This document shows, piece after piece, positions 1-64,000 of a DNA stretch of 64,000 bases (its first letter is position 1; the number at the start of each line of letters is the position of its first letter). The DNA lies in the NCBI GenBank assembly GCA_963971285.1, contig OZ020245.1, positions 16,692,983 through 16,756,982 of the forward strand. The letters run 5' to 3'. A program made the translations under genes and the position numbers. The notes below the pieces were generated by a model. The model saw only the letters and a program-made list of their open reading frames with translations. It ran no database searches and was not told the DNA's origin. Origin of the DNA: Astropecten irregularis (Eukaryota > Echinodermata > Asteroidea > Paxillosida > Astropectinidae).

Positions 1-17
1 GATATCACTTGTATCAG

Positions 18-1153
18 GTGGGAAGGCCAGCACTTGGGAAGGAGGAATCCGCGTGCCGACCATCGTCAAGTACCCAGGGGTCGTGCCCCCGGGCTCGGAG
101 GTGTCGGAGCCCACCCAGCTTCTGGACTTGGTCCCCACGATCGCCGGCATCGTGGGGGTACCCCTCCCTAAAGACAGGATGTACGACGGGAAGGATCTGA
201 TGCCACTGCTGAAAGGAGAGGGGACTCAGGACGACAGCAACGAGTTCATGTATCACTACTGTGGGAGCTACTTACACGCTGCTCGTTATATTCCACGCGG
301 TAAGATGGATGGCCAATGGGATGATTGCACCTTATGCATATTCATGAGCAAAATGGCTCATTTCAACTGCCAGAGAATTGTACCTTGGCAGAACTTGAAG
401 AAAACTTGACAGGGAATTTAAATCCTAAATTACAGACACTCAAAACTTTTGAAACACTTCAAAGTATGCCAGAGGTTGTTAGTGGTTAATGACACCAAAT
501 GTATCCTTTTCTTTTGGAGGGGAAGGGTTGTTTTCTTATCAATTGGTTCAAAGGTTATCTTTGTTTAGTTTAGTTTTTTCTGTTTTTAAATGAATTGTGT
601 CCGTTTTCTTGGTAGTTTTTGTGATGATACGATATGATCATCAACTCTGGATATGGTTTTGTATCCATTTGATCTTCTATTGATGTTTCTGAATGGTTGT
701 TGTTTGCTGTTTGCAGATTCTGATAGTGTGTACAAGATTCATTTTAGTAGCGTGCTGCACATACCGGGACCCCATGGCACCATGGGATGCTTCGGCACCT
801 ACGCCTGCCGCTGCACGGGCTACTCCGTCTTCCAGCACGACCCGCCCTTGGTCTTTGACCTGACCCGCGACCCTTCAGAGCAGAGCCCGTTGGACACGGA
901 GGACCCGGCCGTGGCCCGGGCCCTGGCTAGGATGGATGCAGCAGTGACCGAGCATCAGAGCGGGGTCTACCGGCCGCAGGACCAGTTCGGAGTGCTGCGT
1001 CTGCTGCCGAGACCCTGGAGGCAGCCCTGCTGCGGCACCTTCCCCTTCTGCTCCTGCAAGGACCCACTGCACACCGAGGCTCCGGTTTTTCCAACCAAGG
1101 TGGTCGCCCAACCTGACTGGGTACCGGTCACGGAGGATATTCCGCAGAGCTGA
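18..1153 (+). CDS. Steryl-sulfatase-like arylsulfatase, 3' end (last two exons)
   Basis: Two terminal exons of a sulfatase cut by the left window edge. Exon 18-299 follows an AG acceptor and ends at a GTAAGA donor. The last exon runs 717-1153, after a TTTGCAG acceptor, to a TGA stop. Both junctions are phase 1, exactly as in the complete copies downstream. The first exon carries the family block GGIRVPTIVKYPG with the later DLVPTIAG and DGKDLMPLL stretches; the second carries the HDPPLVFDLTRDPSE block and a Cys-rich tail. In this family (STS/ARSD/ARSE type) the protein hydrolyses sulfate esters in the secretory or endolysosomal system. It is clearly diverged from copies A-C, so it is an older paralogue. 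The catalytic N-terminal exons are outside the window, so activity cannot be judged. Confidence 0.88.
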
Positions 1154-1265
1154 GGTAGCACTTCATGAATGAAGGGATTATTAAACACATGATTGTTAAA
1201 GATCACCAGACAGGGTCTGACTCATCTAAAAAACCCAACATGTACACTCTGACTACACTTGTGAA

Positions 1266-1560
1266 CGTTTAAGCTCTTTCTTTCATCTGTATGAAGGAAA
1301 AAAATTTGAACAAAAAGCGAAAACCAACTTTTATTCCTAAAAATGTTGTTATATCATTGAGCAGAATCTTCAAGTACCGGTATTTGGTTTGCTCGTTTCT
1401 AACAAAAGAAAAGAAATTGAAAAGTGAACACAGCCAAATGTACTGGAGCGGGATTCGAACCAGCGACCTCCGGAATACCATGTACTCTGGCGCTTTACCA
1501 ACTGAGCTATCCAGTCCTATGCTGGCTGTGTCTCTAATAGTCAATTATCTTTGTTTGTTT
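1266..1560 (-). mobile_element. tRNA-derived SINE
   Basis: On the - strand, 1516-1441 reads like a tRNA gene: an A box (TAGCTCAGTTGG) and a B box (GGTTCGAATCC), with acceptor-like ends ACTGGA/TCCAGT. The anticodon arm is disrupted, so it is not a working tRNA. The same head occurs near 19890, 50090 and 50210. Confidence 0.65.
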
Positions 1561-2014
1561 GACAGTCAGAAGCCTTGAAATCTATAAATCTGAAAAAAAA
1601 GAAAAAGAAATCATGTTTGTACCATGCATCACCTTCTCTAGTCTATACTGTGTAAAATATTTATATTTATCTGATAACATTATTGTTTTTGTGATTTTAC
1701 GCAATCATGTGTTTTCCCTTTAAGAAGATAATTTTATTTTTAACAAGGATTTATTATCAACGCAGTGCAAGCAATAAGTTTACATTTTTAACATATTTCT
1801 TTTTGTTTTATGAAAGTGTATTTGCTGGTTTTGTGTGTGTTGTTTGTTTGTTTGTATCTTGACAGAGGAGACGAGTTGAAGTTGAACGTGTTTGAGTGTA
1901 AATATTTGCACGTACTTGTAAGGCATTTCCTAAGGTTGATATCCTGTGACTGTCTTACTGTAAGTTAATACATCTACAAACGTTTACATCCATTATCCTC
2001 TATTGGGACTCCTT

Positions 2015-2147
2015 GGGCCGATTTCACTTAACCCTTTGCGATCATCGCTGAAGGCCAAATCCATCACTAAACTTTGCATAGCAATTTTCCGTTTAGCAAT
2101 GGATTTGGGCTTTAGAGATGAACGCAAAGCATTAGTGAAATCGGCCC
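2015..2147. mobile_element. MITE with inverted ends GGGCCGATTTCACT
   Basis: GGGCCGATTTCACT at 2015-2028 is repeated inverted at 2134-2147. The interior (CTTTGCG...CGCAAAGC) is also near-palindromic. No coding potential. No clear target duplication. Confidence 0.75.
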
Positions 2148-2324
2148 CCTATCAGCAAACCTGAAATTCAACCGTTTTTCCTCACCGCGCTTTTTCACCA
2201 GTTAACATTGTAATTTCTAGCACAAGGTTATGGACTTTTCCTCTTACCCATATCATAATACTCACACACTACCTGTTGGTAGATTCAGTGTATAAAAATA
2301 TGCTTATAAGGCATACATGAGCAC

Positions 2325-3814
2325 TAGGCCTGGGCGATTAACTCGATTAATCGATTAATCGCGATTACATTCCTGTGTCGATTACTCGATTAGTAAATTC
2401 TGAACTACTCGATTAATCGTGCCAGCGCGATTAGTGCCTTCGAGTTGCGATTAATTCCATGAGTTACTACTATTCTCAGTCGATCAATAGCCATGCCGTG
2501 TGTGTTGCATGGAGCAGCTGCATAGACTTGATGACAAGTCGTTAGACATTCGTGTTTTGTCCGTCCATCTGTCAAGGAACAATCATTGTGCAATGTGCAT
2601 CATGCATCGTTCGTATAGTGAGGCAACGCAATCTTCAATAGGGGTCGAGGGTGTATATGTGCCGCGGCCGCGTCCCCGCATGTTGGACATTATGCAGGAC
2701 GTACACAGTGTAATATGAACACGCACACCGTACCCCTGGTGTAGCGGTAAAATTACCGACTTGATATCAAGTCTGCCTGCTGCACGTGCACCGGAAGCCC
2801 GCCCAATTATGACAGCACCATGACAACATTTTGAGATAACACTGTAATTGGCCAGTAGCCCTCTGTAGTCTGTACTGCCTTATATGGTCAACGTGGATAA
2901 GGCATGAATGAGGGCTATACCATTTCGCTGTTTATTGAGGTACATTTAGTAATGTTGCATTTTCAATGAACACTATTTATCTCACTTAGTAATAAAACGA
3001 AAGGTTGTCGCACACAAACATGATTTATTGGATACATAAGGTTTAAACGTGTCGGGGTGAATTTTTATTCAAGCCTGACAGCTGACAACGAAGTTTTTCT
3101 CAACCTATTGGCCCACGTGTTTACAATGGATTCGGCTACCATGGCCGGCCAGCGAGGCTTAGCGCATGGCGCATGCATGGCGCGATGCATCATTCAACTA
3201 CTCGAGTACGGACGCTACTCGAATAGACGATTACTGTATTGTATCGTATGGTATAATAATCGTGAAGTGAACATGTGGAGTAATCGTGAACTCTAAAATA
3301 ATCGCGATGTGTGTAGTAATCGTGAGCTGTGTAATAATCGTGTTCACTGTTCAGTAATCGTGAACTGTGTAATAATCGTGTTCACTGTTCAGCCTACGTG
3401 GGGTGTACATTGTGTCATCGTGTACTATCGTTGACCTGTATAGATGTATGTCTGGGTGTACGTACGTGAGGCAGTAGCTGCATGCCTTGTCGGCCAACAC
3501 TTCGCGAAATTACCCTGCTTTATTGAAGGAATACCAATAATTATGGACGATATTAGCTTCACGAATTTTGCATTATACCTTATCAGAACAGAAATGGCAT
3601 AGGCTCAATGCCTCGGAAATCGGAACTGATCGCTGTTGAAACTTGTAAGAATCAATGCGTTATGCTAGTGCAGTTTACTGCAGTGCCGCTATGATGAAAA
3701 CAAGGTACGTGCTGCTTGTATAGTCACTTCCGGGTAATCGCGATTAATCGATTAATCGCGATTATTTCCTCCGCGATTAATCGATTAGTGAAAAGCACTA
3801 ATCGCCCAGGCCTA
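2325..3814. mobile_element. hAT-type non-autonomous transposon (1.49 kb)
   Basis: Inverted ends TAGGCCTGGGCGATTA (2325-2340) and its complement ending at 3814, flanked by perfect 8-bp duplications ATGAGCAC at 2317-2324 and 3815-3822. Both subterminal regions carry dense GATTAATCG repeats, with a tandem block of TAATCGTG...TTCACTGTTCAG around 3300-3390. A tRNA-like stretch (TGGTGTAGCGGTAAAAT) occurs near 2740. No transposase remains. Confidence 0.9.
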
Positions 3815-4556
3815 ATGAGCACCATTTGGGTTGTGAAATTTGAAGGACGAATTTGAAACACCAACCAAGTAAAAAAGCCATGAGACTGGACTAGGCTACC
3901 TTGAATTGGGACATTGTGCAAACAGTATTATTTGTGTGTTTCACTATATATAACCATTTTCAGCATTATAATGAAAAGCTGATGAACTTGGATGGTTTTA
4001 CTGCATACCATGGATGTAGTTTCCACTTTCCTTGCAGGGCATTGGTCCAACATACATGGGTCAAATGGCTGTATCGTTATGCTGGTACATAGAATGGTTT
4101 CAGATTTTTCTTGTTTTTTTACAAATCATGTAAATTTCTACCCGAATGAATCTGTGCATGTTACACGCCCAGCCACTTTGTAAATAAATCAAATTCATAA
4201 ATCATGTAAGAAGATTTGTTAATTCATGTAGAATATTTTGCGCCAATCGTAGGCAATAATGTTTGTGCACCAAGGCAATAGTGATGCACTAGTCACTCAT
4301 ATTTCTTTCTTTAGCATGTCTAGATGGCAATGTTCGCATACATACATGTACATGTGGAGGTAGTTCATTATGCAGCATATTGTTTCAAAACAGGGTATCT
4401 CAAAGACGAGTGATGCCTTCCAGTTTCCATGGTTACTCCCAAATGCCATCTCCGTGGATTCCCTAAAATGTAGCTACGAAAGATTTTTTATTTACACCCC
4501 GTGATTCGGGCCTGAAATGTCTTGTGTGTCTATGTTAACGACCACCATGACCATAA

Positions 4557-4737
4557 ATCAGGGATGTGATACTTCAGATTTAAATCTGAATTCTGATTTT
4601 TTTGGTTTAGATTTTAACTCTGAATTTCATGGTTTTTTTTTTGTACACCTGCTCTGTACAAAAGTATAGGAATTTTGAAATTTTAGCTTTTATCTTGCAG
4701 TTTTCAGATTTTCAGAGTGGCCACTCACATCCCTGAT
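4557..4737. mobile_element. MITE with inverted ends ATCAGGGATGTGA
   Basis: ATCAGGGATGTGA at 4557-4569 and its complement at 4725-4737. The interior is AT-rich, with repeated CAGATTT and TCTGAATT. A related one-ended copy seems to start near 13508. Confidence 0.7.
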
Positions 4738-5475
4738 AAATGCCTATGTCCTTTTTGCAATATGACCCCCATAAGAATTTCCCATAAGTTTTGATTTTCA
4801 TTCACCCTTCCCACTTCCCTTTGTTCTTGGCAGTTCCGGTGCGCTTGGATACTTCCCCTTTTGACTTGTGTCATATATCTTGTGTTGTTATTCTTCTATT
4901 AACCATTTTTTGTTTGCGTTCCATACTTCACTAGTGCTGTGTCTTTCATAACTGAGTGGATGGGCAGTTTTGTAATATCATTACCAGGAGGTTACAGAAA
5001 GTTTGGTAATCATTGCCCATATGGGAAGACCTCTGTCCATCTTAATATTTATTCCTGAAATGTCCAAAAAAAATAAATAATAATTATGTAAAGAAGCATT
5101 GCTGAAATTTTAGATTGTGCATTTCTGCAGTAGCAGTATGCATATTAATACTTGTATAGAGTCCATGATATGTCCATTCAATGTGTTAACTCTTACCATC
5201 CTAATTAAGAACAAAATCAGAAGTGTCTGACTATGAGAATATTTGAATCATCAAATTTTTTAAAATTTAATTTCCTGTTTCCATTTTTAAGGAGAGAAGC
5301 AAGTACAGACGGATTGTTTTTTAAAAACATGAATATATGTACAATGTAAATATAGTACAATGTGTATTTAGTGCATAATCTGTTTGGGTTTTTGTTTAGC
5401 CTTATAAACAGGTGAAATATTTTAAGACCTTCTCAATAAGCTTTTGTGCAAGTAGTATTTGATTAACGTCGGACT

Positions 5476-5741
5476 CAGTAGCGTAACTAGGTTGGGGCAA
5501 CTGGGGTACTTGTGTACGTGCCCTGGGCGCCACTTTTTAGTGGGCGCATGATAAAACTGCAAAGGCTGAAAAAAGGAGCTGTACTGTTGAGGTTATTGGA
5601 AATCTGATCCGTTGAAGTTTGAACAATGAAAGACAAATTTCAAAATGTCTGATTTTCTTTTGTCATTGGCATGACAAGTTGGAATTAGGGGCACAATTTC
5701 AGTGCTTGCCCAGGGCGCCGTTTCCCCTAGTTACGCCACTG
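5476..5741. mobile_element. hAT-type MITE (266 bp)
   Basis: Inverted ends CAGTAGCGTAACTAGG and CCTAGTTACGCCACTG, flanked by perfect 8-bp duplications GTCGGACT at 5468-5475 and 5742-5749. Confidence 0.92.
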
Positions 5742-5749
5742 GTCGGACT

Positions 5750-7814
5750 TCCACCTGGGGTGGGGGTGGGAGGAAGGGAGGTTGGGGTGGAAACAGGGAA
5801 GGCGGGTGGTCGGTTTGGGGGGGGGGGGGGGGTTGGATGGGGACTCGGTTGGGGTCAGGGTTTATATGTATATCTACAGGAGGCTGAACGGGGTACTACA
5901 TGTATTTTGCACCAGCCTGCCAAGTTTCGCAGCTGTCATTTAATGTCATAGCCACACTGTGTGCACGACCGACTAAACCCAATGTCGAGTTTTGTACAGT
6001 AGTTGTGTATAGCTGCATTTAATGAGTAGGCCTATCATCATTAATCAAATACATTGTACCTGCAATTCTCACCTGTGTGCTTTTCTGTAGTGTTAACTCT
6101 AAAATAATGTAAACTTTAAAATAAAAATCAATGTTACACAAAATCAAGAGGTAGCAACTTGAAGAAAAGCATGCTGGACTGAACATAAAATCATGAAAAT
6201 TAATTGCAGCCAAGGTTAAATTTCACCTTACTTCTTGTTTTTCCTTTTGAAATATGTAGGAAAATATGTTTATTATATTCATAGTATTATATGTTTTGCA
6301 GAAATACCATTTTGCACCAGAAGTTGAAAAATCATGTGCTTTGCTCAGTGTTAGTTGTGCTATTTATGTAAATTTATTGGTTGGAAAACCAAGAAAATGT
6401 GTATCATGAACAGCTTTTAATTGTTTTTTTTTTATTTACTTTTAAACATAATTAATAACATAAGGGGCTAGATATTATATAAATAATGTTTTCAAAATTT
6501 AAAATAAGAACAGTTATGGATGACCACAATAGTCTGGTTTTTGGAGTTTTAACATGTTTAACAAAGGGTGCAATTCTGGACTGTGATGAAGTCTATTAGA
6601 ACAATAAGGTTTTGTTTGTATTATAGATTTTTAACCGTTTTTAAAAAGGCGGCATTTTTTTAAGAGATATAAGGATAATTTCACTATAGGTGAGGGGCAC
6701 GTTTTGTGATGATGGTCTTTTTGGCGTTGGTAAATGTGGCAACTGGTAAATTATATATAGTGCACATTGACAGCTGGTCTAGTTTGAATGAAAAATGGTA
6801 TCGTTGTACGGCAGTATGCACCATGTTGGCAGTTTCTGTCTCGTCTGTTAGTGGGCTTCAGAAGCTTGCTTATCCCCAGTCAACAAACCTGTTGCTTTAC
6901 TGTCCAGTCACACAAAGGCGTACATTTTAGTTTTCTTTTATGCTTCGCTAAAAGTTGTGGGCTCTGAAATGAGCCTCCATGGCCGTAAATAACGCCCAGA
7001 TTTCCCATTTTTGCATCACTGTGCAGCTATAATATGAACATAAATTTAGGAATTATAATAAATTGAGCATTTAATGTAATATTTTTATCTAAATAAAAAT
7101 GGCTGAAAGATACTCATAAGCCTGTTCCCTTTTCATGGATCTTTACTAGAGTAAATAAATAAATAGATAAATACTAAGCAAAAATGTATAATATAAATAA
7201 TAACTGATATTGATAACAACAGTATTTGGTAGCAGTGACTAAAAACTGAATGTCACAGACTTATTTAAATGTATATATCGATGGACACTGCACTGTGACG
7301 ATGGGCATACTTAACCCTTGGCAGAAAATTAATTTCAGCGAAATTCTATCATGCTAAAAATGAGAAAAGTGCCGAGGACAATGGCCGCAAGCCACATACA
7401 TCTTGCATGGCATTTTAGTCGCTGGTTTATATCATTAATACTGTGCTGTTAATTGTGTGCACAGCAGCTCTATGACGTTATTTTGGAATGTTTGTTTATT
7501 TGGAATAATTTCTTTTTCTTGGCAAAGTCAATGCAAATTTATCAGGATGGTTTTTCGTGTGTTTACCTGTATAATGTTTCAGATCCTGTCGTTTTCCTTC
7601 AAAATGGGGGTATCGTTCGTTCAGACGCGGCAGTCATTGTCGTCACAATGAAGCATTATTATGTATCGATCTTTGTTGTTTGTGTTTTAATTTCTTTGGT
7701 TTTTGTATTTTAAATGTGGAATGTGGGCAGTTTATTATTTAGGTTTATTTTTCGGTAGTTAGAAATAATATTCTTAACTTCATCGAAACATGAGGGCGCT
7801 ATTTATATTTTACA
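5750..7814. other. Intergenic DNA, no gene recognised
   Basis: Begins with a G-rich tract (5755-5850, with a run of Gs near 5818) and continues as AT-rich DNA. The ORFs are short and lack codon bias. Nothing supportable. Confidence 0.5.
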
Positions 7815-7822
7815 GTGTACGA

Positions 7823-7987
7823 CATGGGCGTAGATCCCTGGGGGGGGGGGGGGGGGGGGGGGTTGCAACCCCCCCAGGTTTTCACTTTTTATATATATAA
7901 AAAATGATTTTGTGCACAAACGTATATGGAAGTACGACCCAGCTACAAGATCAACCCCCCAGGTCTGAGGACGTGTCTACACTACTG
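7823..7987. mobile_element. hAT-type MITE (165 bp) with poly-G core
   Basis: Ends CATGGGCGTAGA and TCTACACTACTG are imperfect inverted repeats, flanked by 8-bp duplications GTGTACGA at 7815-7822 and 7988-7995. It contains a long G run followed by C runs. Confidence 0.75.
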
Positions 7988-7999
7988 GTGTACGACTTG

Positions 8000-8234
8000 G
8001 GGCCTTTTCGAAACGGAGGCTCGGGCTCCCGGTTCCGTCATTGATAATTTATGCTGAAAATGTAGGTCGTGTTTGTTTGTTTTTTCAGTGAAGTTGAAGC
8101 TCTGTTTTCCTTTTCAAACCAGAGAGTCTACTTCTGAACCTCAGCCAAAAAGCCTCTATTTTGATACCCGTTTTTTTTTTAGAACGGATTCACCAAATGG
8201 TGCCGTAGCCTGAGCCTCCGTTTCGAAAAGGCCC
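8000..8234. mobile_element. MITE with inverted ends GGGCCTTTTCGAAACGG
   Basis: Ends GGGCCTTTTCGAAACGGAGG and complement, with TTG on both sides (7997-7999, 8235-8237). The interior (AGTTGAAGCTCTGTTTTCC) is shared with the element at 23364-23621, so they form one family. Confidence 0.85.
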
Positions 8235-8258
8235 TTGATAGAGAACTGAAATGTATAG

Positions 8259-9187
8259 AAGCCGTGTTCCCATTGGACTTTTTTTTCCGCGGCCACACGG
8301 TAACTTACCGCTACATTCCTTCATGTCAATCTACTGTGCGTTCCCACTTGGACTTTTATTTACCACTGCGGACAGTTTATTGGCCGTAATAAGTGCACAC
8401 ATTGCGGACGGTGGACAAATCACCTTTGACCCCAGCAGGATATGACTCATATCTTGACGTAACTTTCGCGCGTCGGCATTAATTCTTTCCAGTAGACACA
8501 CGGCATGTAGATATAAAACTGAAATATTAATTTCTACTCATAAAAAAATCCATGAAAGAGACCAACGTGTCACCCTGACAATAAAACAAGCTAGCCACCA
8601 GCTAGATGACAAGAAAATGGAGTTGCCGAATTCAATAGGCACAGTACTGACGGTGCCAAAGCACGAACTTGGCCTACGTCACACATGACTATAGCAAGAA
8701 TTGGGCCCATGCAGAAACCCACATCTCAGTGCCCAAATCTGTCAAATCTGACACAGTTTAATTATTTGAACGAGAATCGTACGTCCGGTACGTACACGTA
8801 CAATTTTTCAAGGCACGTTTGCCCGCTGATGGTGATGACAATCATGTGCAAGGAAACAGGGAATCGTAGTGCAAGTATTTTCGCGCGCTCGCTGTACAGC
8901 CTGCGTGTACTGTGACGCAATACAGGAAGCTGGACTGTTTTACAGCGTGGTCGCGGTACGTTTACCCACGGGAAGTGTTCCCATTGGACTTTTTTGCATC
9001 CCTGTTAAGTTACCGTGGCTGCGCGGAAGTTTTCCGCGACTTCTTTCGGACTGTTAGTTTTACATCACGGTCGCGGTAAGTTGACAGGGACGTAAGTTTA
9101 CCGTGCGTTCCCATTGGACTTAATTTTGTCAATTTACAGGAAAGTCGCGGTAGTTTAACCAAAATAAGTCCAATGGGAACACGGCTT
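8259..9187. mobile_element. Non-autonomous transposon (929 bp) with internal end-copies
   Basis: Inverted ends AAGCCGTGTTCCCATTGG and complement; 3-bp duplication TAG (8256-8258, 9188-9190). The motif GTTCCCATTGGACTT recurs inside near 8339, 8979 and 9107, giving four direct copies and one inverted copy. Confidence 0.85.
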
Positions 9188-9190
9188 TAG

Positions 9191-10806
9191 GTGAATGTTT
9201 ATGCATCATGGGAATGGGGATTCATTTGTTTTTATAATGGCATTTGGAGGGAATCGGCAGTTTTTTCACCCTTGTATAAAAATAACTGATTAATTTTGTC
9301 ATTCTTTGTTGTAGAATTGTTGATGGTCATCGTAAAGATGATTTTATAAGCTGTAAATGATTTTACACCATGACAACTGTGAAAATGTTATGCGAAAATG
9401 TAGCCACAGAATGACTGGAAAGTTGCTTCGTTTCTCATCTGAGCCTGTGAACTCATAAGCGAAGCGAAGTGCATCATCTCAATGAAGATTCTTGCATCAT
9501 GGGGAGAACAGCACGTTTTGATAGCACAGTATAATCATCAAAATTCACTTAGCACCGAAATACGAACGGTACGGTTTATTGCTTTGCATGCTATCGCAAT
9601 CAGTATGGTACAACAATTTTGACATCATATCACACAGGGAAACAATAATTCACACATTACCGTTATTTTTTTAATGAATGTCATAAAAAATAACTTTCAG
9701 AACAAAACTAGACAATATTTTTTATCCTCGCCCAAAAACCTGTATACTATCTGAATTATATTCAAGTGTTATTTATTTATTTTTATTTCATTTTATGGCT
9801 CACGTTAATATCTGTTTATAGAAATTCATCTTTAAACCATTGTAGACGCGACCACCACTATACTTGTTTTGTTTTGTTTTTGTTTTTTTTCTTCTCAGTT
9901 TGATGTGGAGTGTATGTGATAATTGTTGGCACTGATCAATAAAATCTTTATGAACTGAGCTCTGCACACTCTAAAATCAATAGCCTTCTCGTAATTGATT
10001 TCAACAGTTTTTATTTATTTTGACTGAGTCCGTGTTTGGAAAATTAAAACGTGGGAACTAAGTCCGTACAAAATGAATAATACATAGACCTACATGGAAA
10101 CAATGAATTATTAGCCTCTATTTTTCAGCACAACATTTTTGTCTCAGTAATTTAATATTCGGAGAAAGTGCATGTGAATCAATAATATTAAAAGCTGAAT
10201 TACATTTCTTCTTTCTTTTTTTTAAAAGGAGGCTTACGTGTTATTGTTTCGATATTCTAACGGTATTTTCGTCAATATCCGAGTTGAAGCAAGAGAGAAT
10301 AGTCTTTGTTTTTTTTCTTCAAAAAGCCATTTACCCACTTTTTTTTAGTCATTGAAAGATGAACAGAAATAATTATGGGGGAGGAGGTATTCGACTGGCT
10401 ATCCAGCCCTTTCCAACCCTATATGAGTTGAAGCATGCAAGAGAGAATAAACCCCTTGTTATTTGGTGTGTGTTTTTTTTTTCAAAAAAGGCCTTTACCC
10501 ACTTGTTTTAATCATTAAAAAATGAACAGAAAATTAACTGGAGAGGGATTCAACCAATGCTGAGCTATATGTACATGTATAACCATGTAGACATTTTCTA
10601 TTTCTACCTCCTTGGTGTAACAAAAATGCAGCTGTTATGTAAGACCATGTGGTAAGACCATAGAGCTAGGATGGAGTACTGGGTAAGACAAGGGACACAC
10701 CAAGCAAAACCACTGAGCCATGGGTAATTGGTAGCTATAAGATAAACAATGTTTAGGGATCATCTTCACCAGTCAAAAATGGTTTTACCATGGAGGGGTT
10801 TTACTA
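9191..10806. other. Intergenic DNA, no gene recognised
   Basis: AT-rich. A diverged direct repeat is visible around 10260-10400 and 10420-10520 (GAAGCAAGAGAGAATA, TTTACCCACTT). No ORF or RNA is supportable. Confidence 0.5.
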
Positions 10807-11328
10807 AGGGTATGTTCAGACAGCCTTGTATTTAAAACGAATTGAGTTAAACCGCTCGGCAACCGCGGGGGGTAAGTCATAAGTTAAAATTTTGTTGCGT
10901 CCATACAGCGTTTTACTGTTTGCAGTTAAAACAGATCGGTTTTACTTTTGGTTTTAAGAGGTCATGCACTTTGCCTTGACCCCGTACTAGCTTCCAGTTA
11001 TAAAATAAAGCGCGCGGATTTATCTGTGTGTTGAATATAAACAAGCGCGCCACAACATGTGTTACGTAACCAGCTGCCAGGCTTCTCTGCACTGAAACAG
11101 GATGTCGGAAAGTTTTTCTGTCCCAACAGCGTTTTAGCAGTTAACTCGATCGGTTTTAAGCGCTAAACCCTCCTCCCGAGCAGTTTTAACTTTGGTGTTT
11201 TAGCGGCGGATAAAACCGATCTGTTTTAGATAAATAACTGTTTTAGAGCGTCCAGACACATATTGCTAAAACCGATCGGGTTAAAACAGTTGTTTTAGCG
11301 AATTTAACACGCTGTCTGAACGTACCCT
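10807..11328. mobile_element. MITE-like element (522 bp) with ends AGGGTATGTTCAGACAGC
   Basis: AGGGTATGTTCAGACAGC at 10807 and GCTGTCTGAACGTACCCT ending at 11328 form the inverted ends. The interior is full of GTTTTAAC/GGTTTTA and AAAACCGATC motifs in both orientations. Confidence 0.82.
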
Positions 11329-11728
11329 ATGTACAGTAGCACTAGCAGTAGCAGAATGAAACAAATTTTATTTCCCACACTACCCATTCTCAATGTGTAG
11401 AACTGAAAGATCGAGGATTATAATCAAATATTTTCCGCATCAGCAAAAAGCCTTTACTTTTGCTCTGTTTTTTTTTTCCAGATTCTTCTTGTCATTTGAA
11501 AGAAAGGTGCATTGTAGCCGTCGGTCCCACTTTGATCACGTATAAATTATAAACAGTTGATGTCAACCAAACTTGGACCAAACAAAGTCCCCATAGTGTA
11601 AATGTATGTATGCAATGTCCATCAACATTTACATGTACATGTACTATGTACAGTATGTACCTGTACATATCAACAGCATCAGCAGACAACCAATGCTTAC
11701 TGTGCAATGTGCATGCACACAGTCGACT

Positions 11729-11900
11729 GTGCTAAACCCTCTTTCCGAGCAGTTTTAACTTTTTTTGGTGTTTTAGCGGCGGATAAAACCGATCTGTTTT
11801 AGATAAATAACTGTTTTAGAGCATCCAGACACAAATTGCTAAAACCGATCGGGTTAAAGCAGCTGTTTTAGCGAATTTAACACGCTGTCTGAACGTACCC
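11729..11900 (+). mobile_element. Truncated second copy of the 10807 element
   Basis: Repeats 11161-11328 almost exactly, from GCTAAACCCTC to GTACCCT. The left half is missing. Confidence 0.85.
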
Positions 11901-11904
11901 TATC

Positions 11905-12100
11905 CAGTGGCGTCACCAGACTTTTGAGTCTGGGGGGGGGGGCACAAGGGTGGCACTAGCAATTGTTGGGGGGGCACCGCTACAATATATATTATATTTT
12001 TTTCACCAACCCATATCTCAAATGGGGGGGCACGCGGGGGGGCACAAGGTTTTCCAGGGGGGGCACGTGCCCCCCTGGCCCCCCCTTGGCGACGCCACTG
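11905..12100. mobile_element. hAT-type MITE (196 bp)
   Basis: Inverted ends CAGTGGCGTCACCA and GGCGACGCCACTG with perfect 8-bp duplications ACCCTATC at 11897-11904 and 12101-12108. It inserted into the end of the preceding truncated element. Confidence 0.9.
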
Positions 12101-12365
12101 ACCCTATCTCAAGCGCGCAGCACTTGGTTATAAAGAAGGATTAGTGGGGGGGGGGAGGGGGGGGTAAATAGCACAACTTATCAAAGATTTGTGTGGTAAA
12201 TACTGGACCACTTTCTTTGCGTGGCACATTTCGCCGCATTTTCCCAAAATACCATCAAATTACCTTTTGCGTTCAATGCGTTGCATGTGTATACAATTAT
12301 CTGCAATCATAATGCGGGTAATTCAGTGCTGTGATGCAACTTTTATATTGTGTCTTATCTACAAA

Positions 12366-13030
12366 CCCCAGGAAAAATCATCTCTTAAATTGTGGATTTG
12401 TTGTCAGAGGTCACTAAATAATCATTTGCAAAAGGAATTATGGTTACACTACAGTACACAAAAGTGTGAATAAATCGCTATTTTGCCATTAATTAGTGAT
12501 GGTCTCAATTAGGAAGCCCAGACATTTGTATGTCTTAAATTGCATTTTTATTCATGTGGAGTAATGTTTTATCCATAGCTGTAATCAAAATTGATGGACA
12601 GACTCTTTGTCCTAATATGGTCCAAACACCCCATTTATGTACAAACACCCCCATCTTATCTACAAACCCCAAGAAAAAATTATGTCTTAAATTGTGGATT
12701 TGTTGTCAGAGGTCACTAAATAATCATTACAAAAGGAATTTTGGTTGTACTCAAAAGGCGGTGAATAAATCGCTAATTGGCCGTTAATTAGTTATTGTCT
12801 TAATTAGGAACCCCAGACATTTTTGTGTTTTAAATTACATTTTTATTCATCTAGAGTAATGTTTTATCCATAGCTGTAATCAAAATTGATTTACAGACTC
12901 TTTTTTATAAGATTTTTTGAAGGACCCAATGGGTCCATACACCCCATGCCTTATTGTCAGATGTCACTAAATGATCCTTTTCAAAAGGAATTTTGGTTGT
13001 ATTCAAAAGTTTGAATAAATCGATATTTGG
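12366..13030 (+). repeat. Direct tandem repeat, about 302-bp unit, 2.3 copies
   Basis: TGTGGATTTGTTGTCAGAGG occurs at 12391 and 12693 with the following 240 bp conserved; a shorter third copy starts near 12950. Short ORFs in it are by-products. Confidence 0.8.
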
Positions 13031-13179
13031 GGCTTTTTTGGTGCCCCAGGGGGGCCAAAGCCCAGGGGTGTGCAACTTAAGACGCCCCATTCTCTTATTC
13101 GTAAATTAAATCCAAGAGATATATGCACTCAAAACTTTTGTACTCAACATAATGATTAAAATCCACCTAGCTCTCAAAC

Positions 13180-14660
13180 TACAAGGAAGATGTGGTTTCC
13201 CAGCATTAACCCCATATAACACCAGTAGTGTACTGGCTACTGGGCAGTCTTTAATTCAATAGGCCTATACATCTTACAAGGCTGATTAAAGTCAGGACAC
13301 TTCATAGCTCTCCATGGTCTGATGTCTGACCATGGCTCTATGGTCTGACTATTAAAGACTGGGTGGCTAAATGAACTGGGACTTGCATCATCATTGCACA
13401 CGTATGGATGTTTCAGTGTTCATGCATATTTCAAGTGAAAAAAATTCAAAATTCATTTAACTTCTTGTGTGTTACCTACCTTCCCACAAATGTTGGTGAA
13501 CTTTTACCAGGGTTGTGAGATTTCAGAATTGAATCTGATTTCAGATTTTCCTCTTTTTTTTTAAGTTTTAAACTCATAAACCACTCTGTTGTACCTTCCA
13601 TATTCAAAAGTTTCTGCTTTTGACATTGCAGAAAGGTTATCAGGGCTTCATGTATGCAAGTTCGCTCATGGGCGACTCTGAATTTACATGATATTTCGAT
13701 TTTTTCGGGCCCCTTACGACTTTCAATGTGAAACAAGTATCACGATGTAGTCATGTCAAACAAGTCTACTTGTATGAACGAAATATGAATGTATTCCACT
13801 TGCCTATATTAAAGTGTAAAACGTTTAGTACAACCCTCTTCTTTCTATGATTTGCTTTCTCCGCTAACTAGCCTGGACTTTGAGTACCACCTGCTATCAG
13901 ATATTGTCTGGCCACAGTCCATTGTTTAATCCTGAATGAACAATCTACTCCAGCCCGATGACCACCATGAAAAAGCTATTGGACCATTTCCATTTGATAA
14001 CTGTGTATTGGACGTTTTATCGGACACTTAACCAGGTGCCTGTTGCTCAGGTCCAGAATAGCTGTGGTTCTATGATTTAATTCTTCCACCTTTCTCTATG
14101 GCTCTTCCTTACTCTATGGTTCTCCTAACCCAAAAACAGTAGCAAGATTGGCCACTTGAGACCTTGTGGTCAATTACCTGATTGATTGTCCATAGATAAG
14201 ACAAGAGTACATGTACATACTCAGTATGGGGTCTATACACTGTGTCCTCATCAGGCTAATGCCTCCAGCTGCATAACAACTCTGGCCAGCTCCACAATTA
14301 AGTAGATCTATAAAACTGTACTTTCTTCTCAAGCTTTAACTTTTCTTGTAGTTGTACAGCCAGAACTATGTGCATTGAAATAAAATTTCCCTCAGTGAAA
14401 TGACCTTGGATATTCTTTTTTCCAGCACAAGGGGGATGTGGTTTCCCAGCATTAACACCCATATTACCATGATTACACTACCAGTACACTACTCTACCAG
14501 TACCAGTAGTGTACTGGCATGGCTACTGGGCAGTCTTTAATTCAATATAGAGTGTTTATCTTGCAATTACCAGGCTGATAAAAGTCTGACACTTCATAGC
14601 TCTCCAATGTCTAATCATGGCTCTATGGTCAGACCATGGACTGGCCGGACTGGGTGGCTG
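13180..14660 (+). repeat. Dispersed direct repeat pair
   Basis: 13186-13375 and 14430-14655 share GATGTGGTTTCCCAGCATTA, CTACTGGGCAGTCTTTAATTC, CACTTCATAGCTCTCCA and GACTGGGTGGCT with small insertions. Between them there is no gene that I can support. Confidence 0.75.
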
Positions 14661-14739
14661 ATGTACATGTAGTGTACATAACTATGACTTACATGTATTT
14701 ATAAGTTATGAAGATGGATATGATTGAAACCCCCTGTTA

Positions 14740-15004
14740 AAATATTTCTACCTGAAATGCTATAGGGCCTAGTTGTTAAGAGAAAAGTAAAACAAATAAT
14801 TAAGTCTCGGCTACATCAAAAACATTATTTATGTTTATAAGAAAAAAAGTGTCAGTAATCGGGACTCAGATGTCCGATTGAGCATTGAGCAGTGAACATT
14901 TTTACAGGTTTATCATTTCATGTTCATGCTAGATTAGACAAAGTGTGTGTGCTGTTCTATGGCCATTACCAATCATGTTCCATACCCTTAATGTAAAAGC
15001 CAGA
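14740..15004 (+). repeat. Dispersed repeat, second copy at 30508-30800
   Basis: Shared blocks: AAATATTTCTACCTGAAATG, GACTCAGATGTCCGATTGAG, ACAGGTTTAT, GACAAAGTGTG and TACCAATCATGT. Likely one transposon family; ends not defined. Confidence 0.75.
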
Positions 15005-15290
15005 ACAATTGAACATTTGTAGAGTAAGGATTTACCGGTAATCTAATTGCAAAAATAAGCACATTAATTTTGTGTATGGCTCAACACATAAATGTACATG
15101 TACGCTACCGTCACTGTTTTAAATGCAGTTGTACAGTTTGTAGACTTTATGTACAATAAGTGTGAATGTGTAAACTTAACAAAGGACTGAAACTAATGGA
15201 AAATTTTGTAAGAATTGAATCCAGAACTCCCAAGTGTTCCCATAATATAAAAACAATGTTATGTAACAAATATTGAAACATGTGGCATTG

Positions 15291-15603
15291 TTTCAGGCAA
15301 CCCAAGTTGGTTCCTAGTTAGGGAACATTGAATCATGTGATTTTGTTTCCTGATCAGGAAACCCATACAGGTTTCCTGATCAGGAAACATTGAATCATGT
15401 GACATTGTTTCCTGATCAGGAAACCATATGAAGGTTTCCTGATCAGGAAACATTGAATCATGTGACATTGTTTCCTGATCAGGAAACCATATAAAGGTTT
15501 CCTGATTAGGAAACAACCATGCCGAAATGTAAATGTTTCCTGAATAGGAAACATGTTACCAGAAGAGGAGTTTGGATTCCTGAGCGGGAATTGTACCGGA
15601 CTG
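15291..15603 (+). mobile_element. Transposon end with array of GTTTCC/GGAAAC palindromes (right end)
   Basis: At least seven interrupted palindromes of the form GTTTCCTGATCAGGAAAC with spacers such as ATTGAATCATGTGACATT. The array ends in GGGAATTGTACCGGACTG at 15586-15603, where the GPCR pseudogene begins. The terminal 12 bp are the inverse of the end at 27791-27802 when read in gene orientation. Confidence 0.78.
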
Positions 15604-16239
15604 TACTGGGGTGGACTTCTTCATCCAGAAGGTAGTTCATAGCCCTTGGTGTCTGTTGATGGAACTCTGTACGACCAATTCGTGTGTCGAGTCGTGGCCT
15701 CAGATTTCTTTCTTTGGTTGATGAAAGTGACATCTACGTACAACCTCGTCGTCATATCGCTGGAGCGGTTTGTGGCAACCTGCTATACAGTAAAACATCG
15801 CAACTCTTTCTCCAAGTCCAAACTGAAGTTTGCTGTGGCGATTCCATGGATAATCAGAGTAATTTCTATTCTAGGCACATCTTGGACAATGCCGATTTAC
15901 ATTCAAGGAGACTGGTATCAAAGTTGCCTCAATTTCTGCGATTGTCACGACCGAGTACTTTGTTCCCATCACAGTCTTGATCTAACCAAGAAATTTACGA
16001 ATTCGGTGAACGGTCAGCAGGATACGATGAGTAAAGCCAAGAAGAACGTCCTGGTTACGACCCTGCTAATTGGCATCATGTTCGTGGTGTGCTGGACACC
16101 AACAGAAGGCTCGTACGTTTACTGGACTGCACTAGACGCGACAAGACCAAACGTATTGCTGTATACGTTGTTTACATGTCTATTGGCCTGCAACATGTTC
16201 GTCAATCCGACAATATACTATTTCAAGTACACTGTATAA
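15604..16239 (+). pseudogene. GPCR pseudogene, 3' part (TM2 end to TM7)
   Basis: Close copy of the receptor at 17736-18740 from the end of TM2 onward. It keeps the VCRVVASDF block, SLERF, the CWTPTE motif and NP-x-IYYF, but loses TM5: between TM4 and the third loop a frameshift and deletion replace the normal sequence, and it ends early after TM7. Its 5' edge at 15604 is abrupt and abuts a transposon terminus (TGTACCGGACTG at 15592-15603). The first five bases TACTG match the last five of the other half at 27803-27807 in gene orientation. It is therefore the 3' half of a gene split by an insertion. Confidence 0.82.
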
Positions 16240-17735
16240 ACGAACACTTTCGACTGCAATTGAAAGACGTAACCGACCGATTGAGAAGAAGCCAGGTGCG
16301 CGATGGGGGAAACATTCCGTCAGTTTCCACGGGGAAATCGATCCACATAAATGACAATTTCATTCCAATATGCAGTACATTTAGTTTATTCAAAACGTTT
16401 GATGGATTGTTGTTTTGGATTTGAATCTTTGTTATTATGCTCGGCACCATTTTACATTTGTTATCTCTGGTATGACACCGATCCAGTAGGCCACGCCCCT
16501 TGACAAATTGACCAATCACAATGCGTTATATAAGTTCCGACTAATTGCCGCCATTTTGTCCGACAAAATGTTTTGCAATTTTTTTTTTAAATACACACTT
16601 TTCGTTGAATTTACTTTTGTTTCGTTCTATGTGCAAGGCAATTCTTTTACAACTCCGAGTTTTATTCTTATTATGGTCAAGCAGTGTTTATATTTTCAGT
16701 GTAATTAGGCACTCGATGCCCTGGCTGAGAGGAAATGTGGCCTTTTGCAAAGCCAAAATCCAACGGAGAGACGTGTTTATTTATGTCTGTGCTCTCAAAC
16801 ACCGAAAGCACCTCAAAGTGGGCGTGGCCTACTGGATCAGTGTTTTCTCGCTCCAGTGCTTTTTTATACCGTTGAAGGAAGCTGAAGTCATCTTGTGAAG
16901 TGGAAATCCACGGAGCAATTGATGCTACAATTATTGCCTAATCGTGGTTTGCCCTATATCCAGATGGTTCCCAAAGGAAGGTTACACATTATCATCATCA
17001 TTGACATGCAGCTCAACCTCAGCAGGCCGTGCGAATGCGACGCCCATTTGCTCGTTTTATCTCTATCCAATCTCCCCTCTGATTGGAGGAATTATCTGTC
17101 TGGATCATCTAACTGATAATTATGACGTCAGTAATAAGAACAAGATCATCACTCAGGCCGTGCACCTTCTGCTTCGTACGTTTACGTTCACAGCTAAACT
17201 CGATTATAAACGCAAGACAAATACTCGAATGACTTCACCGAACTCAACGCCGGAGTGAGGTATAGGGACTTGATGTTTATTCAATCTAATAAGCTTTGCG
17301 ATCGGTACAAAATGCTCGAACACGGATTTGTTTTTTCATTCAAGAGAGCACGTAATTGGCACGGGTCGTGATTAATTGGAAAATTAGACGGAAATTATTT
17401 GGCTACTATACACTCAAAGTCTGGCTGGTGGGCATCTTCAATCAGTGTTGAACAGCGAATCCTTCAGTATACTCAAGAAAGAAGCGTGGCAGAGAAAGTG
17501 AATAATTTCCGGTAATTTTGAGTGGTCTTTTCCATTGATGAAAAGGAACAGCACAAATCGACTGATTTTGAAATTGATTTCTACGTTTTCGCCTCATTCG
17601 ACGAAACTCCACTCGTAGCCACAATTTCAATTTGATTTCGGACAACCACGTGCAAACAACGTCTCCAGCGACGACTGTCACGGCCACAGCAATCCTTTAT
17701 TTCAGTCAATACAGACGTCTATTTTTCACTGCCAA
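16240..17735. other. Intergenic region between the two GPCR copies
   Basis: Contains a perfect 19-bp inverted repeat, GATCCAGTAGGCCACGCCC at 16480-16498 and its complement at 16820-16838, probably ends of a small element. No other gene. The promoter of the intact GPCR is presumably in 17250-17735. Confidence 0.5.
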
Positions 17736-18740
17736 ATGCAGCACTTGGCTTTGAACAAAACTAAGGGCGATGAGGAGAATGGCATGTATGGTGAAAGATC
17801 TCCTTTACTGGACGCAGTCAACACCATCATCGCCTGCCTGGCTGTGCTTGGTAACGGCATGGTTATCACCGTTATGCTGCTCAGACGTCGAGTGTTCAGC
17901 TCCTTCACAAATCGTCTCATCCTGCACCAGTCCATCATTGACTGCATAACCGGGGTTGCATTCTTTGGCCAGAAGGTACTGCGTGCACCAACTACAATTG
18001 TGTCTTCGGAGGGTACATTCTATGATAATTTTGTCTGTCGAGTCGTGGCCTCAGATTTCCTTCTTTGGTTGATGAATGTGACATCTACGTACAACCTGGT
18101 CATCATATCGCTGGAGCGGTTTATGGCAACCTGCTATCCAGTGAAACATCGAAACTCTTTCTCCAAGTCCAAACTGAAGTTCGCTGTGGCGATTCCATGG
18201 ATAACCGGCTTACTTTATGCAACACATTTACTCTTCGTGCTCGAAGCTCGACTTGGAGAATGCCAACCGATATTCATGGAGCCTGGTACCACGGTTATCT
18301 TCATTTCAGCAGTTGCAGTGACCGAGTACTTTGCTCCCATCACCGTCTTGATCTACACATACACCAGAATACTCATCGTGTTAACCAAGAAACTTGCGAA
18401 TCCGGTGAACGGTCAGCAGAATACGATGAGTAAAGCCAAGAAGAACGTCCTGGTTACGACCCTGCTGATTGGTATCATGTTCGTGGTGTGCTGGACACCA
18501 ACAGAGGCTCAGTTCATTTACTCTACAGCTTCAAACACACCAGGCATCTTGTCCATATGGTACGTACCTTTTACGGCTCTGGTGGCCTGCAACATGTTCG
18601 TCAATCCGATCATCTACTGCTTCAAGTACGAAAAGTTTCGATCTCAACTTAAGTACCTCGTTGTCAAACCATTCCGTAGAAACCGAGTGCGGAATGAGGA
18701 AGTCATTTCAACTATTGATACTGGCGTCTCTCACGGCTGA
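17736..18740 (+). CDS. Rhodopsin-class orphan G protein-coupled receptor, single exon
   Basis: 334 aa from the ATG at 17736. Seven hydrophobic segments are visible. Class A landmarks: N40 in LGN (TM1), D69 in IIDC (TM2), C101 at the start of TM3 with C176 as its likely disulfide partner, ERF at 127-129 in place of DRY, CWTP at 252-255 (TM6) and NPIIY at 290-294 (TM7), followed by a short basic tail. N8 and N114 sit in possible glycosylation contexts, though N114 is in TM3. The ligand cannot be told from sequence. Lineage-specific expansions of intronless class A receptors are common in invertebrate deuterostomes. Two halves of a second copy lie at 15604-16239 and 27803-28003. The ORF is uninterrupted. 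Confidence 0.88.
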   Translation: MQHLALNKTKGDEENGMYGERSPLLDAVNTIIACLAVLGNGMVITVMLLRRRVFSSFTNRLILHQSIIDCITGVAFFGQKVLRAPTTIVSSEGTFYDNFVCRVVASDFLLWLMNVTSTYNLVIISLERFMATCYPVKHRNSFSKSKLKFAVAIPWITGLLYATHLLFVLEARLGECQPIFMEPGTTVIFISAVAVTEYFAPITVLIYTYTRILIVLTKKLANPVNGQQNTMSKAKKNVLVTTLLIGIMFVVCWTPTEAQFIYSTASNTPGILSIWYVPFTALVACNMFVNPIIYCFKYEKFRSQLKYLVVKPFRRNRVRNEEVISTIDTGVSHG

Positions 18741-18886
18741 TCCCTACCTGATTCACCCGGATAACTCGATCGTTTGCTGGATTGAACGCAGAGCCGTGCT
18801 GTACAACGATACTGAGGAACTGGAACCAGAAATCGATAAATTTTAAGAAACGGGCATTTTTGTTCTTGGATGACTGATTAAAGAGA

Positions 18887-19106
18887 GCCTTTACTAAATG
18901 AGGCTTGAGGCTAGGCTTTGGATTTGTTTTGCTACAGCCATTTTGTGTCCTAAATAAAAAGAAGGGATTGAGATATATATGGCGAAGCTGGAGCCTTTCT
19001 TCAGCTTCGTCATGTGGTCCAATCCCTTCGTTTTGTTTTATGGGCCTCAAAATGGCGGTAGCAAAATAAGTCCCAAACCTAGCCTCAAGCCTGAATTCGT
19101 AAAGGC
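18887..19106. mobile_element. Foldback MITE, family copy 1
   Basis: GCCTTTACTAAATGAGGCTTG and a matching inverted end (CAAGCCTGAATTCGTAAAGGC). The arms extend through AGGCTAGG and GCTGAAG. A second copy is at 61318-61521. Confidence 0.82.
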
Positions 19107-20103
19107 CTAATATATTCTCTCTAATGGGCCACGGTAGAACATCGGTAGGACATCGGCGACAAAATTAGCAACGGCATAATTGCATGATACATGACATAAT
19201 GGCCCCCTCTATGTTTCATTTGAATCTGTATACTTGTCTCAATTCAGTCGTGAATTTACTCTGTTATGCCATGGTGCAGGCTGATGAAACCGATGATGTG
19301 ACAAAGAGATGTTATGAATATTTTTTATAGATGGTCATTGATTGTTAGTCCTTGTATTGCAAGTATGAGGCCATGGAAGTTTGTCAAACGGTGTGTGGCC
19401 AGTGTCCAAGTCCATACGATTCTGGAAATGTTCTTCAAGCCTCTTCCCCTGTAGTAACTGAATGTTCAATACCCGCTGTAACTTACACAGTTGATTTTAT
19501 GTGACTAAAAACTAAATTTATCATTTGGGGCGGAAATTCGTCTCAATAAATGATCAATTAAATACGAGAACTCTCAAAATAATTAATTATTATTTTCGGA
19601 CGGTGAAAAAAATAATAATAAATAATGAAACGTCATTTGTTTACTTTTCCCATCACATCAGAGTACATGGATCGATTGTGGCATTACAAAAAAAAAAATC
19701 GTGACAGGATACAAGTAACCGTGAGAAAAATATGCTTTACGTTTGTAACTTAAGATACAATCAAGAGTAACACTGTATCTTGGTTTATTTAGTTCGACTT
19801 CGCCGACATTGACTAAGCAACGTCTAACAGAGCAAAATATACTCACAATTTCATGTTTTTAACAAGCATAAAAAGCGCATGTACGGTATTCAGGAGGTCG
19901 CCGGTTCGAATCCCGCTCAAGTCAATTTGTCTTTGTTCACTTTTCAAACAAAACAATTAACTAATGAATTTCACGTGTTTTAAAACAAGCATAGAAATTA
20001 ACTAATGCGGGATTTTAAGGGAAATTAATTTCCTTCATTTTACTTCAGGCCAGACGGTTTTTGAAGCCCTCGTCTTATATTAGCCTATTGGTCATCAGAT
20101 CCT
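19107..20103. other. Intergenic DNA with a SINE fragment
   Basis: 19870-19960 carries a tRNA-like SINE head fragment with B box GGTTCGAATCC and the tail TTTGTTCACTTTTC shared with the 1266-1560 copy. The rest is AT-rich without a gene. Confidence 0.5.
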
Positions 20104-20290
20104 TACTTGGTTGGTTTTCATTAATGGGGTAGGCCTACGGATCTGTGCATGTATAAATAGGGAAGCTACCGCATCGGGGCTGGTTCCATGGTCTGGGCAA
20201 CATTTGCAAAAATCAAAACGAATCGGTTCCGGGTCGGGGATGGTCAGTCTGTTTCTGGCCATCTCCTTGACCTTTGGATCCCTGGTGAAA
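20104..20290 (-). pseudogene. Sulfatase last-exon fossil on the opposite strand
   Basis: The reverse complement matches the C-terminal exon of sulfatase copy A (compare 49640-49830): the block for LTIP, then a run matching FLQMLPRPWNQP, CGSFP and YTCTDP, and the A-specific tail encoding KTNQV. The reading frame shifts inside it and about 27 nt present in A are missing after the KVKE codons. No other sulfatase exon is visible nearby. It lies inside the segment inferred to be inverted (see findings), which would explain why it is the only sulfatase piece on the - strand. Confidence 0.8.
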
Positions 20291-20616
20291 TGTTGACCAT
20301 ATTTTGTTGAGATGATCCGGGGACAGTGATCCGTGTCTTGGGGGAGGGGTATAATTTTGAAAAAATTTTGAATCTAGATGGTGCCTACATGCAAAATGGT
20401 GGCATCTATGGACATCTTGTCCAGTTGACATGAGTGGGTTACACACTTACATGTCTTAGGCGGTTGTCTTCGCTGTGGAATCTTGTGGATAAAGAAAATG
20501 GATTTATCGCTACACAGGCCTTCCATGGAGGAAGGAAATGCATGCTACGCATGTGGTGGGGGCAGCAACTTAAACTGGTGCGCGTGATGTAGAGTCCCTT
20601 TTTATCCAGTCTTGGG

Positions 20617-21093
20617 GGGTGCACCCAAGTAAATAGTGCCAAAATCCGTCCGCCGAGCTCATGAATAAAAGTTAAGCACTCAATATATTTTAAATAAGAG
20701 AGTTGTGAGAGCTATGAAAATGAAGGATTGAAGAAATATGGCACTGGACCTCCTGCCTGGACTCTGGGCTTCCATTTGTGACCATTTTTGATGCAATTGA
20801 GTGAGAAAGTGGGTTTATTTCAGCCGCTTTGCAGAGGGATGTTTTTTTAATGGCTTCTTTGACTGGAGTGATCCATACCTTGTTTTAGGGGGGATCAGCT
20901 GAGAATGAATATAACTCAAAAATTCAATGGTCACCCTACCATAAAATGAAAAGAAAATGAAAGGTTACATGTTCATCATCATTTTTCTGTGCAACTTGAA
21001 CAGCTGTGAGAGTTCTGTATATTTTTAAATGATTTTTGAAGTTTGAGGATTTATCACTGTTGTCTATGGGAGTTTATTTACTTGGGTGCAACC
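20617..21093. mobile_element. Possible TIR element (inverted GGTGCACCCAAGTAAATA)
   Basis: GGTGCACCCAAGTAAATA at 20619-20636 is repeated inverted at 21075-21093 with one extra base. The 440 bp between have no coding potential. No target duplication identified. Confidence 0.45.
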
Positions 21094-21655
21094 TTGGCAC
21101 TGTATTAATTTTGTCACCAAGCGCAGGCAGAGGGCGCCCTTTGTCGTTCGAAAAACAAGGGCAATGCATGATCGCAAAATATTTTGTACAAACTGCATTG
21201 TACTTGGGAAAACGTTATGGTCGTTTGGTGATTGTGGGATAATAGTTCAGATTACAGTGCTAGTGCAGGTTGACTATGGTTAAACTATGCTTAGCCTAGC
21301 ATTAGCCATGAACAATTTGATGAACGGAAGAGGCTACTTTATGAGTGATGGGAATACGGTGTTTATGTGTGGTTATGAGTACGGCTCTTACCGCAGCTTT
21401 GCAGCTGACGGCTAGCTGCATGTAACTGTAGCCCAATATTACTCCTGACGTTGTTGTCGTATATATAGGGCTACAGGAAGATATATATGGATATCATCTG
21501 TTGCGGAGAATTCCCCACCCCTAAATTGACTGTTATTTAGCGATCTGTGGCATAATGACTCACCCTGGTGTTCCTGATGTCGTGAAGAAGCATTCAGAAG
21601 AAACAAAATTCAATTCCCATTTCGGACTTCAACAAAACGAGCAATTTTCGGCCTA

Positions 21656-21774
21656 GCTGCAGTAACTGTAGCCCAATATTACTCCTGACGTTGTTGTCGT
21701 ATATAGGTATATAGCCTTTATAGGTATATACGACAACAACGTCAGGAGTAATATTGGGCTACAGTTACTGCAGC
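21656..21774. repeat. Long near-perfect palindrome
   Basis: About 50-bp arms, 21656-21705 and 21725-21774 (GCTGCAGTAACTGTAGCCCA and complement), around a TATAGGTATATA core. A single arm is also present at 21412-21462. A cruciform-forming MITE is likely. Confidence 0.88.
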
Positions 21775-21977
21775 TACTGACGGCCGTAGGCCTGCATGAA
21801 GTAGGGATGGCCTTCCCACCTCCATGGCATTCCATTATGAATTGTGCCAGTGCTAATACCGTGCCCTAATAGTGTTGATCTGATGTGGAATTATCTCACA
21901 TAATCAATGGTGCATAGCATAATCAACATTTTGACAAAAGTCAATATGGCTTGTGCAAATCATTGAAGTGATCGTGG

Positions 21978-22050
21978 GTTTCCGTAGTGTAGTGGTTATC
22001 ACGTCCGCCTAACACGCGGAAGGTCCCCGGTTCAAGCCCGGGCGGAAACA
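21978..22050 (+). tRNA. tRNA-Val (anticodon AAC)
   Basis: 73 nt cloverleaf. The acceptor GTTTCCG pairs with CGGAAAC at 22043-22049, with discriminator A at 22050. The A box is TAGTGTAGTGGTT; the anticodon arm TCCGC/GCGGA holds the loop CTAACAC with anticodon AAC at 22011-22013; the T arm is CCCGG/CCGGG with loop TTCAAGC. All stems pair and no intron or 3' CCA is encoded, as expected for a eukaryotic nuclear gene. A T-rich tract follows from 22053, including a run of Ts from 22066, suitable for RNA polymerase III termination. Confidence 0.96.
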
Positions 22051-22860
22051 ATTCTTTTTGGAGAATTTTTTTTCCCCAAAACAATTTCATATTTGTTGCA
22101 AAGTTAGAATCTCCACCAAAAAGAATATAGGTTTCATTTATCCATTTTTTTTTCTTTCTTAAAAATAATTTTGTTTGGCCACGGCAGGCCTAGGCCTCAT
22201 GCCCCATCAATTTACAACACAAAAATATACTGCAGCTAGCTGAAGTTTGGTGATTAGGACAACATGCATTTTATAAGCATTGTCTCAATACGTAACGACA
22301 TTTTGTTTCTTCTATTTAACTATTATCCTTATCGACATATCGAGTTCATCAGGTGTTATTAAACATCTGCCGTCCTCCGCTCAATGCAATGAAAATATTC
22401 GATAGCCTACTTTGCATAACAATGACGTTCCAAACCACCGTTATAAAGGCTTTGTTATACACTTTCAACAATGGCCTATTGTGTATTATAATAATAGATA
22501 TTATCTTTATCCGTGTGCAACGTGTATGAGCAGAAGTGTTTGGGGGGAAATTTGGCTGCAAGTTAGTGTATGCACCATCAAATAGACTGAGTTTACTACA
22601 TGTAGATGAAATCAGTTACAGTAGATGAAATCAGTTTCATAATGTAACTATTTCAAATCGAAACTTAAACGTGCAGGAACAAGTTAAACAGTTATGAAAT
22701 CCACTAGGACTACGGACATTGGAAAAAATACAAGCAAAACGCTCGACTGTAGAATTCCACTCGCGTACTGCATGCCGAGCCGTGGCCAGTTACAATATTA
22801 ATTTGACGGCCTGAAACAGCATGTCATATTGAAGATTTTGCTTCGGAAGAATATTTTATT

Positions 22861-24179
22861 ATGGCGAAAACGGCGTCCAATTACTTGCTCATCCTGCTGG
22901 GGTTGTTTTCGCTGGGCATAATCGCTCACGATTACATGGAGAACGCGCAGCTAGAGAACCAGACCGCCCAGTGCCGTAACGCCGTGCGCAATGCCCTGAG
23001 CTCCGCCGAGGACCTCCGAGTCCGGCTGGCAACCACCCGGGAGAAGATGGAGCATTCCCGGGGTGTGGTGGACGAGAAGATCACGGCAATGGCCAGGAAG
23101 GCCGCTGAGTCGCAGCGACTGATGGAAACACTGACCAAGCTGGAGGAAGACCAGGTACAACTCAAGGCCGACACGGGTGATATTGATATCGCCCGGAGGG
23201 AAAAGTTTAAAAGGAATGAAAGGGCTAAATATTGGATGAACAAGCGCATGTTGTCAACGATGCAGGAGATTGATGAAACCAAAGTGCTACTGGTAAGTTA
23301 TTGAACACATCCTAATAATAACTTAAGCCGACAACCCCAATCCCCTTCCTGTTCAGTCTTATAGGGCGTTTACGACACGGAGGCTCAGGTTCCGTCTCAG
23401 GCTCTGCATGGCTCGCTCTATCCCATTTCGTGAATCCATTTTTAAAGAACGGATATCAAAATAGAGGCTTTTGGCTGCGGTTCGGAAGTGGATTCTCTAG
23501 TTTGAAAGGGAAAACAGAGCTTCAGCTTCAATGAAAAACCACAATATTTTCAGCATATACTGGATTATGTCAGAGCTGGAGTCTGAGTCTGAGCCTATAA
23601 GCCTCCGTTTCGTAAACGCCCATAGACCATCATAAACCTAAATATATCAGTAAAATGAAGAAATACAAGTATTATGGAGATAAAGATAAAATGGACACCC
23701 TTAAAAAAACTCATTATTATTTTCCGATGCATTTTTCTCAAACTATTTTTCACACCTATATGATTTGGGTGCGTTTGTCTAATTTTATGCCTTGACAACA
23801 AATCTTCTGTTTCGTAAATAAAGAACTGCATTGAGGTGATGCCCAAATTCATCCCAGCCATTACACGTCCCCTGATAAGATTCAAGCCCACTTTCTTCAT
23901 AAACTGCGACTCGATCAGTTAAGAACTTGATGTCATCGAAATAGCACTAAATATTCAACCCCCCGTTTCCTGAAATCTATAGATCCGCACCCGGTTCACG
24001 TTTTGAAAAACCGAAAATTTAAAAAAGGTGTTAATGCAGTTTGAGTTTAGCACGTCGGCCACTTTATTTTATTGCCCCAATGTTTTCAGAACCTTCACGC
24101 TAACTCTCACTCGATGAACATCAATTTTCTGTTATTCATTTTGCAGGCGGCCATTGAAAAGTATAGTGAGCGACAGTAG
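22861..24179 (+). CDS. Small single-pass membrane protein with coiled coil (two exons), unknown function
   Basis: Exon 1 is 22861-23292 (144 codons, phase 0, donor GTAAGT). Exon 2 is 24147-24179 after TTTTGCAG and adds ten codons ending in TAG, giving 154 aa. Residues 8-24 form one hydrophobic segment near the N-terminus (LLILLGLFSLGIIAHDY), followed by about 100 residues rich in E, K, R, Q and A with heptad-like spacing. Topology is probably type II or signal-anchor with a coiled-coil stalk, which recalls Golgi-type membrane proteins, but I recognise no specific family. Base composition and codon use look like normal host coding sequence. The intron contains a MITE at 23364-23621. Without exon 2 the ORF would read three codons into the intron. 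Confidence 0.72.
23364..23621. mobile_element. MITE in the intron of the coiled-coil gene
   Basis: Ends GGGCGTTTACGACACGGAGG and complement, with 3-bp duplication ATA (23361-23363, 23622-23624). Same family as 8000-8234. Confidence 0.85.
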
Positions 24180-25437
24180 AACCAGGCTCATTAGCGACGG
24201 CAGCTTTCAGGGTGATGAGTGACTACGGACTTCAGAGGACTACATACTAAAACAAATTCAGCAAACGAACAATTTGGGACACTAGTACAGAGCTGCGATG
24301 GCAGGGATTGAGAGAGTGGAGTTTTTCAGTTCATAAATTGCTTCTGATGGTTCTGATTTAAAAGTTACTGCATTTTTTTAATCACTTGGTTATGATTTCC
24401 TTGTCCATAATTATTTCAATTTTATTTGGCTGTTGCTTTCAAGTACCAACATTGTCTTTGCTTCTGATCGTTTTTGATGAACCCTAGATTTTGACTGAGT
24501 TTTGAGTTAAGTTTTTGTTCCCTCATTTCATTTAAAATCGTTTACATTTTGTGGATACATTTTTTTTTCATATTTCATACACAAAATCATGTCAGGTCAC
24601 TCAGGTGTACCAATTAATGAATAAACCACTGATTTGTAATCTACTACATTTACATGTAATACAATGGTTTGACATTATTCCCATTGCTTGGGCACAGGAG
24701 AAATCCCACAATAAGGACTGTGTACATTCCTGTGGTTGCATGCCATGCTGCAACTTGCAAGAAACTTTGGTTTCTTGTTGCATAATGTGTAGAACTACAT
24801 TGCAAGCAAGTGCACCCACATGCCTACGGGTACATATGTACTGTCTGTACACACACACACTGTAGCTGATGGTGACAAAGATAAATTGGCTAGATGGCTA
24901 AAGCAAGGTCAGCCTGTAATAGCTTATTTTAAGCTAATCACCAGGCTGGCCACCAGGGTTGAATTGTTTGATGTTAAATCCTGATCATAGAAATTCCTAG
25001 TATAGCTTTACTTAGTTTTAACACACAATACCATTAATGGGTCAGACTCCATCCATTTTCAAAAACACTGTTAATATTAACACATGTTAATATTACATCG
25101 ATTATCTAATACTAAAATGGACCCTGATGGCTTGAAAATGCCCATTACTCATTTTTCAAGGGTCCACCATGTGTACACTCTTCCAAATTTTGACATGGGT
25201 TGGTCATGCTACACATTCACCTTACACAACACAAAAATGCCTGTCAAGGTACACATGTAGTACTAGTAGTACCTATTAAAAAAAGTTGTAAAAACTGTGA
25301 ATTTTGAAGGAAGGCCTACAATATAGAGTGATAGACCTACAGATTAAGACCTACTGTACATACTTGGTTTTGTACATGAGTACACATGTATGTAGACTTA
25401 TACTTGGCAATGACATTTTTCTTATAGCAACTGTGCC
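24180..25437. other. 3' flank and intergenic DNA
   Basis: 3' UTR of the coiled-coil gene followed by AT-rich DNA with ATGTACA-rich stretches. I see no other gene. Confidence 0.45.
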
Positions 25438-25536
25438 CGATTTCACGAAACTCTACGCAGTTGCGTAAGTCCACTTACGCCACGAAATTTGTGGCGTAAG
25501 TAGACTTACGCAACTGCGTAAAGTTTCGTGAAATCG
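25438..25536. repeat. Full palindromic MITE (99 bp)
   Basis: CGATTTCACGAAACTCTACG pairs with its complement ending at 25536. The arms continue through GCAGTTGCGTAAGT and ACTTACGCCACGAAATT to the centre, almost without loop. It shares a CGATTTCAC start with the element at 2015. Confidence 0.9.
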
Positions 25537-26037
25537 ACTGCAGGTTGTTTAATATTTATCTGAAATTACACTGAAACTTAATTTATTAATATTCAGTTCA
25601 CATCAACGTACACCATGTAGGCTACCTACACAATTTTTACAGTGCATTATGTAGGAAATTTAAAATGTTGTACTTAAGATGAATACACTTGAATAATGTC
25701 TTGTTTTCCAGATGTATCTGTCAAATTGTGCATCCTAATTAAACGGCATGTGGGTACACGTATTTCGTACATTATACAGGTCTCACACATTGAACAATGG
25801 AGGAATAATAAACCTGTACTAGCTAGTCCTACATGTATCCATAGATGGTTGAACGTGCATCAGTACTGCAGGGGACATTTGGATGTTCCATGCATTTACT
25901 ACATTCAGGACTTTTTCAGGTGTTTTCAAGTACCCTGGTGATGTGTGTAACCTGTAAAAATCTTTGAAAAATTGTTAAGCAACATTCAATTTACATATTG
26001 CACAAAGATGAAAACAATGTCTCCAAAATATGAAGTA

Positions 26038-27802
26038 TGTTTCCTGAACAGGACACAGCCTTAACCCTTATCAATGTTTCCATTTCAGGAAACATTTAAA
26101 CATGTCTCCAAAACTGGACACATTTTAGGGACAATGTCTCCTAAATAGGCGACATTGCAAATACAGTGAAAATGTGTCCCTATTCAAGAAACAAGTTTGT
26201 TACTATCCTTTGCTTGGGATATTTGGTGAATCTAATAAAATTGTTTATGTAAGTAAATTTTTCCTCAAAATGCCTGGGTGGTGAAGTCTGACAATCTTGA
26301 GATAAATCCATTTGAAATTATCTTTGCTAAAAACAACAGACATTATGCATTGGAATTATTATAAAAATGGTTAAATTAATGTTAAAAGTTTCTTCCCCTT
26401 TTTAATGTCACACATGAAATTGTTCATCATAATACATTCTGTACTTTCGTTCTCATATCAAACTGTTTTATATTGATTGAGTGATTTCAACTGATTTGTT
26501 TCCTGTTATGGGAAAATGTCTTCAAATCTGGAAACAAAATGAAGCGTTTCCACAATGGGAAATGTACCGGACTGAACAGATAGTTGCATTAGATTTAAAA
26601 ATACAGATTTATTTTTGAGAGATATTTTCCATTGATTTAAAACCATGATTTAAATCAAATCTGATCATCAGTGAATATTTACAGGAGCAGAATCAGGCAT
26701 AAAAACCACAGATTGTTGACTTCCCTTCCATGAAGTGACCATGTGAGGGGTAATGATATCCGTGACTAGATAACACTGGAAGGTTGTCATGATTAGTTTT
26801 GAAATGATTTTGTTTTTACAAGGAGTGCATGTGTTAGAGAATGAAGTAATGAATGATTTTAACTTATTAAGGTATCTTAGAATACTTGGAGTTAGGAGTA
26901 CCTGACATGTAGTTATGTACATGTATGATCCTGGCAGGATCAAGTTTTCATATTAATTAATTACCTCTATGAAAATGTGAGTTACTTCTCAAACAATGGG
27001 AGCTTCAAGTTAGATTGGTGCGTTGACCATTAGTGACAAGTTGTAGCCAACAACCACAGGAGGTGATATCATTGGACGATGTCGGATAATACTCTGTGCT
27101 ACTCACGCGTCTCTGTTTTTTAACCACAACTTGTTTAATTGAATTCAAATTCCAATGCTTTAAAATGACATCTGTGTTTCCAAAAATAGAAACAATCAGA
27201 TGACTCCAGATATGGTAACATCAACAATGTTCCCAAATCAGGAAACTATTGTAGTGTCTCCAGAATTGGAGACACCTTATTGTATCCAGAACAGGTAACA
27301 AATTGGATGTCTCCAAAATTGGAGACATACTACAGTGCTTCCAAAACAGGAAACATCCATGATGTAAAATAAGAGTGTTTCCTGTTCTGGAAACATTTGA
27401 TTTCTTTTTGTCAGACTTTGACATGCAATCATTAATGATCTATATCTTTATTTTGCAATATATAACGATGAAACAACATTGTGGTATTTTTGCCTAATGA
27501 ATAACTGAATAATTTCACAAATCGTCTAAGTCGTTATATGTTGCAGACAGAAAATATGAGAATTTGAAATTTTCTATTATGAAAAAAATACATGTAATCT
27601 TTAAAAAATGACATAATTCATTCATTATTTAATTTAATGAGTCTCATCAAAAGTCATGTATCTTCAAAATCATTTTTTTTTATATTTGGTTAAAAAATTA
27701 TGAGCAAAATATGATTTTTGTGACTTGTTTCCTGCTTTGGAAATGTGTTGCCTGATCTGGAGACAAACCAAATGTTACCTGTTCGGGCAATGTACCGCAC
27801 TG
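26038..27802 (-). mobile_element. Transposon DNA with GTTTCC/GGAAAC palindromes (two array ends)
   Basis: About fifteen diverged GTTTCC-N6-GGAAAC or GTCTCC-N6-GGAGAC units between 26038 and 26574 and between 27170 and 27802. The first array ends in AATGTACCGGACTG at 26574, the second in AATGTACCGCACTG at 27802, directly next to the 5' GPCR fragment. No transposase ORF is seen between. Confidence 0.72.
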
Positions 27803-28003
27803 CAGTAAGACAGTCAATGATGGACTGGTGCAGGATGAGACGATTAATTTTGTGACTCAACGTCTGAGCAGCATAACGGTGATAACCATGCCATTACCAA
27901 GCACAGCCAGGCAGGCGATGATGATGTTGACTGCATAGTGTACAGGGCTAAGGGACTCTGGTGAACCGGTCTCGAAATGGACAGTGGTTTTGTTTGAAGC
28001 CAT
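27803..28003 (-). pseudogene. GPCR pseudogene, 5' part (N-terminus to TM2)
   Basis: Read on the - strand from the ATG at 28003, this encodes an N-terminus ending in a TM1 that matches the intact receptor (IIACLAVLGNGMVITVMLL). It then has a TGA and a net 7-nt loss in the first intracellular loop, and resumes homology through the LHQSIID region of TM2. It stops abruptly at 27803, next to the transposon terminus TGTACCGCACTG at 27791-27802. Together with 15604-16239 it makes one interrupted receptor copy without overlap beyond 5 bp. Confidence 0.8.
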
Positions 28004-29335
28004 TCTACACGTCTGGTGTCACGAGCGCGGTATATGATTGTTAGGTTTATCTGCTGTAAAACAACTTCTATGTACGTGACTGATGCTCAAAAATGTCGGG
28101 CTCTTTTGATAAGAAACATTTCAGGCTCTTTTGTTTAAGAAACGTCAGGCTCTTTTGCTTGAAAGAAGCAAAATTCCCTGCGGAACACTTAGCCCAAATG
28201 GAATAAAATTACTTTATGTCCCTGGACAGAACTGCATTTAAATAGTAACATCGAAGCCATATAAATGATTCGATGCAATTCGATCACGGTATATGTATGC
28301 TTGTACCTGATGAATCTTACTTCATCTTGAATTTCAGTGTGGGTCATGTATTAATGATAATTGACATGTTTCTGTTATGGAACTAGCATATTCATGACAC
28401 AACGTCTAAAGTGGCATTAATGACATAAGAATAATACATGGTCAGTTGCAGTAGACCTTATTCACGGTGCGTCCATCCTACTTTTGAAGCAGTGCAATCA
28501 AACTGAGGCTTGGATTCAAAGTAGTCTGGTACCCGTTTTCTTTTTTTAGTATTTGTGCTATCTTTCAGTGAGTAATAATGGAAAGTCTGAATTGGTATTT
28601 TGTTTTGTAATGAAGTATTTTTTACCTTCCGTAAAAGAAAGAATTTTACTTTTCAAGAGGCGAGTAGGCCTACTCTTTCTACACTTTTAAGGCGTTGTGC
28701 AATTCTGTGGAGCTTAATAATTTAATTGCCACTACAAACATAGTAAATTAACTAATCGGCAGACCTGACCCCATGGAAGACAGCACTAAGACTGAGCAAA
28801 TTTTATACATTATTTTTAATAATGTCCGAAGAGGTTATCTTTTCACCCCACAACTGAGCCTCTTATCTCGATTATTGCTATTAATATCCCCAATGCAAAT
28901 AGAAACGCTACTTTTAGAACGTTCAAGGTTGCCTTAAAGGTCCAAAGTTCAAAGTAAACGAAAAACAAATTAGACTTTCAGATCAAACTTTCAGATACAT
29001 TGTCTCGGGATCTTCACTGTCAAAGGTCATGCCCTTCCTACCTCCAGTTATGATCAGTGATTAAACGAGGGTGGTTGGTCAGCAGTCTTCTTTTATCGTA
29101 AATGTCAATTTAATTTAACTTGTTAGCAGTGAGCCTGGGGTCTTCTCTTCACCTACTTCGTCTAAGGCATGCATTGTCTTTGAATGGACATTGTAATCGT
29201 TTTGTTTTTGTTGATTCAACGTGCATATCGAATCTTTAGACCAACGGTATAGCAGATCACAGGCTGCAGGAGTGTAACAGCACACTGGGGAACGACAGTG
29301 CAGGCAGTATTTTTCCACAGACAAAACTCTTGAAG
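28004..29335. other. Upstream region of sulfatase A
   Basis: 28855-29330 is homologous to 50897-51357 upstream of sulfatase B: CACCCCACAA, CTGAGCCTCTTATCTCGATT, CCAATGCAAATAGAAACGCT, TTAGCAGT and CCAACGGTA. ATGCAAAT in it is an octamer-like motif. This is the duplicated promoter region. The part before 28850 shows a short triple repeat CAGGCTCTTTT near 28120 and no gene. Confidence 0.7.
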
Positions 29336-32300
29336 ATGTCTTCATTTAGCAGGATTACCGAAATTGAAGGTGGAGTTCAGAGAACCAATGGAATTAGGAA
29401 GATTGGAATGGTAGCCACCTTGCTGGTGTTGATTCTAGCTGGTGCATGCGGAGCCGACGCGGGTAGTACACGACCCCCTAATGTCGTCATCTTCATCATG
29501 GATGACGTGGGCATGGGGGATATCGGCTGCTACGGCAACGACACCATCAAAACGCCCAATATAGATGGTCTAGCCAGGGAAGGAGCCATGCTGACCCACC
29601 ACATGGCTCAGTCGGTGTGTTCACCTAGCAGGGCAGCTCTGATGACTGGTCGATTAGCAGTAAGATACGGTGAGGGTCTGAGGGATATGACGCATTGACG
29701 TGAACCAATTTTAGCGCAATCTGTCCCTGAAAGCAATTAATTTTTGAATACTTTCATTGCACAATTCCAGCTTATTCTCGAAATAGGTCCTTATCCGCCC
29801 CATAATCACTTGTCCAAAATTCATTTTTTTTTTTTAATACAACACATGTGTAGAGACCGATGATTGCAACACAACAATGACTGAAAGATCAGAGCAGTAA
29901 ATTAGCTACTGATTGTGCACATGCACACTGTGGTGTTTGATATCCCAATATGGCTGCCACTGGCTTCAAGGGCCGCTATAAACTTACTGATTATACTGTG
30001 TAGAGATCAGTGTGTTCTATCGCCATTTTGGAGGTGCAAGCAACATCAACCTATGTGTCATAATTATCATGGCACAATACACGGGTTTACACTTCGGAGG
30101 CCATCTTGGATTTTATCGCAACTTCAAAACGAGGCACTTCTACGCATGCGCTCTTTTCGAAGTGTAAGCCCGTCCATTGTCGAAGACAATACACGTGTTT
30201 ACACTTCTGCGGTTTTTATCGCGACTTCGAAACGAGGCACTATCACGCATGCGCACTTTTGGAAGTGTAAACCCGTGTATATCAGGATGAACAGGATTAT
30301 AAACTTCATTCCATGAAGTTTCCAAAGATGGCGTCCGAAACGATACGACGCCCTCATTAGACCACAAAAAGGCATTGCGTCTGAAACGTTTGCATTCAAG
30401 GTACAGTACAGGATTGGTAACATACCAAAACAGAAATGGTCACAGATTTACATCTTTATACTTTCAGGGTATAAAGATTGTGCTGGTAAAAAAACATACC
30501 GTTAAAAATATTTCTACCTGAAATGTTGGACTCATCCAGAAATGATGAGTAAAACAAAATACCTAAAACAGTTTTGATCTCGGGGTGATATCAAAACCAT
30601 TCTTTATGTTTTATAAGAAAAAGTGAGTCGGGTTTTCGCTATTTTCCTGTGACTCAGATGTCCGATTGAGCTGAAATTTTCACAGGTTTATTACTTCATG
30701 TACTGTCATGTTGGATCAGACAAAGTGTGAGTGCTGTTCTTTTACCTGTACCAATCATGTATTATATCTCAAGGCATTGTAAGCCGCGTGAGCAATTTGT
30801 AAATGATAATGATTTCCACGATTTACTCAACCTTCTTCCTCTTACCTGCTCCAAGGAATGGGATCACAGAGAGGGACGAGGGTGTTCCTCTACATGTCGG
30901 CACCAGCAGGGATGCCATCCAGTGAGATTACCGTGGCTGAGCTGCTCAAGAAGGATGGATACGCCACCGCTATGATAGGTTCGTTGTAGGGGGTAAATGA
31001 CGCCTCGGACGGTTCCTCGTACCCCTGTGGGAGGGGAAGCAAAGGTTAATGAACTGTCCCCAGCGTTGTACAGTGTAAACAGCAATTATTATTTTGTTTG
31101 TTTGTTTTAACTCTTTGTAAAGTAATAGTGGCACCTTTGGCAGGGTGTAATAATCAACAAACAATTCATTACTAGCAGGCTTACACAGTACACATCATAG
31201 AATGCTGTATAGGCGTGTTACGATATACAGTTTTTCCACATATTATAGAGTAGGGAAGAGACCTCACTCTATGCTCATACCTTGCAATTGGTGTAGTATA
31301 CTGTATTAATATTGAAATTCACAGGGCTTGCTTATGATGCAAACTGTTTACAGTTTACTGGACACCCCAGTGGGTTTTCACTTCAATCTCCCTAACCATA
31401 CAATTTCTGATATGATCTTGCAGGGCATTGAATCACTTGGCCACCGCAGGGACTTGGTCCGGCTGAGCAGGGAGAAAGTTTGGATTAAGAAATTACGCAC
31501 TATTCAGCCGAACGGACTAAACCTCCAGGAAGGCAATGACTAATATTCTTGTTTACTTATCTCCTTTTCATTCATCCACAGGTACTCTCTAATCCCTCCT
31601 GATTTTTGTATTCCTCTCCTCCCTCTTGCCCATCTTGATCTCCAATCCTCTAATTAACTCCTTTGTTAATCCCCCACCCCCAGCACCACACTTTCCAACC
31701 CCTTTTGTAGTCTGTTACCTTTGATCTTGCCTACCTGACCCCCACCCTTTGTCTGACCTATTTTACCTACCCTGACTCTCATACCCCTTCCCTTTGTCCA
31801 TATCCTCTGATCCATTTTATGTATGCTTCCTTCACTAGCATGTTTGTGTTTTTTTGTCATTTAGCCTTTGAGAAAGATCCTGCTAGGATCGAAACGCGTC
31901 AGGCCCTCCTAACTTTAAGCATTTGATATATTTCAGGTCATTTTGGCTGATGAGCAGTTTGCAGCAGTTTATTACTTGTATTAACTTAATAGTTAATACA
32001 TATTCATGAGTAACAAAATTACTGATGGTTATTTCGCGTGGTTAACAGAAAATGCCAATTATTGCAAATTTTTAAAAGCTGATGATTTCTTTTGTCTGAC
32101 AGGCAAGTGGCATCTGGGAGCTTCATGCACTGAGGAGGATTCCTGTTCCGATCCGAATTCACAAGGATTTGACTATTTCTACGGTCTACCTGTCACCAAT
32201 CTACGGGACTGTGGTTCTGACAACACGATTTATGACACTTATAAAACCGGGAAAAAGCAAATGAGGATAAGGTATTCAGCACTTGCTGCCTTAGTCTCAG

Positions 32301-35300
32301 TGGTCTTCCTCAGGTGGCTGAATATCAAGGCCTGGAAGGGCCTGATGCTGTTGATGGTTTTCTTCATGGCCCTGGATTTGTTCATGGTGATGTACGTGAA
32401 GGGTTTAAGCGTCAACTGCGTCCTCATGGAGAACAGGGAGGTGGTGGAGTACCCCCTCCGGTACGACCACCTGACGGAGAGGCTGCACAGCCGCGCCGTC
32501 CAGTTCATGGAACGCCACCAAGACCAACCCTTCTTCCTGGTCATGTCCTTTGTGCAGGCCCACACGGCACTCTTCAACAACGACCAGTTCAGGAATCACA
32601 GCCTCCACGGTCGCTACGGGGATAACTTGGAGGAGATGGACTGGAGCGTAGGAGAGGTGCTGGCGTCACTGAAGAAGCTGGACCTGGACGGAGACACCTT
32701 TGTGTATTTGACGTCAGATAATGGAGGTCACGTTGAGGAGTTTATGGAAAATGGCGAACGACATGGGGGCTGGAATGGAATCTATAAAGGTTGGTGGTTT
32801 ATTGATAATTAAACTAGGGTTCCCATGGCTTGAAGTTAAATCATTGTTCCTCTATCTAATGAATATGTAGCTAGGTGACAAAGATTTCATGTTTTGCTCC
32901 GTTGAAACTCGTTTATTATGGATTATTGGTACATACTTATAGGTGGTAAAGGCAACACCTGGGAAGGAGGTATCCGAGTTCCAACAGTCGTCAAGTACCC
33001 AGGCATCATCCCGCCAGGCACAGTGGTGTCACAGCCGACTCACCTACCTGACGTCCTACCCACAGTGGCTCGAGTCACCGGGGTCAAGCTACCCGATGAC
33101 AGGGTCTATGACGGCCGAGACCTGATACCACTGCTGACCAGCACCGGCAAGGAGGAGATCTTACACGAGTTCATGTTCCATTACTGCGGAGGATCCATCA
33201 ATGCTGTTAGATACACACCAAAAGACGGTAAGTGGTATTCGGTAAAGACGGCTAGCGGTATTTAACAACCTCCATGAGCAAACCGAGGCCCAATTCAAAC
33301 CATGATTCGGATGCTATATACCTACCATAATGCTTTGAACACAAGTCTAGAAAGATACGCCCTGTATAGTCTATCCGAGGCAGTGGTTTCTAATGTTCTA
33401 TCAACATTCACCTAGGTACAGATCCCTCACTTATTGAAAAGAATCTTCTTTTAAATGGCGAATTCTTGAGCCACATCATAGAAGAAGTTTCCGTGTGAGT
33501 AGTATATGTGGGGCGGTTGAACCCTTTTTAGTGTGGTTTGAGGAGGAGGAGGAGGAGGAGGGAATGTACTGCGCATGCGCAGCGCGCGATAGCGCGTGCG
33601 CGTACTCACGCACGCGCGCGCGTCGGACGCGCGTGGAAGCGCGTGCGCGTACTCACGCACGCGCGCGCGTCAGACGCGCGCTTCGGATTGCGAAAGACTA
33701 GGTCCAGACATGTCTGGACCTGACTGTACGGATGACGTAATGGTTTATAAAAAGAAACAAGTTTGATTGGTCGAACGGCAAAAAGTTGTTTTGATAGGTG
33801 ACCGCGCGCTATCGCGCGCTATCGCGCGCTCTCTTTTGATTGGCTGTTCATTGCGTAAACTACCACGGGTGTACAAAAGGACACGTTTTTGAATAGTGCG
33901 AGTCACTTTGCTCTTGGATTCGGAAGACGACACATCGTTGAGATAGTTTTGTATCCGTTCTGAATTACAACGAGGTGTGCCAACGATAAAACAATGGTCG
34001 GACACCCGAAGCTAACCAAGTTGAACATCAAACTGGCAAATGCCACGGCTACGTCACCGCCCGTGCCAGTGCCTGATGTTTCCCCTGATGTAGACGACGG
34101 GAGCCGTGCAGGAGAGCCTATTCCTATTTCATCTTCGCTGTTTGAAGCTGGTTGGAGACAGGCATTCAGCGAGACTCAAGGAAAGACCTACTACTACAAC
34201 ATGCATACTCAAGAGAGCAAGTGGGCATTGCCGGGTACACCCGACCGGTATGACGAGCCTCCTCCTCCTACCAAAGACGTGTTGGCTGCAGCAGCTGCTG
34301 CTGCCGTGGGACTAGCATCCTTGAGCAACGTGTCTGGCGGGAGTGGTGCTGGTCCGTCTGTCACCCCGATCCAGCCCCAGGCATCAACCACCAAGGCCTC
34401 CGGATCCGTTGCTGCTGGAAACAGCGGGAAGCCGACACGCGGCGTGAAACGCCGATTTCCTCCGGATCCAGACCAGGAAGAGAATGAAAACAGCGCCGTC
34501 AGATTCCAGATCGGAGGTGAGCGTTATGCCGTTGTAAAGCGTTTCAAGGGCCGTCCATACGTTAACATAAGAGAGTACTATTACAATCAGACTGGCACAA
34601 AACTTCTTGCTGGCAAGAAAGGGATCAATCTGAAAGCAGATCAGTGGAAGATGTTGATGTTGCAGCACGAAGACATTACCGCATTGGTGGACAACATGTA
34701 GGCCTGGGCCTACGCACAAGACAACTACACAATAAACTTACCTCAGTTCGTTTTCCTGTTTCTACTTGCTTCAGATGTCGACAGTGGCAGTAGCACCAAT
34801 ACGGCAACGTGGAGGGTGAAATCACTCATCACCAAGATCCTGGGAAAAGTCATCACCGATGAAATCATCAGACTGGCTTACAGAACACTTTCAGAAGCAC
34901 CGTGTGAAGGCTGTGAAGAGGACTGGCCTAGCCAGTTCGACCATGCTTGCATGGCCTATGGTGTATCCGTCGAGTCACACATCTACGACTACATAGACGA
35001 TTACTACGACGAGGCGGCAAAATCTGTGAAGGTGAACGTCGTCATGGACGTGTACAAAGCTGTGTCTGCTCGTCTGGGTACCAGATACAGATACGACGGT
35101 GGTGAAGAAGGCATGGCCACTCTCATCGATGCTATCCTGGACTCGTGGAGAACTGACTCAACTGAGATCCTTCAAATGTACCACACTGACTATGTTTCTC
35201 ACATGACTGAAGTCATTGGAAAGGTCATGTTTGCCATGGGCTTCAATTGAACTGATTGAACACTATACACTATACACTCTTCGTACACGTCGTATGAACT

Positions 35301-38300
35301 ATTATCACACGTCTAACTTGAATTGTCAACATGATGATTTTAGTTGGTTTTGATTGTTGATTGATTGAAAAAAAAAATGAAAAAAAAATGGTTGTTGTCA
35401 TTTATAATTATAATCTCGAATGAATTACTAATCGGGTTGAGACTTCTTTCTAAAAATGTTCGCGTTATGGTTATCATTACTTAGTATTCAGTAAGTTTTA
35501 TTGCAAGTGAGCAAGTTGCTTTGAAATAAATGTTTATGCGTTGTGGTTGTTGAAAACGAGAACAAGTTGTGATGGTCCATTTCATTGACTTTTTTTTTTT
35601 TTGTTAATAAAATTATTTCATTAATAATTTTGTCACGTATCGTACAAAGATATGACGCAGAGACAAGACACAGACACGAAGACGAACGAACGAACGAAAT
35701 GAAAGGAACAACTGACACAGCATGTGGATAACAGGCAAAATGAACTTTATTCATCAACGATAAAATTGAACAAGGTTTAACAATGAACAGGAACATTTAA
35801 ATTTGTAATAATAATGATTCTAATTACAATATAGTACACCTATTTTTTCAAATTTCAAAAGTATAACTGTTTCATTTTGTCTAATTTATAATAATTCAAC
35901 TTGTCAAATTCAACTTGTATTAGGAATAATTACACAGTTTGAGAGTGAACATCATGGTTCACTGCACTAAGTTCCAAGAGCCCTTGAAATCTGTCTGATT
36001 AGAAATTTCCCATCATACACTTGGGTTTTGAAACTGGGAAAATGCTTTCTCACAAACTCATTTACTATCATGTCATTCTCGCTGGTATCCGAAGAGAAGA
36101 GTCTTTCAATGTCACCCATGTCTAATCCTCGACAGCGATGCAGGAGGTAAAATATGCAATATTGGCCACAGACAGCTGACAAGGGGCCCTGCAAACGTCG
36201 GCGGTTGTAACGGTATGCTTTTGAGTTCTTCTTGAGAAACGTCTTGAATTCCGGTAGGAGTGGAGGTAGTCCGTAGGAATCAAAATACTCGGCTTTTCCA
36301 CATCTGTCCACGTAAATGGATATCCAGTGCTGGCCAGGTTTTGATTTGGGGTCGGTGTTGACTACAAAGCCACTAGGGAGAAGAACGCTTTGGTGAAGGA
36401 GTTGGTCTCGGGCAAATACACCCCGAAAATGGTGCATCGTGTAGCGGTCCCCCTTCAATATGGAGTCAATCTGAAAGTTGTCCATACGCACGTTGGGATG
36501 CTACCTTAACTGGTGTAGTCGAAAATAACGTTGCGAGCCTGATCAATCTCCAGAATATTGTCAAACTCTGCATAGACGATCACGTTGACTGTCTCTGGCA
36601 GTGGAGAGGCAAAGTGCATTTCCAAGCGTAGATTGCCGTGCTTAACCAGATTGAAATGTCCACCTGATGAAATGTCGGGAGTTAGATCAAAGCCGTACAG
36701 TGCGTAGCCATCGGGAAAGTCTTTGCGAGTGATACCATTGCCCTCATCCTTGTACATTTTATCTGTTCCCGAGAAAAGAGTGTGGTAGGCTCTGACGAAA
36801 TTTTCGGACTCTGGTGCAAAATTCGGTTTCAGAGGTGCGTAGGGAATCTGTTCGCCATCCAGGTAGACGCTCAGGAAGTTCAGGTTGAAGTTTTGGAAAT
36901 TGAATGGGTTTCTTCCGTATTGTCCGTTGAATGCCTGGTTACTCACGCATCCGATCACCATGCGTGTTGGGAGTTGCCCGAGAAAAACGTGGTCTTGCGA
37001 AAGAGTCATGTTACCTTGAGGGACAGACATCACCTTGCACAGAGTACGCTTGAGGGGGTACTTTGCCGAGCCTTTCTCCAAAGCCTTGGCGTGTCCGAGC
37101 ATGACCGCGGAACTCACTTTCACCCTTCTGACGAAGACGGACGCCTCTTGAATCATGACCTTATAAGCAGGGTTGGCACCAGTTGCCATCAGGCAGAAGG
37201 CATCGCTGCTGCGGATAAGTTTCAGTTTAAGATCCACTCCGTTCAGCATGAGCCTGTCTTGGAAGAAAATATCACTGTGAATAGGACCAATCATGTCGAC
37301 AACCCGACTGACCCTGGTAAAATTGGACCGCATCTTCAATCCTCTATTGATCGGAAGGGCGTTCCCATCATCATCCTCCTCGTCGGTGCTAGCATTGTCC
37401 ATTTGTCTTGCGGTATCTTTGTAGAACATAGAAGAGGTCAACTGGGAGGTCTTAGCGTCCCCACCATAACTTAACAGGGTCTCCATGATGGCTCGGTAGG
37501 GGTAGGTCGGTGAAGATGAGGTAATGAGTCTCTCATTCATGGTCACGTCAATCTGACTAAAGAGAGACTGTAGGAACAGATTGACAGGTCCCACGGGAGC
37601 ATCCTGGGCCAAGTCAGTCCCGTTGCCGTTGACCACTTTAGCCTTGATATACAGTTGAGTTTGGGACAGATCGCTGTATTCCTCGCCCGATCCAGGGATG
37701 AAGAATTCAATGGGGCCGCCATCAAAGATATTGGCAATGGGATGAAATTCCACCCACTGTCCCTTTTCTATACTGGTTTGGGTAGGTGGTAGGACAAACA
37801 GATCCAACTCGGACTTGGTGCACTCACACGAACGATCGTGCAGCAGCGACATGATCGTCCACGCAGAGGTCCACAGAAAACTAATCAAAGATATCAAGCG
37901 ACCTTTTCCCGCGCTTGCTCTGATTGGAAGTGACGCGTCTCCCCCTAGCTTTCCTTTTTATACCCTTGCGTGGGCCTTGTCTGATGTTGGCAGTCATACT
38001 TTCAATGGCTCGCTGGGTGATGCGACGTCCTGCGCGTTTCAGTCTGGTTCTGGCAGCCGTTTTGATGTCCTTTCCTTGCAGGGCATCGTTGGCAATATTG
38101 ACCCCAGTGCGAAGAGCCTCCTTGCCTAATGACTTCGCTCCCGATTTGATGAGCGGCAAGGCTGATCGAAGGAGTCCACCCAGAATACCTCCGAGTCCAA
38201 AGCCCCGCTGGTTGCGGGGCCCTTCAAACACGGGAAGTCCTTGTCCGACTTGCCGCACGTAATAATCTTCATAATGTTTACAGCGGGGCACGAAAGTATT

Positions 38301-41300
38301 TCTCATGCTGGGAAATCAGTTGAAATGGGCCGAACGCTGCTGCCTGAAGTGAAGTTTAACAATCACTTTCCCGGAGATGAATGGAATGGACTGGCCCGTG
38401 TCGTCCCTTATATCTATTTCGATTGTGTCCACAAGCTTCTGTTTCAGAGGGACGTAATGTGGGTTCACGTAGGTTTTGGTGACGGTTTCCCCATAGTGAC
38501 CTTCCACGTTGACGGTGCGCAATAGAGGCGCTCTTTTATCACCCACGATGCTGTATTCGATAATGTTGGAGTACACAAACAGGGAATGAAACGGTTGCAT
38601 ATCTACCACTCTACGGCTTTTTTCTGTGCCGGTGAGGGTGGTGTTATCATCAAAGCCAAGTAGATTTGCTAAACGTCCCCTCACTTTCACGACCACTCCC
38701 GAGCACGTTTTTACAATTACTTTCTGTATGTGCTCATCATAGTTTAAAGACACAAGTCCGTTGTGGTCGAGGGGTGGTTTCAAACTCTCGATGAGTCCAC
38801 CCGGAGTGGGGTAGAAACCCTCGTGCACTCGGTGCGGATGTATGACGCCTTGTCCCCCAGCCGAACAGAAGATAACGTTGTCTCCATCAAAGACGTTCAA
38901 CCAGCGGTGTGGGTATGTACATTCGACCAGGGCTACTTCCCACGCCCCTTGAAATGTTAGAGGAGACGGCAGATTGGAGTAAAAATGAGTCAATGTATTG
39001 TGCGGGTGGGTTGCCATGGAGCCATTGCTCGGGAGAGTGACAAAAAATGACGACGTGGCCATGATGAAGCGAATGGTTCAAAATGGTCACGGATGGGTCT
39101 CCTGACAGTTTTTATAGACTTTGCAGATGTGAGACCCAGCTATTGAATTTAGAGGGATAGCCCAGCCACTTGACAAGATGCTCCATTTTCCCTTTCCTTT
39201 TTCGAGTCTGCAGCACTTCTTCCACGGTATACAAATCATTCTTTTTCTTGACGATGCGCTGCAATTCAGGCTCGTAAAAGGTTCCCTCCAGCTCCTCCCC
39301 ATCGTAGTCTTTCAAACGGTACACGGGAGGATGGCGTTGGAGCTTAGCACTGATGGTAAATTGTTCAGTCGTCCAGTTTGGGAGGTAACCCTTGCGAAAT
39401 GGTCGTGTCGCCATGCTGATGCGTACTGTGTCCCCGACTCTAAACTTGAAAGCGGCACGATCCGTATGCTCGTAACTAGGGCCGTACAGGTTTTCTCTAA
39501 CCTTGTCTGCATTCGCAGAATTGACCGAGGCAGGCGACGTCTTGATACTCCTGTGAAAAGCGTTGTTGTAAGCCGAAAGCAATTGGGGCAGGACCTTCAT
39601 GTAGTCGTACGTATTGTTGGCTGTAAAATACTTCCACATTTTTGTCTTTAACGTTCTGTTAAATCTCTCCACGACACTAGCCTTTGTCTCGTTGTGTGTC
39701 GTAAAAAAGTAAATGTTCTTTCTCTTGAGGTAAGACTGGAACAACGCGTTCATGAACTCCTTGCCCTTGTCTGTCTGGAGAAGACGCGGTTTTCTTCCTT
39801 GCTTTACAATTTCATCGAAAGCGTCAACCAACGTTTTGGCCTTCTTATTCTTGAGAGGTACGGCCCAGGCGTACTTGGAAAAGATATCGATGCACGTCAG
39901 CAGATATCGATAGCCCCTGTTGTACTTGACGAGGGAAGGGAGATCGACAAGGTCTGCCTGCCACTGGTGGTCAATGCCGTGAACCACAACTCTGTTTCGT
40001 TTGAAATGTTTACGGACAGGTTTGTGAAGGGTGTAGGTGGGTTGCTCGCTCAACCACGTTTCGATCTGTTTCTTGGTGAGACCGGTCCCGTCTCCCTTTG
40101 CTGCACGGTAAACAGCATCCACACCACCGAAGGAAGCTGGATGCTGAGGGTCGTAATATATCCTCTTGAGGTACGCCTCCGCCATCGGCAGAATCTGCGT
40201 TTTCAATAATAAGGGTACCTCGACAACACACCATCAAGCATCGTATCCTTTGGAGTAAGCAATGAGGTTCACGGTTGGACTGCGGTGGGCAACAACAATC
40301 CATGACGCACGTCAACCATCAAATGAAGGAGGGAAGGCTACGTGTGTACTTAATATGAGGTCCACTTTTGGGTGGATGTTTTCCTTTTGTTTTTCTTCTT
40401 CTTCTTCTTGTTCTTGTTCTTCGTCGTCGTGTTCTTTGCTTCTTCGGTAGGCATCGGTGGAAGGTGGGAGGCCTCGGCAAACAGTTTTGAGGATGAAGCT
40501 TGCGATGGAAGATAGACAGCGCTTGGCTTGGTGTCAACTTCGGGCTCCAGGTAAGGTGGGTCCGGATGAATCATGGGAGAAAGTTTAGGCATTTGGGATT
40601 TTTCTTCTGCCTCATTGATGTTTTTAAACGTCATGGTCAGGGGCGCATTTCTTTTCCTGTTCAACGTCATGTATCTGTAAAGGATCTGATGATACTGTTT
40701 GATTTTCTCCTCGTCCGTGAGGTCTTGCCTTTCTAGTAGTTGCCTCATATCGGCATCTAAACCGTGCACAATGCGAGTAACTGGAGATTGTTCAAGCTGC
40801 TTTGCCGCTTGTAGTTGCGCTAGGGTCTCGTGGGGGATCATAACCATCTTCTTGGCGTTGTGCATGCTATACTAGTGTTGATGATCACTTCAAAAGAAGA
40901 CCAGCGACTGTACTCAATATAGGGGTAAGCAGTGCACCAAGGAACCCACCTTTTTGACCGAGAATTTTCTTCTTCTTGTGAAAGCTCATTTTTCGAATGC
41001 TCAGGGCTCTTAGATGTCTCTTGTATTTGCTCAATCTGCGTTTATCGATCGGTTTCAGGCTAACGTTCCCATTAAGAACATTGAGGGCGCATTCGCACAG
41101 ACATGCAATGAGTTCTTTACTCGCGCCTTCGATCACACCCTGGCGCTGCTTTGCTGTTCCCTTCGCCAAGACGCGGAGGTAAGGAGCATGGTTGACCATG
41201 CGCTTCGACATCTTCAAATGAGTGGTCTGGCCTGGAACTGCTCATATTTATACCCTCGGGACGTAGACGATGGTGTTTTGTTCTGGGAAAATGCTAGATC

Positions 41301-44300
41301 TCAATCTTAAGTCTTCTGGCGTGTCTGGCTTTAGATCGATGAAAAGGTAACCGTAAGGTTCGGAGGTGGCATCACGGTAGGCTTCCATCATGTATTTCGG
41401 GCGACTGGGATACATTTGTCTGCTTAAGTGAGTGATCTGAGAGCCATCTCTTGGATTTTTAAAGAGTACCATGTAGTGAGCGTTCAGACTGATGGTTCTC
41501 ATTTCTTTTCCTTTGTAAAACAGATTCTGAAGAATCAGTATGACGGACAGATTTCTGTGATGACTGCCTTTCGTAAATAGTTCTGTGACCCGTTTGTTGT
41601 TGCCCGTTTCTGTCATGAGATCGTCAATTACGATGAGACTTCTCTTGGATCTATCTAACTTTGTATGAAAGTCTTCAGGAAGACCTTCCAAAAATTGTAA
41701 ATGAGGCACCACACTTGCCAAATGAGTATATGCATCTTGATACTCTCCGTAACACCACACTATAGTATCGGGTGGAGGATGGATGACGTTCTCGTCTGCA
41801 GGCACCAGCAAACGTTTCACAAATTGTGTTTTGCCACACCCCGTTGGACCCGCTACCACACAAGTAAAAGGATGTTTAATTGGTACTGACATGACGTTAA
41901 GTGAGTAACACAATGGATGCAAGGTTCATTTATAGACGATACGAATACAGAGAGAATTAAGCTTCAGCAAAGCAAATGTTGTTTACCAAACGAAATTAAA
42001 CACAACATTTATTCATTTCTGTCCATCATCTCTCTGCAGCAATCACATTCAATATAAATGCACCGTACTCATAATAAGAAAACAGAGTTGTCATTGTTTA
42101 ACAAAGCACAGGTGTGATGGCAATTCATTTTTTCTCAATTAATTATTCTCAATTAAAATGAACTAGTCAATACTTTCAAATGATTAAAAACCGGAATTAT
42201 ATTGATCAAAGTCACAATGTCATGCTTTAAACAGAGCTGTTCTTCAAATGGAAAGATAAAAAATAACCATTATTATTTGAAATGGTGACCCATCAAACGC
42301 CTTAGGAGCACTACGAATTACACAGAAATGGATACAAGAATGCACAACATGAAGAGGAAATTTCACGGTGGGATGGATCAAAGTACCATAATAACCAGTA
42401 TATACAAGAAACCAGTGACCCAAAGGGACATAATAGAGGAGAAATGTGTCACTTGAAACACACCTCCGCTAGATAAATCAATCAATAAAAAATAATAATC
42501 AATGAGTAATTTAATTAACAAACAAATAAATAATTTAATCAATAAAATAATAGATCAATCAATCAATCATTCAATCAATGACATCACGTTGAAATGATCA
42601 ACTGCATTTTTTACCACAACTTTGTGATGCATTATGATTTTGTTTTAATCTGATGTTTTCTCACCCTTGCTTAAATGGATCGGTTCAGCCTGCCTCAATC
42701 TAAATGTCTAGAAAGGTCGTTGACACTCCATCAGGCGCAACCTTGCGCTTGGGGTAGAAGTAGCTGAATGCTGTTTTTTCCTGGGCATATGTGTACATGT
42801 GCTGATTGCACATGCGAAAGCCTCGGTTAACACCTCCTGCTGCTTGTTGGGTTTCGAGAACTCCCAGGTACTTTTGTTTGTTGATGTCATTGGTGGCTTT
42901 GTTCAACCCTTTACAGCTGAATTTATTGCTCCCTCCGAAGCAATAGTAGGTTTTACTGGACAGGGCGATAATTCCGTCACCCTCCCATTCGACCTTGAAC
43001 AACCCCGGTGTTCTCTTATCGTAGTTGCGATGCTCGTCGGTATCTTCACGTGGAAACCAAGCTCTTCTTTCCTGTAAGTAGGACTCTTTCAAATGTGGTT
43101 TAATCACCTCTTCTAACGTGTCGGCGGACAGTGCCAAATAAGTTGAATCGGTGTCCATCTGACACAACTGGAAATCCGAAGTGTCGATGAACTTCAGTAG
43201 GAAGTCGTAATAGAATTCCAGCATTCTCATCTTGGCATATTGGTACACGAAGAATCCAATGTGAATGGGAAGGTTCAACGATATGGATTTCTTCGACAGT
43301 TCCACCTCATACATGTCGTCACCGAGTGCATGCAAGGCACGAAAGTGATGATCGTTCACGCAGCGAGCGGCCCCAAAGTCGTCACACACACGGATGTTGG
43401 TATGTCGCTCTTGGTTCGTGACGGTCTTGCCGTAAGCCGAGTTCCCAAGCAGTTTCATGGTATCTGCTATGATTCCTTTGGATGGGTCGCTGTCGCCTGC
43501 TCGTCTGGCATCGCTCACTTCATTGCCGAACTGTTGGAAGCACTCGCTGGGTGTGTACTGGATGATCTCGTACACATGTTGGACCTGGATCCCGTGCGCC
43601 ACATACCATCGTAACAGGGGAGTGGCCAGAAGAATATCCTTCCCAAACATACTGCCAATAAGGCTGCGTCTAGGAGTCTTCATGATTCCTTCCAGCTCAG
43701 CGAAGTCTCTCATGTGGTGGCCGATGTCATGCCTCTTGATGTCTACATTCTTGAATATCGGAGTCATCTCAGCAAAGTATTCTTGTCGCTGGGGAGGTAC
43801 CTGGACGTCACACCTGACTAGGCCAAACATACTCCCATCATTGATGTACTCCAACACTTGGCGCTGTGTCATCGTTTTCTCCTTAAAGTGGGGTACTCTG
43901 GAGGACGCCAGAAAGGCCCGCAGTGCGGCATCTTCTTGTTGTACCTGCTTCCATTGACATTCCCACATTTCGACAAGTCGACAACCCTGCTGGCGAATGT
44001 AAGACGAGATGTGTTCGGTGTTGGCCCTCAACTCTTCACAGCTTACATTTCGGACTGGATTGTGTTCGTGAGCATTGAGATGGCACTGGTGGCCGTGCCA
44101 GAAGCAGCCATGGAACTGAAAGACGGTGTTGTTCTCCGAACAGTATCCGTCCACGGGAATCTTGCGCGGTCCGATGCGCTTCTCCGTGTTGTTGTACTGA
44201 TGGCGGATGTGGACACTGCGCTTCCTCGACTCCCACTCTAACCATTCGGTAGCCATCATGCCGTGCGGACGACCTGGCTCAGGTTTGAACCCTGTTTCGG

Positions 44301-47300
44301 CTTTGCGTCTGACGAAGTTACCCGTGGGCATCTCCTGCATCAGGGACCACAGGTAAAGGGCATTGGCGTCGAACCCGACGACCTTTCGGCAACTCTTAGT
44401 TCCTCCCCGGATGTGTGTCTTTCCCTTTTCGTGATACCGGTGAAACACAATGGAGGGGCCACCAGCGATGTTTTTCTTCAGGGTGTAGTAGAGGTCATCG
44501 TTCTTCTTGTCGAAAAGAGAGAGATGAATGTGAGGAGGAAGCGTCATCATCAGGTACTTGAGTGATAGCCCGGGGACGGAAATGGCCGACTTGAACATAT
44601 CGAGGCCCCGCTCTCGATAGAACGTGAACATCTTTTCAATGGCATCCAGGAAGGGAACAACGTCTAGGATGTTATACCATTGTAAGAAATCCGACATTGT
44701 CTGCATTTCTTCCCGCTCCCATACCCTCTGGCAGTACTGGTACTCCGAAGCCGTGATGTTTGTTCCCTTGAGCTTACTGTGAAAGGCATCGTGAGGTGGG
44801 AGGTTTCCGTCTTCGAGCTTGGCCAGGTCGTCCATCCACTCATATGGGAAGAACCCCTTTTCTTGCTGGCAATCGTACGCCTTCAGGAACTTGGCGTAGC
44901 TGCATCCAGGGGCGAGATAATTGGTGATGTCCAGAAATTTAAGTCGTGACGTCTTGACAGCCATGTAACTTCCGGTCCTCTTGATGACGAATTGGACGGG
45001 ATCCGTCTGCTCTAACTCGGCGTACAAATACCTCTTGATAACATTCATGTCGTATCTGGCCGAATTGAACCCGATGACCGGCAGCTCTAATAGCACTTTC
45101 TCCAGCTCCTCTTTGAGACGTTCTGCAGTGCATTTTCCTTTTTTCTTGGGTTGCCCGTCTTCGGCGGCAGCGTTGTCATCGTCCAGATGATCATCAGTAT
45201 CATCGGGTTTCTGCGCCTCGATCATCTCATCTAGCTTTGCAAAGACTTCTTCGAATTTTTCTATCATGCACACGTAGGCAGCCTCGCTTATTCGAAGAAG
45301 ATGGCCGACCATTTCTCTCACCAAAGTTTGGGGATTTCCATCCGTCACGAAGCATTTGGGGCTATCAAAGTCAGGGACATTCGACGCCACGCCGACACTC
45401 AGTAGTTCATGTCTGCGTTCCCACTGCAGCTTTCCTACCCTTCGCTGGCCTTCCTGACCCACGGGTTGGAAAAAACACTCAAAATCAAAGGTGGCGCGAA
45501 AGGGGTAGTAACGCAGCTCATCTTCTACCTCTATTCCCTCCTCTGCCAGCTTGTCGAACACGGAAGAAGGTGGGCGGTAGGTGCCGCCGGGAAATCGATG
45601 CTTCACGTTGACTTCACATGAGTGTTCATGCCGCTGAAGACTGTAGGGTCTGGGGAAGGCGGTGTTACACTTGCAACAGACGTAGCAGCGACTGTATCTA
45701 TTCAAGTCAGACACGTAGGAAAAGTGATTCCCGTGCAAGTTCAAGTAGAGGGTGTCATCTGTTAATTTCCGGTGGCTGCGTCTGACCAGCTCGGCTTGGA
45801 TTCTTGGCTGCTGTTCTTCATCATCATCGGCATCATCACCATCCACCGTCGCTCGCACGAGGGAGTACACCTGGATGCTAACATCGAAAATCTTTTCCAG
45901 GTAAGGAAGATCATCCAGGGTCACACCACCACCGAACTGTCGTTTCCCTGTCTTCTGCCGATAGATGTCGAGAAGGGCTTGGGTGGGTCTTTCCAGGGCG
46001 TGAAGATTTGCTCCGCGGTGCAGTGCGAGGCTTCTGAAAAAGCACAAATCGTCATCGTAGCGCCGGCCTGTCTGTTCACTTTTGACTAGACTGACCAAAC
46101 CTCCGTTGTTCCTCACGTAGGCAGGAAGCTGACATTCAGGTGCCCGTCCAATGGGAAAGTTGGGCATCTTGTTGGCGTAGACCGTCATGTTGGTCAGGCT
46201 GGCAACGCTCCACTTGGTGTCGGGACGATGGTTGATTGCGTACAGCAACACATCAGCCTCGCTAACTCTCTTCACCAGGCGCTCCAAGTCTGCTTGCGAA
46301 GCGACGATCATTGGCGACGGGAACACCCGGGCATTGTTGTGGCTAGAGTGGAAATAGCGCAATACTCCTGTTTCTACGTGCCGCAGGATGAATCCAAAGG
46401 AAATATTAATCTTAGTGCGGCGCCGCAAGCGAGGAAATATGGCCCGGATGCCACTCTCTACGTTGACGCTGGATGCACCTATCAACCTCAGATTGTAGAT
46501 GTCTTGAACAGGGCGGCCCGTTGTGTTGTGTGTGCGAACACAACCCCAATTGTCTCGAAGAATGACTTGTACATCTTCCGCTTCGTCGCTCACCGATTCC
46601 GGGGTGAAGTCTGCTCCGTCTTCGGCCAGTGGATCGATCACCGGGGATTCATGCGGTTCATCCAGCAGCCTAGGAGGAGATACTGGCCTGGGTTGGGCAT
46701 GGCCAGCACCTGCTGGTTTGCGAAATCGGCAGTACTCTTTGCTATGCCGGTGCAGGGCATCTTGTCGGCTGAATTTTCTGCCACATGCTAAGCACTTCAG
46801 CTGTACCTGTTTCTTGGGGGAAAGAGGTTTCGGGGTTGGGGTTTTCTTGGATTTATCTTTATTCGTTTTCTTGTTTGGGGAGGACTTTTTATTGACACTC
46901 GATTTTATATTTGAGCTACTTTTCTTTATGGAACCATTACACACTTTTCTGTGCCGCTTCAGGTTATCCATGCGTTGGAAGCTTTTACCGCAGGTGACGC
47001 AAACCTCCCCGGATTTGGCGTGGCTCCTCTCATGACGCTTCAAGTTGTCCTTGCGGTTAAAGGTCTTGTTGCATGCCTTACAGGTGAAATTGCCGGTTGG
47101 TTGATCCTGAAAGAAGAAGAAGAAGAAGAAAAAAGATTATTATAGTGACGTAAAACAAATTACTACTTGTCACATGCTTAACAGACATACACCGTCCTCC
47201 GCCCACGTTAACATAACACTCACCGTAAGAGGTTCTTCCTCGGGCACACCAGCTCCTCGCATGTACGATCCATCTCGCTGGGGTGCAGGGGGATTTGCTG

Positions 47301-49836
47301 GAATGATGGAGTCGCGCGAACGGTCGTCTGCCGATACCTCCATCACTCCAGGGCTTTCCATAATGACCTCCTGCGAGTTCTATTTTGCATAAGAAAGGGG
47401 GGGGGGGAGAAGAAAAAAAAAGAAGTAAATAATAGATGTCTATGTGCAAAAGGAAATAAACCATCGAAATGTATATTTACTTCGAATACGTTTCACTCAC
47501 CAGAATGGGCATGTTCTCCTTTACACCAGCTCCACGAATGTATGGAACACCTCGCTGAGGTGCAGGGGGAGTTGGTGGGATGATGGAGTCCTGGGAAAGG
47601 GCATCTGCATACACATCCATCACCCCGGGAGTTTCCATGATGACGTCATGTGAGTTCTATGTATGTTGGAAACAATATACATGTATGTTTAGTTGGAGAA
47701 GGTAGACCTATTAAAAAAGACTACACATTATTATTATTATTTCATTATTTGTCTTTACTTGTATGGAATACGTTTCACTCACCACACTGGGCATGTTCTC
47801 CTTTACACCAGCTCCACGAATGTACGGAACACCTCGCTGAGGTGCAGGGGGAGTTGGTGGGATGATGGAGTCCTGGGAAAGGGCATCCGCAGAGTTCTCC
47901 ACCACTCCGGGTGTTTCTGAGATAACACTCGGGTCCTGCGTGCCGAAAATAAATATGATGGAATTTATGTAATTATACATCGTATTTTGTATACATCATG
48001 TTCCGTTTAATGCAAAATCAAGTCGTTGAAAGATTACGCAACCAAACGTGTTAAACTCACCATGTCATCGTTCTCCATCTCACGCAGACAACGTTGAAAT
48101 GTCAAACTTGCTGGAGGAAGGGGCATGGGTCGCCCACCATCACCCTAGGGATAAATAATAACAATAATATTGTTTTTTTTTGTTTTTTTTTAATAAAAGA
48201 GCGTTTGCTCTATTTATTCATTCAACAAACAAAAACAGACTCAATTATTTAAAAATAGGCCTAATACGAATAACATAAAATAATTCAGGCGATTTAAACA
48301 GTAATACATATTCATGTTATGGAGATGAAGAAAGCGTTACGTCAATGTGAGCTCCCTCATCCAGATTTAAGGCCTGCCTGCTTTTGTTTCAATCATAGGA
48401 AAAATTTCTACAACGCCACCTTCATCGTTATTATTAAGTGAAAATGAACCATCCCCAAATCATTATTAATTTATTAAATATAGGTCTAGGCCTACTCACC
48501 AAAGTCGGTAAGGTCATCTACTCATCTTATTTTATTATTATTTCTTATAAGCTCATTATTCCTCAGGCTAAGTGTTATTTTATGAAAAGCATTATCGTTT
48601 GCACCTACCTCACCAAACAGTTCGTCGACTATGCGGTCAATCTCTAACTGCTGAGAAAAGGTTGGATCTGGACTTAGAAATGGGTAGTGTGCCCATTCTT
48701 CCTCCAAACGATCCATCTCCTCTAATTGAGAGGATGTGGGATCGGGACTTAAAAATACCCATTCACCGCCAAGCTCCATCGTAAACTCTCGTTATTTGAC
48801 TTCTTTCCAGTACAACGATCCAAAGAGCAATGCGATTCAATTCCCAACAAAGATCATGTATATGACAATGCCCGTGCGCGTGCGCGTCCGCGCCCGCGCA
48901 ACACGCGTACGCGCGCGTCCCCAAAAAGATCATGTACGTGACAATGCCCGTGCGCGTCCAAGCTCGCGCAACACGCGTACGCGCGCGTCCGACAAGCGTT
49001 ACCACGCTAGCGCGCGTCAGACGCGCAACACGCGTACCCACGCGGCCGACGCACACTGCGCGCCCACGCCCGCGCACCACGCGCACACTGCGCGCCCGCG
49101 CGTGCGTGAGTACGCGCACGCGCTATCATGCGCGTCCGATGCGCGCGCGTGCGTGAGTACGCGCACGCGCTATCGCGCGCTGCGCATGCGCAGTTCATTC
49201 CCTCCTCCTCCTCCTCCTCCTCAAACCACACTAAAAAGGGTTCAACCGCCCCACATATACTACTCGTGTGAAAAAAAGATGGCCTCATCTAAGGTAACTT
49301 GGTAGTTTCAATGTGGTATAAAAATTATGTGCAAGACACAAGTGAACTTTTAGATCATAATGTGTCATTCGAGCCTATTTCTCAAAATGGGCGGGAAAAC
49401 TTATAAAAATGTGTATCCCTTGATTAATGTGGTTGTGTGTCTTTTAGGTGGAAGTACGTACAAGGTGCACTACGCTTCCAGCCGTCTGGTACCTGGAATA
49501 CACGGCATCATGGGGTGCTTTGATGTTTCCACGTGTGAGTGCAGAGGAGAGAGTACGGACATCCACAACCCACCCTTGGTCTATGACATCACCAGAGACC
49601 CATCGGAGGCCAGCCCGATGGACAACAGCGACCCCAGGGTCAAGGAAATCGTCAGAGAGGTGGACGAGGCGGTGGCCAGACATAGACTGACCATCCAGCC
49701 CGATCGGGAGCAGATTAATTTTTTGCAAATGTTGCCCAGACCATGGAACCAGCCACGATGCGGTAGCTTCCCTTTCTATACATGCACAGATCCGTATCTG
49801 AATCAAATAAAAACCAACCAAGTATTGAAAAATTAA
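29336..49836 (+). CDS. Steryl-sulfatase-like arylsulfatase, copy A (five exons, Polinton in last intron)
   Basis: Exons: 29336-29669, 30856-30978, 32103-32789, 32943-33227, 49448-49836; about 605 aa, all introns phase 1. I start at the ATG at 29336 because copy B has the same start context. Residues 23-42 form a signal peptide. The metal-binding motif [10 protein letters not shown] is near residue 53, the formylglycine-precursor motif CSPSR at 95-99, GKWHLG spans exons 2-3, and TSDNG is in exon 3. Exon 3 also encodes two hydrophobic segments between the catalytic halves, the membrane hairpin typical of steryl sulfatases. The last intron is 16.2 kb because a complete Polinton sits in it on the opposite strand. 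The donors of exons 2 (GTTCGT) and 3 (GTTGGT) are weaker than in copy B. The coding frame is intact; whether the gene is still spliced efficiently is open. Confidence 0.85.
30079..30278. mobile_element. Two tandem MITEs with ends ACACGGGTTTACACTTC (intron 1 of sulfatase A)
   Basis: Copy 1 is 30079-30173 and copy 2 is 30191-30278. Each has ACACGGGTTTACACTTC-like left and GAAGTGTAAACCCGTGT-like right ends around CAAAACGAGGCA and CGCATGCGC. A third copy is at 58098-58194. Confidence 0.85.
31328..31985 (+). mobile_element. 5'-truncated Penelope-like element (GIY-YIG end plus tail)
   Basis: The open frame through 31543 encodes a C-terminal piece with PVGFHFNLPNH, then ISDM, IESL, REKVWIKKLRT and a final GLNLQE, the usual end of Penelope-type or GIY-YIG retroelement proteins. 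C-rich DNA follows, then a tail with GATCCTGCTAGGATCGAAAC and GCGTCAGGCCCTCC (31876-31911) that resembles the hammerhead-like terminal segment of such elements. The tail recurs at 57479-57551 and 59095-59180. It lies in intron 2 of sulfatase A. Confidence 0.68.
33492..33497 (+). repeat. Target-site duplication CGTGTG (left)
   Basis: Perfect 6-bp match to 49265-49270, directly outside the Polinton TIRs. It defines the insertion point in the sulfatase intron. Confidence 0.92.
33498..33667 (+). repeat. Polinton left terminal inverted repeat
   Basis: Matches the reverse complement of 49095-49264 with only a few mismatches (for example AATGTACTG versus AATGAACTG). The outer 60 bases are unique sequence, followed by a GAG triplet run, then GC-rich alternating CG/CA subrepeats with the unit GCGTGCGCGTACTCACGC present twice. 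Similarity fades after about 170 bp. Confidence 0.93.
33733..33753 (+). promoter_or_regulatory. Putative promoter of the WW-domain unit (CRE-like site plus TATA)
   Basis: TGACGTAA at 33733-33740 resembles a CREB/ATF site, and a TATAAAA stretch follows within ten bases (around 33746). Both lie just inside the left TIR and about 240 bp upstream of the ATG at 33994. Spacing fits a core promoter driving the only + strand unit of the element. This is a motif-level inference. Confidence 0.4.
33994..34701 (+). CDS. Polinton WW-domain + PC4-like protein (unspliced form)
   Basis: 235 aa from the ATG at 33994. Residues 52-80 form a WW domain: W54, a GKTYYYN core, W77 and P80. An Ala-rich and a Ser/Gly/Pro-rich linker follows, with the basic stretch KPTRGVKRRF as a possible nuclear signal. 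Residues 171-235 match the PC4/SUB1 (p15) single-strand DNA-binding coactivator fold: RFQIG, VKRFKGRPYVNIREYY, GKKGINL and a final QW helix. Known PC4 proteins bind melted promoter or ssDNA; WW domains bind Pro-rich peptides. The fusion suggests a link between element DNA and the host transcription machinery. The PC4 part lies wholly in a predicted intron (34517-34774), so this product requires intron retention or the intronic AATAAA at 34731. Confidence 0.82.
   Translation: MVGHPKLTKLNIKLANATATSPPVPVPDVSPDVDDGSRAGEPIPISSSLFEAGWRQAFSETQGKTYYYNMHTQESKWALPGTPDRYDEPPPPTKDVLAAAAAAAVGLASLSNVSGGSGAGPSVTPIQPQASTTKASGSVAAGNSGKPTRGVKRRFPPDPDQEENENSAVRFQIGGERYAVVKRFKGRPYVNIREYYYNQTGTKLLAGKKGINLKADQWKMLMLQHEDITALVDNM
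33994..35250 (+). CDS. Polinton WW-domain protein, predicted spliced form with CxxC domain
   Basis: Exons 33994-34516 and 34775-35250 give 333 codons including the stop. The donor GGAG/GTGAGC is at 34517 and the acceptor, after a pyrimidine-rich tract, ends TTGCTTCAG at 34774. The join is phase 1 and keeps the frame. The second exon has an open frame of over 150 codons but no ATG at its start, which supports splicing rather than an independent gene. It encodes a C-x2-C-x9-H-x-C cluster (CEGC...DHAC) that could bind zinc, then helical, acidic sequence ending in MGFN. The shared N-terminus keeps the WW domain; the PC4 domain is removed. AATAAA at 35606-35611 can serve this transcript. The function of the CxxC part is unknown. 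Confidence 0.6.
34731..34736 (+). terminator. Intronic poly(A) signal AATAAA
   Basis: Lies 30 bp after the PC4-form stop and inside the predicted intron, so cleavage here would produce the WW-PC4 form and block splicing. Confidence 0.45.
35251..35966. other. Convergent intergenic spacer in the Polinton
   Basis: AT-rich 716 bp between the + strand WW unit and the - strand protease. It has AATAAA on + at 35606-35611 and AATAAA on - at 35746-35751, so both transcripts can end here. I see no gene in it. Confidence 0.6.
35967..36485 (-). CDS. PRO: Polinton maturation protease, adenain-like cysteine protease (PRO)
   Basis: 172 aa from the ATG at 36485 (two codons inside a longer frame that opens with GTG). 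The Cys protease triad of the adenovirus protease family (C5) is visible: H53 in GQHWISI, D69 in EYFDSYG, C106 in SAVCGQYC, with a Gln in CGQ. In adenoviruses and adintoviruses this enzyme trims capsid and core proteins during assembly. It lies 20 bp downstream of the major capsid gene on the same strand, in the compact virion-gene block. Length is close to the family norm of about 170-200 aa. Confidence 0.9.
   Translation of the reverse strand: MDNFQIDSILKGDRYTMHHFRGVFARDQLLHQSVLLPSGFVVNTDPKSKPGQHWISIYVDRCGKAEYFDSYGLPPLLPEFKTFLKKNSKAYRYNRRRLQGPLSAVCGQYCIFYLLHRCRGLDMGDIERLFSSDTSENDMIVNEFVRKHFPSFKTQVYDGKFLIRQISRALGT
36506..37852 (-). CDS. MCP: Polinton major capsid protein (double jelly roll)
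   Basis: 448 aa from the ATG at 37852; the frame stays open 15 codons further upstream, but the start MSLLHDRSCECTKSELDLF is the usual N-terminus in this family. Conserved stretches: PPTQTSIEKG near the N-terminus, FDGGPIEFFIPGSG, a Tyr-rich TYPYRA motif, and FDLTPD near the C-terminus. The family forms trimeric capsomers with two vertical beta-sandwich domains. Neighbours are the protease downstream and a basic small protein upstream, with 28 bp between genes. No breaks are seen. Confidence 0.88.
   Translation of the reverse strand: MSLLHDRSCECTKSELDLFVLPPTQTSIEKGQWVEFHPIANIFDGGPIEFFIPGSGEEYSDLSQTQLYIKAKVVNGNGTDLAQDAPVGPVNLFLQSLFSQIDVTMNERLITSSSPTYPYRAIMETLLSYGGDAKTSQLTSSMFYKDTARQMDNASTDEEDDDGNALPINRGLKMRSNFTRVSRVVDMIGPIHSDIFFQDRLMLNGVDLKLKLIRSSDAFCLMATGANPAYKVMIQEASVFVRRVKVSSAVMLGHAKALEKGSAKYPLKRTLCKVMSVPQGNMTLSQDHVFLGQLPTRMVIGCVSNQAFNGQYGRNPFNFQNFNLNFLSVYLDGEQIPYAPLKPNFAPESENFVRAYHTLFSGTDKMYKDEGNGITRKDFPDGYALYGFDLTPDISSGGHFNLVKHGNLRLEMHFASPLPETVNVIVYAEFDNILEIDQARNVIFDYTS
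37881..38306 (-). CDS. Small basic virion protein with Gly-rich hydrophobic segment
   Basis: 141 aa. The centre has GFGLGGILGGLLRSALPLIKSGAKSLG, followed by an amphipathic helix-like stretch; the C-terminal 60 residues are very basic (RTRLKRAGRR, KGIKRKARGRR). This layout resembles the adenovirus core/pX-type and pVI-type proteins: a DNA-condensing tail plus a membrane-active segment. It lies between the two capsid genes, 9 bp from the minor capsid stop. Function is inferred from layout, not from a catalytic motif. Confidence 0.68.
   Translation of the reverse strand: MRNTFVPRCKHYEDYYVRQVGQGLPVFEGPRNQRGFGLGGILGGLLRSALPLIKSGAKSLGKEALRTGVNIANDALQGKDIKTAARTRLKRAGRRITQRAIESMTANIRQGPRKGIKRKARGRRVTSNQSKRGKRSLDIFD
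38316..39062 (-). CDS. mCP: Polinton minor capsid (penton-like, single jelly roll) protein
   Basis: 248 aa from the ATG at 39062. Typical opening with a Ser-rich FFVTLPSNGS, an N-terminal beta-rich part with WEVALVECTYPH, then LLGF and VYSNIIEYSIVGDKRAPLLR, which are hallmarks of Polinton penton-like proteins. Predicted role: pentameric vertex of the capsid. It sits between the integrase and the small basic protein in the same strand block. Confidence 0.86.
   Translation of the reverse strand: MATSSFFVTLPSNGSMATHPHNTLTHFYSNLPSPLTFQGAWEVALVECTYPHRWLNVFDGDNVIFCSAGGQGVIHPHRVHEGFYPTPGGLIESLKPPLDHNGLVSLNYDEHIQKVIVKTCSGVVVKVRGRLANLLGFDDNTTLTGTEKSRRVVDMQPFHSLFVYSNIIEYSIVGDKRAPLLRTVNVEGHYGETVTKTYVNPHYVPLKQKLVDTIEIDIRDDTGQSIPFISGKVIVKLHFRQQRSAHFN
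39112..40185 (-). CDS. INT: Polinton integrase (DDE, retroviral type) with C-terminal chromodomain
   Basis: 357 aa from the ATG at 40185 (the open frame continues seven codons upstream from a TTG, then a stop). The rve core shows D78 in QWQADL, D139 in QTDKGKEF and E173 in SVVERFNR (D-x33-E), plus WLSEQPTYTLHKPVR upstream. The last 45 residues (YTVEEVL...HLVKWLGYPSKFNSW) are a chromodomain, which may guide insertion to histone-marked chromatin. The enzyme inserts the linear element DNA and makes 6-bp duplications, consistent with the CGTGTG pair here. Confidence 0.92.
   Translation of the reverse strand: MAEAYLKRIYYDPQHPASFGGVDAVYRAAKGDGTGLTKKQIETWLSEQPTYTLHKPVRKHFKRNRVVVHGIDHQWQADLVDLPSLVKYNRGYRYLLTCIDIFSKYAWAVPLKNKKAKTLVDAFDEIVKQGRKPRLLQTDKGKEFMNALFQSYLKRKNIYFFTTHNETKASVVERFNRTLKTKMWKYFTANNTYDYMKVLPQLLSAYNNAFHRSIKTSPASVNSANADKVRENLYGPSYEHTDRAAFKFRVGDTVRISMATRPFRKGYLPNWTTEQFTISAKLQRHPPVYRLKDYDGEELEGTFYEPELQRIVKKKNDLYTVEEVLQTRKRKGKMEHLVKWLGYPSKFNSWVSHLQSL
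40350..40865 (-). CDS. Polinton Lys-rich protein of unknown function
   Basis: 171 aa from the ATG at 40865. The N-terminal half has a start like MVMIPHETLAQLQ, then LDADMRQLLERQDLTDEEKIKQ and an RYM stretch that recur in animal Polintons; the middle is Pro-rich; the C-terminal end is a run of Lys and Asn. I know no function. Position between ATPase-side genes and the integrase and the basic tail suggest a virion or DNA-associated protein. Confidence 0.7.
   Translation of the reverse strand: MHNAKKMVMIPHETLAQLQAAKQLEQSPVTRIVHGLDADMRQLLERQDLTDEEKIKQYHQILYRYMTLNRKRNAPLTMTFKNINEAEEKSQMPKLSPMIHPDPPYLEPEVDTKPSAVYLPSQASSSKLFAEASHLPPMPTEEAKNTTTKNKNKKKKKKNKRKTSTQKWTSY
40885..41211 (-). CDS. Small basic Polinton protein with hydrophobic C-terminus
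   Basis: 108 aa from the ATG at 41211. The middle is basic (KRRLSKYKRHLRALS), then KKKKILGQKGGFLGALLTPIL leads into a hydrophobic end VAGLLLK. The LGQKGGFL-like motif with hydrophobic tail is common in small Polinton-encoded proteins and may be membrane-active. It sits 19 bp from the Lys-rich gene and 36 bp from the ATPase, which suggests co-transcription. Confidence 0.7.
   Translation of the reverse strand: MSKRMVNHAPYLRVLAKGTAKQRQGVIEGASKELIACLCECALNVLNGNVSLKPIDKRRLSKYKRHLRALSIRKMSFHKKKKILGQKGGFLGALLTPILSTVAGLLLK
41248..41892 (-). CDS. ATP: Polinton genome-packaging ATPase (A32/FtsK-HerA type)
   Basis: 214 aa from the ATG at 41892 (an upstream in-frame TTG extends the frame ten codons). 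Walker A is GPTGCGKT at residues 15-22; Walker B is LIVIDD with the acidic pair near 90-91; a QN sensor-like site follows in LILQNLF. In related viruses the ATPase pumps DNA into preformed capsids. It is the most upstream gene of the structural block. Confidence 0.92.
   Translation of the reverse strand: MSVPIKHPFTCVVAGPTGCGKTQFVKRLLVPADENVIHPPPDTIVWCYGEYQDAYTHLASVVPHLQFLEGLPEDFHTKLDRSKRSLIVIDDLMTETGNNKRVTELFTKGSHHRNLSVILILQNLFYKGKEMRTISLNAHYMVLFKNPRDGSQITHLSRQMYPSRPKYMMEAYRDATSEPYGYLFIDLKPDTPEDLRLRSSIFPEQNTIVYVPRV
41893..42699. other. AT-rich spacer between ATPase and polymerase genes
   Basis: About 800 bp, rich in AATAA and AATCAATC repeats. AATAAA on the - strand at 42008-42013 could end the polymerase transcript. 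The promoter for the ATPase block is presumably here. No ORF of note. Confidence 0.5.
42700..48779 (-). CDS. POLB: Polinton protein-primed DNA polymerase B, six exons
   Basis: Main exon 42700-47106 plus five 5' exons on the - strand: 48609-48779 (ATG at 48779), 48061-48144, 47783-47935, 47501-47656, 47224-47379. All are phase 0 with GTGAGT or GTAGGT donors and AG acceptors, giving about 1708 aa. The first 240 residues are acidic and Pro-rich; exons 3-5 encode three copies of a 51-52 residue unit. Then come three zinc fingers (about 249-269, 276-296, 345-366), an OTU-like Cys protease region (DDDLCFFRSLA, C near 595, HGNHFSY His near 701), another Zn cluster, an exonuclease domain (FDFECFF), and polymerase motifs DANALYLW (A), LLGNSAYG (B), MDTDST (C). 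It copies the linear element from protein-primed ends. Confidence 0.88.
47224..47935 (-). repeat. Tandemly triplicated exon in the polymerase 5' region
   Basis: Three exons (47783-47935, 47501-47656, 47224-47379) of 51, 52 and 52 codons encode the same unit: a PGV block, a stretch like ADALSQDSIIP, then PPAPQR and YIRGAGV. The two upstream copies are almost identical at DNA level, including the first intron bases GTGAGTGAAACG; the copy next to the polymerase exon is more diverged. Confidence 0.85.
49095..49264 (-). repeat. Polinton right terminal inverted repeat
   Basis: Inverted partner of 33498-33667. Inward of it, 48860-49095 continues as an expanded GC-rich tandem region of ACGCGTACGCGCGCGTCC-like units that has no counterpart of the same length at the left end. 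Confidence 0.93.
49265..49270 (+). repeat. Target-site duplication CGTGTG (right)
   Basis: Direct copy of 33492-33497. The sulfatase intron resumes here and runs to the acceptor before 49448. Confidence 0.92.
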
Positions 49837-50082
49837 TTAATGACCAATACGAAGACGTTTCAAAAACCGTACATTGAAGGATGATTATTTCCCCTTAAAA
49901 TCCATTAGTTTTTTATGCTTAAAACTTGAAATATGAGTATATTTTGCTCTGTTAGACGTTGCTAAATCAATGTCGAAGAAGTCGAACTGCAGAATTAAAC
50001 CAAGATGTATTGAGAAATAATGGAACGTCTGAATTTGTATTTTGTTGTGTAATGTATTTGCTTTTTTTACTTAAAAAATTAC

Positions 50083-50265
50083 TGGAGCGGGATTCGAACT
50101 GGCGACCTCCTGACATCCGCTCCAATGCGGTGTGCGCGTGATCTCATGGCTTCTGAAACCAAACGAACAAAGATAATTGACTCTTTGGGACACCACCAAC
50201 GTAGGGCCGACTGCATAACTTAGTTGGTAGAGCGCCTGTACGGTATTCGAATCCCGAATGGAATT
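50083..50265. mobile_element. Two SINE heads in inverted arrangement
   Basis: 50083-50195 on - has the B box GGGATTCGAAC complement and tail CAATTATCTTTG; 50207-50265 on + has ACTTAGTTGGTAGAGCGC and ATTCGAATCCCG. Neither folds as an intact tRNA. Confidence 0.6.
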
Positions 50266-51357
50266 ATTCGGTTTAAATTAATATTGTATTGCAACTACAT
50301 AAATCAACTTTATTCAAGTAGGACAGGGGCCATTTTCATGGAGCTGTTAAAGCACAACAAAATTGCTTAGCACAAAATGTCTTGCTCAATAAATCAAACC
50401 ACCATTAAAAATTCCATTTGATATTCATGGACAGCAAACAACAGTCAAAGAACAATCACAAGTGATACACAACACATGAAAATGATGTTACTTCTGTTTT
50501 AAATGAAGACAGAAATTTCATGGTTAGCAAATTGTTGTGATAAGCAGGGCCGTGAAATTGGCCCCTGGTGCTGAGTGGCTGCCCCTGCCCTTGCGCGCCC
50601 GTCGACAAAAATCATGTAAAACATCTTTAAAGATTATCAAATTATAAATTTGTACAGTCTCTATTCATTAATAATTGCCAATTTCATGTTGTCTGTGAAT
50701 GTGCAACCCCGCTATGTCTGGTATTGTTACCAGTGTGTTACCTTAATTGCCCAAGATGTAGATTCGGTTGTTATTACTGCCATGTGCCATGACACCATGC
50801 CATGAGCTTTATGGCCGCTATCCATGCATGAGTTTGTGGAAACCTTTCGAAAATCGGCAGCCCTATAATAAAACACCACTAACGGACTGACAAAAGTTAT
50901 CTTTTCACCCCACAATTGAGCCTCTTATCTCGATTATTGCTATTAGTATCCCCAATGCAAATAGAAACGCTACTTTTAGAACGTTCAAGGTTGGAAAGGT
51001 CCGAAGTCCAAAGTAAATGAACAAAAAAAAAAGTCAGATTTTTCAGATCAGATCAAAATTGTCAGCATTGTTTTTGCATCTGTCGTGGCTGCATGGCCTG
51101 CAATCTTCTTTAATCGTAACCTGTCAATTAAATTGAACTTGTTAGCAGTAAGCCTGGGGTCTTCTCGTCACCTACTTCCTCTATATCTAAAGCACATGTC
51201 TTTGAATGGACATTGGAATCGATTCTTTTTGGTTGATGCAACGTGAATAAAATCTTTAGACCAACGGTAGCAGATCACATGCATGCTAAAGGAGTGTTGC
51301 ATCACAGTGTGGAACTACAGCGGTAGTCAGTATTTTTCGCACATACACAACTTGAAC

Positions 51358-54300
51358 ATGTCTTCATTTAGCAGGATTACTAAAAGAGAAGGTGGCGTTC
51401 AGAGAGTCAATGGAATTAGGAAGATTGGAATGGTAGCCACCTTGCTGGTGTTGATTCTAGCTGGTGCATGCGGAGCCGATGCGGGTAGTACACGACCCCC
51501 TAATGTCGTCATCTTCATCATGGATGACGTGGGTATGGGGGATATCGGCTGTTATGGAAACGACACCATCAAAACGCCCAATATCGACGGTCTAGCCAGG
51601 GAAGGGGCCATGCTGACCCACCACATGGCTCAGCCGCTGTGTACCCCTAGTAGGGCAGCTCTGATGACTGGTCGGTTACCAGTAAGATACGGTAAGGACT
51701 AGCAATATTACTAGTTGTATACCGTTCATTAATTGTATATCTCGTGCTGCCTGTTGGAAATTTTGTTCAAACCTCTTCCCACACCCGAAACACCTTGGCT
51801 TAATGTCTACAATTTTAAATCCCTGTCATTTCCCAGAGTTTAAATCTTTGATCAGTGAACTAACCGCTGTTTCGCTTCATGTAATAATCGCGTTCTGGCT
51901 CGGGAACCAACGCACGGATTCTAAGACCCGGATCCAGGTGAAAAATAAACAGGCCCGCTTTAAAGGCAGTGTACAGGATTTGCAAGGCCTCCAAAAACAA
52001 AATTAACTAAACAGTTCGTAAACAGTGCAAACCGTCACCATGGGATATCTTGGTTTATCACATGCTAGGTTTTTCAAGAAAATCAAGATTTAGTGTCTTT
52101 TAAAAAGATTGTCGTCCCATGGAGGAAGGAAAAGAGTTCCTCCATGGTCGTCCGAACGATTTAGTAACATTTCGAAAGCGTGGTGTAACTGTGACGGATT
52201 TGGAAGGGGTAAGATAATTAGTTCGGCCTTATTTCTGCTATCCGGAATTCCAGATGAACAAAGCGGAAAAGGGTACATGAAACAACGTCTGTAAGGACGT
52301 TTAAGACCTTCACTTCTGTTAAAGTTCCAAATCCAGCCAAAACGCACACTTTGCAAATCCTATATGCTCCCTTTAAAGTATATACAAAGGGAACTTTGAC
52401 ATTGACGTCGGCGATCCTAGTTCAACGAACAGTTATTTTCACACTTCTCTTTAATAGATTTTGCTTGCTACCTGGAAACTGACTAAATTAGATTGCAGTT
52501 AGATAAGAAGTCACCCATTGAACTTTGCCGTAATTTTGGCTGATCAATGTGTGTAGGCACTGCTGAGGATCGACAGTGACCCTATAATGCTGATTGTATT
52601 TCAGGGCAAAATGGCAGCCCACAGCAATTCTAAAGTCCACCACCGAACATTTTCTCTTAAACAAAAACCAAGCAAAATGAAGTACAGTTAATAATACACC
52701 AGCCAGGGTGTCGTGTTATACCTGGCTACGTATAATAGTTTCTGTAGGCCTATTTGTATTTCCGTCTTGAATGAAATTAATTTTTTCAATAGGCAACAAT
52801 TAACTTTGTTTAAAAGCAGGCAGATTTTGTAAGCTAATGATTCAAAGGATGATTTTCATGCCTGCCATGTGGGGAAAATGCTATATTTATAATCATCCCT
52901 TTTTGTGGGTGATGAGACGGGGTCTGTGAAGTGAGTCCATTGCTCAGTAGGGGTGTGTGCGTGGGATAGTCAAACTCAGGGCCTTCGTGCATGGTGGATT
53001 CCATAGGTAGTGGGTTCCAGTCCAAACAAAAGTATCACGGTGGCTGCCTCCTTGAGCAAGACATTGTCTCCAATCGCTAATTACTTTCCACCAAGGAGTA
53101 ACAAGGAGTGATGGTAAAGTTGGTTGTTGTCCTTATAGATGCTTATTAGCTTATGCATTGGGAGCTGAGATGATGTAAAACAGTCATGTCCCAAAGACCT
53201 GACAAGAAGGATTGATGATACGTACGTTGATAGACCCAATGATCACTGACCTGGGAAAGGAATTTGTTCATCTTACTCCAGGAATGGGGGCACAAGGAGA
53301 GATGAGGGTGTTCCTGTACATGACGGCACCAGGTGGAGTGCCATCCAGTGAGATCACGGTGGCTGAGATGCTCAAGGAGGATGGATACGCCACCGCTATG
53401 ATAGGTAAGCGTAATGTCCAACCAACCTTGGACTAAACGTCCCATTAGGAAACAAACTTTACCCTAAACATTATTATATCACATGCATCAGTAATGTTCC
53501 TCATCAACGTTCCCGTATCACAACGTAACGGGTTTCAGAAGATCAGTAGTCGTAGTTGGAAACCTTTGAGAAGCCCGTCGTGCATGGTTTGCGACCGTCA
53601 TTTCAGATACTAGATTGTTTTTGGATGACGGTTGTCTGTGACATTTTGCCATTTTATCAAAACCAAATCTTGCTATAGTTTAACTGCATACAAATTTCCA
53701 CACATGGAAACTATTTTTCTTTGTCTTGCTGTTCTGTCCGACAGGCAAGTGGCATTTGGGAGTTTCATGCACTGAGGAGGATTCCTGTTCCGATCCAAAT
53801 TCACAAGGATTTGACTATTTCTACGGTCTACCTGTCACCAATCTACGGGACTGTGGTTCTGAGAGTACGGTGTCTCAAGCTTGGGCCAAGCCACGGCGTG
53901 TGTATACCAAGATGAGGTATTCCGTACTTGGAGCCCTAGCCGCTGTCATCATCTTAAGATGGTTGAATGTCATCGCTTGGAGGGGCCTGGTGTTCTTTAT
54001 GTTTGTAGCCCTTGCAGCTAACGGTTCCCTGTTGATGTACTGGAAGGCGATTCGCGTCAATTGCGTCCTGATGGAGAACCGGGAGGTGGTGGAGTACCCT
54101 CTCCGGTATGACCACCTGACGGAGAGGCTGCACAGCCGCGCCGTCCAGTTCATGGAACGCCACCAAGACCAACCCTTCTTCCTCGTCATGTCCTTTGTAC
54201 AGGCACACACGGCACTCTACAACAACGACCAGTTCAGGAATCACAGCCTCCACGGTCGCTACGGTGATAACTTGGAGGAGATGGATTGGAGCGTAGGGGA

Positions 54301-56600
54301 GGTGCTGGCGTCACTTAAGAAGCTGGACCTGGAGGGAGACACCTTTGTGTATCTGACGTCAGATAACGGAGGTCACGTGGAGGAGTTTACGGAGAATGGT
54401 GAACGAGAAGGTGGCTGGAACGGAATTTATAAAGGTAATACTATAGACGAGCAAGTGTTAAAGATTATTAATGAATCGGAGAGTATTTTGTCAAGTCCTT
54501 TTTGGCCTTTATTTTTCAACCACTAAAGGCCATATCTCACCAACGGAGACGTCACCGCGACGTCTCCAACGTATCAGTAGCTGCAGTCGCGGAAACGTCT
54601 CCAACATAAAAATGGCTTGCGCTCCCACCAAGGAGACGTCTCCAGACAAGGTGACAGGCACTTAGCCCGACAGTCGCGGGGATGTTGCTGTCAACTCTCC
54701 AGGTAGTCGCTGCGATGCATCCAAGACGTTTCTTATAGTTGCAGCGAGTCTCCGAGACGTTTCCGGGCAGTTGCGGCGAATTGGCTGATAGTTTGCCCTG
54801 GGTATCCGCAAGGTTGCTAACTTCTTCTTGCACATGTTCACCTGACTTGGATTAGGGGGGATGTCAGCACGCTCCCAGTCACTTGTAAATTGGGTCAAAA
54901 TGCATCAAGCTGATTCGCGGAGACGTCTCCAGTCTTCTGGTCTTAGCAGGTCTCCGCGACGTCTCTGACACGTTGCGGAGACATTGCGGAGACGTCTTAG
55001 CAGTCGCGGATATAATTAGTATCAAAGATCAAATATGTTTAAACTTAATCATAATCTTCAGGACACGTATCGTAGACGTCGCGGAGACGTCTCTGCAACT
55101 AGCAAAATCTTGAGTCGCAAACCAGTTTCAAGCCCGGTGAGATACCCCCTTAAAGCCACGATTGACTTGACTTAAATTTCCTACCAAACCTGACAGCAAG
55201 TTGGCAAGCATTGTTGCTGATTAAAAACCTCTTTCCTTCCTTCAAAAGGTGGTAAAGGCAACACATGGGAAGGAGGAATCCGAGTGCCAACAGTCGTCAA
55301 GTACCCAGGCATCATCCCACCAGGCACCGTGGTGTCGCAGCCGACTCACCTACCTGACGTCCTACCCACAGTGGCTCGAGTCACCGGGGTCAAGCTACCC
55401 GATGACCGGGTCTATGACGGCCGAGACCTGATACCACTGCTGACCAGCACCGGCAAGGAGGAGATCTTACACGAGTTCATGTTCCATTACTGCGGAGGTT
55501 TCATCAATGCTGTCAGATACACACCTAAAGACGGTAAGTGGTAAGAAGGACGTGTAGAGGGTGTGACTGGTTCCCTGATCAAGTTCACTGATCCACATCA
55601 AACACTTTCGATCTCAGACTGGCAGGTGCGGTTCTAGAGTCAACATTTATGGGGGGGGGGGCTAGAAGAGCCATTATTTATTTTATTTATTTTTTTTTGG
55701 GGGGGGGGCTAGAAGAACCAATATTTTGGGTTCTTCTAACACTCGCTTCTGCTATGTATTATTAGGGGTCGAAAAACATGCACATTATAGCCCACACAAC
55801 GCGTTTTTTAAAATGTAATTGGCGCTTAATAACTGAAAAAATTCAGTATTTTCAAGAATTGTTTTTTTCACTTGCATTTTTTTTTTGGGGGGGGGGGGCT
55901 GGACAAAATTTTTGGGGGGCTACAGCCCCCCTAGCCCCCCCGTAGAACCGCGCCTGCAGGCTGGGCTCCGTGATCATAATGGGTTGATGATTGGTATCCA
56001 AGTGCGCCCATAAATGCCTGCAACTCGATCACGTTGTAGCCGTATCCTTCGCAATCCAGCACCCCAGCTGCGAGTAAGGATTATCATCCTGAAGGATCAG
56101 CATCAGATCATCTTATAGTTCCATCTATCATGACATGACAGCTTAACAGGAAGATACAACCAAAAATCCAAAAGTATTTTGAACTTCATGATTTCAAAGT
56201 TCTTTACTTGTGGGTTTGTTCCTCAGATGGAAGTAGTACATACAAGGTGCACTACGCTACCAGTCGTCTGGTACCTGGAATACACGACATCATGGGATGC
56301 TTCAATACCTACACGTGCGCCTGCTCAGGACGGAATACGGACATCCACAACCCACCCTTGGTCTATGACATCACCAGAGACCCATCGGAGGCCAGCCCGA
56401 TGGACAACAGCGACCCCAGGGTCAAGGAGATCGTCAGAGAGGTGGCCGAGGCGGTGACCAGACATAAACTGACCATCCCTGACCAGAATCCGTTCCAGTT
56501 CAGCGTGCTGCAGTTGTTTCCTAGACCGTGGAACAGGCCGCTATGCGGCAACTTCCCTTCATACACGTGCACGGACCCGTACATGAACCAACTGAATTAA
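51358..56600 (+). CDS. Steryl-sulfatase-like arylsulfatase, copy B (five exons, complete)
   Basis: Exons: 51358-51691, 53282-53404, 53745-54434, 55249-55533, 56227-56600; about 601 aa. An in-frame ATG exists upstream at 51283, but the start at 51358 matches copy A and puts a signal peptide near the N-terminus. The motif set is complete: [15 protein letters not shown] (formylglycine site), GKWHLG, TSDNG and NGIYKG. The exon 3 hairpin has two hydrophobic segments and differs strongly from copy A, whereas exon 4 and the rest of exon 3 are almost identical. A canonical AATAAA lies at 56611-56616, just past the stop. Intron 3 contains a TIR element at 54527-55150 and intron 4 a hAT-type MITE at 55623-55956. 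The upstream region resembles that of copy A. Predicted role: sulfate ester hydrolysis on a membrane-anchored lumenal enzyme; the substrate is unknown. Confidence 0.9.
54527..55150. mobile_element. TIR transposon (624 bp) rich in GGAGACGTCTCC sites
   Basis: Ends AGGCCATATCTCACC and GGTGAGATACCCCCT with TAA on both sides (54524-54526, 55151-55153), a Harbinger-like duplication. The interior has more than a dozen copies of GAGACGTC/GACGTCTC in both orientations. Located in intron 3 of sulfatase B. Confidence 0.85.
55623..55956. mobile_element. hAT-type MITE (334 bp) in intron 4 of sulfatase B
   Basis: Inverted ends CAGGTGCGGTTCTA and TAGAACCGCGCCTG with 8-bp duplications CAGACTGG (55615-55622) and CAGGCTGG (55957-55964), one mismatch. 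Contains several G-runs. Confidence 0.82.
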
Positions 56601-57478
56601 AAATCAATCGAATAAAATGACCAAGATCAGTTTCCTTCCTGTAAAGTGTAAACCTTTATTATCTCAGGTAAAATCCCGAAAATCACATAATTGAAATGCT
56701 TATCTGATGACCACGTGAGGGATCACGTGGGAAAAAGGCAGAGTGTACAATCTCGGTAACAATGTTGCCCACTTAGGGCAACATACCTGGGCAACACGAC
56801 TTTGGGCCCAGTGTACACTAGTAACATTTGGCCAACATTTTACCGAGATTTTGAGGCTGGGACATTTACCGAGTTACCCAACTCGTTTTGCTCTGTGTAC
56901 ACTGACAACATTTTCAGCAACAAGGTACCTGGGCAACATGTTACCGAGATTGTTACCGAAAATCTTGACAGTGTACACTATGTTTTAGTCACCTTTTTTG
57001 CTGTCATTTTGTTTGTTATTTCAGAAAGTGCCCATTGAAACTACTTGATATTTCCATTTTAAAGATTGTGAATAAATTTAAACACGAGAGAACGTATTAA
57101 GTGATTACGTCAAGGTTATTTTAACATTTTGCGTATTAATTTTTGAATATTGCGTTTCATTAAATTTACGAGACGTTACTAGCCTTGAAGTTTTCAACAG
57201 CGGACAGAAGCCCCGTTAGGTTAACACTGACATCAGTATCGAGAAGACTTGCCATAGAGTTTGTACATGTCTGGAAATAAAATGTAATTTAATTTAACCT
57301 TGCAGTTTTACAAATTTTTTTTTGCAAATAATTGTTTTCATTCAAGCACTCAATACTTACTTTCTATAACATAGAGAGATTCAGTAAATAAAGAAAGAAA
57401 ACAAGATGGCATGGCAGTTCACACTAAAGTCTTAACTATTATGGATGATTATGAAATAATAACATCGCTTGGAGTTGG
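56601..57478. other. 3' flank of sulfatase B with one MITE-like element
   Basis: AATAAA at 56611-56616 for sulfatase B. 56742-56979 has AGTGTACA and TGTACACT at its ends with repeated GGGCAACAT and TTACCGAGATT in both orientations, so it is probably a MITE. The rest is AT-rich without a gene. Confidence 0.6.
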
Positions 57479-57551
57479 AGGGCCTGACGCGTTTTTATCC
57501 TAGCAGGGCTTTCGATGAAGATTTGCTCGGATCGAAACGCGTCAGGCCCTC
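57479..57551. repeat. Penelope-like tail hairpin
   Basis: GGAGGGCCTGACGCGTTT at the left pairs with GAAACGCGTCAGGCCCTC(C) at the right, around CGATGAAGATTTGCTCGGAT. It is related to 31876-31911. The sequence after it continues only at 59095. Confidence 0.65.
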
Positions 57552-58097
57552 CGTCACAAAGTGAATTACACTTCGATTGCTTTACTGCTTATTTTCCTTT
57601 ATTGATGTATTGTTGTGAGTTACCATTGTGAATATTTATGCTAATTAGTTCCTCCCAGTATGAAGTGAGTCTTCCCCAGTATAGCGGGTAAGGAATGGAC
57701 TTCTTTTTATAGGGAAATCAGGAATATGCTAATTTAGTTTTGGTTGAGTGATTTTGTTGCATTGGCATAGGGACTGTGAACAGTCAATGGGCACTGCTGT
57801 ATAAGCAGTCACTCATTGTTTGTATTCCTGTGTGGAAGCTATATACACTGTATATGGTACTGTGTGTACCAGGGCGTGGCCCAAGAAGTACCGTATGAAA
57901 AAGTCAGTTCACGAAACTGTAAGTTTTCCTTTCTTTATTTATCAACTTATTTGACAGTAACATAATTACATTGGACCTAGAATGTGTTCAGTAGTAAAGG
58001 ATTTCAGGAGAAAAATCACCGTTTAGAACTAAGAACGGAGAATCCATTTTATGTGCAGCAAAATGTATCTTTATCCAGCATTATTCCTAGGGATATA

Positions 58098-58194
58098 CAC
58101 GGGTTTACACTTCGGCGGCCATCTTAGATTTTGATCGCAACTTCAAAACGAGGCAATTCCACGCATGCGCACTTTTCGAAGTATAAACCCGTGT
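58098..58194. mobile_element. MITE with ends ACACGGGTTTACACTTC (third copy)
   Basis: Same family as 30079-30278, with better preserved ends; flanked by TA on both sides. Confidence 0.85.
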
Positions 58195-58646
58195 ATTATC
58201 TGTAGGGATTGGAGTAGTGTAGTGTAGAAAGGAGAAATATAAGTGGTTATTTTATGGTGAGATTATGTTTTTTGTTAAAAGACCTTTTCCCCCACCGAGA
58301 AGCTATCAAGAGTCAAGGGCCGAGGTCCTTTGGGGAGCCAAGTGTGTGTGGAGAGGGGACAACGCAGAGATATGTGTGGCAGAGTAACCGGTAGGCAGGC
58401 ATAGGTGAAGTGAAGGGGATCCAGAGTGCAGGTACCAACCTACTACCCGACTGTGTGGCCAGCTTTATACGGTACATCGCTGAGTGCGTACTCTCCATCA
58501 CTCCAGGGCGAGTCCGTGCGACTGGCTGTGGCATCCACTATGGTCTGCACGACTTTTGTGTTCAACGGTACCTCACTATAAACTGCAGCCCCAAGGACGT
58601 TGCCGGGTCAGCGCCCCATCCAACCCCGCCCAGTGGAATCTCCAAA

Positions 58647-58775
58647 GATTCAAAGAACATTACCGCTAGTTACCGCGATCCGAAGAACGTTACCGCGAGT
58701 TACCGCGATCCGAAGAACGTTACCGCCAGTTACCGCAATCCGAAGAACGTTACCGCAATCCAAAGAAGCTTACCG
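58647..58775 (+). repeat. 30-bp minisatellite, about four units
   Basis: Units of GAAGAACGTTACCGCGAGTT plus ACCGCGATCC. The period is a multiple of three, so one frame reads KNVTASYRDP repeatedly, but that frame lacks an ATG and I do not call a gene. Confidence 0.85.
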
Positions 58776-59518
58776 CGAGAACCCGTAGTTGAGAACGGTT
58801 GTATACATTATAGTGAAAGCTTACTAGTACATGAAGTGCCGTGCGGGTGCCAGTGTTAGTCGATTTCTGTGTATAAAATGTGATTGTAATTTTGGTTTTG
58901 ACGTGAAATTGTAGTTGAGCTGGAACGGAGTAAAGAGTTGTTTTTTTTTTGTTTGTTGGGGGGGGGGTGTAATTAAATAGAATCAATTACTTTCAGAGTA
59001 AACTTGGATAGTCCTTGGTTTTATACATCTGTCTGTGCGTCTCAACCATCTTCACTGTTGTCCCCCATGGGAAAGACGGACCCATGGTGTGACACCATCC
59101 AACTCCAAGCATTATATACATTCCAGGTCATTCTTTTGGCCGATTAGCTGTTTGCAGCAGTTTATTACTTGTAGTAATATTAACTACAATATCAAGCTTA
59201 AAGTCCATTGATCGACCGTAATTTAGTGGATTCAAACACCTGAATGTATGCATTCCAACAAAAACAAACATTCAGGACGAAAACCCAAATATGTAATACA
59301 ACAGTAATGATTTCAAACATTTCACGTGGATCAGTTTTAGTCCATTTACGAATAGCGAATTTGAACAAACTTGTTCGTACCGTCATAGTACCTATAAAGA
59401 ACAAATACGCAATGGAAAATATCGCAGTAATACATAATTAATGTTGGAAACGGATGCTAAGTTACCCATCACCGAGTGCCTTTAAAAAAACAAAATTACA
59501 ATGTGTATTTACCAATAT

Positions 59519-59806
59519 CGAAGTCCTTTTTATTTCATTTTTCAAAATGAGAAATCAAGTCCTTTTATTTCATTTTTCTATCTGAGGAATGAAGTCCTTT
59601 TTATTTCATTTTTCTATCTGAGAAATCAAGTCCTTTTTATTCATTTTTCTATCTGAGAAATCAAGTCCTTTTTATTTCATTTTTCTATCTGAGAAATCAA
59701 GTCCTTTTTATTTCATTTTTCTATCTGAGAAATCAAGTCCTTTTTATTTCATTTTTCTATCTGAGAAATCAAGTCCTTTTTATTTCATTTTTCTATCTGA
59801 GAAATC
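59519..59806 (+). repeat. Minisatellite, 35-36 bp unit, eight copies
   Basis: Unit AAGTCCTTTTTATTTCATTT plus TTCTATCTGAGAAATC. The first copies are slightly different and later ones nearly identical, as expected from recent expansion. Confidence 0.95.
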
Positions 59807-60223
59807 AGCATGACAATGATTAAGATTAGTTTCATAGTAAAATATTGAAGAGTAAAATAATTCTGCCAGACATTTTGTGACCCGTTTAACACTCTAAGAT
59901 AATATGAACGTGAACTTCACTTTGGGTGTAATCTTTCTGAAATAGTGTCAAAGTACCGAATGGTTGAAACTGCATAGAGCGTCCCACTTCCAGTATGACG
60001 GTATGACCTTTGAACACACACACATAAAGACTATATTACCTGATATGCTGTTTGAGAGCGACGGGGTTGCAGTTTAGTTTGACAGACATTCGCATATCTG
60101 TATGTCTACGAACAGCTACCCTGGGCCGAAGTCTAAATACGCCTAACATTGAGATTCGCAGAGACGAATGATTGTATAATGCAGTTGACAAGCAGCGCCG
60201 TACCAACATAGTTGACTTGCAAA

Positions 60224-63157
60224 ATGCACTTTTCCAGGGAAGGAGTTTTGGAGAATGCCAGTAGTGGATTCAGGACCGGCTTGATGCTTTTGATTCTAGT
60301 TGGGGCAGTCTTAACGGATCGTGGGCCCGATACGGACTCCGCTCGGCCCCCTAATGTCGTCATCTTCATCATGGATGATGTGGGCATGGGAGATATCGGC
60401 TGCTATGGAAACGACACCATCAAAACGCCCAATATCGACGGTCTAGCCAGGGAGGGGGGCATGCTGACCCAGCATATCGCCTTGCCGATGTGTACACCGA
60501 GCAGGGCAGCATTGATGACTGGTCGGTTGCCGGTGCGATACGGTGAGCAAAATAACGATCCAATTTAACCAAACCCGGGCAATTTCCCAATTGCAAGGCT
60601 TAAGAACTTATGAGATTATAGAAAAGAGCAAAGAAATGGCAAATATATTTTGAAAGCCGAAGACCAGTAACAAAGAGGAAAGTATCATAAACTCTAAATT
60701 GATATCTTTTGTCCCTATTCTTATCTTTGCTTTGGCGATACGTACCTTTGTCTCAAAAGGCATATAGAGCTCCAATTCAACTGAGACAACATTTGATAAT
60801 AATTGCTTGTCCATTTTAGTTGTCGGGCAGACTGGTGCCTCTCTACTCTCTAGCGCCCTCTTGTGGCCATGCATATAATATAAAATTATTTAATTTAGTG
60901 GCTACGGTGGCTTTGAAGATGCATCAAACATTCAATGTTTACGTCATTGTCCATGGCACATTGTAGGCCTATGACTTCCTCTAATGAGTACTAACGTCGA
61001 CCTTCACGAAAAATGTTACCACCCAAGGCCTGGATGTAGGGAAAATTATTATTTCAATATTAACTTTAACATTCTTCAATTTGACAGGTATGGACTTGAA
61101 CGGTGGAATGAGGGTTTTGTTTTTCCTGTCAGCTGGTGGGGGCCTGCCGTCTAGAGAAATCACCATTGCAGAACTGTTGAAAGATGCCGGTTATTCCACG
61201 GCACTGATAGGTAAGCGTGTCTCAGGGTTAAAACCGTCATGAAACGGGGGTCGTGACCAACTTGTACCCGTGATCGGCTTGTATATTGACCAATATTTGG
61301 AGGTTAGTACTGTATTAGGGCCTTCGTGAAACCAGGCTTGAGGCTAGGCTTGGTACTTATTTTGCTACCGCCATTTGAGGCCCACAAAACGAAATGACGA
61401 GATTTGGCCACATGACGAAGCCGAATAAAGGCTTCAGCTTCACCATGTATCTCAAGCCCTTCATTTGATTTAAAACACGATATTCCCAAGCCTAGCCTCA
61501 AACCTCATTTCGCAAAGTCCCATAGATAGTTGTAGAAATAAATTCATGTGCCCAATGCGTATCTGGAGAGAGTCGACACAATTATTTGATTCTGTGCATT
61601 GTGATTGGCCAACGCGTTTCAAACTCTTGGAGACGCATTGTTTAGAATCGCCCGTTTTGCAAAATATTGTATGGAAGGTAATATCTTTAATATGCAAAAA
61701 AGTGCCAATAACGGCCATTGAAACAAGAAAGAAGACATTTTCTTGAAAGCACATTCTGACGGCAATAAAATTTTGTTTGTGATCAAAGTTCACAGAGCAT
61801 GTAGCCTAAGGTTGATTCCATATTGTTTTCGCTGTTCGTCCACAGGGAAATGGCACCTGGGGATCACATGTGATGAGGATAATTCTTGTTCAGATCCAAA
61901 TTCTCAGGGCTTTGATTATTTCTACGGCCTTCCATTGACCAATCTGTTAGACTGCGGGAAGGAGAGTACCATTTTCCATGCCTGGGCGAAAGCAGTAGAC
62001 TTCCACACCAAGATGGGGTACTCGGTGATTGCAGCATTGGTAGTCATCTTTCTTCTCAAGTGGTTGAATGGCATCACTTGGAAGGGCGTCGCCTTCCTCT
62101 TGTTCCTTGTGCTGCTAGTCAGTGTCATCATCTTATTGCTTCCGGAGCTGGTGAGACTGGGCTGCGTCCTGATGGAGAACCGAGAGGTGGTGGAGTACCC
62201 TCTCCGGTACGACCACCTGACGGAGAGGCTGCACAGCCGCGCCGTCCAGTTCATGGAACGCCACCAAGACCAACCCTTCTTCCTCGTCATGTCCTTTGTG
62301 CAGGCCCACACGGCACTCTTCAACAACGACCAGTTCAGAAATCACAGCCTCCACGGTCGCTACGGGGATAACTTGGAGGAGATGGACTGGAGCGTAGGGG
62401 AGGTGCTGGCGTCACTGAAGAAGCTGGACCTGGAGGGAGACACCTTTGTGTATCTGACGTCAGACAACGGAGGTCACGTGGAGGAGTTTACGGAGAATGG
62501 CGAACGACAAGGAGGCTGGAACGGAATCTATAAAGGTTCACAGTAGCAAGAAGCACCTTTGACCCCATGAATCACCTTCCCTTTTGTTTAAAGATGTTTG
62601 TTTGTTTGATTTCCTGAAAAAAAGAAGATTTCTGTAAGGGATTAGGGAATAGATGACTCGGCAGACCTATCGTCAGGATGACAGAAGACCAGCTAATATC
62701 CACACAAAGTTTGAAAGCGGTGACAATGTGAAACATTATAATCTGATTTTTGCATGGGAGTTACGTTTGGATACAATATAGGTCAGAATTTCACAAACAT
62801 GTAAGTGAATGTTTATTGGGAAAACCAATTGATTACAATGAGGGTTGCATTTCATTACTGGTTCCTGTTTAGGTGGTAAAGCCAGCACTTGGGAAGGAGG
62901 TATCCGAGTGCCAACAGTCGTGAAGTACCCAGGCATCATCCCACCAGGCACAGTGGTGTCACAGCCGACTCACCTACCTGACGTCCTACCCACAGTGGCC
63001 CGAGTCACCGGGGTCAAGCTACCCGATGACCGGGTCTATGACGGCCGAGACCTGATACCACTGCTGACCAGCACCGGCAAGGAGGAGATCTTGCACGAGT
63101 TCATGTTCCATTACTGCGGAGGTTCAATCAATGCTGTCAGATACACACCAAGATCGG
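60224..63157 (+). CDS. Steryl-sulfatase-like arylsulfatase, copy C (exons 1-4; last exon beyond window)
   Basis: Exons 60224-60542, 61088-61210, 61846-62535 and 62873-63157 keep the sizes and phase 1 junctions of copies A and B (exon 1 is 15 nt shorter). The first ATG in frame is at 60224 and is followed by a hydrophobic signal segment. Motifs: [26 protein letters not shown]. The hairpin in exon 3 is highly hydrophobic and unlike that of A or B. The exon 4 donor GTAAGT follows at 63158. No sequence matching the last exon appears before 64000, so the gene is cut by the window edge rather than visibly broken. It is the most diverged of the three in exons 1 and 2, but exon 4 is nearly identical to B, which suggests gene conversion. 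Confidence 0.87.
61318..61521. mobile_element. Foldback MITE, family copy 2 (intron 2 of sulfatase C)
   Basis: GGGCCTTCGTGAAACCAGGC to its inverted partner ending GCAAAGTCCC, sharing CTTGAGGCTAGGCTTGG and GCTTCA stretches with 18887-19106. Confidence 0.85.
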
Positions 63158-63227
63158 GTAAGTGAATCTCATTGGGAAGTACGGGCGTACGACTGTCCTT
63201 TCAGAACAACACTTTTATATGAGGTGG

Positions 63228-63545
63228 GATGCTGTGGCCTAGTGGTCTGACGTGTCGTACTCAAGATCTTGCGGTCAATCTACAAATTGTGGGTTCGAAT
63301 CCAGCCAAGGGCTAGTGGTGCTTGCGTCCTTGGGCAAGACGCTTTGTCACATATTGCTCCTCTTCTCCCAGGTGTAAATGGGTACCTGTGAGTGTAGAGA
63401 TGACTTTGTGTGGCTCTATACTCCCCAGGGAGTTAAGATTGTTTCAGAAATGTAAGTGGGGCTCAATGACCAGGTAAGCGCCTTGAGCACCCCCTGGGTG
63501 GATATGTTGCGCATTATAAAATAATGTCTTTATTATCATTATTTT
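63228..63545 (+). mobile_element. tRNA-derived SINE (about 318 bp)
   Basis: The head has an A box (TGGCCTAGTGGTC) and a B box (GGTTCGAATCC at 63293-63303); the body has TTGGGCAAGACGCTTT, CAGGTGTAAATGGGTACCTG and GCGCCTTGAGCACC; the tail is ATTATAAAATAATG followed by TTATTATCATTATT. It lies where the last intron of sulfatase C should be. A body fragment of the same type appears near 53045. Confidence 0.82.
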
Positions 63546-64000
63546 ATATAAATAAATTCAATGCTATGCCTTAATGCCATAGCCAAAGTACGACATTACT
63601 TATTACTTAATTTAAACTTAGTGTCACGGCCCACCTCTCGTACATTCTTCATCGAGACTCATTTTGATCAAGAGAGGGCAGTATTCTACTAGACTGTACA
63701 TCGAAGTAGTAACCTGAGTCCTCATGAATTTGCCGTGCGTTTTGATTTCACAGCGAATCATTTACAATCAGTTGCATGCAGCCGCAATAGGAACAGATTT
63801 TGTGAACTATTTCAAGCCGTATAATAAGGCACGCCTGCATGGATGTGTCTAATGTTGGTTTGTTTCACATTGCTCTGTATGATGGTAAGTTATCCGTGTG
63901 AACTCACATTACCTGCTGGGTAGAGGAGTCCTGATCTGCGTGAAACATTGAGGCCCTCCCCTTAGAAATGAAAGTTGAGACATAAAACAGCCCCACAAGT
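63546..64000. other. Right edge, presumed last intron of sulfatase C
   Basis: No sequence resembling the last sulfatase exon (STYKVHY or [12 protein letters not shown]) appears, so the exon should lie past 64000. Confidence 0.5.

Follow-up and report, generated by a model that had tools for sequence, protein, structure and literature searches.

How can an open frame of 158 codons (the codon split by a predicted splice junction included) be expressed if it has no start codon and follows the stop codon of another coding region on the same strand? The question is raised by a locus of the sea star Astropecten irregularis, contained in a stretch of 64,000 nucleotides, the whole of which is called the window here. 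The locus lies within a Polinton, a kind of element commonly placed near the origin of adenoviruses and further DNA viruses of eukaryotes. From the sequence it appears highly probable that a single Polinton gene would give rise to two products, depending on whether an intron is retained or removed. The element and its recognizable genes are as follows.

33498-49264: Polinton that carries the gene studied
33498..33669, + strand: left terminal inverted repeat, preceded by the 6-bp target duplication CGTGTG at 33492-33497
49093..49264, - strand: right terminal inverted repeat, followed by CGTGTG at 49265-49270
35967..36500, - strand: adenovirus-type protease (PF00770, E 1.3e-4)
39112..40233, - strand: retrovirus-like integrase (rve) with chromodomain (PF00665, PF00385)
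41248..41925, - strand: packaging ATPase (PF02456, E 9.9e-7; PF04665, E 1.7e-5)
42700..47136, - strand: type B DNA polymerase (PolB; PF03175, E 1.4e-9), with probable 5' exons upstream

The assignment is based on long inverted repeats (arms of 173 nt, 97% complementary) with the same 6-bp duplication at both ends, and on Pfam matches of the PolB, the rve integrase, the adenovirus-type protease and the packaging ATPase; in all of these the element resembles known Polintons/Mavericks and adintoviruses. The frames 36506-37957 and 38316-39077 had no Pfam match and occupy the positions where double-jelly-roll capsid genes are expected, which makes them candidate capsid genes by position. Sulfatase exons adjoin the element (PF00884 for 31997-32812), and direct repeats at 28834-29610 and 50896-51632, about 22 kb apart and 87-98% alike in pieces, flank it, possibly as a duplicated host segment. 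The main PolB frame also lacks an ATG and begins directly after a strong acceptor, TTCTTTCAG/GATCAACC; an apparent series of 5' exons was read from splice signals at 47207-48060 on the - strand, among which a 161-nt unit is present three times with a GTGAGTG donor in each copy, and alternative N-termini of the polymerase are a possible outcome.

The gene studied has the following predicted parts.

33994..34516, + strand: exon 1, common to both predicted products (ATG at 33994, WW domain, first PC4 residues)
34147-34230, + strand: WW domain (PF00397, E 2.1e-8)
34504..34701, + strand: PC4 domain (34504-34659) with tail and stop TAG (34699-34701), translated only with the intron retained
34517..34774, + strand: intron of 258 nt, phase 1, removable or retained, with donor GTGAGC and acceptor CAG (34772-34774)
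34731-34736, + strand: AATAAA in the intron, 30 nt past the PC4 stop
34775..35250, + strand: exon 2, an ATG-less frame for a predicted helical protein with a C-x2-C-x9-H-x-C cluster
35606..35611, + strand: AATAAA past exon 2, with a second one at 35525-35530; candidate poly(A) signal of both messages

Both domains of the unspliced product scored above the family cut-offs, the WW domain with 34.5 bits against 26.9 and the PC4 domain (PF02229, E 1.5e-15) with 56.8 bits against 25. The donor reads GGAG/GTGAGC, with the first intron base at 34517, and the acceptor TTGCTTCAG/ ends at 34774, with a candidate branch site CTTAC at 34737-34741. In a simple splice-site matrix, the donor ranks 4th of the 4016 GTs and the acceptor 15th of the 3440 AGs on the + strand of the window; the next-best donor between 33900 and 35260 scores 4.0 versus 6.9 and sits upstream of the ATG. 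The original prediction had described a unit that opens with the WW domain and contains a strong donor, a strong acceptor, the PC4 stop and the AATAAA at these positions, and all of this was confirmed, as was the ATG-less frame with the Cys/His cluster, for which about 150 codons had been estimated. Its view that the intron holds almost exactly the PC4 domain is right for nearly all of the domain, but the donor lies about four codons into it, and exon 1 retains the residues FQIG. The open frame that runs from 34702 to 35250 contains no methionine before the end of the CEGC motif, and the first methionine of exon 2 lies 16 residues beyond the first cysteine of that motif.

A comparative set was obtained by searching the A. 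irregularis genome (475.7 Mb) with the downstream frame, which yielded 22 matches representing 20 loci, the window included; all DNA evidence is thus from one genome. The loci were grouped, by similarity rather than by a tree, into seven lineages: A (the window, L009, L010, L011), B (L012-L015, L020, L021), C (L016, L023), D (L017), E (L018, L019), F (L022) and G (L024-L027). In 19 of the 20 loci, all except L022, a WW-PC4 frame is found upstream in the same orientation, and it is therefore present in six lineages. Codon usage, pN/pS, acceptor shuffles and promoters were analysed with one representative of each of these six; lineage E was represented by L019 because L018 has an in-frame stop. 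Both frames are intact from start to stop in 14 loci, with predicted products of 196-235 aa (unspliced) and 293-334 aa (spliced); the decayed or partial copies L011, L018, L020, L021, L022 and L023 were excluded from these whole models and kept in the counts of donors and acceptors. Four WW-PC4 copies without a whole CxxC part (L028, L029, L030, L034) stand outside the 20 loci, and one of them, L028, has kept the donor and lost the acceptor, as a dead copy may.

The position of the WW-PC4/CxxC cassette within the element varies: it faces the protease in the window and in one G copy, neighbours the ATPase, in the same orientation, in one B locus, and precedes PolB in one C and one D copy. Judged from one locus per lineage, the cassette moves as a unit and stays together despite its changing position. 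Several unusual arrangements were seen in addition. At C23:7296500-7304900 (L018/L019/L035) two lineage E cassettes face each other at a distance of about 7.4 kb, and represent either two elements or one gene within very long inverted repeats. A decayed tandem array with five PC4 pieces is found at C11:22223000-22232900 (L042), where CxxC pieces with stops were found at two places in one search and at four in another. In L031 (C1:8352500-8357000), near position 1717, a distant PC4 frame that lacks the donor in IGGER has a near-perfect donor, TGAG/GTGAGTG, three codons ahead of its stop, which points to a further splicing arrangement. No processed retro-copies, with WW joined straight to CxxC and PC4 missing, were seen in the genome match tables.

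The donor is the best conserved element of the predicted intron. The string GGxGGTGAGCG, within the IGGER motif of PC4, is present in 18 of the 20 loci, and is absent only from L020, where it has decayed, and from L022, which has no WW-PC4; the conserved GT that the original prediction had named as a check in relatives was therefore found, in six lineages. Among the six representatives there are 41 columns with a single amino acid (Met and Trp excluded), and only five of them keep one codon, namely three Asp columns and two neighbouring donor codons, GGT and GAG. The GGT is the sole invariant codon among the 22 columns with a four- or sixfold choice, at a pS between lineages of 0.59-0.95, which is near saturation.

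The stop codon might also be bypassed in translation, read-through of the TAG at 34699 producing a WW-PC4-CxxC fusion. In the window and in L009 and L010, a single stop does separate PC4 from a downstream frame in register with it; many other copies, however, differ in frame, with more stops intervening, and in L011 a loss of 4 nt shifts the frame, whereas a good acceptor is kept. The intron lengths of copies without insertion (240-274 nt; L021, with an insertion and an intron of 1002 nt, was left out of this range) cover all three classes modulo 3, and even within lineage B introns of 258, 259 and 260 nt occur. Read-through as a general explanation is thus excluded for the gene family by the variable intron length, and we give it almost no credence. 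For the same reason the multiple of three in the window, which the original prediction had treated as part of the design, must be regarded as incidental.

Alternatively, the locus could hold a WW-PC4 gene and, apart from it, a CxxC gene that has a promoter and a start of its own. A distant lineage, H (L032, L033, L045), is organized in a way that agrees with this, with the CxxC exon more than 1 kb downstream of the PC4 frame. In L032 and L033 the PC4 frame lacks a donor at the corresponding position (TTAAAGGGGAACAGG), and an acceptor, ATTCGCAG/ACGACG, precedes the CxxC exon; L032 has, between the two, another frame with an ATG that ends at a strong phase-1 donor, TCCG/GTAAGTA. The CxxC part of lineage H thus probably has a first exon of its own, and a first exon common to PC4 and CxxC would be a feature of lineages A-G. 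A further array of the lineage H exon is located at C11:19.23-19.25 Mb. For lineages A-G, in contrast, a separate CxxC gene was rejected: exon 2 has no conserved methionine before CEGC (its first 110 codons contain none in L012-L015 and L022), 34517 is the only strong upstream donor in the window, and the donor GGT is fixed in six lineages. We therefore consider two separate genes to be very unlikely, and a CxxC frame that has its own ATG and lacks the splice site, which would have spoken against the original prediction, is absent among the loci read; the CxxC exon of lineage H still has an acceptor. Among metagenomic relatives there were two CxxC matches, one of which (P0003) begins with MFFCFLR near the boundary, resembling a translated pyrimidine tract followed by AG.

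The reading of one gene with a removable intron also requires an acceptor, and here the lineages differ. An in-phase acceptor opens exon 2 in all 20 loci (in L016 and L022 one of several in-phase AGs was chosen by the analyst), and CEGC, which 19 copies have kept, follows it at a distance of 40-42 codons in each of these. YTNAY branch sites precede all 20 acceptors, a motif so short that it is often expected by chance. The simple matrix gives the acceptors of lineages A, E, F and G scores of 6.2, 4.8, 6.5 and 2.6, and those of B, C and D scores of 0.2, -0.1 and 0.7, respectively. As a control, the stretch from the PC4 stop to the acceptor was shuffled 2000 times with dinucleotides kept in the six representatives. 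An in-phase, open AG of any strength arose in 42-77% of the shuffles; one at least as strong as that observed arose in 1.3% (A), 1.4% (E) and 1.3% (G), but in 38% (B), 31% (C) and 26% (D). The acceptor therefore clearly beats the shuffles in lineages A, E and G and does not in B, C and D, for which the argument from the acceptor is weaker, and this is a point in favour of separate genes. Likewise, the conserved AG that the original prediction had named as a check is found as far as presence and phase are concerned, but the AGs of B, C and D do not exceed in strength those that shuffling frequently yields.

The intronic PC4 part is constrained as protein at least as much as either exon: the median pN/pS over 15 lineage pairs each is 0.54 for exon 1, 0.40 for intronic PC4 and 0.54 for exon 2, values that are rough, pS being saturated and the PC4 part comprising 61 codons only. 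In a large (metagenomic) protein set, 21 WW-PC4 relatives were found, 18 of them with both Pfam domains, and one relative is annotated in the brittle star Amphiura filiformis. CEGC is present in none of the 21, and the full-length spliced protein was not found in this set at E <= 0.01 among 82 candidates; no relatives were reported from viral contigs, prokaryote genome contigs or phages. The constraint on PC4 within the intron indicates that both products are probably made, and together with the widespread proteins that end with PC4 it makes a function of the unspliced product very probable.

The unspliced product could be made in two ways. The original prediction had favoured intronic polyadenylation, in which cleavage after the AATAAA at 34731 would compete with splicing and create the WW-PC4 message. 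This signal, 30 nt past the PC4 stop, is followed by a T/GT-rich stretch, and an AATAAA is present between the PC4 stop and exon 2 in all four lineage A copies. However, no A[AT]TAAA was found in this interval in the scanned copies of C, D, E and G, and none was seen in the inspected stretches of lineage B, while an AATAAA also follows exon 2. A poly(A) switch is therefore improbable as the mechanism of the family, and we prefer retention of the intron, both messages ending at one poly(A) site past exon 2 (35525 or 35606), because the intronic signal was found only in lineage A.

The predicted exon 2 product has invariant C44, C47, H57 and C59 over nine relatives, one of lineage H included, and an AlphaFold model built from three sequences is all helical with a mean pLDDT of 79. 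Comparison with Pfam, PHROGs and the PDB sequences gave nothing significant, and Foldseek against the PDB gave a best E of 1.6, with no match at E <= 0.001. In the libraries searched, no described zinc-finger or viral family thus matches it; it appears to represent a new family, whose Cys/His cluster probably binds zinc. Lacking a start codon, this helical family tends to escape ordinary gene calling. Among solved structures, the WW domain is most closely related to the WW domains of Prp40-type splicing factors and of PCIF1, and on this ground a contact with the machinery of transcription or of splicing may be guessed.

Upstream of the ATG, three putative promoter elements stand in a row between 33695 and 33752.

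33695..33725, + strand: p53-family-type site, AGACTAGGTC-A-AGACATGTCT, with 1 mismatch
33733..33740, + strand: CRE/ATF-type site, TGACGTAA
33746..33752, + strand: TATA-box-like TATAAAA

Within the first of these, an overlapping pair, AGACATGTCT-GGACCTGACT, matches with 2 mismatches, and these are the only sites with at most 2 mismatches and a spacer of 0-1 in the 64 kb of the window, for the decamer consensus RRRCWWGYYY and with the limitation that the motif was chosen after the sequence had been seen, when a p53-like palindrome was noticed upstream of the gene. Decamers of the p53 type lie at most 350 nt from the ATG in five of the six lineages, compared with a mean of 0.38 lineages in 2000 shuffles, none of which reached five; tandem decamers with 1-2 mismatches in all occur in lineages A, B, C, D and G, and lineage E has none. 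The CRE/ATF-type motif TGACGT[AC]A is present in five of the six lineage promoters, with a maximum of three over 500 shuffles. Motif matching thus points to p53-type promoter sites in five of six lineages.

The proposed course of events would be as follows. Transcription would begin at the promoter that adjoins the left inverted repeat on its inner side. With the intron retained, exon 1 would be read into PC4 up to the stop, giving a WW-PC4 protein of 235 aa, a probable transcription coactivator that would bind single-stranded DNA and contact the transcription or splicing machinery with its WW domain. When the intron is removed, the first 174 codons would be joined in phase 1 to exon 2, giving a WW-CxxC protein of 332 aa with the probable zinc site. 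The combination of a fixed, strong donor with an acceptor that is weak in several lineages suggests that the balance between the two is regulated, plausibly over the replication cycle of the element. Taken together, the comparative evidence supports the core of the original prediction, i.e. a single first exon, PC4 in a retainable intron and splicing to an ATG-less CxxC exon.

The closest parallel is found in adenoviruses. L4-33K is translated from a spliced message and L4-22K from the matching unspliced one, the two having their N-terminal 105 residues in common, and 22K, an activator of the major late promoter, contains conserved cysteines and histidines, a potential zinc finger (PMC4346872). 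The Polinton gene resembles this pair, at the level of sequence, in the common N-terminus, the unspliced and spliced products, the intron that interrupts the coding frame and the Cys/His region at one C-terminus. The Cys/His region, however, would be in the spliced form of the Polinton gene, whose unspliced form has PC4, and in the unspliced 22K of adenovirus. In addition, the p53-type sites recall the activation of the adenovirus L4 promoter by p53, as described in PMC4473568. Homology to the adenovirus family is not indicated by Pfam matches, as the 22K/33K model was absent up to E 10 from both frames and from nine exon-2 proteins. The adenovirus pair is not known to contain WW or PC4 domains.

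Exitrons, introns that are also protein-coding and of which about half are multiples of three according to PMC4484396, provide a second parallel, as the Polinton intron also codes for protein. The Polinton intron, unlike exitrons, does not lie wholly in coding sequence: it holds a stop (34699) and some untranslated sequence, and its retention swaps the C-terminus rather than inserting an internal segment. The PC4 part itself resembles cellular PC4/SUB1 and aligns to human PC4. The presumed host SUB1 exon (L043, C21:12961343-12961456) differs in reading LSRQRF versus IGGERY in the element, and has no GGTGAG. It lies between introns, and its phase-0 3' splice site is located about 7 nt (about two codons) upstream of the place homologous to the donor. 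A derivation of the Polinton donor from a host PC4 intron was rejected, since the host border is a 3' site, in phase 0 and about 7 nt off; the viral 5' splice site may nevertheless mark a former exon border of the host.

Among the titles and abstract openings listed in searches of openly licensed literature, none links Polintons with PC4 or describes alternative splicing in Polintons; the openly licensed literature searched likewise yielded nothing on Polinton gene control, and a term search of PMC11071296, which came up in the search for Polinton and p53, found neither a PC4 nor a WW domain. Provisionally, the two-product gene would thus be new for Polintons and known in kind from adenoviruses.

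One and the same stretch of DNA has been preserved in six divergent lineages as protein and as intron alike, and the conserved retained-intron switch together with the p53-type promoter sites would provide a concrete handle on the Polinton cycle. More tentatively, and as a combination that we consider possible rather than likely, this gene could act as the master regulator in one group of animal Polintons and be wired like adenovirus L4, with a p53/ATF-responsive promoter and an intron that combines an invariant donor with an acceptor of adjustable strength. The promoter would then sense DNA damage or stress of the host, and the intron would time the change between a transcription activator of the PC4 type and a zinc-helical effector. 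If this were true, adenoviruses and Polintons would have in common a p53-driven retained-intron switch, either by descent or by convergence.
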